Positions 1 to 64,000 of a DNA stretch of 64,000 nucleotides are shown here, in pieces. Each line of letters begins with the position of its first letter. Positions within the stretch are counted from its first letter, which is position 1. The notes beneath the pieces are model-generated. The model did not search any database. It worked only from the letters and a program-made list of their open reading frames with translations, and was not told where the DNA came from. The position numbers and the translations under genes were made by a program. The DNA is from Adineta ricciae (Eukaryota; Rotifera; Eurotatoria; Adinetida; Adinetidae), in assembly GCA_905250025.1 (NCBI GenBank), contig CAJNOJ010000326.1, positions 36,178 through 100,177 of the forward strand, in the 5' to 3' direction.

Positions 1-1
1 T

Positions 2-1297
2 GAAGTTGATGTGTCTTTTTTCGACACCATCACCTACAATCCCTTGAACAATTCGTACGTCGAAGTTCATCGGCCATCGCAAATGTGCGACATGGTTGTT
101 CGATTTGCCATCGCACTCGTTAGAGAAGCGTATGACTCGACTGATGACAAAGTGCATGAGCGAATCTATTGGTACGTTATGTTCATCACAAGTGCTTTTA
201 GGTTGTTCCATCGAAATGTGCGTCGTCATGTGTTTAAGGTGGCTAAACGTTATTTTCGTTTGTTCAAGCCGTGCTTGATTAGGCGTCTGAATCGACTTCA
301 AAGTAGTCAAGATAAATATGTGCGAATGAATCGAAGAGACCTCAATAATACATTTAGCGAATGGAAGCAAGCAGAAGAGAAGAACTTCAAATCACTGATT
401 GACAGTCATATTGCCCCAAAATCATCTTATTTTTATTCTCCTATATGGTTAGATTTTCATTTTGGTCTCTACAATTTTTGGGACAATGACCGGGAAGATC
501 TTTTCCCACCGCAATGGAGAACTACTACACAGACACTTCTGGAACCATTATACAAAGCTTTGGTCGAAACTATCTATGATCAGATGCAAAATCAAATACG
601 CCAATGTGTATGGCGTGATGTATGTAAGGCTCCTTTATCCTCGCAGCTGTTTGCTGAATCTCAGAATGATGAGCCTCTACACTTTTTGGAATTACTGGGA
701 TGGGCTTCCTATAGCAACCTTTCTACTATACGAGAGAGCATGAAAAACCGACGGATTGCTCGCCATATTATCGAACAAACAATGCTTTGGAATATGTTTG
801 CAAATGAAGTTTCAAAAGAAGAGACACAATACCTTATCATGGACGGATTATCTCATTTGAAGTTAAAACTTGAACAGGAACATCGCCAATTAATCCATGA
901 GATACAAATATTTCAAGCAGAGAGAGAGACCGAACATACCGATAGTAACTGGTGGTTTCTCTCTTTGCGGCCACTGCCTTCTTCTGGATTCGAGAGAAAG
1001 CAACTAGAAGCATTGACGTACGAGCAGTTATTAGGCGAAGTCAACCAACCATCAATGATTATTGCAAAAATATGTGAACATTTGCTTAAAAAATTGAATG
1101 AAGCTGCTGTGAATCAAGTCACGGGATGGGTTAAAACTACATATGAAGTATATAAAATTGGTCCGAGTATTGCAAGATTCGATGTTTTACATCCTGACTC
1201 TACGCTCTACACGAAGCAAGGGTCAGGTAATCGATATCACACGTTCAAGCCAACACCCACAAAACAGTTGCATTTTTTCAGAAATCGCTTTCGTTAA
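2..1297 (+). CDS. 3' part of an unknown protein-coding gene
   Basis: The reading frame is open from the window edge to a TAA at 1295-1297. It gives at least 428 residues from the GTG at position 11, and there is no reason to place a start inside the window. I do not recognise a family. The protein is hydrophilic and rich in Arg, Trp, Glu and Gln, with an amphipathic helix-prone region in the second half (about residues 250-310) and no clear transmembrane segment or signal peptide. A cluster of aromatic and basic residues around 60-100 could be helical. Upstream exons probably lie outside the window. The length of the open frame and its ordinary codon use argue for real coding sequence; the function is unknown. 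Confidence 0.6.
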   Translation, partial: EVDVSFFDTITYNPLNNSYVEVHRPSQMCDMVVRFAIALVREAYDSTDDKVHERIYWYVMFITSAFRLFHRNVRRHVFKVAKRYFRLFKPCLIRRLNRLQSSQDKYVRMNRRDLNNTFSEWKQAEEKNFKSLIDSHIAPKSSYFYSPIWLDFHFGLYNFWDNDREDLFPPQWRTTTQTLLEPLYKALVETIYDQMQNQIRQCVWRDVCKAPLSSQLFAESQNDEPLHFLELLGWASYSNLSTIRESMKNRRIARHIIEQTMLWNMFANEVSKEETQYLIMDGLSHLKLKLEQEHRQLIHEIQIFQAERETEHTDSNWWFLSLRPLPSSGFERKQLEALTYEQLLGEVNQPSMIIAKICEHLLKKLNEAAVNQVTGWVKTTYEVYKIGPSIARFDVLHPDSTLYTKQGSGNRYHTFKPTPTKQLHFFRNRFR

Positions 1298-2028
1298 GTG
1301 TCTTCAAACGAGAATGCGGGCGAAAGCAATACTGCAGAGGTACGCCAATATTTTGACGAATAAAAAGTTCAAACTCGATCTAAATAATGGTTAGATTTTC
1401 ATAGATTCGCAGTAAAAGTGCATGTTTCTATATATTATTCAAAAATTTGTGGCTAGTGCATTTGTTCGTCATTTGAAATATATAATGTTAATAATTCTGA
1501 TCATTTGTACAAAAAAAAACAGATGAGACAATCGATTTTGAAAGTGCATATTATGACTATGATTTTTTTAAACTAAAAAGTCGACTACTTCTTGTTTTAT
1601 CATTAATTTTTGTGCTTTGATAAGCATGCGACTATCGGTATATTATTAATCCTTACTTGATTCTGCGTTAATTTCTCTATATATGCAATTCTGGCTTTTG
1701 AAGATGTTAATATCCATATAAAGAGGCAAGTGAGCTGAACTTTTATAGGTTCTAACTACCCGAGCATTAAATTTCTAGCCGCCACCAAGGACAAGAGAAA
1801 AAGATTTTCAGTCAGCATTGCCGCTGATGTATTTCTCGAGTTACGTCTTATTTAATAAAAATGTTCATCTGAGAGAGTTCACTCATTTTTTTTAGTTTAG
1901 GAGTAGTTGATTTGAATTCAATTTAGTGAGATGTTGCGATTATCTAACCAATTCAATACGCGATATAGATCTAGAGAAAACGAAATGAAAAAGAATTTTC
2001 ATTTTATTATTTTGTCGTAGTATATAAC
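1298..2028. other. intergenic, no gene seen
   Basis: About 730 bp of A/T-rich sequence between the first gene and the 7TM receptor. I see no ORF with family resemblance, no RNA gene and no clear repeat. It should contain the 3' end of the first gene and the promoter of the receptor. Confidence 0.5.
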
Positions 2029-2964
2029 ATGCAGTCCGCAAGTAAATTCAGTATATTACTTGCTTTGGAGATTCCAGCAATATTTTTTTCTATCATTATC
2101 TTTGTATACTTTGCTGCGAATCGCATGGCTCGATCAAAATTTCAAAACCATGGTTGGCTTGTTTTAGTCACTATTAGTTTCATCCAAATTGTTATCGATT
2201 TACCCATGCCTATGAGTTTCTATTATGTGGGTCGAGTTATTCCTGCATCAGATTTATATTGCGTATGGTGGACTTGGTCTGAATTTTCCTTGAACACGAT
2301 AGGTATCTTTCTTATGGCATGGATCTCAGTCGAACGGTACATATTTATTTTTTATTCCCATACAATATTTCAAGGGCGTTTTAAAAAGTGGATGTACCAT
2401 TTTATACCGATTGGCATCTGTCTCTGTTGGACACCATTCTTCTATTGTTTAGTAGTTATCATTAGTCCGTATTGTAGTCAGACATGGAGCTTTGATCTAA
2501 TTATTTGTGGTGTACCATGTTATTACATCAAAAAATCTGTCGGTGAATTTAATTTTCTTTTCAACGTTGCACTTCCTGTGTCAGTTATATTTCTGGTTAA
2601 TTTACTACTTTTAATTCGAGTGAACTATGAGAAAATATCCCGCCATCGAAGAATTAATTGGCGAAACCATCGTAAAATGATCCTTCAGCTCTGGATAATT
2701 TCGTCTATATACTTGATATGCTGGCTACCACTAATGATCACGAAGTTTGTTCAAATCACTGTTATGCCCACATTGATGGTTGACTATCTTGACATAATCC
2801 TATTTAATGTTTACCTGGTTCCACTATTTTTGCCAATGGTATGTCTGAGCACATTGCCCAAACTCGTAAGAAAATTGACGAGATTCATTCATGAACGAAA
2901 TCGGAACAAAGTTGGAGTAACGATAGTTATCGGTGTGCATCAACGCATTGGTGGTGAAAGATAA
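2029..2964 (+). CDS. rhodopsin-like 7TM receptor (GPCR), divergent rotifer type
   Basis: A single-exon frame of 311 residues with seven hydrophobic segments (roughly residues 7-30, 42-66, 80-102, 122-146, 182-202, 228-250 and 258-282). The TM3/loop-2 motif reads VERY in place of DRY. TM6 has the class A-like CWLP motif. TM7 lacks a clear NPxxY. The third cytoplasmic loop is basic. The ligand cannot be told from sequence. It shares layout and the xER motif with the receptors at 33.55 and 39.18 kb, so these are one expanded family. The ATG at 2029 lies just before TM1 and gives a short extracellular N-terminus. It ends in a basic cytoplasmic tail. Confidence 0.82.
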   Translation: MQSASKFSILLALEIPAIFFSIIIFVYFAANRMARSKFQNHGWLVLVTISFIQIVIDLPMPMSFYYVGRVIPASDLYCVWWTWSEFSLNTIGIFLMAWISVERYIFIFYSHTIFQGRFKKWMYHFIPIGICLCWTPFFYCLVVIISPYCSQTWSFDLIICGVPCYYIKKSVGEFNFLFNVALPVSVIFLVNLLLLIRVNYEKISRHRRINWRNHRKMILQLWIISSIYLICWLPLMITKFVQITVMPTLMVDYLDIILFNVYLVPLFLPMVCLSTLPKLVRKLTRFIHERNRNKVGVTIVIGVHQRIGGER

Positions 2965-3263
2965 ACAGTACGCATAGGTTGTCTTACGTCTGGCTCTTTT
3001 AGCTCTGAAGTTATAATTGAAATGACGACATAAATGCAAGCTACTAAAACATCGCCGGTTTTTCTTATAGCTAAAATTGATGATTTCACTGATTCTTCGC
3101 GTCATATAACAGCACAACGTTACTCAAAAGGGAAAAAACTGACTGCAATCGAGATTTCAGTTCTCTCTTAGAGAGAATTTTCAGCGAAGATATCTTCTGT
3201 TTCGAACAGTTTTCTCTTCTAGATGTGATGAGGAACTTTAAAATAATAAAAAGAAAATTCATT

Positions 3264-4943
3264 TCAAGCACATAAATGAACTGTAAACGATTTTAATACA
3301 GGCACATCGACAGTTTTAGTAATATTTAATTTGACGGCTCGTACCAGTAATGTTCCTTTTTTCCACAAATCAATTTTCTTATTTCCAATACTGGTACCTG
3401 TCGCCACTTCCGTCCATTCACTTTGGTCTTTCGTGATGGCTATTAACACCGTGATAGTATAGGCACGGATCACTTGTCCACGAGTTTGATTTTCTTGAAT
3501 AACCGAACGATCAACACTGACAGGCGCATTGAACACCAGCATGTACGTCAAAAAATCAGCCGAGGAATTCTGAATACTGGGCCGGACAGAACTTCCATAA
3601 CAGGAACGAATAAAATCGCCAAGTTCTTTGTAACGATTAGCATATTCAGGAGGAATAATACCCGATCGATCGGGCGTTAAATCGAGCATCAGTAAACAGT
3701 TTCGACCCACGGTTCGATGATAAACATCAATCAAATCTGGGAGAGGACGGAGTAGAACATGTGGACCCTAAAAATAGAAACCAATTCTGATTATTTCCGC
3801 ATCAATTTGCTGTCTTACCCAAAACCATCGATCGAATACTTGCAAAGTTGTATCACATTCAGCTGGACAAAAAATTGGACTATTTGGATCACCTCCACCG
3901 GAGCTAGTTCCAGTTGACCAAGTTGGATCCGGTGCATGACCCAGTTCGTTTCCAATCCATCGAATAGAATTTGCCGTCACGTCACTTCCGCCAAAAACAT
4001 TTGCATGCGGTTGAAGTTCGGCAAGCATTTTTGCAATGGTATCGAGTGTTCCTGGGGCAAAACTAAATGTTAATAAAGGCTGAAATGAAACTTATCTCTT
4101 TGATTAATTAACCCTCCGTCGAACCAAATCTCTTCAAGATTTCCATAATTTGTCCATAATTCTCTCAAATGAGATAAGACGATATTAGTATAGACTTGTT
4201 GCGTAATATTTAATTGGCCCTCTTTCAACGTATCATTTTGAACCTAGTAAACAATAAGAAAGAGACTGAAAATTTCTTGGAAAGAAGTAAAACTTGCATA
4301 GCCCTGTCGAACATTGAGATAGTTGTTTATTACTGTTGAATAGTAAAAGCCAGTCTGTATTTTCTGTTTATAACAACTTTTAACAAATTCATCAAGAATA
4401 TCTACGCCTTTCACAGGTGAATAGTTGACTGTATAATTATATGGCACAACTTCTCCCGATGGATTTAATGGAAATGTAACATTCGTTGGAGAGAGGAGAA
4501 AACCACAGTTGTGCTTGTTGATCAAGGAGAGAAAACATTTTAGAGTAAAAAAGAAAAAAAAGAACTTTCTACTTTGGCAACAAGCACAGCATATTTCGCT
4601 CCAAAATCTATCATTGTTTGAACCCAATTATCCGTAGATAGTAGATATGGATTAAATCGAGAAGTAGATGGAACTAAATCATTTGGACATGCATCGTGCT
4701 GTTCGACATAAGTCGCCATGTTGAAATGAATTAAGACGCCTAACTCCTGTGCTTGCCATTCTAATTGGTCGGGCGCTGAATTTTACAGTAGAGAATTATA
4801 CAAACTGTTTGAGATCATAAATACAAACTTGGTAAAGCGATCCGTTCGCCCGTCAATGGTGATATTCGATATCGGTGATAACGCGATGATCGTCCATCAG
4901 TCCTCAATACAAATAGCAGAAAAATACCGACCCAGATACTCAT
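3264..4943 (-). CDS. alpha-L-fucosidase, glycoside hydrolase family 29, six exons
   Basis: Predicted exons on the minus strand are 4943-4829, 4775-4573, 4513-4298, 4243-4113, 4062-3819 and 3767-3264. They join in frame to 470 residues. Exon 1 starts with ATG and a signal-peptide-like segment (MSIWVGIFLLFVL). Next come PTPDQLEWQ and LGVLIHFNMATY, typical of the GH29 N-terminus, then VLVAKHNCGF, and IWFDGG with the predicted catalytic nucleophile Asp220. A later segment reads IRWIGNELGHAPDPTWST, as in eukaryotic fucosidases. The enzyme would remove alpha-L-fucose from glycoconjugates in the lysosome or outside the cell. Five introns are about 50-60 bp long. The third begins with GC instead of GT (at 4297). 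The length matches animal fucosidases (about 450-480). The C-terminal beta-sandwich appears complete. Confidence 0.92.
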
Positions 4944-5226
4944 TACTTCACACAAGAGCAAATAAACAGTTACATTTATGCTTATCACGATGCTTATCAG
5001 CCACGTAAACAACGAAGAAAAAAAGACAAAGCTCGCTTTTTTTCTGTCCGTCAATAGAGCAACATTGAAGATGAGGGTGAGTGTCAAGCTTGATGAAATA
5101 TATAATTCATTTTAAGGTTTCTTATAAAAGAATAATCAAATTTTAGATGATTTTACTTTGAAATTGATGAGATTTCGTTGCAAAACTGAATTTCGCTAAT
5201 TTTAATTGGAATTATCTGAGATTTAA

Positions 5227-5272
5227 GCCATCTGATGAGTCTTCTTGAGCAAAAGACGAAACGCGTCATGGC
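5227..5272 (+). ncRNA. type I hammerhead ribozyme, all core residues present
   Basis: Stem I is GCCAT (5227-5231) pairing with ATGGC (5268-5272). The core CTGATGA is at 5232-5238. Stem II is GTCTT (5239-5243) pairing with AAGAC (5253-5257). GAAA follows at 5258-5261. Stem III is a very short CGCG (5262-5265), then TC, with predicted self-cleavage between 5267 and 5268. Every conserved core position is consensus. The tiny stem III is the form found in hammerheads of Penelope-like elements and bdelloid telomeric elements, which are thought to work best as dimers. No reverse transcriptase lies next to it. A CCCTCA-type tract follows 12 bp downstream. It lies upstream of, and antisense to, the fucosidase gene. 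Confidence 0.85.
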
Positions 5273-5279
5273 AGCTCAT

Positions 5280-5300
5280 CTCACCCCTCACACCCTCAAG
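5280..5300. repeat. CACCCCTCACACCCTCAAG telomere-like tract
   Basis: A short degenerate run of CCCTCA units ending in the CTCAAG that also ends the tracts at 14.78 and 23.6 kb. It starts 12 bp after the hammerhead cleavage site. Confidence 0.6.
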
Positions 5301-5896
5301 ACTATAATGTGGCTGCTGCATTATCTATAATACAGTAAACTGATAAATATGCCGTAATATCTATCAAAAGACTCGACTAGAATGAACAAAAAGTTTACTT
5401 CTCTTATCGACGTCCGCTATTATCAAAATGATCGTCGAAAGACAGTCCACCTCGACAAAACAGAACAGATGATAGTGGCGCCACACTTATTTTTTCATTC
5501 GTATAAACGATAGATTATTCTGATTGGCGATTTATCACCTAAGTCAAGCAGTCGATCTGACTTAATTCTGTTTTAACTTATCAGTCAATCATGTTCCTTA
5601 TTCCTGTTTTATTTTTCATAGTGTATCTGGGGCCATAATGTCATAAGCGAGACGAGAATATAGATGTCAGTCTCTCTCTCGTTGAAAAATATTCATTATA
5701 TGCATGTTTTTTTAATTGATTTTCAAATAAAATTAATATATAATACTAATACAACCTGTTTTTATGTGAAATAATCGTACATGAGCGACAATATTTGTTG
5801 AATTATACGTAATATAATGCTCTGTATTTCGATTGGCCAATTAATTCTGTTCTATTATTGTATAGTTTCAGAAACTATAACGATCCATTTCTAACA
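5301..5896. other. intergenic, no gene seen
   Basis: A/T-rich. It holds a short CT run near 5670-5685 and presumably the promoter of the PrsW-like gene. A possible splice acceptor (TTGTATAG) ends at 5865, so an upstream non-coding exon cannot be excluded. Confidence 0.45.
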
Positions 5897-6823
5897 ATGT
5901 TTTCTCGATGGTTATTATCATTTGATTTATCAAAAGGTTATTTTATATTAAATCTTATATTTTTATTAATAATTTTAATTTTCAATTGGAAAGCATTTTT
6001 ATTTTTACCATTATTCTATATTCCAATTATTTCAATTTATTATTATTGGAAAAAATATTATGCTGATGTTGATTTTAAATTAATAGAACAAATATATATT
6101 CTATCAAATTCAATTGGTTTTTTAATAATAATGATCATTCAAATGATTTTAGGTATTATTATTGGAATCATTTGTTTTGGTTCTAAACAATTCTTTGAAT
6201 TATATGAAGAAATTCAAAGTCCAAATTTTACATCATATAAAGATATGAAAAATATTCATGTTGAAAAAAATTTCAATTTTTATTTATTTTTATTTTTATT
6301 ATCATTTGTAATTGCAGGTTCAATAGAAGAATTTATAAAATATAAAATAGCTGATCAATATAAAACAAATATATCATTACATTACTCAATTTATATGATA
6401 AGTTCATCATTAGGTTTTTCTACAATGGAAAATTTAACATATCAGATGTCTGCTGGATTTAATTTGAATTCAACAATATATGATTTATTGCAAACATCAC
6501 TACAACGAATATTTTTTGGTATTACATTTCATTGTTTATATTCGTATTTAGTTAGTTTAAGATTAATTCGTCGAAATATTTATAAACAATCATTATCGTT
6601 ATTTGATATGATGAAATGGTCAATATTTTTACATGGAAATGCGAATTTTTGGATATTTATTATAGCAGTACATGATATTGATTCATTAAGTACAATATTA
6701 AATGCATTTGTGGTGATATTTACAAGTGTTATTTCTTATATTATTATTAGAAGAGAAAGAAATATTCTTTTCAATTTAAATCAATATTCAAATAATGAAC
6801 AATTACAAAAGAAATCTGATTAA
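5897..6823 (+). CDS. PrsW-like intramembrane metalloprotease family protein
   Basis: A frame of about 308 residues from the first ATG (5897); the frame is open further 5' from 5858 but has no upstream ATG. It has eight or nine hydrophobic segments. Motifs in order fit the PrsW family (PF13367): an EEFIKY segment (the family's EExxK), GFSTMEN (the GFxxxEN motif), then RIFFGITFHCLYS (conserved Arg then His) and HGNANF. These are the expected acidic and His residues of a membrane-embedded metal site. The substrate is unknown. Bacterial PrsW cleaves an anti-sigma factor. The sequence is extremely A/T-rich with A/T-ending codons, more so than the fucosidase. Acquisition from bacteria is possible but not shown. 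There is no intron in the coding part. Confidence 0.75.
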   Translation: MFSRWLLSFDLSKGYFILNLIFLLIILIFNWKAFLFLPLFYIPIISIYYYWKKYYADVDFKLIEQIYILSNSIGFLIIMIIQMILGIIIGIICFGSKQFFELYEEIQSPNFTSYKDMKNIHVEKNFNFYLFLFLLSFVIAGSIEEFIKYKIADQYKTNISLHYSIYMISSSLGFSTMENLTYQMSAGFNLNSTIYDLLQTSLQRIFFGITFHCLYSYLVSLRLIRRNIYKQSLSLFDMMKWSIFLHGNANFWIFIIAVHDIDSLSTILNAFVVIFTSVISYIIIRRERNILFNLNQYSNNEQLQKKSD

Positions 6824-6893
6824 AGGCGTGTATTTAAATGATCAATAGAAAAATACTGAATGATCAATGAAAAATGATATATAAGTGAAACTC

Positions 6894-6911
6894 GAGGGTG
6901 AGGGTGAGGGT
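6894..6911 (+). repeat. (GAGGGT)3 telomere-like tract
   Basis: Three perfect GAGGGT units on the plus strand (TGAGGG register), 70 bp after the PrsW-like stop codon. A degenerate relative lies at 7028-7045. Confidence 0.8.
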
Positions 6912-7182
6912 TGGTGTGTTATGAATTAAACTACCTCAATCCAGATTTCGATTCTTATTTCAAAGAATCAATCTTCAGTTGGTAAATGAAATCTGCATAG
7001 TAAAAATTTAGATAAAAAATCCCTGAAGGTGAGGGTGTGAGTGAGTTTGAAATGACGATGTAAAGGAGTTCAAATAAAGTAATCATTTCATCTGTCCACG
7101 AATGCATATAAAACATTTCAGTAGATGTATGCGCAGAGACATGTTCAAATAAGTACGAAAAACTTATTTGAGAAGATCGTTG

Positions 7183-7253
7183 AATCAAAATCGGACTCGA
7201 ACCCACATCTTCCGATAACCGGTCGGTTGCTTTACCAATTAAACTAGTTGATT
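7183..7253 (-). tRNA. tRNA-like sequence or tRNA-derived relic (Thr-like GGT)
   Basis: Read on the minus strand it has a 6 of 7 paired acceptor stem (AATCAAC with TTTGATT), a standard D arm (TAGTTTAATTGGTAAAGC), and an anticodon arm with four pairs and loop CCGGTTA. The T arm is GTGGG-TTCGAGT-CCGAT with one mismatch. The anticodon would be GGT (Thr). Position 33 is C rather than U and stem pairs are missing. A decayed tRNA or the head of a tRNA-derived SINE is therefore more likely than a working gene. The B box GGTTCGAGTCC is intact. Confidence 0.55.
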
Positions 7254-7605
7254 TTCACTTCAGTCAGTTAATGACTACATGACGAGATATTTTCTGAGTG
7301 TATCTTGATGCATCAGGACATAAACGAAAGTAAGATAGACTTTTTCGAATCCATGTTGCTACACGAGGACTTGAGAGATCTCATATCCATACAGATAAAA
7401 TCTTCCGACATAGCAAAACAGAACTCATTATCCACGATGTACGGAAAATATCTTAAAGATATCAAGAAATATCTAAAGACAATAACGTACTTCAGGACAA
7501 TAGTTAGCATGTCTTTCTATCGATTTTACATGATGAAAATAGGATATAGTATGAATTCGAATAAGGGTGGGGTGAGTGTACAAAAACATATAAACAGTTC
7601 CAAGC
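7254..7605. other. no gene supported
   Basis: An open frame at 7305-7649 (114 codons) has no family resemblance and runs into the hammerhead relic, so I treat it as chance. Confidence 0.4.
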
Positions 7606-7650
7606 ACTCACTACGCGTTTCGTCCTTGCTTAAGGGACTTATAAGGTAAG
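7606..7650 (-). ncRNA. decayed hammerhead ribozyme
   Basis: On the minus strand stem I is CTTAC with GTGAG. The core reads CTTATAA where CTGATGA is expected. Stem II is GTCC with GGAC, followed by GAAA, CGCG and TA. Two core residues (G5 and G8) are changed, so it should not cleave. The GAAACGCG segment is the same as in the intact copy at 5.2 kb. A GGGTGGGGTGAGTG stretch lies about 35 bp downstream of it (7565-7578), echoing the tract next to the intact copy. Confidence 0.6.
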
Positions 7651-9700
7651 AATGGAACTGTTTTATTAAAGAAAAAGAAAAAATATGGAAAAACTGAAAT
7701 ACAAGAATGCCGAAGAGGTGGGAAATCGTCGATGAGGCATGTAATAGATGGCGCTGTTGCAAGAAGTGTGTCTCGGAGATGTGAAAGGAATCATTTTTTG
7801 TCTAAGTGTCGAACATTGATGATGCTCTCGTCTTAAAAGTAATGATAGTGATTGGTGTAATTCATGAAACTCTACTCACAAAGAAGATCATGGTATGGGA
7901 AGAGTATTTAGAGAAGATAGAGGTTTGAAGAAGAGATGTAATCGGTTGGCAGAAAGATGACCGGATTCTGTTATATCTCTCTGGCCAGAAGGGCTTCTAC
8001 CGCCACTGGGCAACGCCTTCTTCATAGCATGTTGATATATTCCATCAAACTATTCAAAGCAAAATTATTTGTTCGGTAGCAAAATATACATATCTCAAAT
8101 TCATACATGGAAACCGTGCGCCAGGCTTGATATTGAAAAATTCACATAATCTTTACTAATTTAGTATTCAGTTATGTTCGGAACGACTTCCGATTGTAAC
8201 CAATAAGAAGGAAAATGAACGTTATTTGTACACACATACCGAATACGACTTTATAGAAACGGATGAGTAATAATACGAATGTAGCACGGTCAACATGAAA
8301 TAAGTAGATCACATAAGTGAAGTTGCTGAGTCATTCTCGTTCGATGCATAGAAACAAAAATCCACCGGAAAAAGGGTCATATCGATGCTATTTGTAATTC
8401 AGAACAAACCTCGTTTACTCTTTTCCGTGATTTTTTGCCCTTAAAGAGAAGAAAATGTCCATAACAAAATGACGCCATTGCGGTGAAGCGTGGATGTATT
8501 TAGGAACAACTACTTCCGATCACATCTCTTTGCTACAGGGTCAATGGCTTTCTTCTTCGATCAATCAAACACTCACGATTTGTGTCATTGCCACTCAAAT
8601 ATAAAAGCTGGCTTTGAAACAAAGGATGATTTAAAAGAATTAAAAGCACAGAACTTGATCTATGTGTATCGAAGGGTGTTTTTCCACGCAGGTACCGCAG
8701 AAATTTGCTGGAACATGGTCTGCTAGTGACTAAGCTCACATGAGTATTGAACGTAATGGACAAATAAACTAAGTCAAATCAGTAAGAACTAAAAGCAAGA
8801 GCGAACCGTGAAATGGAACGAACCCGTTTGCTGCAATGGTGAAGCGTTGACTATCAATGGTAAATACAATGGATAAAATCCTCAACAGACAGCAGTCATC
8901 GTGCATGGTGACGTATTAAAGAAGACGCTCCTTTTGCATCTACACTTCTTTCTCCAGATTTTTTACAGTTAGTCTATTAGAACGCTCCAAAATTGTATCT
9001 TTCCTATCGTTTCAAAAAGATCTAAATACTTGCTTCTAAATAAGTTACATTCTGGTAATTAAAAAACGCTGTGATATCTACGGCGTATTAACCGTCTGGA
9101 CGAGGTTAGTTGTACCCATTCAAATTATCAACGACGTACTTTGACTAATCTCTTCAGTTTCTTTAAATAAACCGACATGATACGGAAATTGAAGTATTTT
9201 TTCGAAGATAAGATATGTAATCATCCGACTGAAAAGAAAAGTAATTATTTCATCTGATATACCTAAAAGACTTAAACATCTACTGGATGCGACAGTCAGA
9301 ATATAACACAACTATGAATGTATTGTACTGTTCGATATTCTGCAGCATAAGTACTGCGTCGTGTATATCGTTCCGTATCAGAGACGAATACTGGCTTTTT
9401 CACGGTCGTAAATAGAGAGTTGTGCTTACACCCGATGTCAACAAGTAAAAAGTGAACATATTAGCAGGAGGATTGATCCCATAGAACACATAATACTTGG
9501 CACCACAATGGTTCATTAGACTTTCAATTATTTCATGTACTTAACATTGTCGGCTTCAGTTGTATTTATAATTGGCATCCTTCCAGACTATATTCAGTCT
9601 ATCATTAGAGCATTCGTTGCTTATAATACTTTCATATTGCGTTAAGGAAAACTACGAAAACATCGTTATCTATCTCTATTTTACTTTCGAAATATTCATC
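7651..9700. other. about 2 kb without a supported gene
   Basis: Only short overlapping frames on both strands (for example 8490-8726 and 8533-8763), none with family resemblance or a plausible splice structure. I see no inverted ends or tandem repeats. Confidence 0.45.
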
Positions 9701-10740
9701 ATGAATACTGACTATATCACTTCACTCTTATCTGCTCGATCGAAATTTGCTCTTTATGTTTCCATACCCGTCTGTGCAATTGGTTTTATCAGTGAATTAT
9801 GCAGCGTCATTGTTTTTCTTAGTTTAAAAACATTTCGACAAAGTTCTTGTGCATTTTATTTAATGTCAATGGCATTATTTAATCTGATTCGATTCATTTT
9901 GAGTTCATCGTTTCTCGCAATATCAATGGCATTTCCAATCAATTTTTTGTCCGTTTCGTTCTTTTACTGTCAATTGAGGAATTTTGTTGTCGCGGCATGT
10001 AATTTCTCTGCGCTATCCTGCTTATGTTTAGCGATCATTGATCAATATTTTGCAACATCTTCTCGCCCACGATGGCAACAATGGTCGAATACTCGAATTG
10101 CCCACCGGGCCGTGATCATCGCTACACTGGTTTGGGCGGGGCATGCAGTTCCATTTTTTCTCTATTTCAATCAATTATCACCAGTCAATGCTGCACTTTG
10201 TATATCATCCAATGCAGTTCTGTATGAATATAATGTATATGTATACTATCTTACATATGGAAATCTTTTCCCATTGATTGCTGCCATTTTTGGTTTGTTA
10301 GCTTTTCGAAATGCCCGTAGTTTAACAACACGACCAAATCCACTTGTTCGACGTGAGCTGGATAAACAATTAACGACAATGGTTCTCGTGGAAATTTGCG
10401 TTTATGTTTGTACTTATATGCCGTTTTCAATCATCTATGCTATATCATCGTTCAATACGAATAACAATCCAATTTTTCTTGCTCAATTAAAATTAGCCAA
10501 TGCGATTACGTTAACACTAACTTTTCTGAGCTACGGAGTAAGTATTGTTTGTTCTCGAATCAATTAGCAATGTTTTCTTTTGTTAATTTTCTTTAGAACT
10601 CATTTTACACATATAGTTGTGTTTCAAAACGCTTTCGTCATCAAGCCAAATACGTTTTCTACGATATGCATATGAACAGACATCGACAAAATCAAATTAA
10701 GCCAAGTCATATCGAAACTATACGTACAACCGAAGGATAG
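9701..10740 (+). CDS. rhodopsin-like 7TM receptor, two exons
   Basis: Exon 1 is 9701-10537, then an intron with GTAAGT donor and TTTCTTTAG acceptor, and exon 2 is 10597-10740, joined in phase 0. The product is about 326 residues. The ATG at 9701 gives a short N-terminus (MNTDYITSLLSARSK) before TM1; an in-frame earlier start at 9572 would put an odd hydrophobic leader ahead of it. TM1-TM6 are in exon 1. Exon 2 supplies the TM7 end as NSFYTY, a variant of NPxxY, and a basic tail. The DRY position reads IDQY. Cys residues before TM3 (YCQL) and in loop 2 (LCIS) could form the usual disulfide. The ligand is unknown; the general layout resembles peptide receptors of the invertebrate FMRFamide-receptor-like group. 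Confidence 0.8.
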
Positions 10741-11219
10741 CATTTGACTTTCGTTCTCTATTTTCTCTCAAGACAGTCGAATACATTTTATTGTGTTGTA
10801 TTGTGCAATGTGAGAACCGGTTCCGTTCGATTTCATTTGGAGAACGAGAGTGAGAAATTGTTAAACGATATCTGTATTCCCACTATTATCTTCATCTATC
10901 TGACAACCGCATCCTCATCCACACCCACCTCTTCAAATAAAAATTTCATTTGTAATAATGGACCAAATCTTCTTCCAATGAATACGAAGAAACTTTTAAG
11001 TTTCGAGAAGAACTCTCATCTGAAAACAACTCGCAAATCACCTGTGAAAAACATTTTTCTGACCTTTCCATACATTTTTACCATTATTTTTAGGATATTG
11101 TGCTCGTAATTCAGTATGGGAAAATGCAGATTATAAGCTTTTTCATTTGGTTGTTCAAACGCATCTATCACTACGATGTTTTCGTGCCCGACGAAAAGGA
11201 CAATGATATCGTCAAAAGT
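10741..11219. other. 3' of the receptor gene, no gene supported
   Basis: A frame at 10744-11109 follows the receptor stop directly and has no family resemblance; it is probably 3' untranslated sequence. A possible acceptor at about 11093 precedes a short open stretch ending near 11205, which I cannot identify. Confidence 0.35.
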
Positions 11220-11935
11220 AAGGACGGATCATTTAATTTAATATATCTTAATTAACGACTGTTAATAAATGGAACGCGTTAACGTTAATTTTCACTTAAT
11301 TAAGTGATTAACGATTAAATAATCATAATGTATGATCCTTACTGACAGCTATCTCTCAGTTTAACGCCATTGTGGAAACCAGTCTTAAAGAAAGTCTTCA
11401 ATCCAAGGCTTATTAACCCGAATTCACATTGGTCAATTTCAGCCAATCAGCTATGACCGTAATTTTTTTTCAAAAGCTTATTCTCGCTAGAAATTCTTCC
11501 CGAGCGCATTATTGTCTTCAGTCTTTGTATCACAATGTTATACTTTCGTAAAACTCAATTGTAGACTGTGAAATTCTACTTCAAGGAACTGTACCTCTTC
11601 AACTTGATTGTTGGTTACTGATCCGGAGAGCCTTTAAGGTTAAAAGACGCTATTTGCAAAACGGATTCTATTTGCTATTCAGAGATCTCAGTTGGTTGCT
11701 GATTTGATTATAGATGTTCAATGTTTTCCTCGGATTGTGTAATCTCATCTGTGGATCTTTGAGTTCTTGTCAATGGGTGCTTAGCTGTTGAGCCAGAATA
11801 GATTTACAACTGTCCCTGAAGTAATAGAGAAGCTTTCTTATACGTTAATAACTTGATTAAATGGAAATTAACGGTTAGCAGGTTTCCGTTTACGTTAGTT
11901 TCAAATTAACGCAAATATCCACCCCTAATTACTAG
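11220..11935. repeat. possible non-autonomous DNA element rich in TTAACG
   Basis: Both ends carry clustered TTAAC/GTTAA motifs in mainly inverted arrangement. The right end read backwards begins TAGGGGTGGATAT and the left end begins AAGGACGGATCATTT, a weak inverted match. There is no coding sequence. I could not find a convincing target duplication, so the limits are approximate. Confidence 0.3.
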
Positions 11936-12023
11936 TGGTATTACCCCTGGTTATTACAGGTGTTTCCATTGTTGGACCCAGATCGATCGGGGAAACGCGA
12001 ATTTCGGCGTACTGACTTTCGCC

Positions 12024-13117
12024 ATGGACTTTCACAACCATTTATTTTCCTTAAAAATAGTTTCTACACTCCTTAACACGTTTAGCGCGCACACACGGCA
12101 CCAGGTGTGGGTGAGGGCTCTGTCTAAATTGAGTAAATACCTTTTTCACCAATGTTTTAACCGTACGGCGAAATTCATGCTACCCAATCATTCGATCATT
12201 TTATTAGATTATTTATGACTAGTATTCGAATTGGAAGTGAATGTACGACCAAAACAGTCTATTCTCAATTAATTGATGGAAATCGTGCACTAGATCTTCG
12301 TCTAAATCTATTTGAAAATGATATTTATATAGCGCAGGTATTACAAGGACTTTCTCTATCAGATGTTTTATTACAAGCTTGGAATTGTTTACAGAAAACA
12401 AATGACGAAATTATCTTTATGACTTTAAGATATCCGTGTGGATTCAATCAAACATATATCGATCGACTTGCTTTACTTCTTGATGCATTTATAATCAGCA
12501 GAATTCTTATCACACTGATTGAATATTCAAGAGATTTACTCAACCATACTTATGCGAAATTGATTACAAATAATATTTCACGTATTATCATTGTTACTGA
12601 TGATACTATTAATCCTGATGTTAATTCTTTCTTTTCTGCATCAAATTATTCACCACCTGATGGATGTAGTCAGACGTTATATGGATTTTATACGAATACC
12701 AATGATATTAATGTAGTTATTAAGATGCAAACTGCTAATTATATTTATGCTCAAGAGATATTAGCACCATCATCTATTTATATGACACTGACACCAGCAT
12801 ATAACGATATGATTAGCATCATTATCAATAATATTTTAGTGAATCTTCACCCATTAACCAAATCTGTCTTTCTTAGTATCCTCCGAACTCTGTTATTATC
12901 TGAGAATATCAATAATTTTAATCTTACTTATACATCACTCTACAATATTTATATTCAACAAAATGTGATATCAAGACGACATAGTATTGTCAGAAATATT
13001 CAATCAATACCATCGTCTTCAACTAATGATAATATGTTTCTTCTATACACTGATTTTGATGTAAATAACAAAGACATCATCGATTTAGCTATTTCTTATT
13101 CAACTGCATATTTTTGA
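12024..13117 (+). pseudogene. PI-PLC X-domain-like protein, frameshifted or 5'-damaged
   Basis: The main frame (12215-13117, 300 residues) has the PLC X-domain course: YSQLIDGNRALDLRL, then NDIYIAQVLQGLSLSDVLL, then NDEIIFMTLR, a TDDT segment, and near the end TDFDVNNKDIIDLAI. The expected N-terminal piece with the first catalytic His appears in a different frame upstream (KFMLPNHSIILLDYL, ending at 12218), which suggests a frameshift and a small deletion of the usual PGTHDS. The second catalytic His, normally in a YIVHGL-type motif, is Gln (YIAQVL). Intact relatives cleave phosphoinositides or act as secreted lipases. This copy is probably dead as an enzyme. If translated, the product would start at 12215. 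Confidence 0.6.
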
Positions 13118-13437
13118 CATTTAGATGAGGATCTCTATGCTTCCATATATAAAATTAATAATGGATAAATTTTTATCCACACTATGAAAGTGATTATTAG
13201 CAAAATGTACCGATTCATTTTCTTTTGGTTTAAGAAATTTCAAATTTTAAAACGAAAATAAAAGTTGGAAAAAACGCATCATCTCTCTTCCTACCTTTTC
13301 TTTGTACATAAAGTGTTCTCTTCATGATGTTAATCAAACAAAGAAGCAGTACTCAATTCTCGAGTAAACATTTTATTTGATGCAATAACTTTTATAAGGA
13401 AGAAAATGGTTGTTGGAAAATTCGTTTTTATTCTCAC
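13118..13437. other. intergenic, no gene seen
   Basis: A/T-rich spacer between the PLC relic and the promoter of the small membrane-protein gene. Confidence 0.5.
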
Positions 13438-13447
13438 TATATATAAA
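13438..13447 (+). promoter_or_regulatory. likely TATA box
   Basis: CTATATATAAAT lies about 70 bp upstream of the 6-nt first coding exon of the next gene. This is a sensible distance for a short 5' untranslated region. Confidence 0.4.
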
Positions 13448-13514
13448 TCGGATAGTCAATGTATATTTTAATATGTAACATTGCAGTCAATTCGCTATCA
13501 TTCCCAGTGAAAAG

Positions 13515-14223
13515 ATGCAGGTGAGTATTTTAATAATTATGAAAAATTTCTAAAATATGAAAACATTCTTCTTATAAAAATGATAAATTGATGAAAATTC
13601 AACTTAAAATTGAATGTAGTGACTGAGAAATCGAAAGTATACTTCATTAGTACTTGACACAATTCGTCAATGATTCACAGATCAATTTAACTAAGATGTA
13701 TCTTTCTTTAGATTTCAACAATAACAGAACTTGTAAACGAATCAAAAACAACGGGTAAGATCAAATAGTAACGGCTGTTCATCTTATCAATTTGAATGAA
13801 CAAAAATATTCTTATGAGTTCGTTTTCGAAAGATAAATTAAACAAGCATATGAATACTTACACAATTTGAAAATCTGTACTAGTTTATGGATTAAAATTC
13901 TATATTCGTATCGGTGTTTTTGATAGTTTTGATTTGACTTAGGATTTGCAAAACTTCTTTTAGATCCAGTGAAAATTGTTGTGCCAGGCGGTTCATCGAC
14001 GCCAACTCAACAAAGATTAGCTTACCTTCGAGGCGGTGGCAGTAATTCTAGTGTTTGCCTCCTTCTTATCTTCACTATTATCTTTCTTTTTATTGGTATT
14101 TCTTGCGTTTCCGCTGGCGGTGGTACTAAAAATATTCCAGCTGCAGGTGTTGGTGGTGCTTTTATTGCTCTTGGTGCTGTTTGCTGCCTTTGTTGTTTTT
14201 GTGCTTCTTGTAATAAATCATAA
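13515..14223 (+). CDS. small Cys/Gly-rich membrane protein, three exons with a 6-nt first coding exon
   Basis: Exon 1 is ATGCAG (13515-13520) followed by GTGAGT. Exon 2 is 13712-13754 with CTTTCTTTAG before and GTAAGA after. Exon 3 is 13964-14223. Joined, they give MQISTITELVNESKTTDPVK and onward, about 102 residues. A hydrophobic segment at about residues 46-65 (VCLLLIFTIIFLFIGISCV) is followed by a Gly-rich turn and a second hydrophobic, Cys-rich segment (GAVCCLCCFCASC). So it has two predicted TM helices or one plus a palmitoylation-prone Cys cluster. The family is unknown to me. The clean splice phases and TATA box support a real gene. An alternative reading is a GTG start at 13969 without the upstream exons, which is less likely. 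Confidence 0.65.
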
Positions 14224-17006
14224 TAAATAATGGCTTTTTAAACACAAAAAAAAATTATAATACAATATGAATAAAAGTCGTAAAACTCTTCATTATCTTA
14301 CACAATCATCAAGATCCAATAGATATTGTCATTATATCGAATTCCTCTTTTGTTTTTATTTAAAAGCTTTTTATGAATAGCACACAACAAAAGATTGATC
14401 GATTGAAATATTCTAAGGATTAAATTTATCAACAGATACCAGCAGTGTGCAGATTTCCAAAAAAAAAGAAATTTCCCAAAATTCTATATCATACAATTCA
14501 CTATGAATGATAGATACGAGAGAAAGGTAGGGTCGATAAGAAAAAGTAAATCAAGAAATTTCGAGGTAATTTCAGTAATTTGGGGAAATTCTGTTTCATA
14601 TGTTTAATCACGGGTAATAAATAAAAAAGAAGGATACGGCCGACAAGAGAAGGAAAATTAGGACACTTCGAGGTATTTTCGATAATTTCAGTGATTCGAG
14701 GGGTGAGGGTGAGTGACAAGTTCCTGGATCCATACCCGTATCCACCCACACCCTCATCCATCCTCACCCTCACCCTCAAGATTAAGTCTTTACGTCCGAC
14801 TGTCCCTTGTAGAGGACATCACATTAATTGCTATATAGTGATAGGATAGCGTCTTATTCACAAAAACTACTGTTTTTAAAATGAAGACAGCCTAGATGAA
14901 AGTAAGATGGAGAGAAGAGCCTACTAAGATCACCATTGAACATGTAAATATTGCTCACAAAATTTCTAATTTTTTTAAGCACAATGCGTTCCCAATATGT
15001 CACTATTTTTCTGCGTATTCAATAAGAGTTTTGAATGGTATCATTAGAAATAGGCTTAAGCTATAGTGTGAAACAACTTTATATATTTTAAACTTATCTA
15101 AAAAGATATTCTGGTTCTGTTAAAAAAGTGTTATTCTTTCACATTTTTTGGCATAGTAACAGCGGTTATTTTGACCTTTCCCTTTCGAAAATAATTGAAA
15201 ATACTTTAAAAAAATCGCCAGAGTAGATTTATAGTGAGCTTGAGCCACATCATCGAGCCACCCAAGTGAAAAACTATAATAATTATACTTCACCCACTTC
15301 ATCCGCGTGGGAAATTTTTTTATCCTACCTGGTAGTTCTGAACATGGTGTTAGCTTATAAAGGATCCATAATCACTGCTAGTATGACTACTTCCTTCCTG
15401 CATTCAGACAAACCCTGTCCGCCGTTAAGGCATTGGAGAATCATGACAATGATTTAGACTTTACCATGAATTCCCCTGAATTTAAACAAATTAATTATGA
15501 TTATATTAGAATTATATTAAAGAAAATCTCGTTCTTTCTCAAGATAATGAAGAAATATTTTGATTCGTGTGAATTCGAGATTCCACAATACTTCTCCATT
15601 CTTGAACCTTGTTATTCTATACTATTCCAGGAAATAATCTTACGAATTTCAATGTAAGACAGTTTTATATATGATATCTTCAAGATTATTGTTAATAAAA
15701 CCTATAAATATTTTCTAACTTTCTCGATATGATCGGATGAGATCTACCGAGGAGAAAACGAAATGATTATAAGTTTATTTTCTATTTTTCGTTCGATCTG
15801 ACTAAAATTATTTGGTTATTTGTCAACAAATACATTATTCCAACTAATATTACTATTCAAGAACTATTTTGTTGAGAGGAAAATGAACAGCAATTCAATG
15901 TAATTTATTGTCTAAACAATACGTTAATGTGCAAGAAACAGTTCTTTGATTTCCACATTCACAACGATTACATTTATCCATAAATGTTTCATCAATACTA
16001 TAAATTTTACTACCGTATTGACGCTTGATAATTAGAATTTTGTATAGCATTACTTTTTGTTGTTATTCATAAACAAAAGAAAATAAACAAAATGTAGATT
16101 TGATAATTTTTCATCTTTCAACCTTTAAATTTCCATAGAAAGAAAAGGAAACGAAAAGATATTTATAGAGTACATAAGAGAAAAATTGCAATTGTCTATG
16201 ATTGAGTGGAATACACAATCGAAATAAAAGTCAATTATACAGACAATAACGAAGGAATTTCGAGGCATAGCAAACAATATGATTGGTTAATTCAACATGA
16301 TGCAAGTTTTTTCATTCATACTTAAAATTGATATAGTTACAGAATTTTTACTTTAAAAAAATAATTTCTCAAATCTTTTTTTAGAATATCTTTTTTGTTT
16401 GTTATTCAAGAATATTTTTCCAAAAAAATAATGCAAATAGTGTATGCACTATCATGTGATTGTTAAATCTTTGATAGTACAAAAAAATTAATTTTGTTAA
16501 GAGCTGTCATTTTCAGCAAATGAATAACTCTAACAGTACTAATCATATCAAGAGTACTCGATAAACACTCATGCTGGAAAATGTAATGAGAACGCACGAG
16601 TACTCATAAACTCTTTTTTTATCCATAAAAAGTATTACTTCTTAATTTTGAACTTAGAAAGTAGCACAACTGATAAGTTTATGAACGAAAATTGATGTTG
16701 AGGATAAATTAGAACGATATTCACATTTATTCCAGAGATATACTGAATCACATGAAAAATCTTTCAGTAGTAACAAATATTTGTTTTACTCAACTGAATA
16801 GTCAAAAGTCTTACATTAGTAACAGGATATTTGGAAAAATACATATGACTTCATCAATTGTACTACTTTCTAAGTTTAAAATTGAAAATTTCATTAGGAA
16901 ACATTCCCATTGATTTCAATTCCAGATTTACATCAAGACAGAAGATTATTGTCTTGACTTTTATATTGTTTTAAAGATTTTCATTTAATTAATGTAGGAA
17001 TATCAT
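14224..17006. other. 2.8 kb without a supported gene; telomere-like tracts
   Basis: Very A/T-rich. Around 14510-14715 there are two diverged copies of a roughly 115-bp GA-rich segment. Facing tracts of GAGGGTGAG (14698-14714) and CCCTCACCCTCACCCTCAAG (near 14746-14780) follow. A frame at 15433-15657 and its neighbour at 15266-15457 have no family resemblance. The end of the stretch contains the promoter of the next receptor. Confidence 0.45.
14698..14780. repeat. inverted pair of telomere-like tracts
   Basis: GAGGGGTGAGGGTGAGT at 14698-14714 faces CACACCCTCATCCATCCTCACCCTCACCCTCAAG units at 14746-14780. The two tracts are near-complementary and could fold. The right tract ends in CTCAAG like those at 5.3 and 23.6 kb. 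Confidence 0.65.
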
Positions 17007-17972
17007 ATGGCAAACAGTACATCTACTAACGAAACACTCTTTACACATGGACCGTTTGTAGAAAATATTATTCTTGATTCTATTACAATTAGTTTTTGTA
17101 TATTAGCCATTGGAAAAACATTTTTATTGATTCTTTTCATTTTAATTCGTCATCAATTGAGAAAATCAAAAGAGAAAATTCCTTGTCTTCTTAGTTTAAA
17201 TTTATATATGGGTATATTTATATTTATTCTTTTTATTCTTGATATGTTCATATCAATGCTCAAAGGTCATCTATATCCAAATACATTACAACTTACAGAT
17301 AAGATACAATGGTGTCATATAAAAGCATATCTTATCAATGTTGCTATGACCTATTCACTTTATTCAAACACACTTCATAGCTTATATCGTTTTGTTCGTA
17401 TCGTTTATTATACACGTTGTTCTCTCTATCAAAATATTTATTTATATATTTTTGGTATAATTATTCAACTAATTTTAAGTCTAATTCAACCAATACCACT
17501 TCTTTTCACAGGTATCTATGGTTATGAAGATTATCATTGTCAAATACTTTTAACAGAATGGATTGGAGTAATGATAGCAACTGTTCTCATTTGGATTCCA
17601 CCACTTTCCATTACAATAACGATTTATATTTATACAGTATATTATTTACGAAAAAATTCTTCAACATTTACTTTTCGGCAACAAACAAGATTTACGCGTG
17701 ATGTTACAGTCATAAAACGTATTGTATGGTCAATTATATTTGTAATTTCATGTACTATTCCTGCATTTAGTGTAACAATTATGTTTTATTTATTTGCTTA
17801 TGCTGGATGGTGGAGAAATCATTTGGCATGGTTAGGTTTTATTTTATCGTTTACTGGTATGAGTTTTGTTCATACATGGTTTTCTCCTCATCTTCATCTT
17901 TTCCCCTTACGAAGATCAAATCGAATTAATCATCAGCAGACGACAAGAATCGTTGTTATAAACTTAAGATAG
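17007..17972 (+). CDS. rhodopsin-like 7TM receptor
   Basis: Single exon, 321 residues, ATG at 17007. The N-terminus is short, with potential glycosylation sites (NST, NET). There are seven hydrophobic segments. The loop-2 end of TM3 reads SLYRFVRI instead of DRY. Loop 2 has a Cys in YHCQIL that may pair with the Cys in QWCHI before TM3. TM6 follows a basic loop (TRFTRDVTVIKRI). TM7 lacks NPxxY. The sequence is unusually A/T-rich. The second half of this gene (from 17587) is repeated after the N at 25191 with only a few changes. The ligand is unknown. Confidence 0.8.
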   Translation: MANSTSTNETLFTHGPFVENIILDSITISFCILAIGKTFLLILFILIRHQLRKSKEKIPCLLSLNLYMGIFIFILFILDMFISMLKGHLYPNTLQLTDKIQWCHIKAYLINVAMTYSLYSNTLHSLYRFVRIVYYTRCSLYQNIYLYIFGIIIQLILSLIQPIPLLFTGIYGYEDYHCQILLTEWIGVMIATVLIWIPPLSITITIYIYTVYYLRKNSSTFTFRQQTRFTRDVTVIKRIVWSIIFVISCTIPAFSVTIMFYLFAYAGWWRNHLAWLGFILSFTGMSFVHTWFSPHLHLFPLRRSNRINHQQTTRIVVINLR

Positions 17973-19089
17973 ATGATGTCGAACATTTGAAAATTTTTCT
18001 TTCTTATTTATTGTTCACAAATCAACCTATATATTTATATTTTAGAATAAAAACCAATTGTCTCTTATGTTCATTAACTGATATATAATACATTTGTATA
18101 ACTATCATGAGGGTGAGCGGATGGGGGTGTGGATGAGTCAAAGCACGTCATCATCGCGATTTTAATCCCGCTAAAGAAATCATTAGATAGTTTTAAACTG
18201 CATGGGCTATTCAAATGATCCGAAGATCATAGATAAAGCTGCATAATCTACGTAGTTCGACAAATAGTCGATCTAAAGACAGCGTGGTGTACGGTTTATG
18301 TGGTGGTGAATGATACGATATATAGTATTTTAGCGTTTCTTGTATATTGCATTTGGACGCTAGGAAGTAATAAGGTGAATGATCAGTAACATCGGATTAT
18401 AGCGACACCGGATGGAATACTATAGATTGCGCGTTCAGTTGTGTAGAGGGGGATTGATTTGTCATACGGTTTATGTTTATTTCCTTGAATGTGATTATAC
18501 TCACTTGTGTCGAACTTGAAAGTTGATTTTAAGTGCTTAGTTGCATGCTCAAAAGTTGAAGGATTCTATTATTTCAAGTAGTGAAATACTGTAGCATTCA
18601 TTTCACATCGCTAGTTTGGTGCTAACCTCTTCTAAACCATCGCGCACCCTCGCTGTCGAAAAGTATTTGACTTTGCATATCATTGACAATTTGGTGACAT
18701 TCCTGGTTGTAAAGAATTTCGATGGATACATAACCGAAGTGAGCACACAGTTAGTAAATGATCACAAAATCAACGCAGACTAATGTTATCAGTTTCTTCG
18801 TTTTTTCATCTGACAAACTGTAAATGAAGCCAGGCGCGCTTTCATATTTTCTCTGTCATCGTAAAGATTGTCTGCTCATTGGTCATTTTCAAAATTTACG
18901 AAGTATCCTGACCAGGTGAAGGAGTAAGAGTGTGAATTTTGCCGAACGAACCTAGTGCAATAAAAAAAATGGAATATGTTTTGTTAGAGCTTGGTTTGAA
19001 TCTAATCTATAAACGATAGTGGTTCGATAGTTTATTCGAGAAAAAAAGAAAAAGAAGTCTATGACAGACAAATTATCTAAAAGCTCTAC
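17973..19089. other. intergenic; telomere-like tract and 3' flank of the Athena-like copy
   Basis: Holds the tract TGAGGGTGAGCGGATGGGGG (18108-18127, continuing to about 18137). No supported gene. Most of the stretch recurs at 25581-26757 with small indels, so it belongs to the duplicated block. Confidence 0.5.
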
Positions 19090-21463
19090 TTCGCAGTTTT
19101 TCTCGTTCTGTTCTCGTTGTCGATTATTTGGTTGGCGTCATAAAAGTCGTTTTGTCAACTTGAGATTGTTTTTGGTTCCTATGATCAGACACCTGTTGAT
19201 TCCATAGCTGATGAACATTCCTTTTGTAAGTAGACAGTCGATTTTCATACGATTAATAGATAATAACGCTTGAATCCCATTTCGATGGACCTGTTTTCTG
19301 AAATTGAACCGCGGATTCACTCATAAATTCTTCGATGGTGCCACATGACGCTTTGAAGATATTTGATTGTATGGCAATTCCTTGAATAGTTGTTTTATTC
19401 AATAATTCATGGCACCTCTCGATGAAGTCTTTTTCACTATGATAAGCGTCTACTACATTTCGATCCATTCTATTTTGATTGGCGAATCTATTGAATTGTG
19501 CATAAATAAATCGAGGCGGATAGCTAAGATTGCGAATATAAAGATAGTCTGTCTCGAACTGTAGTAGACGAACTTACCCGTTATACAATAACATCAACTT
19601 GACGAACTGTTGCTCGTCGTCAAATACTGCTAATGTTGAGGAGTATTGAACCGCTCGCCAGAGAGCAGTATTGATGATATTTCCAAATACGTGTTTGGAA
19701 TGATTAGATGTAAACTGTACCACATACAGTTCAGCTGCTTTTATGATGAACTGATGTTGTTGAGGTGCCATCCTTGTTTTTGATAAGAACAACCAAAAAC
19801 GACACATCGCATCCAATGTTGCGCGCCAGTTTAATGTTTGGGTGAAAATTATTAACCGTTCTACCATTTCATGAAGTTTTTCTAATGACTCATTCGAGGT
19901 GAAAAAGACGTCATCAATATATCTGATGTAAAGAAAAGTGAGACGGACAAGGAGATAATGTGGTGTTCCAATAGAAAGGTAAAGTTTTACGGTCATAGAT
20001 TTCGTTTGAAGATGCTTGTCGTTGGGAAAATTCCTTTTCCCATTTGCACATGAATATATTCGCCAATGTTGAAGTGAATGCAGATTCGATTGCTCCGCGG
20101 ACGACTTGTCGATAGAATTTCTTCTCATAGGTGAACACATTTTCTGTGATGAAAAGACGAGCTAATTTCCGAATAGCATCAATTGGTACGCCTTTCAATT
20201 TTCGGTACCCATGTAGCATGAGAAATTCGGTTAGAATTTTCAGAGACTCTTCTTGAGGTCACATAGTGTATAAATCTTTGATATCGAATGTGCACAAATG
20301 AGTTGTTGGTTGTGGATAGTCATTTGTCGTGTACGTTTCGAGACGACGAATGAGATCAACACCGTCGATAATTGAAGTTGAACGAACATGTTTATCAAAT
20401 AACAGTCGAAGTAATCGATCAAGAAATTTGGAAATGCCAGCTGTTGGCGTATTCATTGATGGTACAATCGGGCGCAGTGGAGTTTCTTCCTACAAATACG
20501 AATAAAACGGTAGGTGGTAGTCAGCAGAAGATGTTCACAAATTACCTTATGTAGTTTTGAAACGAAACATAAATAAGCGAGTTCAATTTTGTCGAAGACT
20601 GGCCGTAGTGGATTAGTCTCTAATTAAACCTAAGCTTCCACTTTTTGCCGATAAGCGTCTACTTTTCGCTCTTAAGCTTTGGTATCGCCGAAATGAAATA
20701 TGCCGGCTTTGTCTGTCACACGAAGAATCTAATTGTATTCTCGTTCAGCTTGTTTTCCTTGATATGTACGTGAATACAGACACGTTTGATTTGGTCGCAT
20801 ATAGCTAGGACCTTCAAAAATGGAAAAGACAAAAACCAAAAACAATGTGGATAAGAAAAAACTGGTATATCTCATACTTACCGTTGTGTGACAGATAGTC
20901 AAATTTCTTTGAAACGTAGGAAGAGATGAGTTGGTGTTCTCAATCTGTTGCTGGACACTGGACAACTCGTGTTGATATAAGTATTCTTGATGTTCAATCT
21001 TGTTTTCATACCCTTGTAGTTCAACATTTAGCATAAATCTCTTAAGTTCTTGTAGCATCTTCAAACGCCTGTTGCTCAGTTGTTTTATATCGAGGTTAGA
21101 TATGATGATATGAGATTCGTTGTTCAAACAGCATAATTTCTTCCAACACCTTCATCTGTTTCTGTCGAATGATTGTTAATCGGTCGATCAACTCGAGCTA
21201 GAGAAAAATATAAAAGAAACGATGAACGTTAACGGCTAGATAATACTAACTTGGCCGACATCCGAAAAATAATAATACAATTCTTCGCCGATCTGTTTTT
21301 CATGAATGTCATCTTTGAACTGGTGTATTCGATAATGAATTGCTCTGATAAAGTTAAAATAATGTAAACGAACGAATTCTTTCAGTCTTCCATCGATGAT
21401 GTCCAACAGAGATAATGTTGATGGACAGGTCAAAAATTGTTTCGTCAACACATACACCGACAA
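19090..21463 (-). mobile_element. Athena-type Penelope-like retroelement, copy A (degenerate)
   Basis: Reading down the minus strand: an N-terminal piece (FVRLHYFNFIRAIHYRIHQF) and an intron near 21200-21250 (GTTAGT...TCTCTAG). A coiled-coil region follows (LKMLQELKRFMLNVELQGY), then another intron after TICHTT. The RT domain includes FDKHVRSTSIIDGVDLIRRL, GYRKLKGVP, and, after an intron that interrupts the palm, YIRYIDDVFFTSNE with the catalytic YIDD box. It continues to VKLMLLYNG and a C-terminal basic part. There is no GIY-YIG domain. These are features of the endonuclease-lacking, intron-bearing Athena group known from bdelloid telomeric regions. An in-frame stop follows DLYTM (near 20263) and a deletion fuses EREYN to ILRVTDK, so the copy is inactive. 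Confidence 0.8.
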
Positions 21464-22707
21464 CCGTCATTTCTACGTTTCTCGAACCACTACTTCGACC
21501 ATTGTTTGATAGGCACGTTCGTTCAACAACAATTATTAACAATGTTGATCTTATTCGCCGTCTCAGAGCATTTACTGCTAACGGCTATTTCAAACCAACA
21601 ACTTTATTCCACTTGATGCCATTCGGAAATTAGCTCGTCTGGTTTTGACAGAAAAATATGTTTACATATGATAAGAAATTCTATCGACAAGTAGTCGGTG
21701 GTGCGATAGGATTAGATTTTACTCTAACTTCAGCCAATATCTTTATATGAAAATGGGAAAAACCGTTTGTCCTTTAGCAAACAAGTTCAAATGAAATCTA
21801 TGGCCAGCACGTTTACCCTTTTAATTTAAGTGCTATACTGGCAACTTATCTATATGATTGCTCTTTACTACAGATACATGGATGACATCATCTGTACGTC
21901 GAACGAATCTTTCGCTAAAATCAATCGAATGTTAGATGAAGTCAATTTATTTCATCCCAATATCAAATTAGTCCGTCAAATTGGCTCAAGCGCATCCTTT
22001 CTCCATGCTCAGATCGAAAATAGAAATCGCATATTGCCAACATCAGATCATCACAAAGAAGCAGTTGAACCTTATGTGATACCATTTACATCTGATCATC
22101 CAAAGCATGTGTTCATGAGTATCATCAATACGGTACTTATACGAGCTATTCGATATTCTTCAACATTATCAACATTTCAAAGTGAACGACGCTCCATCAA
22201 ATTAATGTTGTTGTATAACGGATTAGATAAACGTACCGAGTTCGCGATCTAATCATTCTCTTATTCACAATTGTAGGTATCTACCTCGATTCATTCAACA
22301 CATTCTTTGCTGACAATTGAGCAAATCAAAATGTGACCAATACCATATACAATGATGATGATTTTAGCAACAAACGCTGAGAACTATTACATAGACTATC
22401 TATCCCAGAAATGATTGTCCAATCAAGAATATCAAGAGCAGTATACAGTAATAATGAAAATCCTACAAATAATCAAATGGATCAATCAAATAATAACTAT
22501 CTATCTAAATGGTATACTAATATCATTTTCCATTACACTTATGAAAATCGATTAGCGGACTGCAAAAAAGACATCCATCAACTTTGAGACCAACACTTTC
22601 AGCAAACTCCAGTGATCAACACACGCCTGATAACAGGCACCAAGGACAATCCGAATTTGATCGAACAACCTGTAGGACAACAATCACGTCTTCAACAGCG
22701 AAACTAA
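21415..22707 (+). mobile_element. Athena-type Penelope-like retroelement, copy C, 5'-truncated and degenerate
   Basis: Starts head-to-head with copy A, inside the RT domain (LLRPLFDRHVRSTTIINNVD). An internal deletion follows ALFHLMPFG. Then comes the RT palm in which an intron (about 21811-21870, ending CTACAG) precedes YRYMDDIICTSNE; the Asp pair is kept. ORF remnants continue to RRSIKLMLLYNG (22252) and a decayed C-terminus to about 22707. Several stops make it inactive. A facing truncated partner is a common arrangement for Penelope-like insertions. Confidence 0.75.
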
Positions 22708-23592
22708 ATAATAGATAATGCAATCAAACATTTCCTATATAAATCCTTGTATATATATATACATATTCGTTTCTTCTATGCACCTTCCATTCATCTTATT
22801 ATACTGCTAGGTGACAAATACTAAGAATCGTTAAGGCTAGACCGTACCGCCGCCGAAATAATTCCGCTGTCTCAATCATTTCATTTCAGATTAACCATCT
22901 ACACCACAAACACTTCATTCGAATGTAAAACAACAAGTCCGATAAAACGAAGGCAATCTTTACAATTTTTTTCATTTTCAAATAATCTCGTATCTCCTTC
23001 AGATATTCATGAAAAACAAAACAAAGAAGACGTTCAGAATAAACTAAATAATATTTTCTTTCATAAAATGGAACAAAATCTACTTATTTTTTCAGCGCTT
23101 AACTTCATAAAGAAGGAAAGAAAAGACAGAATTAGAAAATCACCGACACATGCTCTACTTCAATCTTTCTTTACAAGTCCCAACCAAACCTAAAAATACA
23201 GAAAACGAATAGAGATCAGAATACTTATTTATAATATTTTATCATGGGACAAACCACGATACCTAAACATCAACAACACAACGCAAACGCTAACAAACGC
23301 AGCACAACCGCACAAAAGACTCACCGCAATCCAAAAACAACAAAAAACATTAGTCCAACCATTGCATATATCAAGCAATTCAACACCTTCTAAAACACTG
23401 CATAGGTTATGGTCTTCAACTCCATTTTCTTCAAAAGCAACCATACAGATTTTTCCAAACAGGGTAACAAAATCCTATCAACCATTTCCATCAAGAGTAT
23501 TATTTTACCTATCTCCAAAACACAGTCAGTTACAGCCCTTCACATGCTTACATGGTGGAAAACCAACTGAGGATATCCCTCAGCAAGGTTGA

Positions 23593-23616
23593 CACACCCT
23601 CACCCTCACCCTCAAG
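23593..23616 (-). repeat. (CCCTCA)3 telomere-like tract
   Basis: ACACCCTCACCCTCACCCTC then AAG. Three clean units in the minus-strand TGAGGG register. The homologous site in block 2 (31584-31600) is shorter and is followed by a deletion. Confidence 0.8.
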
Positions 23617-24392
23617 ATGGAAATTGGTGTCCAATGTGTTTCATAAACTTTCACATGAGCCATATCTTCACCCTTTTGCAATTATACATGCATGACACAT
23701 AAAAAGAAATATTCCTTTTAGATCTCTTATACGTGTAATAAGATATTGTTCGAATTATGATGCATTTATACAAAAAACAAACTCATAATTGTGTATCATT
23801 ACTACTGAGTAAATATCCTTCATATTTTATTTTAAGACATTTCAATGTTCAACTCCTACATCCATAAATTTCTTGAATATAAGAAAGATTTTTCTGAATA
23901 ATGTATGAAGGAAAACAACAAAGAAGGCTGGAATTAATTTCAAAAACACTTTCTTATGCCATTTTACATTTTGCAAGGATTTGAAGGACATTTCGACCCA
24001 GTTCAATGAAATCTGGAAAAATTGTCCTTCAAACGCAGCTATTTGTAACATAAGATCCATCGTAGGTACTAAGAAGTTACATGATCTTCAAGATTATTTA
24101 GTTAAAAAGAAGCCAGACCGTTCACTATTAATGATTACGGATTAGTATTCTTAATTTAAACTAATATCTTCAGTTTTGTGGTTCATGGAAATGAGCCCAA
24201 ATGCATTCAAAGATACTCACCAAACAAACGAGTATCACACATCAACAACAACAACAGCGAGATCAAGACAAACGCCAGGCAATTTTAACAAGATCCCACG
24301 CTTCGTCTAGCCCGGGATCATTATCATATATGCGCTTGCATCGTTGTTAACTTATTATTTATTTATTAGTTTTTTTTAATTTTGTATTTTTC

Positions 24393-24430
24393 TGATGAAG
24401 TCAGATAATTATCTGACAGAATCCGGCCAA
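24393..24430 (+). ncRNA. hammerhead-like hairpin, weak
   Basis: CTGATGA is followed by A, the 18-bp perfect palindrome GTCAGATAATTATCTGAC, then AGAATCC. The block 2 counterpart at 31990-32028 reads TTGATGA, GTCAGAT/ATCTGAC and then GAAACCGGTC. So the core and GAAA box are split between the two copies. No convincing stem I can be drawn. It may be a decayed hammerhead of the preceding retroelement, or a plain hairpin. Confidence 0.3.
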
Positions 24431-24928
24431 TAAACTACAGAAAACCAAAAAGCAATACCTTCTCTGCCTTACCATCTACTTCTCATCTTATCATTAAAAT
24501 GAATTAACCGAATAGTTAATTTTTATTCTTTTGAGCGAGTATCTTCTTTCTTCTTTTTTATTTCGAAAGGTAGCGACGATTTCTGATGATGGTATAGAGC
24601 CGTATATGAATATATATGGTATATAAGCTTTATTTGATAAAAGAAATCGCAGCGATACTGTATTTTCCTTGTTTGTATATAGTACTTGGAGAAATACACT
24701 CACGCACTAACACAAAAATATCTGAAAACAAAACTAATGTATATAATCTAAGTGTCACGCGTTAGGATCATGGATCACATCAAAAACACAAGATGAGTTT
24801 CTGTCAAACATGATAAGGGTACTTTAGTGCGATAAGGGATGTCAAAAACATTATCTGTAAGTTGACACAATCTAAATGACTAGAGAATAACATGGTGTTT
24901 GGATAATGGAACTATCCAGGGATTATAC

Positions 24929-25190
24929 CACTGAAGAGTCCGAAATATGCTCATTTATAAATCAATATAAATAAATCGATTTATAAATCATAAATTTTTT
25001 CGTGCGAAATTTAAGGCAGTTATAAACATTTTGTGTATTTATAAATTCACTGGTGATTTATAAATTCTCATTGGTTTATAAATTCTTCAGGATTTATAAA
25101 TCTCTTTGTAGTTTATAAATCTGTTTGATTTATAAATATATTCGTGACTTACGAATAAATCCATGATTTATAAATGCAGATTTGACTTGT
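24929..25190 (+). mobile_element. hAT-like DNA element, left end, cut at an assembly N
   Basis: Begins CACTGAAGAGTCCGAAAT, the inverted form of the end at 37332-37349 (ATTTCGGACTCCACAGTG). It is preceded by GATTATAC (24921-24928), which recurs directly after the right end at 37350-37357. An 8-bp target duplication and CACTG/CAGTG ends fit hAT elements. The interior has at least eight irregular TTTATAAAT repeats, like the subterminal repeats of hAT transposons. The copy is interrupted by N at 25191. Confidence 0.65.
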
Positions 25191-25191
25191 N
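25191..25191. other. assembly gap base N
   Basis: A single N at which a hAT-like element stops and a 7TM receptor starts mid-gene. It is read as a contig join, not biology. Confidence 0.8.
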
Positions 25192-25580
25192 TTCTCATTT
25201 GGATTCCACCACTTTCCATTACAATAACGATTTATATTTATACAGTATATTATTTACGAAAAAATTCTTCAACGTTTACTTTTCGACAACAAACAAGATT
25301 TACGCGTGATGTTACAGTTATAAAACGTATTGTGTGGTCAATTATATTTGTAATTTCATGTACTATTCCTGCATTTAGTGTGACAATTATGTTTTATTTA
25401 TTTGCTTATGCTGGATGGTGGAGAAATCATTTGGCATGGTTAGGTTTTATTTTATCATTTACCGGTATGAGTTTTGTTCATACATGGTTTTCTCCTCATC
25501 TTCATCTTTTCCCCTTACGAAGATCAAATCGAATTAATCATCAGCAGACGTCAAGAATCGTTGCTATAAACTTAAGATAG
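25192..25580 (+). pseudogene. 3' half of a 7TM receptor, near copy of the 17-18 kb gene
   Basis: Encodes residues equivalent to about 194-321 of the receptor at 17007-17972: TM5, the TRDVTVIKRIVW loop, TM6, TM7 and tail. Only a couple of substitutions are visible near the end (TSRIVAINLR for TTRIVVINLR). It starts exactly at the N, so the missing 5' half reflects the assembly join rather than a proven truncation. It may be an intact allele in the organism. Confidence 0.75.
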
Positions 25581-26757
25581 ATGATGTCGAACATTTGAAA
25601 ATTTTCTCTCTTATTTATTGTTCACATATCAATCTATATTTAAATGTTAGAATAAAAAACAATTGTCTCTTATGTTCATTAAACGACATATAATAAATTT
25701 GTATAACTATCATGAGGGTGAGCGGATGAGGGCGTGGATGAGTCAAAGCACGCCATTATCGCGATTTTAACCCCGCTAAAGGAATCATCAGATAGCTTTA
25801 AACCGCATAGGCTATCCAAATGATCCGAAGATCACAGATAAACCTGCATAATCTGCGTAGTTCGACAAATAGTCGATCTAAAGGCAGCGTGGTATACGGT
25901 TTATGTGGTGGCGAATGATACGATATATAGTATTTTAGCGTTTCTTGTACATTGCATTCGGGTGTTAGGAAGCAATGAGGTGAATGATCAGTAACATCGG
26001 ATGGAATACTATAGATGGCGCGTTCGGCTGTGTAGAGGAGGACTGCGTTGTGATGCGGTTTGCGTAGATGAGATAGCTTATGTTTGTGTTTGTTTCGTTG
26101 AATGTGATTATACTCACTTGTGTCAAACTTGAAAGTTGATTTTAAATGTTTAGTTGCATGCTCAAAAGTTGACGGATTCTATTATTTCATGTAGTGAAAT
26201 ACTGCGGCACTCACTTCACATCGCTACTTTGGTGCTAACCTCTCCTGGCCCATCGCGCACCCTCGCTGTCAAAAAATATTTGACTTTGCATATCATTGAT
26301 AATTTGTTGACATTCCTGGTTGAGATTGATGTAAACATCGTGACCGACAAAGCAACTAGAAGAGTTTGTCAAGAATTTCGATGGATACATAACCTAAGTG
26401 AGCACATAGTTAGTAAATGATCACAAAATCAACGTAGACTAATGTTATTAGTTCCTTCGTCTTTTCATCTGACAAGCTGTAAATGAAGCTAGGCGCGTTC
26501 TCATATTTTCTCTGTCATTGCAAAGATTGTCTGTTCATTGGTCATTTTCAAAAATAACCAAGTATCTTGACCAGGCGAAGGAGTAAGAGTGAATTTTTTC
26601 GAACGAACCTAGTGGAATAAAAAAGAGTAAAAGAATAAAATATGATTTGTTGGAGCTTGGTTTGAATATAATCTATACACGATAGTAGTTCGATAGTTTA
26701 TTGAAAAAAAAAGAAAAAGAAGTCTATGGCAGACAAATTATCTAAAACCTCTACTTC
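25581..26757. other. intergenic, duplicate of 17973-19089
   Basis: No supported gene. The frame at 26154-26420 has no family resemblance and is disrupted in block 1. Contains the TGAGGGTGAGCGGATGAGGG tract at 25713-25732. Confidence 0.5.
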
Positions 26758-29305
26758 TCAGTTTTTCTCGTTCTGTTCCCTTTGTCGATTATTTGGTTGG
26801 CGTCGCAAAAGTCTTTTTGTCAAATTGAGATTGCTTTTGGTTCCTATGATCAGGCGCGTGTTGATCACTGAAGTTTGACGAAAATATTGATTCCATAGTT
26901 GATGAACATTTCTTTTGTAAGTTGACAGTCGATTTTCATACGAGTAATGGACAATCACGTTTGAATCCCATTTCGATGGACCTGTTTTATGGAATTGAAC
27001 CGCGGATTCACTCATAGATCCTTCGTTAGTGCCTCATGATGCTTTGAAGACATTTGATTGCATGGCAATTTCTTGAATAGTTGATTTATTCAATAATTCA
27101 TGGCACCTCTCGATGAAGTCTTCTTCACTACGATAAGTGTTTACTACATTTTGATCCGTTCTATTTTGATTGACAAATCTATCGAATTGTGCATAGATAA
27201 ATCGAGGCGGACAGCTAAGGTTGCGAATATAAAGATGGTCTGTGTCAAACTGTAGTAGACGAACTTACCCGTTATACAATAACATCAACTTGACGAGCCG
27301 TTGCTCGTCTTCAAATACTGCTGATGTTGAGGAGTATCGAACCGCTCGTCAAAGAACAGTATTGATAATATTTCCAAATACGTGTTTGGGATGATTAGAT
27401 GTAAACGGTGCCACGTACGGTTCAGCTGCATGTATGATAAACTGATGCTGTCAAAGTGCCATTCTTGTTTTCGATATGAAGAACCAAAAATGACACATCG
27501 CATCCAATGTTGCGTTTGCCGCATCTAACATTTCATTAACTTTGTCTAATGCCTCAGTCGAAGTGAAAAAGACATCATCAATATATCTAACGTGAAGGAA
27601 TGTGAAATGACGAGTGGGATAATATAGCATTCGAATGGAAAGGTGAAATTTACCGGCCATAGATTTCGTTTGAAGATGCTTGTCGTTGGGCAAAGTCATT
27701 TTCCCATTTCCACATGAACATATTCGCCAATGTTAAAGTGAATGCAGATCCCATTGCTCCAGTGACGACTTATCGATAGAATTTCTTCTCATAGATGAAC
27801 ACATTTTCTGTGCTGACAAGACGAGCTAATTTCCGAATGGCATCAGTTGGTACGCCTCTCACTTTTCGGTACCCATGTTTCATGAGAATTTGGGTTAGAA
27901 TATTCAGAGATTCTTCTTGTGGTAATATTGTGTATAAATCTGTGATATCGAATGTGCACAGATGTGTTGTTGGTTTCAAATAGCCGTTTGCCGCATATGT
28001 TTCGAGACGACGAATGAGATCAACGCCATCGATAATTGTAGTTGAACGAACATGTTTATCAAATAACGGTCGAAGTAATCGATCAAGAAATTTAGAAATG
28101 CTAGTCGTTGGCTTACTCATTGATAACACAATCGGGCGCAGTGGAGTTTCTTCCTACAAATAGGAATAAAACAGTAGGCGGTAGTCAGCAGAAGATATTC
28201 ACAAATTACCTTATGTGGTTTTGGAACGAAGTATAAATAAGCGAGTTCAACTTTGTCGAAGACTGACCGTAGTGGATTAGTCTCTAATTCAACATAAGCT
28301 CCCGCTTTTTGCCGATAAGCGCCTGCTTTTCGCTTGCAATCTTTGGTATCGCCGAAATGAAATATGCCGGCTTTGTCTGTCACACGAAGAATCTGATTGT
28401 ATTTCTTCAGACGACACTTGGTTGCTTGAATCGATTGCCGTTCTTGTAGAGTGTACAATGGTCATCAACATATGATACTATAGACATGTAGCGTTCACAA
28501 AGATACGTAGCAAGTTGGTGAGAGAACTATTTGATCACTGTCGGCATCGGTAACATGTGATGTACGTGTACGAGAAAAGGAACAACAACATCACGAATCC
28601 TATTGTATTCTCGTTCGGCTTGTTTTTCTTGATATGTATGTGAATACAGATATGTTTGATTTGGTCGAATGTAGCTAGGGCCTTCAAAAATGGAAAAGAC
28701 AAAAATCAAGAACACTGTAGATAAGAGAAAACTATGGTATGTCTCATACTTGCCTTTATGTGGCAGATAGTCAAGTTTCTTTGAAACGTAGGAAGAGATG
28801 AGTTGGTGTTCTCAATCTGTTGCAGGACACTGGGCACCTCTTGTTGATATAAGTATTCTTGATCTTCAATCTTGTTTTCATATCCTTGTAGTTTAACATT
28901 TAGCATAAATCTCTTAAGTTCTTGTAGCATCTTCAAACGTCTGTTGCTCAGTTGTTTTATATCGAGGTTAGGTATGATGACATGAGATTTATTGTTCAAA
29001 CAGCGTCATTTATTCCAACACCTTCATCTGTTTCTGTCGAATGCTGGTTAATCGGCCTATCAATTCGAGCTAGAGAAAAATATAAAAGAAACGATGAATG
29101 TTAACGGCTATATAATACCTACCTGATCGACATTCGAAAAATAATAAGACAATTCTTCGCCGAGCTGTTTTTCATGAATGTCATCTTTGAATTAGTGTAT
29201 TCGATAACCAATTGCTCTGATGAAGTCAAGATAATGTAAATGAACGAATTCTTTCAGTCTTCCATCGATGGTGTCCAACGGAGATAATGTTGGTGGGCAC
29301 CTCAA
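26758..29305 (-). mobile_element. Athena-type Penelope-like retroelement, copy B (degenerate)
   Basis: Homologous to copy A and more complete in the middle. N-terminal part near 29305-29100, coiled coil (29000-28790) and an intron after SLPTFQRNLTICH. Next is RVTDKAGIFHFGDTK, then LAYLYFVPKPHK with an intron, and the RT core SKFLDRLLRPLFDKHVRSTT, THLCTFDITDLYTILPQEES and RYIDDVFFTSTEALDKVN. The C-terminal part runs through STYKRNVHQLWNQYF to a stop at 26758. In-frame stops follow KKFYR (near 27770) and TRMAL (near 27450). Introns within the RT and no GIY-YIG place it with Athena. Such elements extend chromosome ends in bdelloids. Confidence 0.8.
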
Positions 29306-30337
29306 AAATTGTTTCGCCAATGCATACACCGACAACCGTCATTTCTAAGTTTCTCGCTCAATTACTTCAACCATTGTTTGATAAACACGTTCGTTCAACA
29401 ACAATTACCGACGGTGTTGATCTCATTCGCCGTCTCGAAGTATTTGCTGCAAACGGCTATTTGAAACCAACAACTTTACTCCACTTGATGCTATTCAGAA
29501 ATTAGCTCGTCTGGTTTTGACAGAAAATATGTTTACTTATGATAAGAAATTCTATCGTTAAGTAGTCGGTGGTGCAATGGGATCAGCATTTACTCTAACT
29601 TTGGCCAATATCTTTATGTGGAAATGGGAAAAACAGCTTGTTCTCGATCAAGCAAGTTCAAATGAAACCTATGGCCGGTACGTTTACCATTTGATTTAAG
29701 TCTTATACTAGCTACTTATCTATCTCATTGTGCTTTAATACAGATACATTGATGACATCATCTTTACGTTCAACGGATCTTTGGATAAAATCAATCAAAT
29801 GTTAAATGAATCCCATTTATCTCATCTCAATATCAAATTGGTGCATCAAACTGGCTCAAGCGTATCATTTCTCAATGTTCAAATCGAAAATAGAATTGAC
29901 ATATTGCTAACATCGGTTTATCAAAAAGTAGCAGCTGAACCGTATGTGATACCATTTACATCTGATCATGTAAAACATGTATTCACGAATATCGCCAATA
30001 CGATACTTTTACGAGATATTCGATATTCTTCAACATTATCAACATTTGAAAGTGAACGGCGCACCATCGAATTAATGTTGTTATATAACGGTTAAGATAA
30101 ACATGCCGAGTTCTCGATCTAATCATCCTCTTATTCACAATTGTAGGTATCTACCTCGATTCATTCAATACATTCCTTACTGGCAATGGAGCAAATCAAA
30201 ATGTGACCAATACCATATACAACAATGATGATTTTAGCATCGAACGCCGAGAACTAGTACATAGACTATCTATTCCAGAAATGATTGTCCAATCAAGAAT
30301 ATCAAGAGCAGTATACAGTAACAATGAAAATCCTGCA
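29287..30337 (+). mobile_element. Athena-type Penelope-like retroelement, copy D, truncated
   Basis: Head-to-head with copy B, homologous to copy C. The RT begins at LLQPLFDKHVRSTTITDGVD. A deletion follows HLMLFRN. The palm appears as YRYIDDIIFTFNGS after an intron (GTACGT...TTAATACAG, ending 29744). The frame from 29781 runs to ERRTIELMLLYNG (30095), and the C-terminal remnant runs to the mariner insertion. Stops in frame make it inactive. Confidence 0.75.
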
Positions 30338-30345
30338 CATACATA

Positions 30346-31436
30346 GGGGTATCAATAAGTTCTCGTAGTTTCATTTATTTTTATCTACACACGCGATTTT
30401 CACGATTTGTTCACAGCAAATGTTCGAAGTACTTCCCCTTATGTTTCACACAAAGTTTCATTCGCTCAGTCCATTTATGAAATGTCTTTCGATATTCATC
30501 AATGGGTATCGAATTCAGCTCCTTTGTTACAGCTCAAGCAAGGCTTATACTGTCGGATACGTATCGAGATTTCGTTTCAACTGATCATAAAGCCAGAAAT
30601 CACACGAGCCATGATCTGGATTTTATTCTCTTCAAGGTAGTCGAAAACGAGATTATTGACACGTGGTCGAGTATTGTCATGATGGAGTTTGATGCTGTGC
30701 GTTGTCGATCGCGGTCTTTTCTTGCGTAACTTGCGAACTAATTGGAATAGACATACGTCGCGATAGTAAGCAGCATTGACTGTTGTTTTCGAAGGTATTT
30801 CATGTATCAGTAGAGGTCCGTCAGTCATAAAGAAGACGACAAACATGGTTTTTCGCTCGAATTGCTGTCGTCTCACTTCAGTCACAGGGCTTGCTCCCAC
30901 TGGAATCGACGCTTTTGACTCTTGTTTCGATTTGATTCGGCGGTGATAGATCCCGGTTTCATCGCCTGTAACTATGTCGGGAAGTCTCCACGTACCTTCT
31001 TCGAGTTTCCGTAAGTTCTCTGTGCAGATGTCGATTCGTTGCTGTTGTTGAGCTTGGGTGAGGCTATGAGGGACCCATCTCGACGAGATTTTCCAAAGGT
31101 GAAGATGATGCTTGAGAAACGACAAACCCAAAGTGCAACAGTACTGAATGATATACTATCGCGCCCGTGAGCAGTGACTAATTCGCGGTGAATTTCCGTA
31201 GCTGCGAAGCCCAGTAGAAATCGAGTCTTGATATATGCACGCAGGCGCTCCTTTTCCATCGCGAAAACAGGGGTCCTGGGAAATTGTTTGGGTATTTTCT
31301 CTAACGAGCACTAGAGAAACTTCGTATTGGTGGTTTGATGCACAACAGATGTCGGTACGAGACCATATTAAATTCATGGTCGAAATCGGTTGGGGGAAAA
31401 AATTAGGAAGCAACTACGAGAACTTATTGATACCCC
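30346..31436 (-). mobile_element. mariner-family transposon with deleted transposase
   Basis: 1091 bp with inverted ends GGGGTATCAATAAGTTCTCG (25 bp in all) flanked by TA on both sides (30344-30345, 31437-31438). The transposase is on the minus strand: N-terminal helix-turn-helix IKTRFLLGFAATEIHREL, then a missing stretch of about 60 residues, then WVPHSLTQAQQQQRIDICTE. The catalytic motif with the first Asp is TGDETGIYH, the second is HHDNTRP, and the third (CDFWLYDQ) is in another frame after a small deletion that removed PPYSPDLAP-like residues. It is non-functional. It sits in copy D's 3' flank and is absent from block 1. Confidence 0.85.
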
Positions 31437-33552
31437 TATGTAGAGTTTTCCAAATAGAGTAACAAAATCCTATCAACCATTTCCATCAATAGTATTTTAC
31501 CTATCTTCAAAACGCAGTCGATTACAGCCCTTCACATGCTTACATGGTGGAAAATCAACTGAGGAGACTCTTCAGAAAGGTTGGCACACCCTCACACCCA
31601 ATATAATGAAATCTGGAAAAATTGCTTTTCAGATACAGCTATTTGTAACATAAGACCGATCGTAGGTACTAAGAAGTTACATAATGTTCAAGATTATTTA
31701 GTTAAAAAGAAGCCAGATCTTTCACTATTAATAATTACGGATTAGTATTCTTAAATTAAACTAATATCTTCAGTTTAGTGGTTCATGACAATGAGCTCAA
31801 ACGTATTCAAGAATACTCGCCAAACAAACGAGTATCACATATCAACAACAACAACGAGATCAAGACAAACTCCAGGCAATTTTAACAAGATCCCAGGGCT
31901 ATTCTAGCCCGGGATCATTATCATATATGCGCTGGTATCGTTGTTAACTTATTGGTTATTTATTAGTTTTTTGTAAATTTTGTATTTTTTTGATGAAGTC
32001 AGATGATAATCTGACAGAAACCGGTCAATAAACTACAGAAAAACATAAAGCAATATCTTCTCTGCTTTACCATCTACTTCTTATCTTATCATTAAAATTA
32101 ATTAACGAAATAATTAATTTTTATCCTTTTGAGCGAGTATCTTCTTTCTTCCTTTTTATTTCGAAAAGTTGTGTGACGATTTCTGATGATGGTGTATATA
32201 AGCTTTATTTGATAAAAAAATCGCAGCGATACTGTATTTTCCTTGTTCGTATATGGTACTTGGAGAAATACACTCACGCACCAACACAAAAATGTCCGAA
32301 AGCAAAACTAATGTTTATAATTTAAATGTCACGCGTTAGGATCATGGGTCACATGAAAAACATAAGATGAGGTTCTGTCGAACATGGCAGGGGCACTTAA
32401 GTGTGACAAGGGGTGTCAAAAGCATCATCTGTAAGTTGACACAATCTAAATGACTAGAGAATAACATGGCGTTTGGATGATGAAATTATCCAGAGATTTT
32501 ACTTCTTAGCACTAACAGGAAGAAAGAGAAGGAAGTGCATAAACTAACGACAAATATCATTGCTATATAAAAAAGGAGGGATGTGTGTAATCGTTCAGAT
32601 TGTCACAAGTAGTAGCTAATTAGTTTTGTTACATCACAAGTTCGTTACTAAGTAATTTTAATGCTTTCAGTAAGATTGACGTTAAAGAAAATCTCATAAA
32701 GCAGTTCCCCTATTGATAATCAGGACAAATAAATGTATCGTTATATAACTAATCTTTTGAATTCACTAAAGTAAAGTAACGCATCTAACCTATGAACAAC
32801 CAAAATTTAGTATTATAGATGATCCACATACATTTGCAGACTTACATATAAATTTCATTTTCGATTGTATCTTATGATAGAACTCTTTTACTGGTGCCAA
32901 AGAATCAGTCGTAATAACTTAACTATGTGAAACCAAATGAGAAAACAATCGATTAATAACAAAAGATGTTGGTGATAGTTTCGAGAAGAGAACATGTGAG
33001 GACACTGTTCTAGGTAACGGGTATACTACCCGTAAACGACGTTACGCCCTTTTCTTAAACTGATGATGCATTGACATCAAGAATGAAACGAATATGCGTA
33101 TGTTAGAAATCGTGTCAGTCATCCTATAAGCTCTTTTTTGTTATTCTTCTCTTGGATGCTCTCTCTTTTCTTTCTCCTGTAAGTTCTCATCTTCTTTTTT
33201 ATTCTCTTTTTTTCTCCAGTATATGAGTGCGTGCTATATGTGAAATAGTTGCATTTAGACGTAGATCATATAGATGAATAAACATTGTGTCTCAAGACAC
33301 TAAAATCTGTATTTTTCCATTTGTCTGAGTGATTGGAATACACTAGTAACCCATTTACATCAATCTTTAACAGCTTGCAGAGCGGCACTGGCATTTTTCG
33401 CTACAATTTCTATATGAGTTTTCTGCTAACTATTGTGAAAATAGAAGCATTCATTGTGTATTCTAATACTTAGACAAACGTTAGATAACTATATGTAAAC
33501 ATTCTACTTTTACATTTTAGTTTATTTCCAACATATTTAGAGTCATTCTGGG
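31437..33552. other. no supported gene; end of block 2 and start of block 3
   Basis: 31439-32494 matches 23.45-24.92 kb with deletions. The empty hAT site is at 32495-32502. From 32503 to the receptor the sequence is shared with 37.37-39.17 kb. C/T-rich runs lie around 33170-33230. Confidence 0.5.
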
Positions 33553-34518
33553 ATGCCCATCTCTAATTACATTCGTTCATGGCTTATGTTGACTCCGATG
33601 TTTCCATCCATTTTAATTATTCTGTTTAATCTATATCATTTCATAGGTAATCAAACACTTCGTAGAGCTCTCAACAATCATGTGATTATTCTCCTACTTA
33701 TCTGCTCATTTATTGAACAAGTTACTGATGTTGCTTGGCAAAGTCATTATTATCGAACGGGTACGGCATTAATTTCCACACCTATTTTTTGTGGAATATG
33801 GACATTTTCTGGGGGAGCGTTTTATAGCATGATATATATTCTTATGGCTTGGGCATCATTCGAACGACATATTCTTATTTTTCATCCCAGCTGGTTCGCA
33901 ACGAAAACAAAGCGCCTATTTTTTCATTATTTTCCTTTGTCTGGATGTATTATTTGGCCTCTCATATTTTACTCTCTATCAGCCTTCATTTTACCTTGTG
34001 ACGTAGCAATTAGATACGACAACATATTCTGTGATCGATATATCTGTTCCTCAGATCCATATTGGCCAGGATTGATTGATAGTTTTGGTCATTATATAGG
34101 AACAGCATTTATGACAATCATTTTTAATATAGCATTGTTTGGTCGGGTATTATACTCTCGATATAAAGTTCATAGGAGTGTTGATTGGAGAAAGCACAAG
34201 AAGATAGCATTTCAATTATTGCCATTATCTATGCTGTACCTTTTCTTACAGCTTCCACCAATGACTTTGTATGCTGCGTATTCCGCGGGTGCTACATATG
34301 TCACCGCAAATGATTTCTATGATGATTCTCTCTTTTTTACTTATTGGATTGTACAGTTTATGCCGTTGGCATGTGCAATATCGTTACCTGGATTGAAAGA
34401 GAAATGTAAAAATTGCCTGTTATTTTGGCGAAGAGACCATCGTATCAATCCACAAGCAGTGATGTGGACTAATGGACAATTTACTCAGTCAGCAAGAATA
34501 GCACTCGAAGCACAATGA
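33553..34518 (+). CDS. rhodopsin-like 7TM receptor, block 3 copy
   Basis: Single exon, 321 residues. Seven hydrophobic segments, with FERHILIF at the DRY position. Cys in IFCGIWTF before TM3 could pair with the loop-2 cysteines (LPCDVAIRYDNIFCDRYICS). Loop 3 is short and basic (YSRYKVHRSVDWRKHKKI). TM6 has LQLPP instead of CWLP. There is no NPxxY. About 15 residues differ from the 39.18 kb copy, mostly conservative, so both frames have been maintained. The ligand is unknown. Confidence 0.82.
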   Translation: MPISNYIRSWLMLTPMFPSILIILFNLYHFIGNQTLRRALNNHVIILLLICSFIEQVTDVAWQSHYYRTGTALISTPIFCGIWTFSGGAFYSMIYILMAWASFERHILIFHPSWFATKTKRLFFHYFPLSGCIIWPLIFYSLSAFILPCDVAIRYDNIFCDRYICSSDPYWPGLIDSFGHYIGTAFMTIIFNIALFGRVLYSRYKVHRSVDWRKHKKIAFQLLPLSMLYLFLQLPPMTLYAAYSAGATYVTANDFYDDSLFFTYWIVQFMPLACAISLPGLKEKCKNCLLFWRRDHRINPQAVMWTNGQFTQSARIALEAQ

Positions 34519-35459
34519 GTTGAATTCAATAACTATAGAATTTAATATTTATTGTAAGAACTTGCGGGCAAACGAAATGCCGTCAGCACGTCAACGCCTT
34601 TTCAAAGCTTGGGTGAGGTGAGCAGCAATGACGCGTTTCGCCTTTGGCATACAAGAACTCATTAGATGGCTTATGATTTCGTATGATTCAATTCGAAATA
34701 AACATTTTCAAAAGAGAAAAGTTGATTTCAAGCCAAATCATGGCAAAATGAACCGCTTTCGATGAGACTCAAGAATGCATCGTGTCATGTTGATGCTTTC
34801 TGAATTTGTGAGATCTGTAGCTGTCGTCTTTACCTTGCAATCGTTGGTATTGATGAAGCTGGTCGCATTTTCACTATATGTAGTATCCAGGTTTGAGTGT
34901 TTTGGTTTTGAATTGCAATTTTAATAAATTGAGGACGGTCGATTGCTTTAGAAAGATTGAGAATGCTTTTCAGATTGTTGCACTTTACGATTAACGTAGT
35001 CGATGTATGGCTAAAGACACTCGTTGTGGTCAGAATGTAATGAAAAATACTGTATTTTATATAACTTATAAGAAGGAGTATACCACTTCCTTTGAAATGA
35101 GATGAAAAATGAATACAGCATGAGAAATACTGTCAGTATATATAGTCATTAGTAGAAACTGAGCTTTGGCCTTTTCTAGAAAGGATTCCATGTAGGCAAG
35201 CGTTTTCCCCAGTAATTTACATGAGAATGCTTCAAAATTGGTATTTTAAAAAGACATATCCAGGTCGAACAATCCCATACTCGTATCCAATATAGGATTT
35301 TATCAGATCCTACAGGAATTCGACGGATCCAAAACATGGATTTCCGGGATTTTCTAAGGGTCATCATGGAACATAGTTAAAAAGATCGCTCATAAAATTT
35401 GCAACCACCGACGGGATTTTTCTAGTCGGATTCGGCGAGACCCGATCGGATTTGTTGAC
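34519..35459. other. 3' flank of the receptor, no gene supported
   Basis: Contains the decayed hammerhead at 34625-34670 and a facing motif near 34565-34600 (CAAACGAAATGCCGTCAGC) that resembles a second hammerhead half. No ORF is supported. Confidence 0.45.
34625..34670 (-). ncRNA. decayed hammerhead ribozyme
   Basis: On the minus strand: GCCAT, core CTAATGA (G5 changed to A), weakened stem II, GAAACGCGTC, then ATTGC. Same family as the copy at 5.2 kb, including stem I sequence and CGCGTC. The G5 change should abolish cleavage. CTCACCTCACCC follows at the cleavage side. Confidence 0.6.
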
Positions 35460-36390
35460 CTGGGATCGGGTGTCTTCTGCTCGCATCTGTTGAGTAAGTT
35501 TGACCATACAATTCAATTGTAGAATTAATTAATGTGCCACACGTTGTTGGATTTCTTTTTTCGAAAGTTGTTTATTAGATTTCTTCTTGTTTTCCGGCGA
35601 AAAGTCAGTGTGTAATGAGGCACCGTATACAAGCCGATACTGTAAATAATCACCAAAGAATATCACGTTTATACCACCGAATGGAATTTGCGGATCGCCA
35701 TGTTTAGCGGCACAAAGAATTTGATTGAGTTTTCCGAGTAAAGTCAAACCAACCATACTCATTTCATCAATCAAGAGATACTCTACAAGTGTCCATTCTT
35801 TTTCCAGTTTCAAATCGCCCGGTTTAATAGTTCCTGCCCTTCCAGAATTGCGATGTTCGCCTAAAAATGAATGAATAGTCATGCCACCAATTTCAGTAGC
35901 TGCAATTCCAGTAGGTGCTAGCTTTCGCATCTTTTGTATTCTGTTTGTAACAAGAAAATATTCAGTCACAGCACGAATAAATTGTGATTTTCCTGTACCA
36001 CCACACCCGGGTATACACATGATAAGTTGCCCATTGTTATCTCCGATATGGATGATATTTTTCAATTTATAGTTATATAGAATCATGTGCATGAATATAC
36101 CTGCATGTGATTGTTTGTCGCCATCAAGATGGCTTGTTATTATCATGAACGCAGCTTTTTGCTCTCTGTTTAGTGTGTATTGATCAGCAATGCTCTTGTG
36201 ATCACAATACGTTGTACTTGTTAATGAAACAACTCGAAGAATTGAGTTATAATTATCAGATATGTTTATGTTTGAACTAGTTGAATTTATCAGTGTTACA
36301 ACTGTATCTTCTATATCGTTAATGTTCGATTCATCGCCTGTTTTATAATGTTTGCCAGTGATTAAATTTCGTATTGACCCAGGTTATTAT
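35460..36390 (-). mobile_element. Helitron relic, Pif1-type helicase N-terminal part
   Basis: The minus-strand frame 36146-35529 has the Walker A motif CGGTGKSQFIRAVTEYF, Walker B-like YLLIDEMSMVGLTLLGKL, and FGGINVIFFGDYLQ, as in Helitron helicases (rolling-circle transposons). The upstream part TLNREQKAAFMIITSHLDGDKQ continues past 36146. Homologous to 52.7-51.7 kb with very similar wording. The Rep/HUH domain and the C-terminal helicase motifs are missing here. The 3' side breaks off near 35460. Confidence 0.85.
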
Positions 36391-36666
36391 GGCACAGTCG
36401 GTTCCGAGCGGTTATGTTCGTTTTCCGACCATTTCCTTGCCGCCGGAACAGAGGTAGGACAAGTACACGTACACAAAGTACACGTACAAGTACTTGTACG
36501 TGCATGGATATACCTGTACTTCTACTTGTACTTGCCAGAAAATACTTGTACTTCTAGTGGACTATTTTATACCTGTATTTCAACCTCCGAAGTGATACAA
36601 AAATAGACCAATGGGATTACAGGATTCATTTGCCCATTTTCTTCACTATTCTCAAAGATAAGCCCT
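36391..36666. repeat. GTAC-rich simple repeat with a 22-bp perfect palindrome
   Basis: Between about 36460 and 36560 there are repeated GTACACGTAC and GTACTTGTAC units. 36481-36502 is a perfect inverted repeat (CACGTACAAGT and its complement). It stops about 100 bp before the N at 36667. Confidence 0.7.
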
Positions 36667-36667
36667 T
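36667..36667. other. assembly gap base N
   Basis: A single N at which the inserted contig ends and the right half of the hAT-like element begins. Confidence 0.8.
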
Positions 36668-37349
36668 NCGATGAATGTGCAGATGGTATTTCTGGAAAAT
36701 TAACTATAAAGACAGTGAATACATGATGTGATATCGTGTATTCACTTCGAAAGCTGAATACAGCAATACAGTGATTAACAAAGACTGATCTAACCGATGA
36801 CAAGGAGAATAAATAACATGTAAAGAGAGCAGACGACAGAACGCAAGAAAGTGTACAAGTGTGAATTGAAGGCGTTCCACTCTCACAGTAAACACGTCGC
36901 GCATGGCGAAAACGATGTGACTATTTCTCCACCAAGCGAACGGCTATGTTATAGATGGAAAAGTCATTCAGTGCAACAAAGCAACATGAAAGATTGACAA
37001 AAACAAAACAGAAAATGGAGGCAGTGTAAAATGATAATATCATCTTTTTCTTTTTGCTGTTATGATGTGTACAAATATTCGTATGATCAAGTTCAACTGG
37101 AAGAAAGCTTTGATGATAAATGTCCAAAATGTAAAGAGTACCCTCAAATCATGCTTTGTTTTCTTAAACTGGTCATGGATTTGAAAATATCTACCCGGTT
37201 TATAGATGTCGACCCGGTTTATAAGTATCGACCCTGTTTATAAGTATCCACTCGGTTTATAAATATCGACCCACTTTATAAACGTCCTAAATTTTTACGA
37301 TTTCTGTTAAATTTAAATTTTTTGAAAAATCATTTCGGACTCCACAGTG
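36668..37349 (+). mobile_element. hAT-like DNA element, right end
   Basis: Ends ATTTCGGACTCCACAGTG, the inverse of the left end at 24929, and is followed by the target duplication GATTATAC (37350-37357). The subterminal part (37190-37285) has five or six CGGTTTATAAAT-type repeats facing those of the left end. The interior has short frames only; I do not recognise a hAT transposase, so the element is probably non-autonomous. Confidence 0.65.
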
Positions 37350-37479
37350 GATTATACTTGTCTGCCCGGATTGCACTAAGAGGAAGAAAGAGAAGGAAGT
37401 GTATAAGCCAAGGACAAATGTCATTGCTATATAAAAAAAGGAGGGATCTGTGTAATCGCTCAGATTGTCACAAGTAGTA

Positions 37480-38227
37480 CGGCATGACCAGCGTTACGGA
37501 ATTTCAGTTTGACAAATTGTCACGCCCATATAACCTTGCTAATAAATGCAAACTCTCTAAAATTTTTACTGTGTATAGAGACTAATTAGATCTGTCACTG
37601 ATATAAATTTCATTTATTCTTTTCTATAGAAAGCGAAGTTATTCAAAAAAATATTAGCCGTTACGGAATTTCTGAAATGGACTTCTTTTTAAGGGTTAGA
37701 TGAAATTTTGACATATTACTCTAAACTGGAGCTACATAGAAATAAACGCTCTGCATAAAAGTTGTTTGGCTGTGAATATATTTCACAGCTATAAGGACAC
37801 TTCTTCTTATGAATATCCATATCGAATAAAAAAGTGACAAGACTGTCCATTACGGAATTTCATGAAAAATGAGAATAGTTTTTAATTATATGCCAGAACG
37901 ATATAACAATTGAAGGCTTCTGTAAAGGACATACTCTCAAAGACCATGTCAAACTCTAAAAATCAATGCCAAATCCAAACCAGTGTAATCTATTTATTAC
38001 TGCACAATACCAGATTTTTTTGTGGTGATCTAAATACTTGGATTCAATAACATCTTGTTGAAGAAGAAAATAACATTCGCCCTATTTCATAATCAAATAT
38101 CTAGCCTCTGGCAATATCTATTTTATACACCATGGCTGATGTCCTTTCGGTTAACAGATCGAGCTTTCATGAGTTTTACTATCAAGCTTTCCTCATGGAT
38201 GGACGACCTCTAGCTGGTTTTGACGCG
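37480..38227. mobile_element. 748-bp non-autonomous element with TA target duplication
   Basis: Present here and absent from the matching site in block 3 (near 32616), where a single TA remains. Flanked by TA at 37478-37479 and 38228-38229. The ends CGGCATGACCAGCGTTACGG and, inverted, CGCGTCAAAACCAGCTAGAG share ACCAGC. The string TTACGGAATTTC occurs three times inside (near 37494, 37666 and 37850). No ORF. TA duplication points to Tc1/mariner-type mobilisation. Confidence 0.6.
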
Positions 38228-38229
38228 TA

Positions 38230-39174
38230 GATAATTAGTTTTTTACATTACAAGTTCGTCACTAAGTAATTTCAGTGCTTTTATTAAGATTGATGTCAAC
38301 GAAAATCCCTTAAAACAATTTCCCTATGGATAATCATGACAAATAGATTTATTTTTATGTTATTAATCTTTTAAATTCACTAAAGTAAAGTAACGCATCT
38401 AATGTATGAACAACCAAAATTTTAGTATTATAGATGGTTAAGATACATTTGCAGACTTGCATATAAATTTTTGTTTTCGATTATATCTTATGATAGGACT
38501 ATTTTGCTTGTGTCAAAGAATCAGTTGTAATAACTTAACTATGTGAAACCAAATGAGAAAACAATCGGATAATGACAAAAGATGTTAGTGATAGTTTCGA
38601 AAAGAGAGCATATGAGGACATTGTTTTAGGTAACGGACATATTACCCGTAAATGACGTTGCGTCCTTTTGTTAAATTGCTGATGCATTCTCATCAGGAAT
38701 AAAACGAATATGCGTATGTTATAAATCGTATCAGTCATCCAATACGCTCTTTCTTGTTATTCTTCTTTTGGTGCTCTCTCTTTTTTCATTCTCCTGTAAG
38801 TTCTCGTCCTCTTTTTTTCTTCTCTTTTTTTCTCCAGTATATGAGTGCATGCTATACGTAAAATAGTTACATTTAGATGTAAATCATATAGACGAATAAA
38901 CAATGTGTCTCAAGACACTAAAACCTATGTTTTTCTATTTGTCTGAGTGATTCGAATACACTTGTAACTCATTTACATAAATCCTTAACAGCTTGTAGAG
39001 CGGTACTTACATTTTTCGTTAGAATTTCTATATCAGTTTTCTGCTAACTATTGTGAAAATAGAAGTGTTCATTGCGTGTCCTAATACTAACACAAACGTT
39101 AGATAACTAACTATGTGTAAACATTCTACTTTTACATTTTAGTTTATTTCCAACATATTCAAAGTCATTCGGCG
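38230..39174. other. 5' flank of the block 4 receptor, no gene seen
   Basis: Matches 32.62-33.55 kb. Contains C/T-rich runs near 38785-38840 and the presumed receptor promoter. Confidence 0.5.
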
Positions 39175-40140
39175 ATGCCCATCGCTAATAACATTCGTTC
39201 ATGGCTTATGCTAGCTCCGATGTTTCCATCCATCTTAATTATTCTGTTTAATCTATATCATTTCATAGGTAATCGAACACTTCGTAAAGCTCTCAACAAT
39301 CATGTAATTATTCTCCTACTTATCTGCTCACTTATTGAACAAATTACTGATGTTGCTTGGCAAAGTCATTATTATCGGACGGGTACGGCGTTAATTGCCA
39401 CACCTATTTTTTGTGGAATATGGACATTTTCAGGGGGAGCGTTTTATAGCATGACATATATTCTTATGGCGTGGGCATCATTCGAACGACATATTCTTAT
39501 TTTTTATCCCAGCTGGTTTGCAACAAAAACAAAGCGTCTGTTTTTTCATTATTTCCCGTTGTCTGGATGTATTGTTTGGCCTCTCATATTTTACTCTCTA
39601 TCAGCCTTCATTCTACCTTGCGACGTAGCAATTAGATACGACAACATATTCTGTGATCGATATATCTGTTCCTCAGATCAATATTGGCCAGGATTGATAG
39701 ATAGTTTTGCTCATTATATAGGAACAGCATTTATTACAATCATTTTTAATATGGTACTGTTTGGTCGGGTGTTATACTCTCGATATAAGGTTCACAGGAG
39801 TGTTGATTGGAGAAAGCACAAGAAGATGGCACTTCAATTATTGCCATTATCTTTGCTGTATCTTTTCTTACAGCTTCCACCAATGACTTTGTATGCTGCA
39901 TATTCCGCTGGTGCAACATATGTCACCGCAAATGATTTCTACGATGATTCTCTCTTTTTTACTTATTGGATTGTACAATTGATGCCATTGGCATGTGCGA
40001 TATCATTACCTGGCCTGAAAGAGAAATGTAAAAATTGTCTATTGTTTTGGCGAAGAGACCATCGTATTAATCCTCATGCAGTGATGTGGACTAATGGACA
40101 ATTTACTCAATCAGCAAGAATAGCATTCGAAGCACAATGA
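39175..40140 (+). CDS. rhodopsin-like 7TM receptor, block 4 copy
   Basis: Single exon, 321 residues, same length and features as the 33.55 kb copy: FERHILIFYPSW at the DRY position, the Cys pattern LPCDVAIRYDNIFCDRYICS in loop 2, and LQLPP in TM6. Differences include NRTLRKALNNHV for NQTLRRALNNHV and ALQLLPLSLLYLF for AFQLLPLSMLYLF. Both copies are intact, as expected for homologous alleles or a recent duplicate pair. It ends AFEAQ. Confidence 0.82.
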   Translation: MPIANNIRSWLMLAPMFPSILIILFNLYHFIGNRTLRKALNNHVIILLLICSLIEQITDVAWQSHYYRTGTALIATPIFCGIWTFSGGAFYSMTYILMAWASFERHILIFYPSWFATKTKRLFFHYFPLSGCIVWPLIFYSLSAFILPCDVAIRYDNIFCDRYICSSDQYWPGLIDSFAHYIGTAFITIIFNMVLFGRVLYSRYKVHRSVDWRKHKKMALQLLPLSLLYLFLQLPPMTLYAAYSAGATYVTANDFYDDSLFFTYWIVQLMPLACAISLPGLKEKCKNCLLFWRRDHRINPHAVMWTNGQFTQSARIAFEAQ

Positions 40141-40247
40141 GTTAAATTCAATAACTATAGACATATAAGATTTACTGTAAGAGCCTGCGGGCAAACGAAA
40201 TGCCGTCAGCACCTCAACGCTTTTTTAAAGCTCGGGTGAGGTGAGCA

Positions 40248-40293
40248 GCAATGACGCATTTCGTCTTTAGCTCACAAAGACTCATCACATGGC
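40248..40293 (-). ncRNA. decayed hammerhead ribozyme
   Basis: On the minus strand: GCCAT, core GTGATGA (C3 changed to G), stem II GTCTTT/AAAGAC intact with six pairs, GAAA, TGCGTC, ATTGC. The counterpart at 34.6 kb kept C3 but lost G5, so the two copies decayed separately. Stem II and GAAA closely match the 5.2 kb ribozyme. CTCACCTCACCC follows on the cleavage side. Confidence 0.65.
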
Positions 40294-41489
40294 TTATGAT
40301 TTCGTATGATTCAATTCAAAATAAACATTTTCAAAAGAGAAAAGTTGACTTCAAGCCAAATCATGGCAAAATAAACCACTTTCGATGAGACTCAAGAATG
40401 CATCGTGTGATGTTGATGCTTTCTGAATTTGTGAGATCTGTAGCTGTCGTCTTTATCTTGCAATCGTTGGTATTGATGAAGCTGGTCGCATTTTCACTAT
40501 ATGTAGTATCCAGGTTTGAGTGTTTTGGTTTTGAATTGCAGTTTTAATAAATTGAGGATGGTCGATTGCTTTAGAAAGGTTGAGAATGCTTTTGAGATTG
40601 TTGCACTTTACGATTAACGTAGTCGATGTATGGCTAAAGACACTCGTTGTGGCCAGAATGTAATGAAAAATACTGTATTTTATATAACTCACAAGAAGCA
40701 GTATAGTACTTCCTTTGAAATGAGATGAAAAATGAATACAGCATGAGAAATACTGTCAGTATATATAGTCGTTAGTAGAAACTGCGCTTTGGCCTTTTCT
40801 AAAAAGGATTCCATGTAGGCAAGCGTTTTCCCCAGTAATTTACATGAGAGAATGTTTCAAAGTTGGCATTTAAAACAGACATATGTGTGAAGTATTCATA
40901 TTATCAAAATGTAGATATGGTTGGGAATGATAAAAGAATTTTTAAAGGGAACGTTTTGAAGGTATGTCTTTGCAATGTGCCATTATTCTGTATGAGATAC
41001 AAATATCCTTTTTCAAAGAAGGAATGCAAAGGCTGAGCAAAGTTCAGTTGAAACAGCTACTAGTCAAAAAATGCATGCTATATATTGAATGTTTGTCTTA
41101 ATAACAAGCAATAATAGTATAATGAATAGAAAAAATATATAGAGAGATTGATAAATTTTCGTATAAAACAAAGACTTTGAAGCTTACAATAATATTCTTT
41201 AACCATAGTGACAGAGAATAAAAAAACAATACATTTTTTTTCTGTAGCTTTGGATGCAGTTCCAGATATTGTCAGATGGATAAGCGCGTCGTCTATATCC
41301 GTGTTTTATTTCGTTTTTTCTGTTATCTTACAATAATTAGAAGAGACTGAAAGCATCTTTTAAAATAAATAAAATGTTTGCGAAATGAAATCCACCGACT
41401 AAAACATTCTCCTGAAATTTTCTTTTTCACAAAATTGCAGCGTATTCCTTAAAAGTCATCTAGAGTATAAAGTGATAAACCTGTCACCC
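40294..41489. other. no gene supported
   Basis: The 3' flank of block 4 to about 40870, then unique A/T-rich sequence. A frame at 40453-40692 (minus) has no family resemblance. Confidence 0.45.
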
Positions 41490-42545
41490 TCACATCTTCA
41501 CTCTTAATACGAAAACAAATCCAAGTAAAATAAAAGAATATTGTATCTTTTTAGCGATGTTAGTTACATTGAAAACAATTATTGTATTCAAACTGGAGTT
41601 GATTGCCAATGTGTCTACAGAAATACTTGTTAGAGTTCTTATTGCTTCGGATGTTGTTGTTATTGCTTCGGATGTTGTTGTTATTGCTTCGGAACTTGTT
41701 GTTATTGACAATTTTTGAGAACTGACTAATTCATTGCTATAATGAACTACCTTACGTAGTGCTGACAGATCATAATACAATTTAATACCTATCTTTAACT
41801 GAAGTAAATATTCTTCGCTGTTACAACTATCATAATTGCATCTGAAAATAACTGATTGCTTCTCAATGCGAGTTAGTGTATTGATTCTAGTAGTAATCAC
41901 AAAATCACTTTTTCGACTTGATTTAATGGCACACATCGCTCGAAATACATCATCGTCAGTTGAATAAACTGCCACACATATTTTACTGGGACATACTGTA
42001 GCGATATTGGTTCCATTAAAACACCGCCCTGTGTGATATAAATAAGAGAAAATGTGCAAATACGGATGCTCACAGATTGAGTTACCTGGTTGTCTAGCTG
42101 TGTTTAACACTAATGAATCGACTGATTTATGCAATTGTAAATAACTTTGTTCAAGAAACCATGAAAAATGATCGAATACAAATTGTTTATTGCATTCATT
42201 TGGGAATGAACATGTATATGTAAGTGTATTTGTTAGTTCGGTTTCCCACCTTTCTGTTGCTTCTATTAATGTTTCGAATTGAATTTCTCTATCAGAAAGT
42301 TTATTATTATTAGATTGCATATTAAATTGAATAGCTAGTACTGGAGAACCAGGTGACATAAAAAATTCAACGCTACATAAAGCATCTCCAGTGACTTGAC
42401 TTGTAGTTAAATTATTTAATTCATTCTGAAGCCGTTCAAGATTGAGATTTGCCGTTTTTATAATATACGATTTTTCATGGCTGATACAAATAAGACCATA
42501 ACTAATCGATACTAATAGAAAAAATATGTACGTTGTTATAAACAT
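41490..42545 (-). CDS. putative secreted or type I membrane protein, unknown family
   Basis: The frame is open from 42683; I choose the ATG at 42545 because it starts a signal peptide (MFITTYIFFLLVSISYGLI). The product is about 351 residues. The middle part is an ectodomain with about 12 Cys residues (for example CSFPNECNKQF, GRCFNGTNIATVCPSKICV, FRCNYDSCNSEEY) and several N-glycosylation sites. Near the C-terminus there are three copies of AITTTSE, encoded by a 21-bp repeat at 41640-41705. This Thr/Ser-rich stalk precedes a final hydrophobic segment (YSFILLGFVFVL). That is the layout of a surface protein with a mucin-like stalk. I do not recognise the domain. Confidence 0.65.
   Translation of the reverse strand: MFITTYIFFLLVSISYGLICISHEKSYIIKTANLNLERLQNELNNLTTSQVTGDALCSVEFFMSPGSPVLAIQFNMQSNNNKLSDREIQFETLIEATERWETELTNTLTYTCSFPNECNKQFVFDHFSWFLEQSYLQLHKSVDSLVLNTARQPGNSICEHPYLHIFSYLYHTGRCFNGTNIATVCPSKICVAVYSTDDDVFRAMCAIKSSRKSDFVITTRINTLTRIEKQSVIFRCNYDSCNSEEYLLQLKIGIKLYYDLSALRKVVHYSNELVSSQKLSITTSSEAITTTSEAITTTSEAIRTLTSISVDTLAINSSLNTIIVFNVTNIAKKIQYSFILLGFVFVLRVKM
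41640..41705 (-). repeat. 21-bp coding tandem repeat
   Basis: About three copies of a 21-bp unit (GCTTCGGATGTTGTTGTTAT on the plus strand plus one base) encoding AITTTSE within the membrane-protein gene. Confidence 0.85.
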
Positions 42546-42793
42546 TATATTAATATGTAAAAAACAGAATTCAATAAAATCATTATTCTTTTTCAACATA
42601 CATATATATTCACTTATCATAGAGCATTGACAAGTTTGACAGTATTGACTTGATAAAATTTTAATAGAAACATCAGTTATCAAAATAGAAATAAATATTT
42701 TCGATGAATATTGATTATATTACTGTAGAATCTACTCAAAGCAAGCATTTACACGCGCAAACAAGATTTTCTTTTTAAAAAACATTCACAAAG

Positions 42794-43307
42794 TTATCCT
42801 AATGATTGTTGCAATGCTTTCATATATTCTTTTGAAAGTAAAACAACGAAAAATGAAGTAAGCAGCAAGAAAACGCCATGGATTACAAGCTGATTTCATA
42901 CGTCCAGAAAGAACTACAATAATCATACGTGAAGCTCCTAACAGAACAAGATAACATGGAGGTAAAAGTATATGTCGATTTTTTCGATATTGTTTCCAAA
43001 GATAATTTTTATAACTGAATTGTTTTTTATCAAATAATCTCTTTCAATATACAATAATTCGAATTATTAAAAAAGTCGATAGAAGATTAATTGTTAATGG
43101 AGCAAGAAAATGAAATGTATGAATGATAGCATCGTAAATATTAAGCAAAGATGGATAAGATACAACACAGCATATTCGATTTACTTCAAAATTGTCTAAC
43201 AAACAACGATGTAATGGATCATTCCCTCGACTGAAAGGAGGGTCATGTCGAAAAAAAGTGGTCAAAAAATCGAAAATCCGTTTGTATGTATGTCTGTCGC
43301 AGGTCAA
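42794..43307 (-). pseudogene. 7TM receptor fragment, C-terminal half
   Basis: The minus strand reads LDNFEVNRICCVVSYPSLL, a TM5-like FLAPLTINLLSTFLIIRIIVY, then an in-frame TGA. After it come KNYLWKQYRKNRHILLPPCY, a TM6-like LVLLGASRMIIVVLSGRM, then a +1 shift to LLTSFFVVLLSKEYMKALQQ. This is the second half of a receptor of the rotifer type. The stop and the frameshift make it a pseudogene. The N-terminal half is absent; a Tc1-like element lies 66 bp upstream of the fragment. Confidence 0.7.
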
Positions 43308-43372
43308 TGATTAAGGTATATTGTTATTATTAAAATTTCATAAAACATGGTTTGGCAGGAATGTTGAGGGTA

Positions 43373-45094
43373 CATGGTTGGAAAAAATATGATTCCAGAG
43401 GGGGGTATCACCATCATTTTATATGGAGTAGATGATGAATGTTATACCGAATGAAAGCCCGTGAAAAATGGAATTTATTGATACTAAATAGTGAGGATTA
43501 TGAAGACCTTAGTGTATCAAACTCTCGAAGTTTATATAATTCTGTAAAATACAAAAGTTATAAGCTGCTTTTACCGGCTTGAAAGGCCAAAAACAAGAAA
43601 GTTTCTCAGAAAAAAAATAAAAAGGGTATGCTGTAGTGTTCATATAACGCAGTCTCGACTGAAAGGATATTATTATCTTTTTACATTCTGCTATATATGC
43701 CTCGTGATAGAGATTAATAGTGATTTTTTGTTTTTCTTCTGAAAGAAAGCTACGAAAGAGAGAACTTTAAATAGTTCGTGAAGTGGTATATAAGCTCCAT
43801 TTCAAATTGATATAAATCATAAAAAGAAAATATATTCTTCTAGTAAGTCGACAATGGATTGCGAAGAAAATTCGCCATACAACCCGATTGGTCACAGAAT
43901 GGTGGGGAAAATCATATGACCAATGCTTTACTGATTATTCAAACGCCGATTGCAAGCTCAAATTATCACAAGCAAGTCAAGATATCATTCACAAAGAAAG
44001 TGGTCGACAAGGGAAAAGTTATTTTGTTGTGGCGAGACAGATTGCAGAAGAGCAATCAATAACTATCGTCATAGAGAAGGATTGAAGCCATTTCATGTTA
44101 TTTCAAAGCCATTAAAAACTGAAACTCATATATCAAATCGTTTATGGTTATGCGGCTGGTTAGAAGATTGGACTGAAGAAGACTTTTTTCATCTTGCACC
44201 ATCTGACGAGTTTTATGTATGGATTGTTCGTAGACCGAATTATCAAAATAATAGAACTTGGGCCTTAAATGTCGAAGATATTGAAGATGATGACAGGTAC
44301 CGTGAAACGGTCCAAAATCAAGTATGCATTGGGATTTTTATTATGTTTACTTGCAAGGAATTACTTTGGGTGATTAAATATAAGGGCTAGTCTTGGACTG
44401 GTGATTATTTTCGTGATATAATTCTAACTCAAAATGTAATACCTTTTTTAAGTGATGAAGAAAATGTTATTGATCCTGATGAAGTTACATTTGTTCATGA
44501 TAAGGCACCGTGTATGCGAGCAAACAAAACCCAACATTTGCTTCAAGACAACAAAGTGAAGTTTTGAGGCAATGACATCTGGCCAGGAAATTCGCCTGAT
44601 CTCAATGTAGCAGAACGTATTGGATCAATAATGAAAGATGAAGTTGAGAAAAAAATGTTATCACAGACTGGACATAATCGATGTCTTGAGGATACACTCA
44701 AAGTGCATCTTACAAACGTTTTGACCAATATCGAGACAGACACTGATTTATTTCAAACACTTTTACATTCGTATCCATCACGTATCCGTGCAGTAAAGAA
44801 AGCTAACAGTCGTCACACTCATTATTGATTCTATTCATTAAATGTTGAAAAAATAAACTATTTTGGTACACATTCAGTTTGAATTTCGCTTCGGAAATAG
44901 CTTTCCTCTTACTTCCTGTCAATGAAATATAATAAGTTCTGAAATTTTAATACACTAAGGTCTTCATAACCCTCACTATTTAGTATCAATAAATTCCATT
45001 TTTCACGGGCTTTCATTCGGTATAACATTCATCATCTACTCCATTTAAAATGATGGTGATACCCCCCTTTGGAATCATATTTTTTCCAACCGTG
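43373..45094 (+). mobile_element. Tc1-like transposon with 145-bp inverted ends, transposase decayed
   Basis: 1722 bp between TA dinucleotides (43371-43372, 45095-45096). The inverted ends are 145 bp (43373-43517 and 44950-45094) with only a few mismatches, starting CAYGGTTGGAAAAAATATGA. The transposase is on the plus strand: N-terminal remnants from 43853, a frame change near 43950, then HLAPSDEFYVWIVRRP with the first Asp, VTFVHDKAPCM with the second, and NSPDLNVAERIGSIMKDEVE with the Glu of a DDE triad. The C-terminus ends SRHTHY at 44827. An in-frame TAG after YKG (44390) and a TGA after NKVKF make it inactive. Confidence 0.85.
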
Positions 45095-45096
45095 TA

Positions 45097-47294
45097 AATG
45101 TTGGAAGAGTGGGGGGGGGCGGTACGATACTCTTGAAGGTGAGAAATAGCAGATGATGCTTTTCCGAGTCTCTATCTGTGGCAGAGTAGCGTGCAAACGC
45201 TGTACGCATGCTATGTGGTCTTACTTCGTTAGATTTTAATATACTTTGGCATTATCTTTACTATTCTTTTTGTGTGCTGAAAAAAGTGAGTATACTACTA
45301 AAATCGTTCAGTGTGCCCGTCTGCCCGTTTACACGATAAGTTTCGGTAAAAGAATAAGCTCGAGTGGATACTTTTTACACAGCACCAACTCAATATTATC
45401 TCAGTCGAGTTCGAAGATGAGCCCAATTGATTGTACTAATGCTGATTGGCCTGTGAGAGGGTAGACATGGGTGACTTGGATTGATCTGGGTGAAATCTCA
45501 CCCAAGCAGCTCTATAATAGAGACCGCGTGCAAATTTGCACGGAACTCTTGTAGGTCGAAGAAAACGTGTTGGAGGACCAGTATGAACGAGTCAGACGTA
45601 AGTTTTCCAGCTGGCTTTGTCACAGATAATACGAAAAACCGTTCAACTACATGTATGATAGGTTTGACCTACGGAAACGTCACTTTGTGGTAAGGAACTA
45701 TATGATAAGGATCTGTTGGAAGGTCTAGCTGCGTTTCACTCAGATTACCCGCCTGTTACTCTCAACTCTGTTGTAGCTGCGATCATCAGACTTTGCAGGA
45801 CGGGCTTTGGTTTAGTGAAAGGTCAAAATAAAGAGACACCACAAGGATATGTGTCAGCCAATGGGTTCGGATGAACTTCACTCAAATCATTTGGGTATTC
45901 ATTGGCGGTAAGGAAGGCATCCAGACGCAGCTCCTATTCTAATTAAGGATGGTATTTAACTTAATATAGCTAAAGTACCAACAACATGTTACGGAGAACA
46001 TATGACTTCGAAATCATTATGTGCGAAGATATTACGATAAATTTTATTGGAAAGCTCATCAAAATGATTTTAAAAGGCAGGTTTTAGAAAATACCATGTG
46101 AAAATGAATGGTATGATAACAAAGTAAGTAGTACTTTTAAAATCTGAGATAATGTTGATTACTTTTGGTAATCAATCATTACCACCTCCTTCATATATAT
46201 CACTAATGTCATCGACTGACAGTTCTAAGTTGACATAATTTAGAATGGAATCAAAGTCAAAATAACACTCTGTACAATAGAAAGAAATATGTTTTAACGT
46301 TGCAAGTTGAAATACGCAAAACAATTAAATAATTTGACAAGCGTCTGTTATCAAGGGTAGAGGTTTTAAGGAAAACCTCTGTAAAACCATTAAAATTTAT
46401 CGTCAACAGAATAAACTATAGTGCATTCGGCAGCGCACGTGATGCTCTATCACATGTATCAATTTAAAAAATCGATAGATTTGCCAAAAATCAACTTTTT
46501 TTGGATGGAAAGTGGACCTTAAATGACTATCCCGCCAAGATCTATTTCCTATCATTTTAACAAATGTTTCTTAACGAATGATATCATGTCATCGAAAGAA
46601 CAACTAGATCAAGTCTCTTATGAACAATCACATCAACAGCTGCTAACTTAGTTAACATGGCACGAAAGACAACTACAAAGCGCAATTTCAAATACTAGTC
46701 GACGGCCGGCTATGAACAAAAATGAAATCTATGTGCATTTTAGTGTCGAAAGTGGCCCAGTGCTACGTTTCAAACAAGGATTTCAACATCTATGGGAAAA
46801 CCATTATGTGAACCATTATCCATCCATAAAAATCGTTCTTCTAAACATTACCACAAGATGCAATAGAAATTTGAATCAGTTGTTAGTAAAGAAGGAGCCA
46901 TAAAAACGAATATTGATGAATTCCACCTTCAGACAAAATGCCAAGTAACCGCAGCATTCCAGAATAAGTTCGTTAATTATTCAACACAAATACAGTAAAC
47001 TTCATACTTCTTTTCCATCTGACAAATCAAAAGCTCACTGAATAAAACGAAATCAACTCTCTCTTTACCAATTAATCTACTTCTATACTTCAGAAAAATC
47101 TCTCTTTCAACCTAATACTCTTGTATTACTTTTCTGATATTTCATACTGCCTCAAACATTTTCTCCTATAACTCTTTCATAAAATCTTTACGGCCGCAAC
47201 CAGAACAAACGATATTCACAACTGAAACCATCTAAACTGTTATATAAAACCACTTAAACTTCCATAATTTGAAATTTCTTATGCGGAATTGAGA
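45097..47294. other. 2.2 kb without a supported gene
   Basis: A G run of nine or more lies at about 45111-45119. Frames at 45246-45464, 45481-45693 and 46712-46903 have no clear family. The last (VLRFKQGFQHLWENHYVN) precedes the hammerhead at 47.3 kb and could be a decayed retroelement 3' part, but I cannot show this. Confidence 0.4.
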
Positions 47295-47344
47295 TCCTAC
47301 CTGAAGACGGAGCCCTAAAAAGGGTCGAAATCTAGATCGTAGGA
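47295..47344 (+). ncRNA. type I hammerhead ribozyme, core intact
   Basis: Stem I TCCTAC (47295-47300) pairs perfectly with GTAGGA (47339-47344). The core CTGAAGA (47301-47307) fits CUGANGA. Stem II is GAgCCCT with AGGGTC (ending 47326) around an AAAA loop, with one bulged G and an unpaired CG before it. Then GAAA (47327-47330), a minimal TCTAGA stem III, and TC, with predicted cleavage between 47338 and 47339. It differs from the 5.2 kb copy in stems but keeps all core positions. A CCTCAGCCTCACCCTCAG tract begins 34 bp downstream. Confidence 0.72.
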
Positions 47345-47372
47345 ATTTTCTACGTGTGTGCAATAAACACAT

Positions 47373-47390
47373 CCTCAGCCTCACCCTCAG
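47373..47390 (-). repeat. CCTCAGCCTCACCCTCAG telomere-like tract
   Basis: Degenerate CCCTCA units following the hammerhead at 47.3 kb. Confidence 0.6.
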
Positions 47391-47977
47391 TCCTAGACAA
47401 AATTGATGGTATACAAATTGAAAGAGCAGACGATGCTCTGTCGAATACTAAAAAGGTTTCCTTTCCGAAACGGTATTTATGAAAAAATTAGAGGATGACA
47501 TTTTGTCAAATTACTTTTGGATCGTATGCTATAACTGATTTCAAAGTGGAACTTCTTGATATTCAAATTTAAAATCATTATCAGTTATTGAGAGGGCGTG
47601 GTGTGCCAGTCGCACTGAATATTTCACCATTGAATAATTTATTTATTAAAAAAAATCTCCAATATTGATGTTATCGTTGTCTGAGGAATCATCAGAAGAA
47701 GAAATGGAACATGAGCAGAAGATTTAAAAAAAAATATTTGTGTTATTTCACTATGAACACAAAGGTACGAATAAAGATAAATGATGCATGATGTAATTCA
47801 TCAGATCGAATAAACAGTCGATCATCATCATGCTTCTTGTGTCGTCTCTGTGGAACATAAAAGAAATGAGTTGAGTTCGATTCAGCTTCTACTTTTATTC
47901 ACATAAACACACAAGGATTCAAATTTGGAAGACTTTATGTTTAATTGTTGAAGATATAGTTACTGAAAATGGAGAAA
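47391..47977. other. no gene seen
   Basis: A/T-rich spacer downstream of the CUB gene. It should contain that gene's polyadenylation region; no other feature is visible. Confidence 0.45.
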
Positions 47978-48743
47978 TTAACGGCACACGTGTTGTTGAG
48001 TATTATCACCACACCAATTTCGATCATCACAATTGAAAGAATTCGATATACAATAATTGTTTTTGCATCGATAGAGGTTTTCTATGCGTGAACATGTACT
48101 GACCGCTATAACAAGATTACGAAATCCATCGATATTTGAACAGTTTATTATAGTTACAACTTACGAAAGTTGATTGCCGTATTAATTGTAAATCCTGTTC
48201 CAACTTTTTTATCGTTATTAGATATGAATTGAATAATTGCTGTATTTGAAGTTATTGTCTAGGAACAACATCGATAGAAGAGAATTCTTAAACACTCAAA
48301 AAATTATTTTTTTACTCTGAGATAATATTTCTTCGTTCCACATTCTTCTGATTGATTTTTGTTTAATACTGATCCTTGATCTATTTTACCATCGTATATA
48401 ATGATTTTATCACCGCCACATGCAACATCCATTTTATCAACAACAACAATGATACGTTGGTTCGATGTTTTTCCTTTGATGGTTAAAATACAATCAACAT
48501 TCGGTTTATAATTGCCCGACGTTAAACTAAAATATGTTCCAGGTAATTTATCGCCATCTAATGTAATCGTTTTACCACAATTTTTCTCCATGTCTATAAA
48601 TGTATATGATTAGTTACTGTAGACAAAGTTCTTCACTATATTCTCTTACTTGGAGAACTATATTGTGAACCAGTACTGCGAGCCCATGAAACTATTGGTA
48701 ATAATACCAAACAAAATAAAATCGTTGCTTTGATCGTCAACAT
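47978..48743 (-). CDS. secreted CUB + LDL-receptor class A protein, four exons
   Basis: Exons are 48743-48650, 48593-48316, 48258-48165 and 48105-47978, in frame, 197 residues. The signal peptide is MLTIKATILFCLVLLPIVSW. The CUB domain covers about residues 37-153: NCGKTITLDGDKLPGTYFSL, VDCILTI, CGGDKIIIYDG, then, after an intron, NTAIIQFISNNDKKVGTGF. The C-terminal LDLa module has exactly six Cys (160, 169, 174, 181, 187, 196). Its usual SDE calcium-binding end is replaced by NTQQ, so calcium binding may be weakened. The protein is extracellular; such pairs mediate protein-protein contacts. All introns are GT-AG. No catalytic domain. Confidence 0.85.
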
Positions 48744-48778
48744 ATTCAAATGATGCAGAAATCATTTTTTAATTTCTG

Positions 48779-48786
48779 CTTTTATA
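48779..48786 (-). promoter_or_regulatory. TATA box of the CUB-LDLa gene
   Basis: TATAAAAG on the minus strand, 36 bp upstream of the ATG at 48743. The 5' untranslated region would be very short. Confidence 0.45.
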
Positions 48787-49306
48787 CGAATCAGAAATCA
48801 AACAAGCTTATTCATCGTTAATGCTGTACTGTTTGAATTATTTTTTTTCAAGTTTCTCCTTTCTTTCTCCCCACCACTCATACTACAAGCAGAATAAAAG
48901 AGAAACTTCATTTTCTTCCAATGAAACCCTGCTAAGTCAATAAAATGTTGCGATCGTGTTGTTGTAGAAAACGGCAACTCTCTATTGTTAAAATTAGTGA
49001 TGTAAGAAAAATATACATATTTGAGAACATGACGCTTGTTTTATTCATTTCAAATCGAACGAGAGAACACAAAGAGAAAATACCCCTTTTTCTTTTCATA
49101 TTTTGTAAGTAAAGATACAAAGCACCTTGCTCGAGGCATGGTTTCAAATCGAATCGGTAGACTAGAATCAATGAGTCTCTAAGTATTTTGCATGTTTTTC
49201 AGGTATAATTCCACATAGAAGAACACATCTTTTCATAGTAAGATTAACCGATGATGTTCATAAATTCATTACAAAATACAATGATCCAATGGATTGCGAT
49301 CAGAAC
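48787..49306. other. no gene seen
   Basis: A short open stretch at 49200-49306 after a TTTTTCAG (GIIPHRRTHLFIVRLTDDV) ends at the fold-back element. It may be part of an exon or of an older element. Confidence 0.35.
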
Positions 49307-49308
49307 TA

Positions 49309-50066
49309 CTTAGGGCAATCCAAAAGTTGTGAGCCAGGTGTCTTATTCCATGAAACCAAGGTCTATAAAAATTTTCTTTTTCTACTAACAGATAGAGCGT
49401 CTTTCGCTCTATCCTCCCATGCTATTTGGTCTACTCCAACTAAGATTATTATAACAAAATTTTGATACGAACTTTTTTTTGCATCACTCTAGCTGGTAGC
49501 AATAGTGCAAATTTCTTTTTGATTATTTAATGCATCTTATGGAAAAACAAAATACACCATAAGATGCAGCGAGAAAAGCTCTATAATTTTTGTCAATGTA
49601 GCTTGTTTTGGTTGTTTTCAAAAAGGTGAAATACTATGCAATCCATTTTCATACGGTAGAAATTTGGTCGCTCAAAGTTCTGTCCATTTTGAAAACAAGA
49701 AGTGGTAGTACAAGAAAAAGCATTCGCATGTAACTGGTAGAGCTTTTAACGCTGCATTGTATGGTGTACTTTATTTTTTAATAAAACGGATTACATGATG
49801 AAAAGAAAACAATAAAAACCACGTACAGATGATAAGATAAGCTATTGNATAATCAAAAAGAAATTTGCACTATTGCTACCAGCTAGAGTGATGCAAAAAA
49901 AAGTTCGTATCAAAATTTTGTTATAATAATCTTAGTTGGAGTAGACCAAATAGCATGGGAGGATAGAGCAAAAGACGCTCTATCTGTTAGTAGAAAAAGA
50001 AAATTTTTATAGACCTTGGCTTCATGGAATAAGACACCTGGCTCACAACTTTTGGGTTGCCCTAAG
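49309..50066. mobile_element. 758-bp fold-back element with 218-bp inverted arms
   Basis: Arms 49309-49526 and 49849-50066 are inverted copies with few differences, starting CTTAGGGCAAYCCAAAAGTT. TA flanks both sides (49307-49308, 50067-50068), as for Tc1/mariner-type elements. The 321-bp middle also shows weaker inverted similarity (49540-49585 against 49735-49785) and a small hairpin TGCATCTTATGG/CCATAAGATGCA. There is no transposase. The N at 49848 sits exactly at the inner edge of the right arm. Confidence 0.7.
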
Positions 50067-50068
50067 TA

Positions 50069-50276
50069 CAAGGTAACCATTGATCTTTCATCGATAAATA
50101 CGAGAAAATAATATTTTCGACTTTCGAAAATTCGTTGGAATGCAGCTAGCAAACATAATTTCTTTGTTTTTTTTGTCTTTTCGGCACGCACTGGCTTGAC
50201 CTTCTGACTTGATGCCTGATTTTGTTGTAGTTTTGCTTTTTGCCCTGTCGCGAGGGAACCGACTTAACTGGTTCAT
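50069..50276 (-). pseudogene. possible transposase fragment
   Basis: The minus strand reads KLCLLAAFQRIFESRKYYFL then VFIDERSMVTLYLG. The hydrophobic-D-E arrangement resembles the first catalytic Asp region of Tc1/IS630-type transposases. It is cut by the fold-back element. Too short to be certain. Confidence 0.3.
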
Positions 50277-50969
50277 TGATTTTCTAATGAGATATAATGG
50301 GCCTAGAGTTATTCCCTATACTGATTCCGAATACCAACATGGTATTTGCCCATAAGCTTCCATAGACCTGATCTTTGGAAAATCAGATTTTGACGGAAAA
50401 TTGTTTTTTAAGTTGATATTTCTATCGTTCCATATGATAGAGTATGCCAAGCAAGCGATCAAAACTTATTTTTGTTCATTTACAGGGTTGAAAATAATAT
50501 TATTTCAGGGAAGTAACACTATAAATAACGCTCGTCGAGAGCGACTCGCGTTATCCTGGACTGAAAAGACCAATATATATATATATAACCGATGTGTTGA
50601 TGTTTGCTTTTCAATGAAATAAAGATACATTAATAATATAAAGCCTAACTACATGAAAGAAAAAAAAAAGTGATTCTATATGATTTAACTAATGTTTAAA
50701 AAAGTGAATATGAAGCATAAGCGAGTACGAATAAAATGCGCGAAACAAAATACAATAGCTACAGTAGAATTGAAAAGAAAACTTGCACTTCGATTACAAA
50801 CAATGAACGGATGAAAAAGCTTTAATTGTACGAGAGGCTTGCATAGCTGTAAGTGATGCAAATGAATCAGAAGTGCAAAATGGATGACAGGCAATGGAGA
50901 GTTTATGCTTTCTATGAAATTTGTCAAAAACATACTGAAAAACACAACTGTGTTTCAAAGTGTCGCAAA
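50277..50969. other. no gene supported
   Basis: Contains a TA microsatellite (about 50574-50586) and several short frames without family resemblance. Confidence 0.45.
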
Positions 50970-52690
50970 ATAATCAAGCCAGTTAAACGTTTCACTCTTG
51001 ATAATGGTACATAGACTGCAGCGATGTCATCTGTATCCTTTGGTAACTTAAGATCAATGACAACTTTGCTCAAAGTTTGTCATTGACTTTTGTGAGTTGT
51101 GGTAGAATATGCGAGTACAAGAGGTAGCGCGCATCGTTTAATCAATAACATTGCCTTTCAATTGGTTTTTGATTTGTTGTTGACTTTCGGAAGAATATCC
51201 GAAATGTCTACCTGAAAGGTTTGTTCCATTATTGGTATCGGGATGAGATTTGGTTGAAGTTTTTGAAGATTCCATTCATACCGTTAATTAATCCGAGTTC
51301 AATAGCAATGTTTTGTGTAAGAATAACTGGCATTCCAGAAACTAACGGTAACAAGCCCGGTAAGTGTTCAGCCTTACTGTCAGATAATTTTAATAATTTT
51401 TTTGCAAGCACAGGCTCTTTCACAGCTGTGTCTTACAAAGTCCTCAGCAACACATACCATTGGATTGCAACCTTTTTGTATTGCATGATGAATTGCCGAC
51501 CTGTAGTTAAATTAGATTCGTATTTCATTTCTAAACACGAGCATGGGAGCCTCAAACAAAGAAACATACAAATCATGTTTATTTAGAATAGATATATATA
51601 TATTTATTACTTGATTCCGTGGCGATTCACGGAGAGAGATGGTTGGCTGTCCGAAAACGCGCGTCAAATAATATTTCATAATCTTCATGGCTACATTGAC
51701 CTTGACGAAGTCGTTCAAGTAACTGCAGATATCGGGTGTCTTCTGTTCGTATCTGTTGAGTAAGTTTAACTACACAATTAATCTGTAGAATTAAAGAACG
51801 TGCAACGCGTTGTTGGATTTCTTTTTTTCCGAAGGTAGCTTATTAAATTTGTTTTTGTTTTCCGATGAAAAGTCAGTGTGCAACGGGGCATCGTATACGT
51901 GCCGCTGTTGTAAATAATCACCAAAGAATATAACATTTATACCACTGAATGTAATTTGCGAATCGGCATGTTTAGCGATACGAAGAATTCGATTGAGTTT
52001 TCCGAGTAAAGTCAAACCAGCCACACTCATTTCATCAATCAAGAAATATTCCACAAGCGTCCATTCTTTTTCAAGTTTTAAGTCGGCCGATTAAATGGTT
52101 CGTGACTTTCCAGAACCGCGTTGTTCGCCTAAAAATGAACGGATATGTAGGCACTAGCTTTCGCATCTTTTGTATTCTGTTTGTGACACGAAAATATTCA
52201 GTAACAGCACGAATAAGTTGTGATTTTCCTGTACCACCACGCCCGGGTATACACATGATAAGTTAACCATTGTTCTCTCCTATATAAATGATATTTGTCA
52301 GTTTATGATCATATAGAACCATACGCATGAGCATACCTGCATGTAATTGTTTGTCACCGTCGAGATGACTTGTTATTATCATGAATGCAGATTTTTGCTC
52401 TCTGTTTAGAGTGTATTGATCAACAATATTCTTTTGATCACAATACGTTGTACTTATTACTGAAACAACTGGAAGAGTTGAGTTATAATTATCAGATATG
52501 TTTATGCTAGAACTAGTTGAATTTATCAGTGTTACAACTGTATCTTCCATATCGTCAATGTTTGTCAGTGATTAAACTGAGTATTGATTCGAACTAGGTC
52601 AGATGTTGAAGGAACAAATGGTGCTATCGGTTGATAATTATCAGCAAACGATTTAACAGGTAAATGAAAGTTTTATCAAAGTATGATATC
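50970..52690 (-). mobile_element. Helitron relic, Pif1-type helicase with C-terminal motifs
   Basis: On the minus strand: SFADNYQPIAPFVPSTSDL (near 52650), TLNREQKSAFMIITSHLDGD, GRGGTGKSQLIRAVTEYF (Walker A, near 52240), FLIDEMSVAGLTLLGKL, INVIFFGDYLQQRHVYDA. Then come LPGLLPLVSGMPVILTQNIA (51380-51310) and the C-terminal DTDDIAAVYVPLSRVKRL in a shifted frame near 51040-50970. It is a more complete version of the 35.5-36.4 kb relic. Frameshifts, a deletion after RKLVPT and several stops show it is dead. The HUH nuclease part is not seen. Confidence 0.85.
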
Positions 52691-53565
52691 ATCGTGTAGT
52701 TTTGGATGAATCAGACACACACTTACACGAACGACATAACATCATACGGTTTAGTCAGTCTAATGCACAATCAAATAAGTACATATGTATTCACACCAAT
52801 GCTTCAATACGCATGGTTCTCCAGTGGTTTAAAACGTGTAGGTCCTTCTCCATTTGTCAACGTGAATCAAATTTGCTTTGAGAGTTGAGAAAGTTATATG
52901 CAGTTTGAAGAGAAACACTGCAATGAGTCTGTTTTTGAAACTTGTGCTCAATGTTCGAAAAAAATGTTTTCAACACTTTTATCAGCTATCATATCTATTA
53001 AAAACACAGCAAATATTTGTACAAAGCGTGGTTCTGCGAAAGTTCTGTATTACTCTCTTTGTCACAAATTGTGCGTAACATATGTGGAAAAACAAAACAG
53101 AAAAAAAAACAGTACCTTCTCTTTCAGGTGAACAACCAAAATCTTCAAAAAGCCGTTTTTAAAAACGAAATCAGCATGTTCGATCACTTACTGTCAAGTG
53201 AGTTTCAGCTTGAAAGCGAGGAGGCATTTGGTGACCTTCCCTTGTCAGGGGAAAGATGGATTAGCCAATAGTAATATCTGATTACATCAGGTGAGAGGGC
53301 CGATCAAAAATAACGCAATCCAAGGTAGAAAAAGTTTCTACATTCCTCTTCTCTCACCCTCACAATAAATCGTTAATGTAAGTTACGATAATCGAAATTT
53401 ATTTTGAAATGAAAAGACAATAAGACAACTAGGCAGAGTAAAGTATTTTTCGAAAACTATTCAATAAGATTTCAGAAATCAGATAGAAACAAAATTAGTA
53501 TATAGCTTGAGAAATTTTCTTTGAAAGAATGTATTTAATAAATATTTGTAAGAGTAATTAAAGTT
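52691..53565. other. no gene supported; decayed ORF remnants
   Basis: Frames at 52706-53271 read CNESVFETCAQCSKKMFSTL and FKNEISMFDHLLSSEFQLES in successive frames, with a possible intron near 53120. They may be a dead transposon gene that I cannot name. A CTCTCACCCTCAC tract lies at 53351-53363. Confidence 0.35.
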
Positions 53566-56500
53566 TCAACATTTATTTGTGCTTAAAATAATATCGATAG
53601 TTTGATTAGATGGATTATACATTATTATATCTTTATAATTGTCACTGTTTAAATCGTTCACAGCAAAAGGATGACTTTCAATGGGATTTTCTCCGGTAAA
53701 AATGGTCATGTTTTTAAAAAATTTATATCCATTTCCAAAAAGTGCAACTGTACCATTCGTTATAGGATTTTGTCCAATGATATCTTGATAACCATCTCCA
53801 TCAAAATCAACTATACGAATAGGATGGGCCATAATCAAACCAGTATCGATAATATATTCCACCGTTAGATCTAGTTGTTGATAGTCGATATTACTTATTA
53901 ATTTAATCATAGGTCTACATTCATAAAAAATAATAAAATCCGATAGAGCATCGTTATCGAAATCATTTACAATCACTGAATGAATAGGTAAAAAAGAGTA
54001 TTGGGTAGGAAACATCTTTACGTTAAATAATCCTTGACCATTTCCAAAAAGTACGAAGACGCGTATCTGGTTCATGAAGATACCAGTAGTGATTATATCG
54101 AGATGACTGTCATTGTTGACATCAGTGATAGCAAACGAACTCGCAAAAATTTTGGACCCAAGATCCGGTATATGAATCTCATTTTGTGTAGGGAAAGATC
54201 CGTTACCAGATCCCATCATTATAATTACCGTATCAAAAGAATTTAAACACGCAAGGTCTAAAATATTATCATGATTGAAATCACCCATATCTAACTTCAC
54301 TATTTCAATATGAAAATCTGTAAGAATAGTACTGATCGGTGAACTGTATTCATAATTACCATTTCCCAAATAAGCATCGATAAAGTTATTCCCGCTGTTT
54401 ATCACAAAATCAAGACATTTATCATTGTTAAAATCGCCAATAAGTAGAAAACGTATGGTTGTATTCAGAGATATTTTTTTATTTTCAATTGTTGCATTAC
54501 TAAATCCAAATAAAATAGATATTTCATTTGATTGAGAAGATGAAATAATGATATCATTGTGCAAATCATCATTCATATCAGCAACATGTATATGAGTATC
54601 AGATGGTGAGATAATCCAATTGCAAATTGATCTTGATTGGAATATTATCGAACAATCTATAGAAAAAAATTTCATAATAGATTTAAGTCATTTTCACTAA
54701 TCATTATGAGAAATTTTCACTTACTATTATTGATAGTAGAATTTGTCATATTTGTTGGTTTTGCTAAAAACAAAAACGGAAACTACTGGTTATTTCATAC
54801 CTAGAAAGATCAAATCCGTACTAGTGGTTTCTTTTGTAAATTGATATCGAGCAAAAAGGATCGAAAATATCGTTAGAGTTAATATTACTATTACTACTGC
54901 CAGCATCCATTTTAAAAGAATCTTGCACGAAAACTGCGCCGTCGATTGAATTGTTCTATTATAGTAATAAGTGGAAAGAAACCATTATGAATCGAATGAG
55001 AACAAAAATAATTTACTCAAACCTTGCAATCATTGAATTCGACGTGGATTTGCATAAAATATTCCTATTATTTAATTCATTGGATGCTATCTGAATAGTA
55101 GTGTTAGATTGAACAATAATTCTTTGTTTCTTTCGATACCGATAGACTTGAAGTATAATTTTAACTAATTTAGGAGTGAGCCATCGAAGAACAATCGTCA
55201 GACCACCTTGAAAACCAATCAAAAGTGTTAATGTGTAGAATGAATTAAGCTTTTGTATATAAGTATATGAGCAAAATTCAATTTTGCAGTGCTGAAAATA
55301 AGATAAATAATCTGTTGTTGTATTCAAATCTTCAACGAACAATTCATTAATAAGTTCATTTACAGTTGCGTTGGTAGAAAACCGTTTCATATTTGTAGTA
55401 GACAGAGGAGCAAATGAGTCGTTTGACATCTGATTGCTAGCGTATTTTTGAATTAATTTGATACATGATGAGTTAAAGAAACATTCAAGTGTAGAAGAAA
55501 GTAACGACTCACTTGGTGTACACCCCATTTTCAAACCTACGATTAAAGTAGCTTCCGTCGAATTTGTTTGCAGAAATTTTGCTTGGGTCGTGCAATTGTG
55601 ATGCATTGCACAAGAACATTCATTATCATAAATTACACTTATAATTTTTATAAAAAAGTCGGCACTTTCTTCCCGAGTACCAACATATTGAAAATTAGTT
55701 CCATATGTAGAAATAATTCCATTTCCATGGTTGATATATCGAATTAAATGAAGTATTTGAGCAATTTTATTCTTAGGTTTGGATTTCATTTGGTAAATAT
55801 TCGAATGAATGCGTGATTGAAATTCGCTTTCGGACAAAAGTTCAGTAGTAACAAGGAATGAGCTAAGAAATTGATCAATTGATGTTTTTACTGATTCGAT
55901 AGAAAGTTCACACAATCCTTGAAGAAATTGTAAATGTGCCGATAGAAAACGACGATAATCTTTTATATCATAAATAGATAAATTAGAAAAAATATCTCTC
56001 GTGAGATCATCTCGCCATTTCTCCGAAATAAATTGACTCTTACAAATCTATTCAAAAATCACAAATACTTTTTCATAATATATTGATCTTTTTACCTGAT
56101 GGAATATTGGTACAATGGTAACATACTGTTTATATGTTGAACTAATTGATAAACAAGAACACCGTAATTTATCATCATACTTATGTTTTAGATGATTATA
56201 TGAATCGAATGTTGGCTCGTTGAATGCTTTTGTTAGCGTATCTGGTTCAGTGATTGTATATAAAGCAACGCCGATAAGTGCACTGACAAGTAAAATAAAG
56301 TAGATACGAGTGGCCCATTGACCAATACTTTTCGCAGTTGTTCGATCAGTATCCGTTCCAAAATCTCGCTTATGAAATATATTCAGATTGATTAATACAT
56401 TGTTTAGATGTTTGAAGAATGTTTTCATGATATTAATAACTTTATCGAAGAATTTCACAGGAACTATATCAAAGAACAGTATGAAGGAAGAGATTAGAAA

Positions 56501-59500
56501 TTTAATAAATTTACCTTGGGTTACTTGAAGATGTGCTGTTGATTGTCTTGTAAATATAAATACTTTTAATGAAAGTACAAATTTAACCAGGTATGGCGTA
56601 AGAAGTTGCGATGCAAGAGTAATTCCGCTGATCATAGATACTATTGTAGTTAAAATTTGGATAAGAGTTGCACGAATTTCAATAGAACAAGTACAAAACT
56701 TTGGAGCACATGACTTATAATAGCTCGCGTATGATATAGATGAATTCCATTTTTCGATCATTACATTTTCAACTATTACTTCGATTGAACTATTTGGTGG
56801 AAACTTGCTTGATTTTTCGTCATAAACTAATGGGCGAGCGTCATTCCATGGATTTTCTATTATCAATCCCGTGTGGAAACTTTTAAGTAGTTTTCTTAGA
56901 ATTGTAGAACAATTGAAATGTAGATGAAGACATTCAACTGTTGATAAGAAAAGTGAATCAATAGAAAAGCAACCTTCGACATTGTTTAATAATGCATAAT
57001 CGTATGCAGGTATACCAGATAATACCTGTTGCTCGTTTTGTTGGAGAACAAGTGAACGCCGGCAGTATTTGTTAGTTGCACAAATGCATTTGCGAGAACT
57101 TGTATTTGTGCTAGGAAACGCATTTAAACCAAAATCAACCTGAAAAAGCAAATAAGCTTCTTTTGTTCTCTTAAGTAATAAATATAGAAATAAAAATCAG
57201 TAAAAATTATAAAAAGACATTCTTTCGTTTTATTTTATGACGTACCTTCAACAATAATTGATTATCTTCTTCGGATATGACTTCATTTCCAATCAAGTTT
57301 AATAAGCTTTTGTCTTGGATTGGTGCTGATTGAGAATTAAAAGGTTGATCAACTTGAATGACTAGGCGAACTGTTTTAATAAGTTCAGCAAATTCAACTG
57401 TTATTGAACGAAAGAATTCAATCAATATTGCATTGAATTGTTTATTAAAGTCATCTTTGACAATAACATTCAAACTAATTAAGTCGTTCATAAGAAAACC
57501 CTCGATAGCATTATTGACCGTTTTATTAGCTAGTATACATAAGTCCGATAAAAACTGAAATTGTGACTTTGCAGGGTTTAGCCAGTCTTTGTTCTCATTG
57601 GTAGAAACAAGCAAGCTGTTCAAAATGGAACGCCAACGTTCGGTAACAAAATCACTCGAACATATACGATGTAAAATTACAGATAATGTGATAAATTTGT
57701 CATAAGATGTCGTTATCGACGAACATGGACATTTCAGTTTGTTCATACATGATAATTGATGATAACTATAATCATCCCATGCTGGATCTGATATAATCTT
57801 TGTCACTGTTTGACTTTTCAGTGAAGTAGATAAAATAATAATAATAAACGCACCTAGTAGTGGAAAAATCAAACATGGCAAAGATTACATAATTATTTTC
57901 TATAGAGTAAAGATAAACATACTTGAAAATAAGATTAAGTGAACACGTGTAATAATCTTTTCTTGTGCGATATTTTCTTCTGTTCGATCAGCATTAGTCG
58001 CAAATAAATTTATTTGTTTCAGCCAGTCAACAAAATATCGTGGACATGTTCGCAAATGTACTAAAAAGTCAATACTATTTTCAATTTCTTCAGAAAAAGA
58101 TAATAAATACTTCGATTATTATGATTGTTAGTTGATCGATTTTTAACTTTCATTACAATCTCAATTATACTTGGTGTTAATAATCGATAAATAAGGATGA
58201 GACCACCATAAAGGCTGATTATAAGAGTCAGTGCACCAAAAAATTTTGTCTGTTGTGTTGCACTGTATGTACAATACGCTGGTGCACATGTTTCAAAATA
58301 AATTGAATAATTTGCATTCGTTAGCCATTCATTAATAAAAATTTGGCGTAAATAATCATACACAGTATTATTTTGTTCTTGTACAGGGAGAATATAGTTT
58401 GTTACGTTCCAATGTATCTTTAATAAGAAAAGGTTTAATATAAACAAAAAACAATATTGAAGACAAGTCGTATACATACTTCTTCAGGTGTCGGAAAATA
58501 AGTGTTCAATACGTTTAAACAATCATCATCAGAAAAACAACTGAGTTTGTTAGCAAGAAACGCGTCGAATACAATACATCCTTGAAAAAATCCCTTGATT
58601 GGGTGCTGTTTTAAAGAAAATGAAAATTTCAAGTAGGTATAAAATCTCCAAAATGTCAGATTCTCCTCTTATCGTACGCATCTATTCTCAATTTCGAACC
58701 CTTAATATCAAAATCTTACATATACTCTCATCTCCAAGACAATATTTAAGACAGCGACTGATTGCATAGCGGACATACAAAGAAACGATCATTTTCTGTG
58801 TATATTGATATACGTTACATAAATGATGAATACTCACCGCATGCCCAGTCAGTGCCGTTAGTATTGATTCGAACAACGGATGTTTATTCATTCCATAACA
58901 TGTAGAATCGCCCGTCGGAGCTATCTCCAGAAGTAAATTCCAAAGTGCGGTAAAAACATACTTTTGTTCCGGTGAATCTGTAGTATGAGAAGAATCAACA
59001 TGCGCATTAGTCTCCGACATTAACATAAAGCGATTCGTACGGGTTGTAGTTCTAAGATAGTCTATATATGAAATAATTCGCGTAGCTGTGCTATGCTTGG
59101 AGTATTCAACGATAGATTTTATTTGAGTGTGCAATTGTTTCTCGGACAAAAGTTCGACACTAACAAGTTCTCGATTGCGTAAATCAATTTGATGTTGCTC
59201 CTTTATATTATTACAGAAGGTACATAGATTCGCCAGAAGTTTGAACTAAATAGAAAGTAGTCATTTTTGAACATGATATATCGAATAGAGTATCGTTTAT
59301 GTAAACCTTTCAACTCTAATAGACGAGTTTTCAATGCGATTTCCCCACAAAATTTGCATCCTTTAATTCTAATAACGCGATACAACATTTTACCTGTTTA
59401 TTATTGTTTTTTATACTCAAAGAAAAATTGCTGAAGATAGAATATTGACTTACTTGAGCATAAGCTGTCCTCTGGAAACTCAGATAATGATATTGTTTAG

Positions 59501-60005
59501 TATTATTAATATAAAATGCTCGAATCCATTGATCAGTGACAAAAATACTTGAGCAAATAGGATGTAATGTAATGACAGTGGTAACGAATGTTTTATAGGG
59601 TATGTTAGCTTTTGTACATGGACATGTCAGAGTTGAAGAATGCTTCAATCGAAGTTGTTCAACGGCATTTGGAGTGAGATGAAGAACAGCAATTTTTTGT
59701 GGATGCGGCTGTAATAAAGCGATGTAAAAGATGATGTAGAGCGAAGCTAAAAGATAAATAATCAATAGGATGTCCGACTTTTTCTCGATCGTTGAAGCAT
59801 ATTTTAAAGAGAAAAATTTTCGGTGTCACTTACTGAGCACAAGTAAAACATATAACCAAGTTGAATACTTTTGATGTTGAAGAATAGTTGTTGATTGTTC
59901 TAATTGATTGTTGTCGTTATCGTTACCGATATCCGCTTCAGTCGCGAAAAGATTGTAAGCATGGATTTGCTTGTAGAGATAATTAAAGAAATATTTCAAA
60001 CACAT
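53566..60005 (-). CDS. polytopic membrane protein: three TM-ectodomain-TM modules plus FG-GAP repeats
   Basis: Eleven predicted exons: 60005-59834, 59746-59454, 59245-58838, 58605-58480, 58417-58148, 58109-57923, 57853-57246, 57139-56096, 56047-55023, 54955-54801, 54656-53566. They join in frame to 1792 residues. The N-terminus is cytoplasmic. Main TM segments lie near 48-69, 391-413, 476-496, 845-868, 966-983, 1306-1326 and 1393-1413. Each of three loops (about 320, 350 and 320 residues) starts with CxCxxxxxxY and ends YxxYFxxCxxxFC before a TM. The C-terminal ectodomain (about 1440-1792) has seven FG-GAP/VCBS repeats with DxNxDxxxD calcium loops (MNDDLHNDI, FNNDKCLDF, FNHDNILDL, VNNDSHLDI, FDNDALSDF, FDGDGYQDI, LNSDNYKDI). 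This suggests a seven-bladed beta-propeller. Role unknown; adhesion or ligand binding is an inference. The start is the least certain part. Confidence 0.78.
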
Positions 60006-60867
60006 CTCGACAAATAAATAAAAAATTCAACAAGTAAATTAGTATTTAACGAAATTTTTTCATCTGAAAATAAGTGATAGTTTGTATTCTGCAGATACGA
60101 AAAGAATTAAATGAAAATCATCAAAAAATCTTTTGTTATGATCCTACAATGTTCTAAATGGTATTATCATACCCAGTCCGAAATTGAGTGAAGATTGCAT
60201 AGTGGAGAGAAAATACACTTTTTCTTTCAAAGACCTTATTTTGTGGCAGGGCAATGTTTCCAGAGATTAAAACGAATTCCCAGTACCAATTATTCCAATA
60301 ACGTTTCAAACTTGGTCGGAAGTAATCGAATTCTGTCTGATATATATCGATTCAGTGTGATTTCGAGTCTAGCATCATTATGTACCATCATACTTTCACC
60401 CTTATTTTTCTCATCTGTTTTAAAATTACAGATTCAATATTTGAACGAGGGAGAGAAAGTTAATGCATTTGATAAAAGCTATTTGTGCATACGCTCTAGA
60501 AAACACACTACTTCTCGGTAACTGCCGAGTCTAGTTTCGAATATAAGTAGGCTTTTCGAAACGAAAGCTGTCCATGTGAACATTTTTAGTAAAGATGCAT
60601 TTTATTTAAATTTAAAAATTAGGCAAAATATCTATCAATTCATCTTAGAGTCGAACGGAGTCGCTATTCTCATTATATCCTGATAGTCTTAGTTTACTCT
60701 AGCCTATGAATTGAATTTTTAATTTGCGTGATCAAAAGTCGCGAACTTATATCACTGAGCTATACTTACTCGAAATATATTCTTATTCAAAACAATATGT
60801 ATTTAACTGTGTACTTTCAAACTTTGAAGTACGAACGTACTTATAGCTATTTCTCTCTATGGATTAA
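60006..60867. other. 5' flank of the FG-GAP gene, no other gene supported
   Basis: Should hold the promoter. A plus-strand frame at 60195-60521 has no family resemblance. Sequence ends at the N at 60868. Confidence 0.45.
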
Positions 60868-60868
60868 N
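60868..60868. other. assembly gap base N
   Basis: Just after it the sequence is a second copy of the 3' region of the FG-GAP gene, matching from about 53484 on. Confidence 0.8.
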
Positions 60869-60951
60869 ATAGAAACAAAATCATTATATAGCTTGAGAAT
60901 TTTTCTTTGAAAGAATGTATTTAATAAATATTTGTAAGAGTAATTAAAGTT

Positions 60952-63900
60952 TCAACATTGATTTGTGCTTAAAATAATATCGATAGTTTGATTAGATGGA
61001 TTATACATTATTATATCTTTATAATTATCGCTGTTTAAATCGTTCACAACAAAAGGATGACTTTCAATGGGATTTTCTCCAGTAAAAATGGTCATGTTTT
61101 TAAAAAATTTATATCCATTTCCAAAAAGCACAACTATACCATTCGTTATAGGATTTTGTCCAATGATATCTTGATAACCATCTCCATCAAAATCAACTAT
61201 ACGAATAGGATGGGCTATAATCAAACCAGTATCGATAATATATTCCAACGTTAGATCTAGTTGTTGATAGTCGATATTACTTATTAATTTAATTATAGGT
61301 CTAAATTGATAAAAAATAATAAAATCCGATAGAGCATCGTTATCGAAATCATTTACAATCACTGAATGAATAGGTAAAAAAGAAGATTGGGTAGGAAACA
61401 TCTTTACGTTAAATAATCCTTGACCATTTCCAAAAAGTATGAAGACGCCTATCTGGTTCATGAAGATACCAGCAGTGATTATATCGAGGTGACTGTCATT
61501 GTTGACATCAGTGATAGCAAACGAGCCCGCAAACATTTTGAACAAAAGATCCGGTATATGAATCTCATTTTGTGTAGGGAAAGATCCGTTACCAGATCCG
61601 ATCATTATAATTACCGTATCAAAAGAATTTAAACACGCAAGGTCTAAAATATTATCATGATTGAAATCACCCATATCTAACTTCAGTATTTCAATATGAA
61701 AATCGGTAAGAATAGTACTGATCGGTGAACTGTATTCATAATTACCATTTCCCAAATAAGCATCGATAAAGTTATTCCCGCTGTTTATCATAAAATCAAG
61801 ACACTTATCATTGTTAAAATCGCCAATAAGTAGAAAACGTACGGTTGTATTCAGAGATATTTTTTTATTTTCAATTGTTGCATTACTAAATCCAAATAAA
61901 ATAGATATTTCATTTGATTGAGAAGATGAAATAATGATATCATTGTGCAAATCATCGTTCATATCAGCAACATGTATCTGAGTGTCAATTGGTGAGATAA
62001 TCCAGTTGCAAATTGATCTTGATTGGAATATTATCGAACAATCTATAGAAAAAGAATTTTATAATAGATTTAAGTCATTTTCACTAATCATTATGAGAGG
62101 TTTTTACTTACTATTATTGATAGTAGAATTTGTCATATTTGTTGGTATTGCTAAAAACAAAAACGGAAACTACTGGTTATTTCATACCTAGAAAGATTAA
62201 ACCCGTACTAGTGGTTTCTTTTGTAAATTGATATCGAGCAAAAAGGATAGAAAATATCGTTAGAGTTAATATTACTATTACTACGGCCAGCATCCATTTT
62301 AAAAGAATCTTGCACGAAAACTGCTCCGTCGATTGAATTGTTCTATAATAATAATAAGTGGAAAGAAATCATTATGAAAAGAATGAGAACAAAAATAATT
62401 TACTCAAACCTTGCAATCATTGAATTCGACGTGGATTTGCATAAAATATTCCTATTATTCAATTCGTTNATATTGATCTTTTTACCTGATGGAATATTGG
62501 TACAATGGTAACATACTGTTTATATGTTGAACTAATTGATAAACAAGAACACCGTAATTTATCATCATACTTATGTTTTAGATGATTATATGAATCGAAT
62601 GTTGGTTCATTGAATGCATTTGTTAGCGTATCCGGTTCAGTGATCGTATATAAAGCAATGCCGCTAAGTGCACTGACAAGTAAAATAAAGTAGATACGAG
62701 TGGCCCATTGACCAATACATTTAGCAGTTGTTCGATCAGTATCTGTTCCAAAATCTCGCTTATGAAATATATTCAGATTGATTAATACATTGTTTAGATG
62801 TTTGAAGAATGTTTTCATGATATTAATAACTTTGTCGAAGAATTTCACAGGAACTATATCAAAGAACAGTATGAAGGAAGAGATTAGAAATTTAAGAAAT
62901 TTACCTTGGGTTACTTGAAGACGTGTTGTTGATTGTCTTGTAAATTTAAATGCTTTTAATGAAAGCAAAAATTTAACCAGGTATGGCGTAAGAAGGTGCG
63001 ATGCAATAGTAATTCCGCTGATCATAGATACTATTGTAGTTAAAATTTGGATAAGAGTTGCACGAACTTCAATAGAACAAGTACAAAACTTTGGAGCACA
63101 TGACTTATAATAGCTCGTGTATGATATAGATGAATTCCATTTTTCGATCATTACATTTTCAACTATTAATTCGATTGAACTATTTGGTGGAAATTTGCTT
63201 GATTTTTCGTCATAAACTAATGGGCGAGCGTCATTCCATGGACGTTCTATCAATCCAGTGTAGAAAGTTTTAAGTAGTTTTCTTAGAATTGTAGAACAAT
63301 TGAAATGTAGATGAAGACATTCAACTGTTGATAGGAAAAGTGAATCAATAGAAAAGCAACCTTCGACATTGTTTAATAATGCATAATCGTATGCAGGTAT
63401 ATCAGATAATACCTGTTGCTCGTTTTGATGGAGAACAAGTGAACGTCGACAGTATTTGTTAGTTGCACAAATGCATTTGCGAGAACTTGTATTTGTGCTA
63501 GGAAACGCGTTTAAACCAAAATCAACCTGAAAAAGCAAATAAGCTTCTATTGTTCTCTTAAGTAATAAATATAGAAATAAAAATCAGTAAAAATTATAAA
63601 AGACATTCTTTCGTTTTATTTTATGACGTACCTTCAACAATAATTGATTATCTTCTTCGGATATGACTTCATTTCCAATCAAGTTTAATAAGCTTTTGCC
63701 TTGGATTGGTGTTGATTGAGAATTAAAAGGTTGATCAACTTGAATGACTAGGCGAACTGTTTTAATAAGTTCAGCAAATTCAACTGTTATTGAACGAAAG
63801 AATTCAATCAATATTGCATTGAATTGTTTATTAAAGTCATCTTTGACAATAACATTCAAGCTAATTAAGTCGTTCATGAGAAAACCCTCGATAGCATTAT

Positions 63901-64000
63901 TGGCCGTTTTATTAGCTAGTGTGCATAAGTCCGATAAAAACTGAAATTGTGACTTTGCAAGGTTTAACCAGTCTTTGTTCTCATCGATCTGAACAACTGC
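60952..64000 (-). CDS. second, partial copy of the FG-GAP membrane protein gene
   Basis: Exons matching the first copy: 62042-60952 (FG-GAP, 1091 bp, same length), 62342-62188 (last TM, same length), 62468-62410 (end of exon 9 only), 63526-62486 (exon 8, one codon shorter: TGLIERPWND for TGLIIENPWND) and 64000-63632 (part of exon 7). Splice sites and frames are kept. Differences are few percent. The N at 62469 stands where about 990 bp (most of exon 9, equivalent to 55086-56079) is missing. The match to copy 1 breaks again at about 63987. It is probably the other homologue's gene in pieces rather than a true truncated paralogue. Confidence 0.75.

What the first reader, a model, noticed from the sequence alone, without database searches (positions are those of the whole stretch)
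53566..60005. Unusual modular receptor-like protein: three repeated TM-loop-TM units ending in an FG-GAP propeller
All eleven exons join in phase. Three loops share a start motif (C-x-C, then Tyr, then a Cys-x-Ser-x-Phe segment and Trp) and an end motif (Y-x-x-Y-[FY]-x-x-C-x3-[YF]-C), so the unit has been duplicated inside the gene. The predicted topology is seven TM segments with three large Cys-rich loops and an extracellular calcium-type propeller. I know of no described family with this layout. FG-GAP domains are known from integrins and many surface proteins.
Basis: partly seen in the sequence, partly recalled or inferred. Interest (0 to 1): 0.75.

Follow-up and report, generated by a model that had tools for sequence, protein, structure and literature searches.

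The report
Triplicated membrane protein with seven-blade propeller
A gene, probably from a bdelloid rotifer, appears to encode one large cell-surface protein made of three copies of an unnamed membrane unit followed by a seven-bladed calcium-type propeller; the layout is real and unusual, but its function is unproven.

Summary
On the minus strand, 60005-53566, eleven exons join in phase into 1,790 aa. The three TM-loop-TM units are homologous (blastp E 2e-25 to 3e-40; best of 200 shuffles 26.6 bits against 95-138). Units 1 and 2 share an intron at the same column and phase inside TM1. The tail matches Pfam FG-GAP, with seven D-x-[DN]-x-D-x3-D motifs. A partial second copy (96-97% identical) stays open, dN/dS 0.41 over 906 codons, although exons and introns diverge equally overall. 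Units 2 and 3 meet inside one exon; the joins of unit 1 and of the propeller rest on predicted splicing. The unit matches no Pfam family above cut-off, no NCBIfam family and no PDB sequence; no relative turned up in viral or prokaryote contigs. No animal database was available, so 'no described family' is only partly tested. Best reading: a lineage-specific calcium-dependent recognition or adhesion receptor built on three fused two-TM units. The boldest, a single-chain trimeric channel, is not excluded, but kinship with DEG/ENaC found no support. Both structure predictions failed.

The parts
53566..60005 (-). whole gene model: 11 exons (60005-59834, 59746-59454, 59245-58838, 58605-58480, 58417-58111, 58060-57923, 57853-57246, 57139-56096, 56047-55017, 54955-54801, 54656-53566), 1,790 aa
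   Evidence: in-phase GT-AG joins, no internal stop; frame kept in the second copy where it can be compared, i.e. exons 8, 10, 11 and parts of 7 and 9
58059..60005 (-). unit 1 (aa 1-436): TM1, Cys-rich loop 1 (11 Cys, 4 sequons), TM2; its last codon crosses intron 5
   Evidence: blastp to units 2 and 3, E 2e-25 and 2e-31; topology
56387..58058 (-). unit 2 (aa 437-935): TM3, loop 2 (14 Cys, 5 sequons), TM4, long linker with two further hydrophobic stretches
   Evidence: blastp to unit 3 E 3e-40; hydropathy; topology
55017..56386 (-). unit 3 (aa 936-1376): TM5, loop 3 (12 Cys, 7 sequons), TM6
56096..57139 (-). exon 8: one open exon holding the second half of unit 2 and the first part of unit 3, so this fusion does not depend on splicing
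   Evidence: the same frame is open in the second copy, 62470-63526
54844..54906 (-). TM7 (aa 1393-1413), in exon 10
   Evidence: highest hydropathy score of the protein, 2.88
53566..54656 (-). exon 11: FG-GAP domain with seven repeats, each with D-x-[DN]-x-D-x3-D
   Evidence: Pfam FG-GAP_3 8e-22, FG-GAP 6.5e-13; seven motifs at aa 1454-1762
54725..54763 (-). possible 39-nt micro-exon (in phase, GTAAGT donor, preceding intron only 37 nt); unresolved
60869..62468 (-). second copy, 3' part (exon 11, exon 10, end of exon 9), 96.4% identical to 53483-55081; starts right after a single N
62470..64000 (-). second copy, exon 8 and part of exon 7, 96.8% identical to 56080-57598 over 62470-63984; starts right after a single N and runs off the window

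Best explanation
One gene encodes a single multi-pass cell-surface protein. Shown by sequence: three homologous units, each with a short N-terminal stretch, a hydrophobic segment, a 317-351 aa loop (nine cysteine columns are shared by all three) and a second hydrophobic segment ending in L-T-P; then a further hydrophobic segment and an FG-GAP domain with seven repeats. Inferred: the loops and the propeller face outside; the propeller binds Ca2+ and recognises a glycan, matrix or cell-surface ligand, as integrin alpha chains and FG-GAP lectins do (recalled); the three linked two-TM units pack into one membrane assembly that holds the propeller and passes on binding as a change of shape. The gene arose by duplication of the unit within the gene, with the intron in TM1 copied along, probably in a bdelloid rotifer.
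For: In-phase exons; homology of the units beyond shuffles; shared intron column and phase; codon pattern in the second copy; FG-GAP match and seven motifs; 16 sequons in the three loops and 7 in the propeller segment against 2 in the four segments taken as cytosolic; K+R density 14-17% in three of the four cytosolic segments against 5-9% outside; weak PDB matches of the propeller to Psathyrella velutina lectin (E 0.0011), integrin alpha-V (0.0067-0.032) and cartilage acidic protein 1 (0.031).
Against: No transcript evidence. The N-terminal segment (K+R 6%) does not follow the charge rule. Two extra hydrophobic stretches in unit 2 could change local topology. Exons and introns diverge equally between the two copies overall (3.42% and 3.37%). 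Structure models of unit 3 and of the propeller were uninformative (mean pLDDT 41.2 and 35.9). Ligand, calcium binding and signalling are untested. No tool named the organism.
Confidence: 0.45

Rival explanations
1. Separate proteins joined wrongly by reading: a membrane protein of three units that ends at the in-frame TAA just after exon 9 (55015-55013), followed by a single-TM FG-GAP protein starting at ATG 54906, perhaps resolved from one transcript by spliced-leader trans-splicing.
For: Exon 9 read through meets TAA at once, and exon 10 has an in-frame ATG directly at TM7. Trans-splicing and operonic transcription are reported for rotifers as a lineage (PMC12460157, passages).
Against: Donor and acceptor at the exon 9-10 join are kept in both copies and give the right phase. 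No AATAAA, ATTAAA or AATACA was found between 55060 and 54900, the stretch scanned, while such signals lie after the final stop; an ATTAAA at 55076 lies before the TAA, within exon 9, in the first copy only. For unit 1: exon 6 has no in-frame ATG before TM3, so unit 2 cannot start there on its own; an AATAAA at 58014 lies inside exon 6. Units 2 and 3 meet inside one exon. None of this is transcript evidence.
Confidence: 0.2
2. A single-chain channel: each unit is a two-TM, large-ectodomain subunit of the DEG/ENaC or P2X layout, three of them fused into one pseudo-trimeric pore, gated or tethered through the propeller.
For: Three units; N-in, TM, 317-351 aa Cys-rich loop with sequons, TM, C-in; a glycine invariant in TM2 and L-T-P at its end.
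Against: No DEG/ENaC or P2X family in the Pfam scan listed up to E 10, where filters drop most matches above about 0.1; hhalign of the unit profile to one ASIC1 stretch gave probability 0.1 per cent, and not at TM2; TM2 scores of 20, 20 and 24 against ASIC1 TM2 were reached by 63%, 32% and 19% of 1000 shuffles, and 4 of 36 other TM helices of the window scored above 24. P2X was tested by the Pfam scan alone. The fold of the unit is unknown.
Confidence: 0.12
3. An adhesion or lectin-type anchor only: the propeller does the work and the units are a membrane platform without signalling or transport.
For: Only the propeller has a recognised domain; its best PDB match is Psathyrella velutina lectin, E 0.0011, a seven-bladed GlcNAc-binding lectin (recalled).
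Against: The units keep shared motifs, including the residues after TM2, and one TM would do for an anchor (inference).
Confidence: 0.2

Closest known systems
Integrin alpha chain propeller (FG-GAP)
   Same: FG-GAP repeats with calcium-type loops; weak match of residues 260-347 of the domain to integrin alpha-V (best E 0.0067)
   Different: the propeller is C-terminal behind the TM segments, all seven repeats carry the motif, and no integrin leg domain appears in the Pfam scan
Psathyrella velutina lectin (FG-GAP lectin)
   Same: best PDB sequence match of the propeller, residues 86-321, E 0.0011
   Different: the solved chain is 401 aa, without the three units; sugar-binding residues were not compared
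Expanded FG-GAP proteins of Adineta vaga
   Same: FG-GAP proteins are listed among gene families expanded in this bdelloid (PMC3846280, passages)
   Different: the passages seen describe no three-unit membrane part
DEG/ENaC and P2X trimeric channels
   Same: layout only: two TMs around a large Cys-rich extracellular domain (recalled), and three units here
   Different: no sequence relation found (DEG/ENaC; P2X)

Membership tests
FG-GAP beta-propeller proteins | match to the FG-GAP profile above the curated cut-off | tested here: met
   PF13517 78 bits against 26.9; PF01839 48.7 against 22.1
FG-GAP beta-propeller proteins | seven repeats with calcium-type loops | tested here: met
   seven motifs, spacing 48-53 aa
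FG-GAP beta-propeller proteins | closed propeller fold | tested here: inconclusive
   model from two near-identical sequences, mean pLDDT 35.9, all strands but not interpretable
Integrin alpha | propeller followed by leg domains and one C-terminal TM | tested here: not met
   propeller is C-terminal and TMs precede it; no leg domain in the Pfam scan
DEG/ENaC | sequence match to the family | tested here: not met
   absent from the Pfam list up to E 10, with HMMER's filters on; hhalign to one ASIC1 stretch 0.1 per cent; TM2 no better than shuffles
DEG/ENaC | trimer of two-TM subunits around a pore | not testable with these tools
   three fused units fit the layout; the fold model failed
P2X receptors | sequence match to the Pfam family | tested here: not met
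   absent from the Pfam list up to E 10, with HMMER's filters on; nothing else tried
G-protein-coupled receptors (seven TM) | 7tm profile match | tested here: not met
   no 7tm match for any of the four pieces; two other ORFs of the window do match 7tm_1, just above its cut-off

The most novel reading that the evidence does not exclude
A natural single-polypeptide, pseudo-trimeric membrane channel or transducer: three two-TM subunits of an unnamed family fused in one chain and controlled by an attached FG-GAP propeller.
Probability: 0.12. Interest if true: 0.8.

Novelty: new variant of a known kind. Interest (0 to 1): 0.5.

Why it matters
If transcript data confirm it, this is a membrane unit without a curated family among those searched, triplicated within one gene and joined to a recognition-type propeller. 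It would give a profile for a family search across animals and a clear structural question: do three fused two-TM units make one assembly with three-fold pseudo-symmetry? It may also bear on why FG-GAP genes are expanded in bdelloids.

Tried and rejected
Relatives: unit profile A1 against viral contigs (74 pattern stretches, none confirmed) and genome contigs (60, none confirmed). A hand-made pattern gave 3 genome loci and 1 viral locus; tblastn of the whole protein against these four showed nothing better than E 0.074 in the ten rows printed, taken as chance.

Structure: unit 3 (mean pLDDT 41.2) and propeller (35.9) failed; no fold search was run because matches of such models mean nothing. 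Four earlier alignments of exon pieces (A2-A5) were dropped because MAFFT misplaced the pieces; A6 was used, with pieces trimmed until they sat right, which leaves the middle of the loop with no second sequence.

DEG/ENaC kinship was proposed and tested and is rejected as a membership claim; a resemblance of TM2 by eye to ASIC1 did not survive shuffles. Weak Pfam matches of the units (Di19_C E 0.011, PqqF-like_C_4 0.097, DAPG_hydrolase 0.11, HMA_2 0.95, DPM3 4) are below cut-off, cover parts of single units and differ between units; taken as chance. Matches of the propeller below cut-off: TcdB_toxin_midN 0.0014, FAM234 propeller 0.14, PylC-like_N 0.17, XAC2610_fam 0.0001 and one more.

Papers: 9 of 10 searches were run; listings only, except passages of PMC3846280 and PMC12460157. 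Rotifer or bdelloid with FG-GAP listed one paper; rotifer with degenerin listed five, not opened; two searches listed none.

Full report
What is there. The gene lies on the minus strand. The first-stage coordinates, 53566-60005, are exactly the stop and start of a model of eleven exons and ten GT-AG introns that join in phase to 5,373 nt and 1,790 aa with no internal stop. Two introns are short (48 and 50 nt). A 39-nt micro-exon at 54763-54725 with a GTAAGT donor would also join in phase between exons 10 and 11; I cannot decide between 11 and 12 exons.

Is it coding? A second copy follows in the same direction at 60869-62468 and 62470-64000, 96.4% and 96.8% identical. Over 906 comparable codons there are 36 synonymous and 57 nonsynonymous differences (dS 0.066, dN 0.027, ratio 0.41; Fisher p 7.5e-5); codon positions 1, 2 and 3 differ at 28 of 906, 23 of 906 and 42 of 907 sites. 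No stop was seen in the copy over these codons. One exon indel of 3 nt and two single-base indels, both in introns, separate the copies; a 2-nt difference in exon 7 at the ragged last bases of the window, where blastn no longer aligns (63985-64000), was taken as an edge effect, and the few codons there are still in the count. Against this, exons and introns diverge equally overall (93 of 2719 and 11 of 326 sites). The copy covers exons 8, 10 and 11 and parts of 7 and 9; exons 1-6 have no such check.

The three units. Blastp between units gives 95, 111 and 138 bits, E 2e-25, 2e-31 and 3e-40, over 407-470 columns. In 200 shuffles that keep the composition of TM segments and loops, the best score was 26.6 bits. 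Forty-two columns are invariant in the alignment, nine of them cysteines. Introns 1 and 6 interrupt TM1 of units 1 and 2 at the same alignment column, 61, in phase 1, so the unit seems to have been duplicated with its intron; unit 3 has none there. The other introns inside the units are not shared. Units 2 and 3 are the most alike.

Is it one protein? The end of unit 2 and the start of unit 3 lie in one open exon (exon 8), so that fusion does not depend on splice prediction. Exon 6 has no in-frame ATG before TM3, which speaks against a separate start for unit 2 there. The join of unit 3 to TM7 is the weakest: read-through of exon 9 meets TAA at once, and exon 10 has an ATG at the start of TM7. 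Splice sites there are kept in both copies. No AATAAA, ATTAAA or AATACA was found in the stretch scanned, 55060-54900, while such signals lie behind the final stop; one ATTAAA at 55076 lies within exon 9 before the TAA, in the first copy only, and one AATAAA at 58014 lies inside exon 6. Trans-splicing and operonic transcription are reported for rotifers (PMC12460157, passages), so a two-protein reading stays open at about 0.2.

Topology. Nine hydrophobic stretches score above 1.5. Seven fit a regular N-in plan; two extra ones (aa 863-881 and 896-914) follow TM4 in unit 2 and, as a pair, would not flip the rest. With the seven-TM plan the three loops hold 11, 14 and 12 cysteines and 4, 5 and 7 sequons, the propeller segment 6 cysteines and 7 sequons, and the four cytosolic segments 2 sequons in all. 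K+R density is 14-17% in three of the four cytosolic segments and 5-9% outside; the N-terminal segment (6%) does not follow the rule.

The propeller. Pfam FG-GAP_3 (8e-22) and FG-GAP (6.5e-13) match. Seven D-x-[DN]-x-D-x3-D motifs lie 48-53 residues apart, as expected of a seven-blade propeller. PDB sequence matches are weak: Psathyrella velutina lectin (E 0.0011), a secreted esterase (0.0043), integrin alpha-V (0.0067 to 0.032) and cartilage acidic protein 1 (0.031).

What the unit is. No Pfam family above cut-off, no NCBIfam match up to E 1, no PDB sequence match up to E 10, no confirmed relative in viral or prokaryote contigs and only chance matches to a hand-made pattern. I had no access to animal genomes or proteomes. 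From memory only, similar unnamed sequences are common in bdelloid rotifers; that is a lead, not a test. The bdelloid origin of the window is likewise inferred, from the G+C of 33.8%, PIF1-helicase and mariner-type remnants and rhodopsin-type receptor ORFs and that recollection; no tool named the organism.

How it may work. Most likely a surface receptor or adhesion protein: the propeller recognises a ligand with calcium, and the three linked units form a single membrane assembly that holds it and responds. The plan of each unit, two TMs around a large Cys-rich ectodomain, and the number three recall trimeric DEG/ENaC and P2X channels. I tested DEG/ENaC kinship: nothing in the Pfam list up to E 10, with HMMER's filters on; hhalign probability 0.1 per cent to one ASIC1 stretch, and not at TM2; TM2 scores of 20, 20 and 24 against ASIC1 TM2, reached by 63%, 32% and 19% of 1000 shuffles, with 4 of 36 other TM helices of the window above 24. 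So kinship is not supported; the functional analogy is not excluded. P2X was tested by the Pfam scan alone. Structure prediction with the few sequences at hand failed for unit 3 and for the propeller.

Literature. Searches for bdelloid or rotifer with FG-GAP listed one paper, PMC3846280; its passages name FG-GAP proteins among expanded multigene families of Adineta vaga and suggest, for these families together, roles such as host defence, chemosensory perception, extracellular signalling and cell-cell communication. Searches showed no description of the three-unit layout, judged by titles and abstract beginnings, in an open-access library that lacks most subscription journals.

Verdict. The thing is an unusual architecture built from one known domain family and one unit that matched no curated family; it deserves transcript and family-wide follow-up, but nothing here demonstrates a new mechanism.

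Noticed in passing
window 60868, 62469, 25191 (also 36668, 49848): Five single Ns; three sit exactly where a near-identical second copy of earlier sequence begins (60869 copies 53483, 62470 copies 56080, 25192 copies 17584). They look like contig joins, so the apparent tandem copies may be alleles or other copies placed side by side by the assembly.
   Followed up: partly
window 17584-24928 and 25192-32502; 32850-34839 and 38466-40462: Further pairs of direct copies several kb long, 83-98% and 88-94% identical in the 20 of 30 families listed. They hold ORFs that look like seven-TM receptors by eye; the one scanned, 33541-34515, has no Pfam match.
   Followed up: no
window 35532-36383 and 51791-52571, minus strand: PIF1-like helicase remnants, possibly Helitron derived; 35532-36383 matches PIF1 at 1.3e-18; the second is a diverged copy, 84-88% identical.
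   Followed up: no
window 49307-49531 and 49844-50068: 225-nt inverted repeat, 98% complementary, with one of the single Ns (49848) inside its second arm; also a 165-nt pair at 43371-43535 and 44932-45096, 93%.
   Followed up: no
window 5813-6820, plus strand: 336-aa ORF matching the PrsW-type intramembrane protease family (9.7e-10).
   Followed up: no
window 30580-31155, minus strand: Mariner-type transposase remnant (Transposase_1, 2.9e-7).
   Followed up: no
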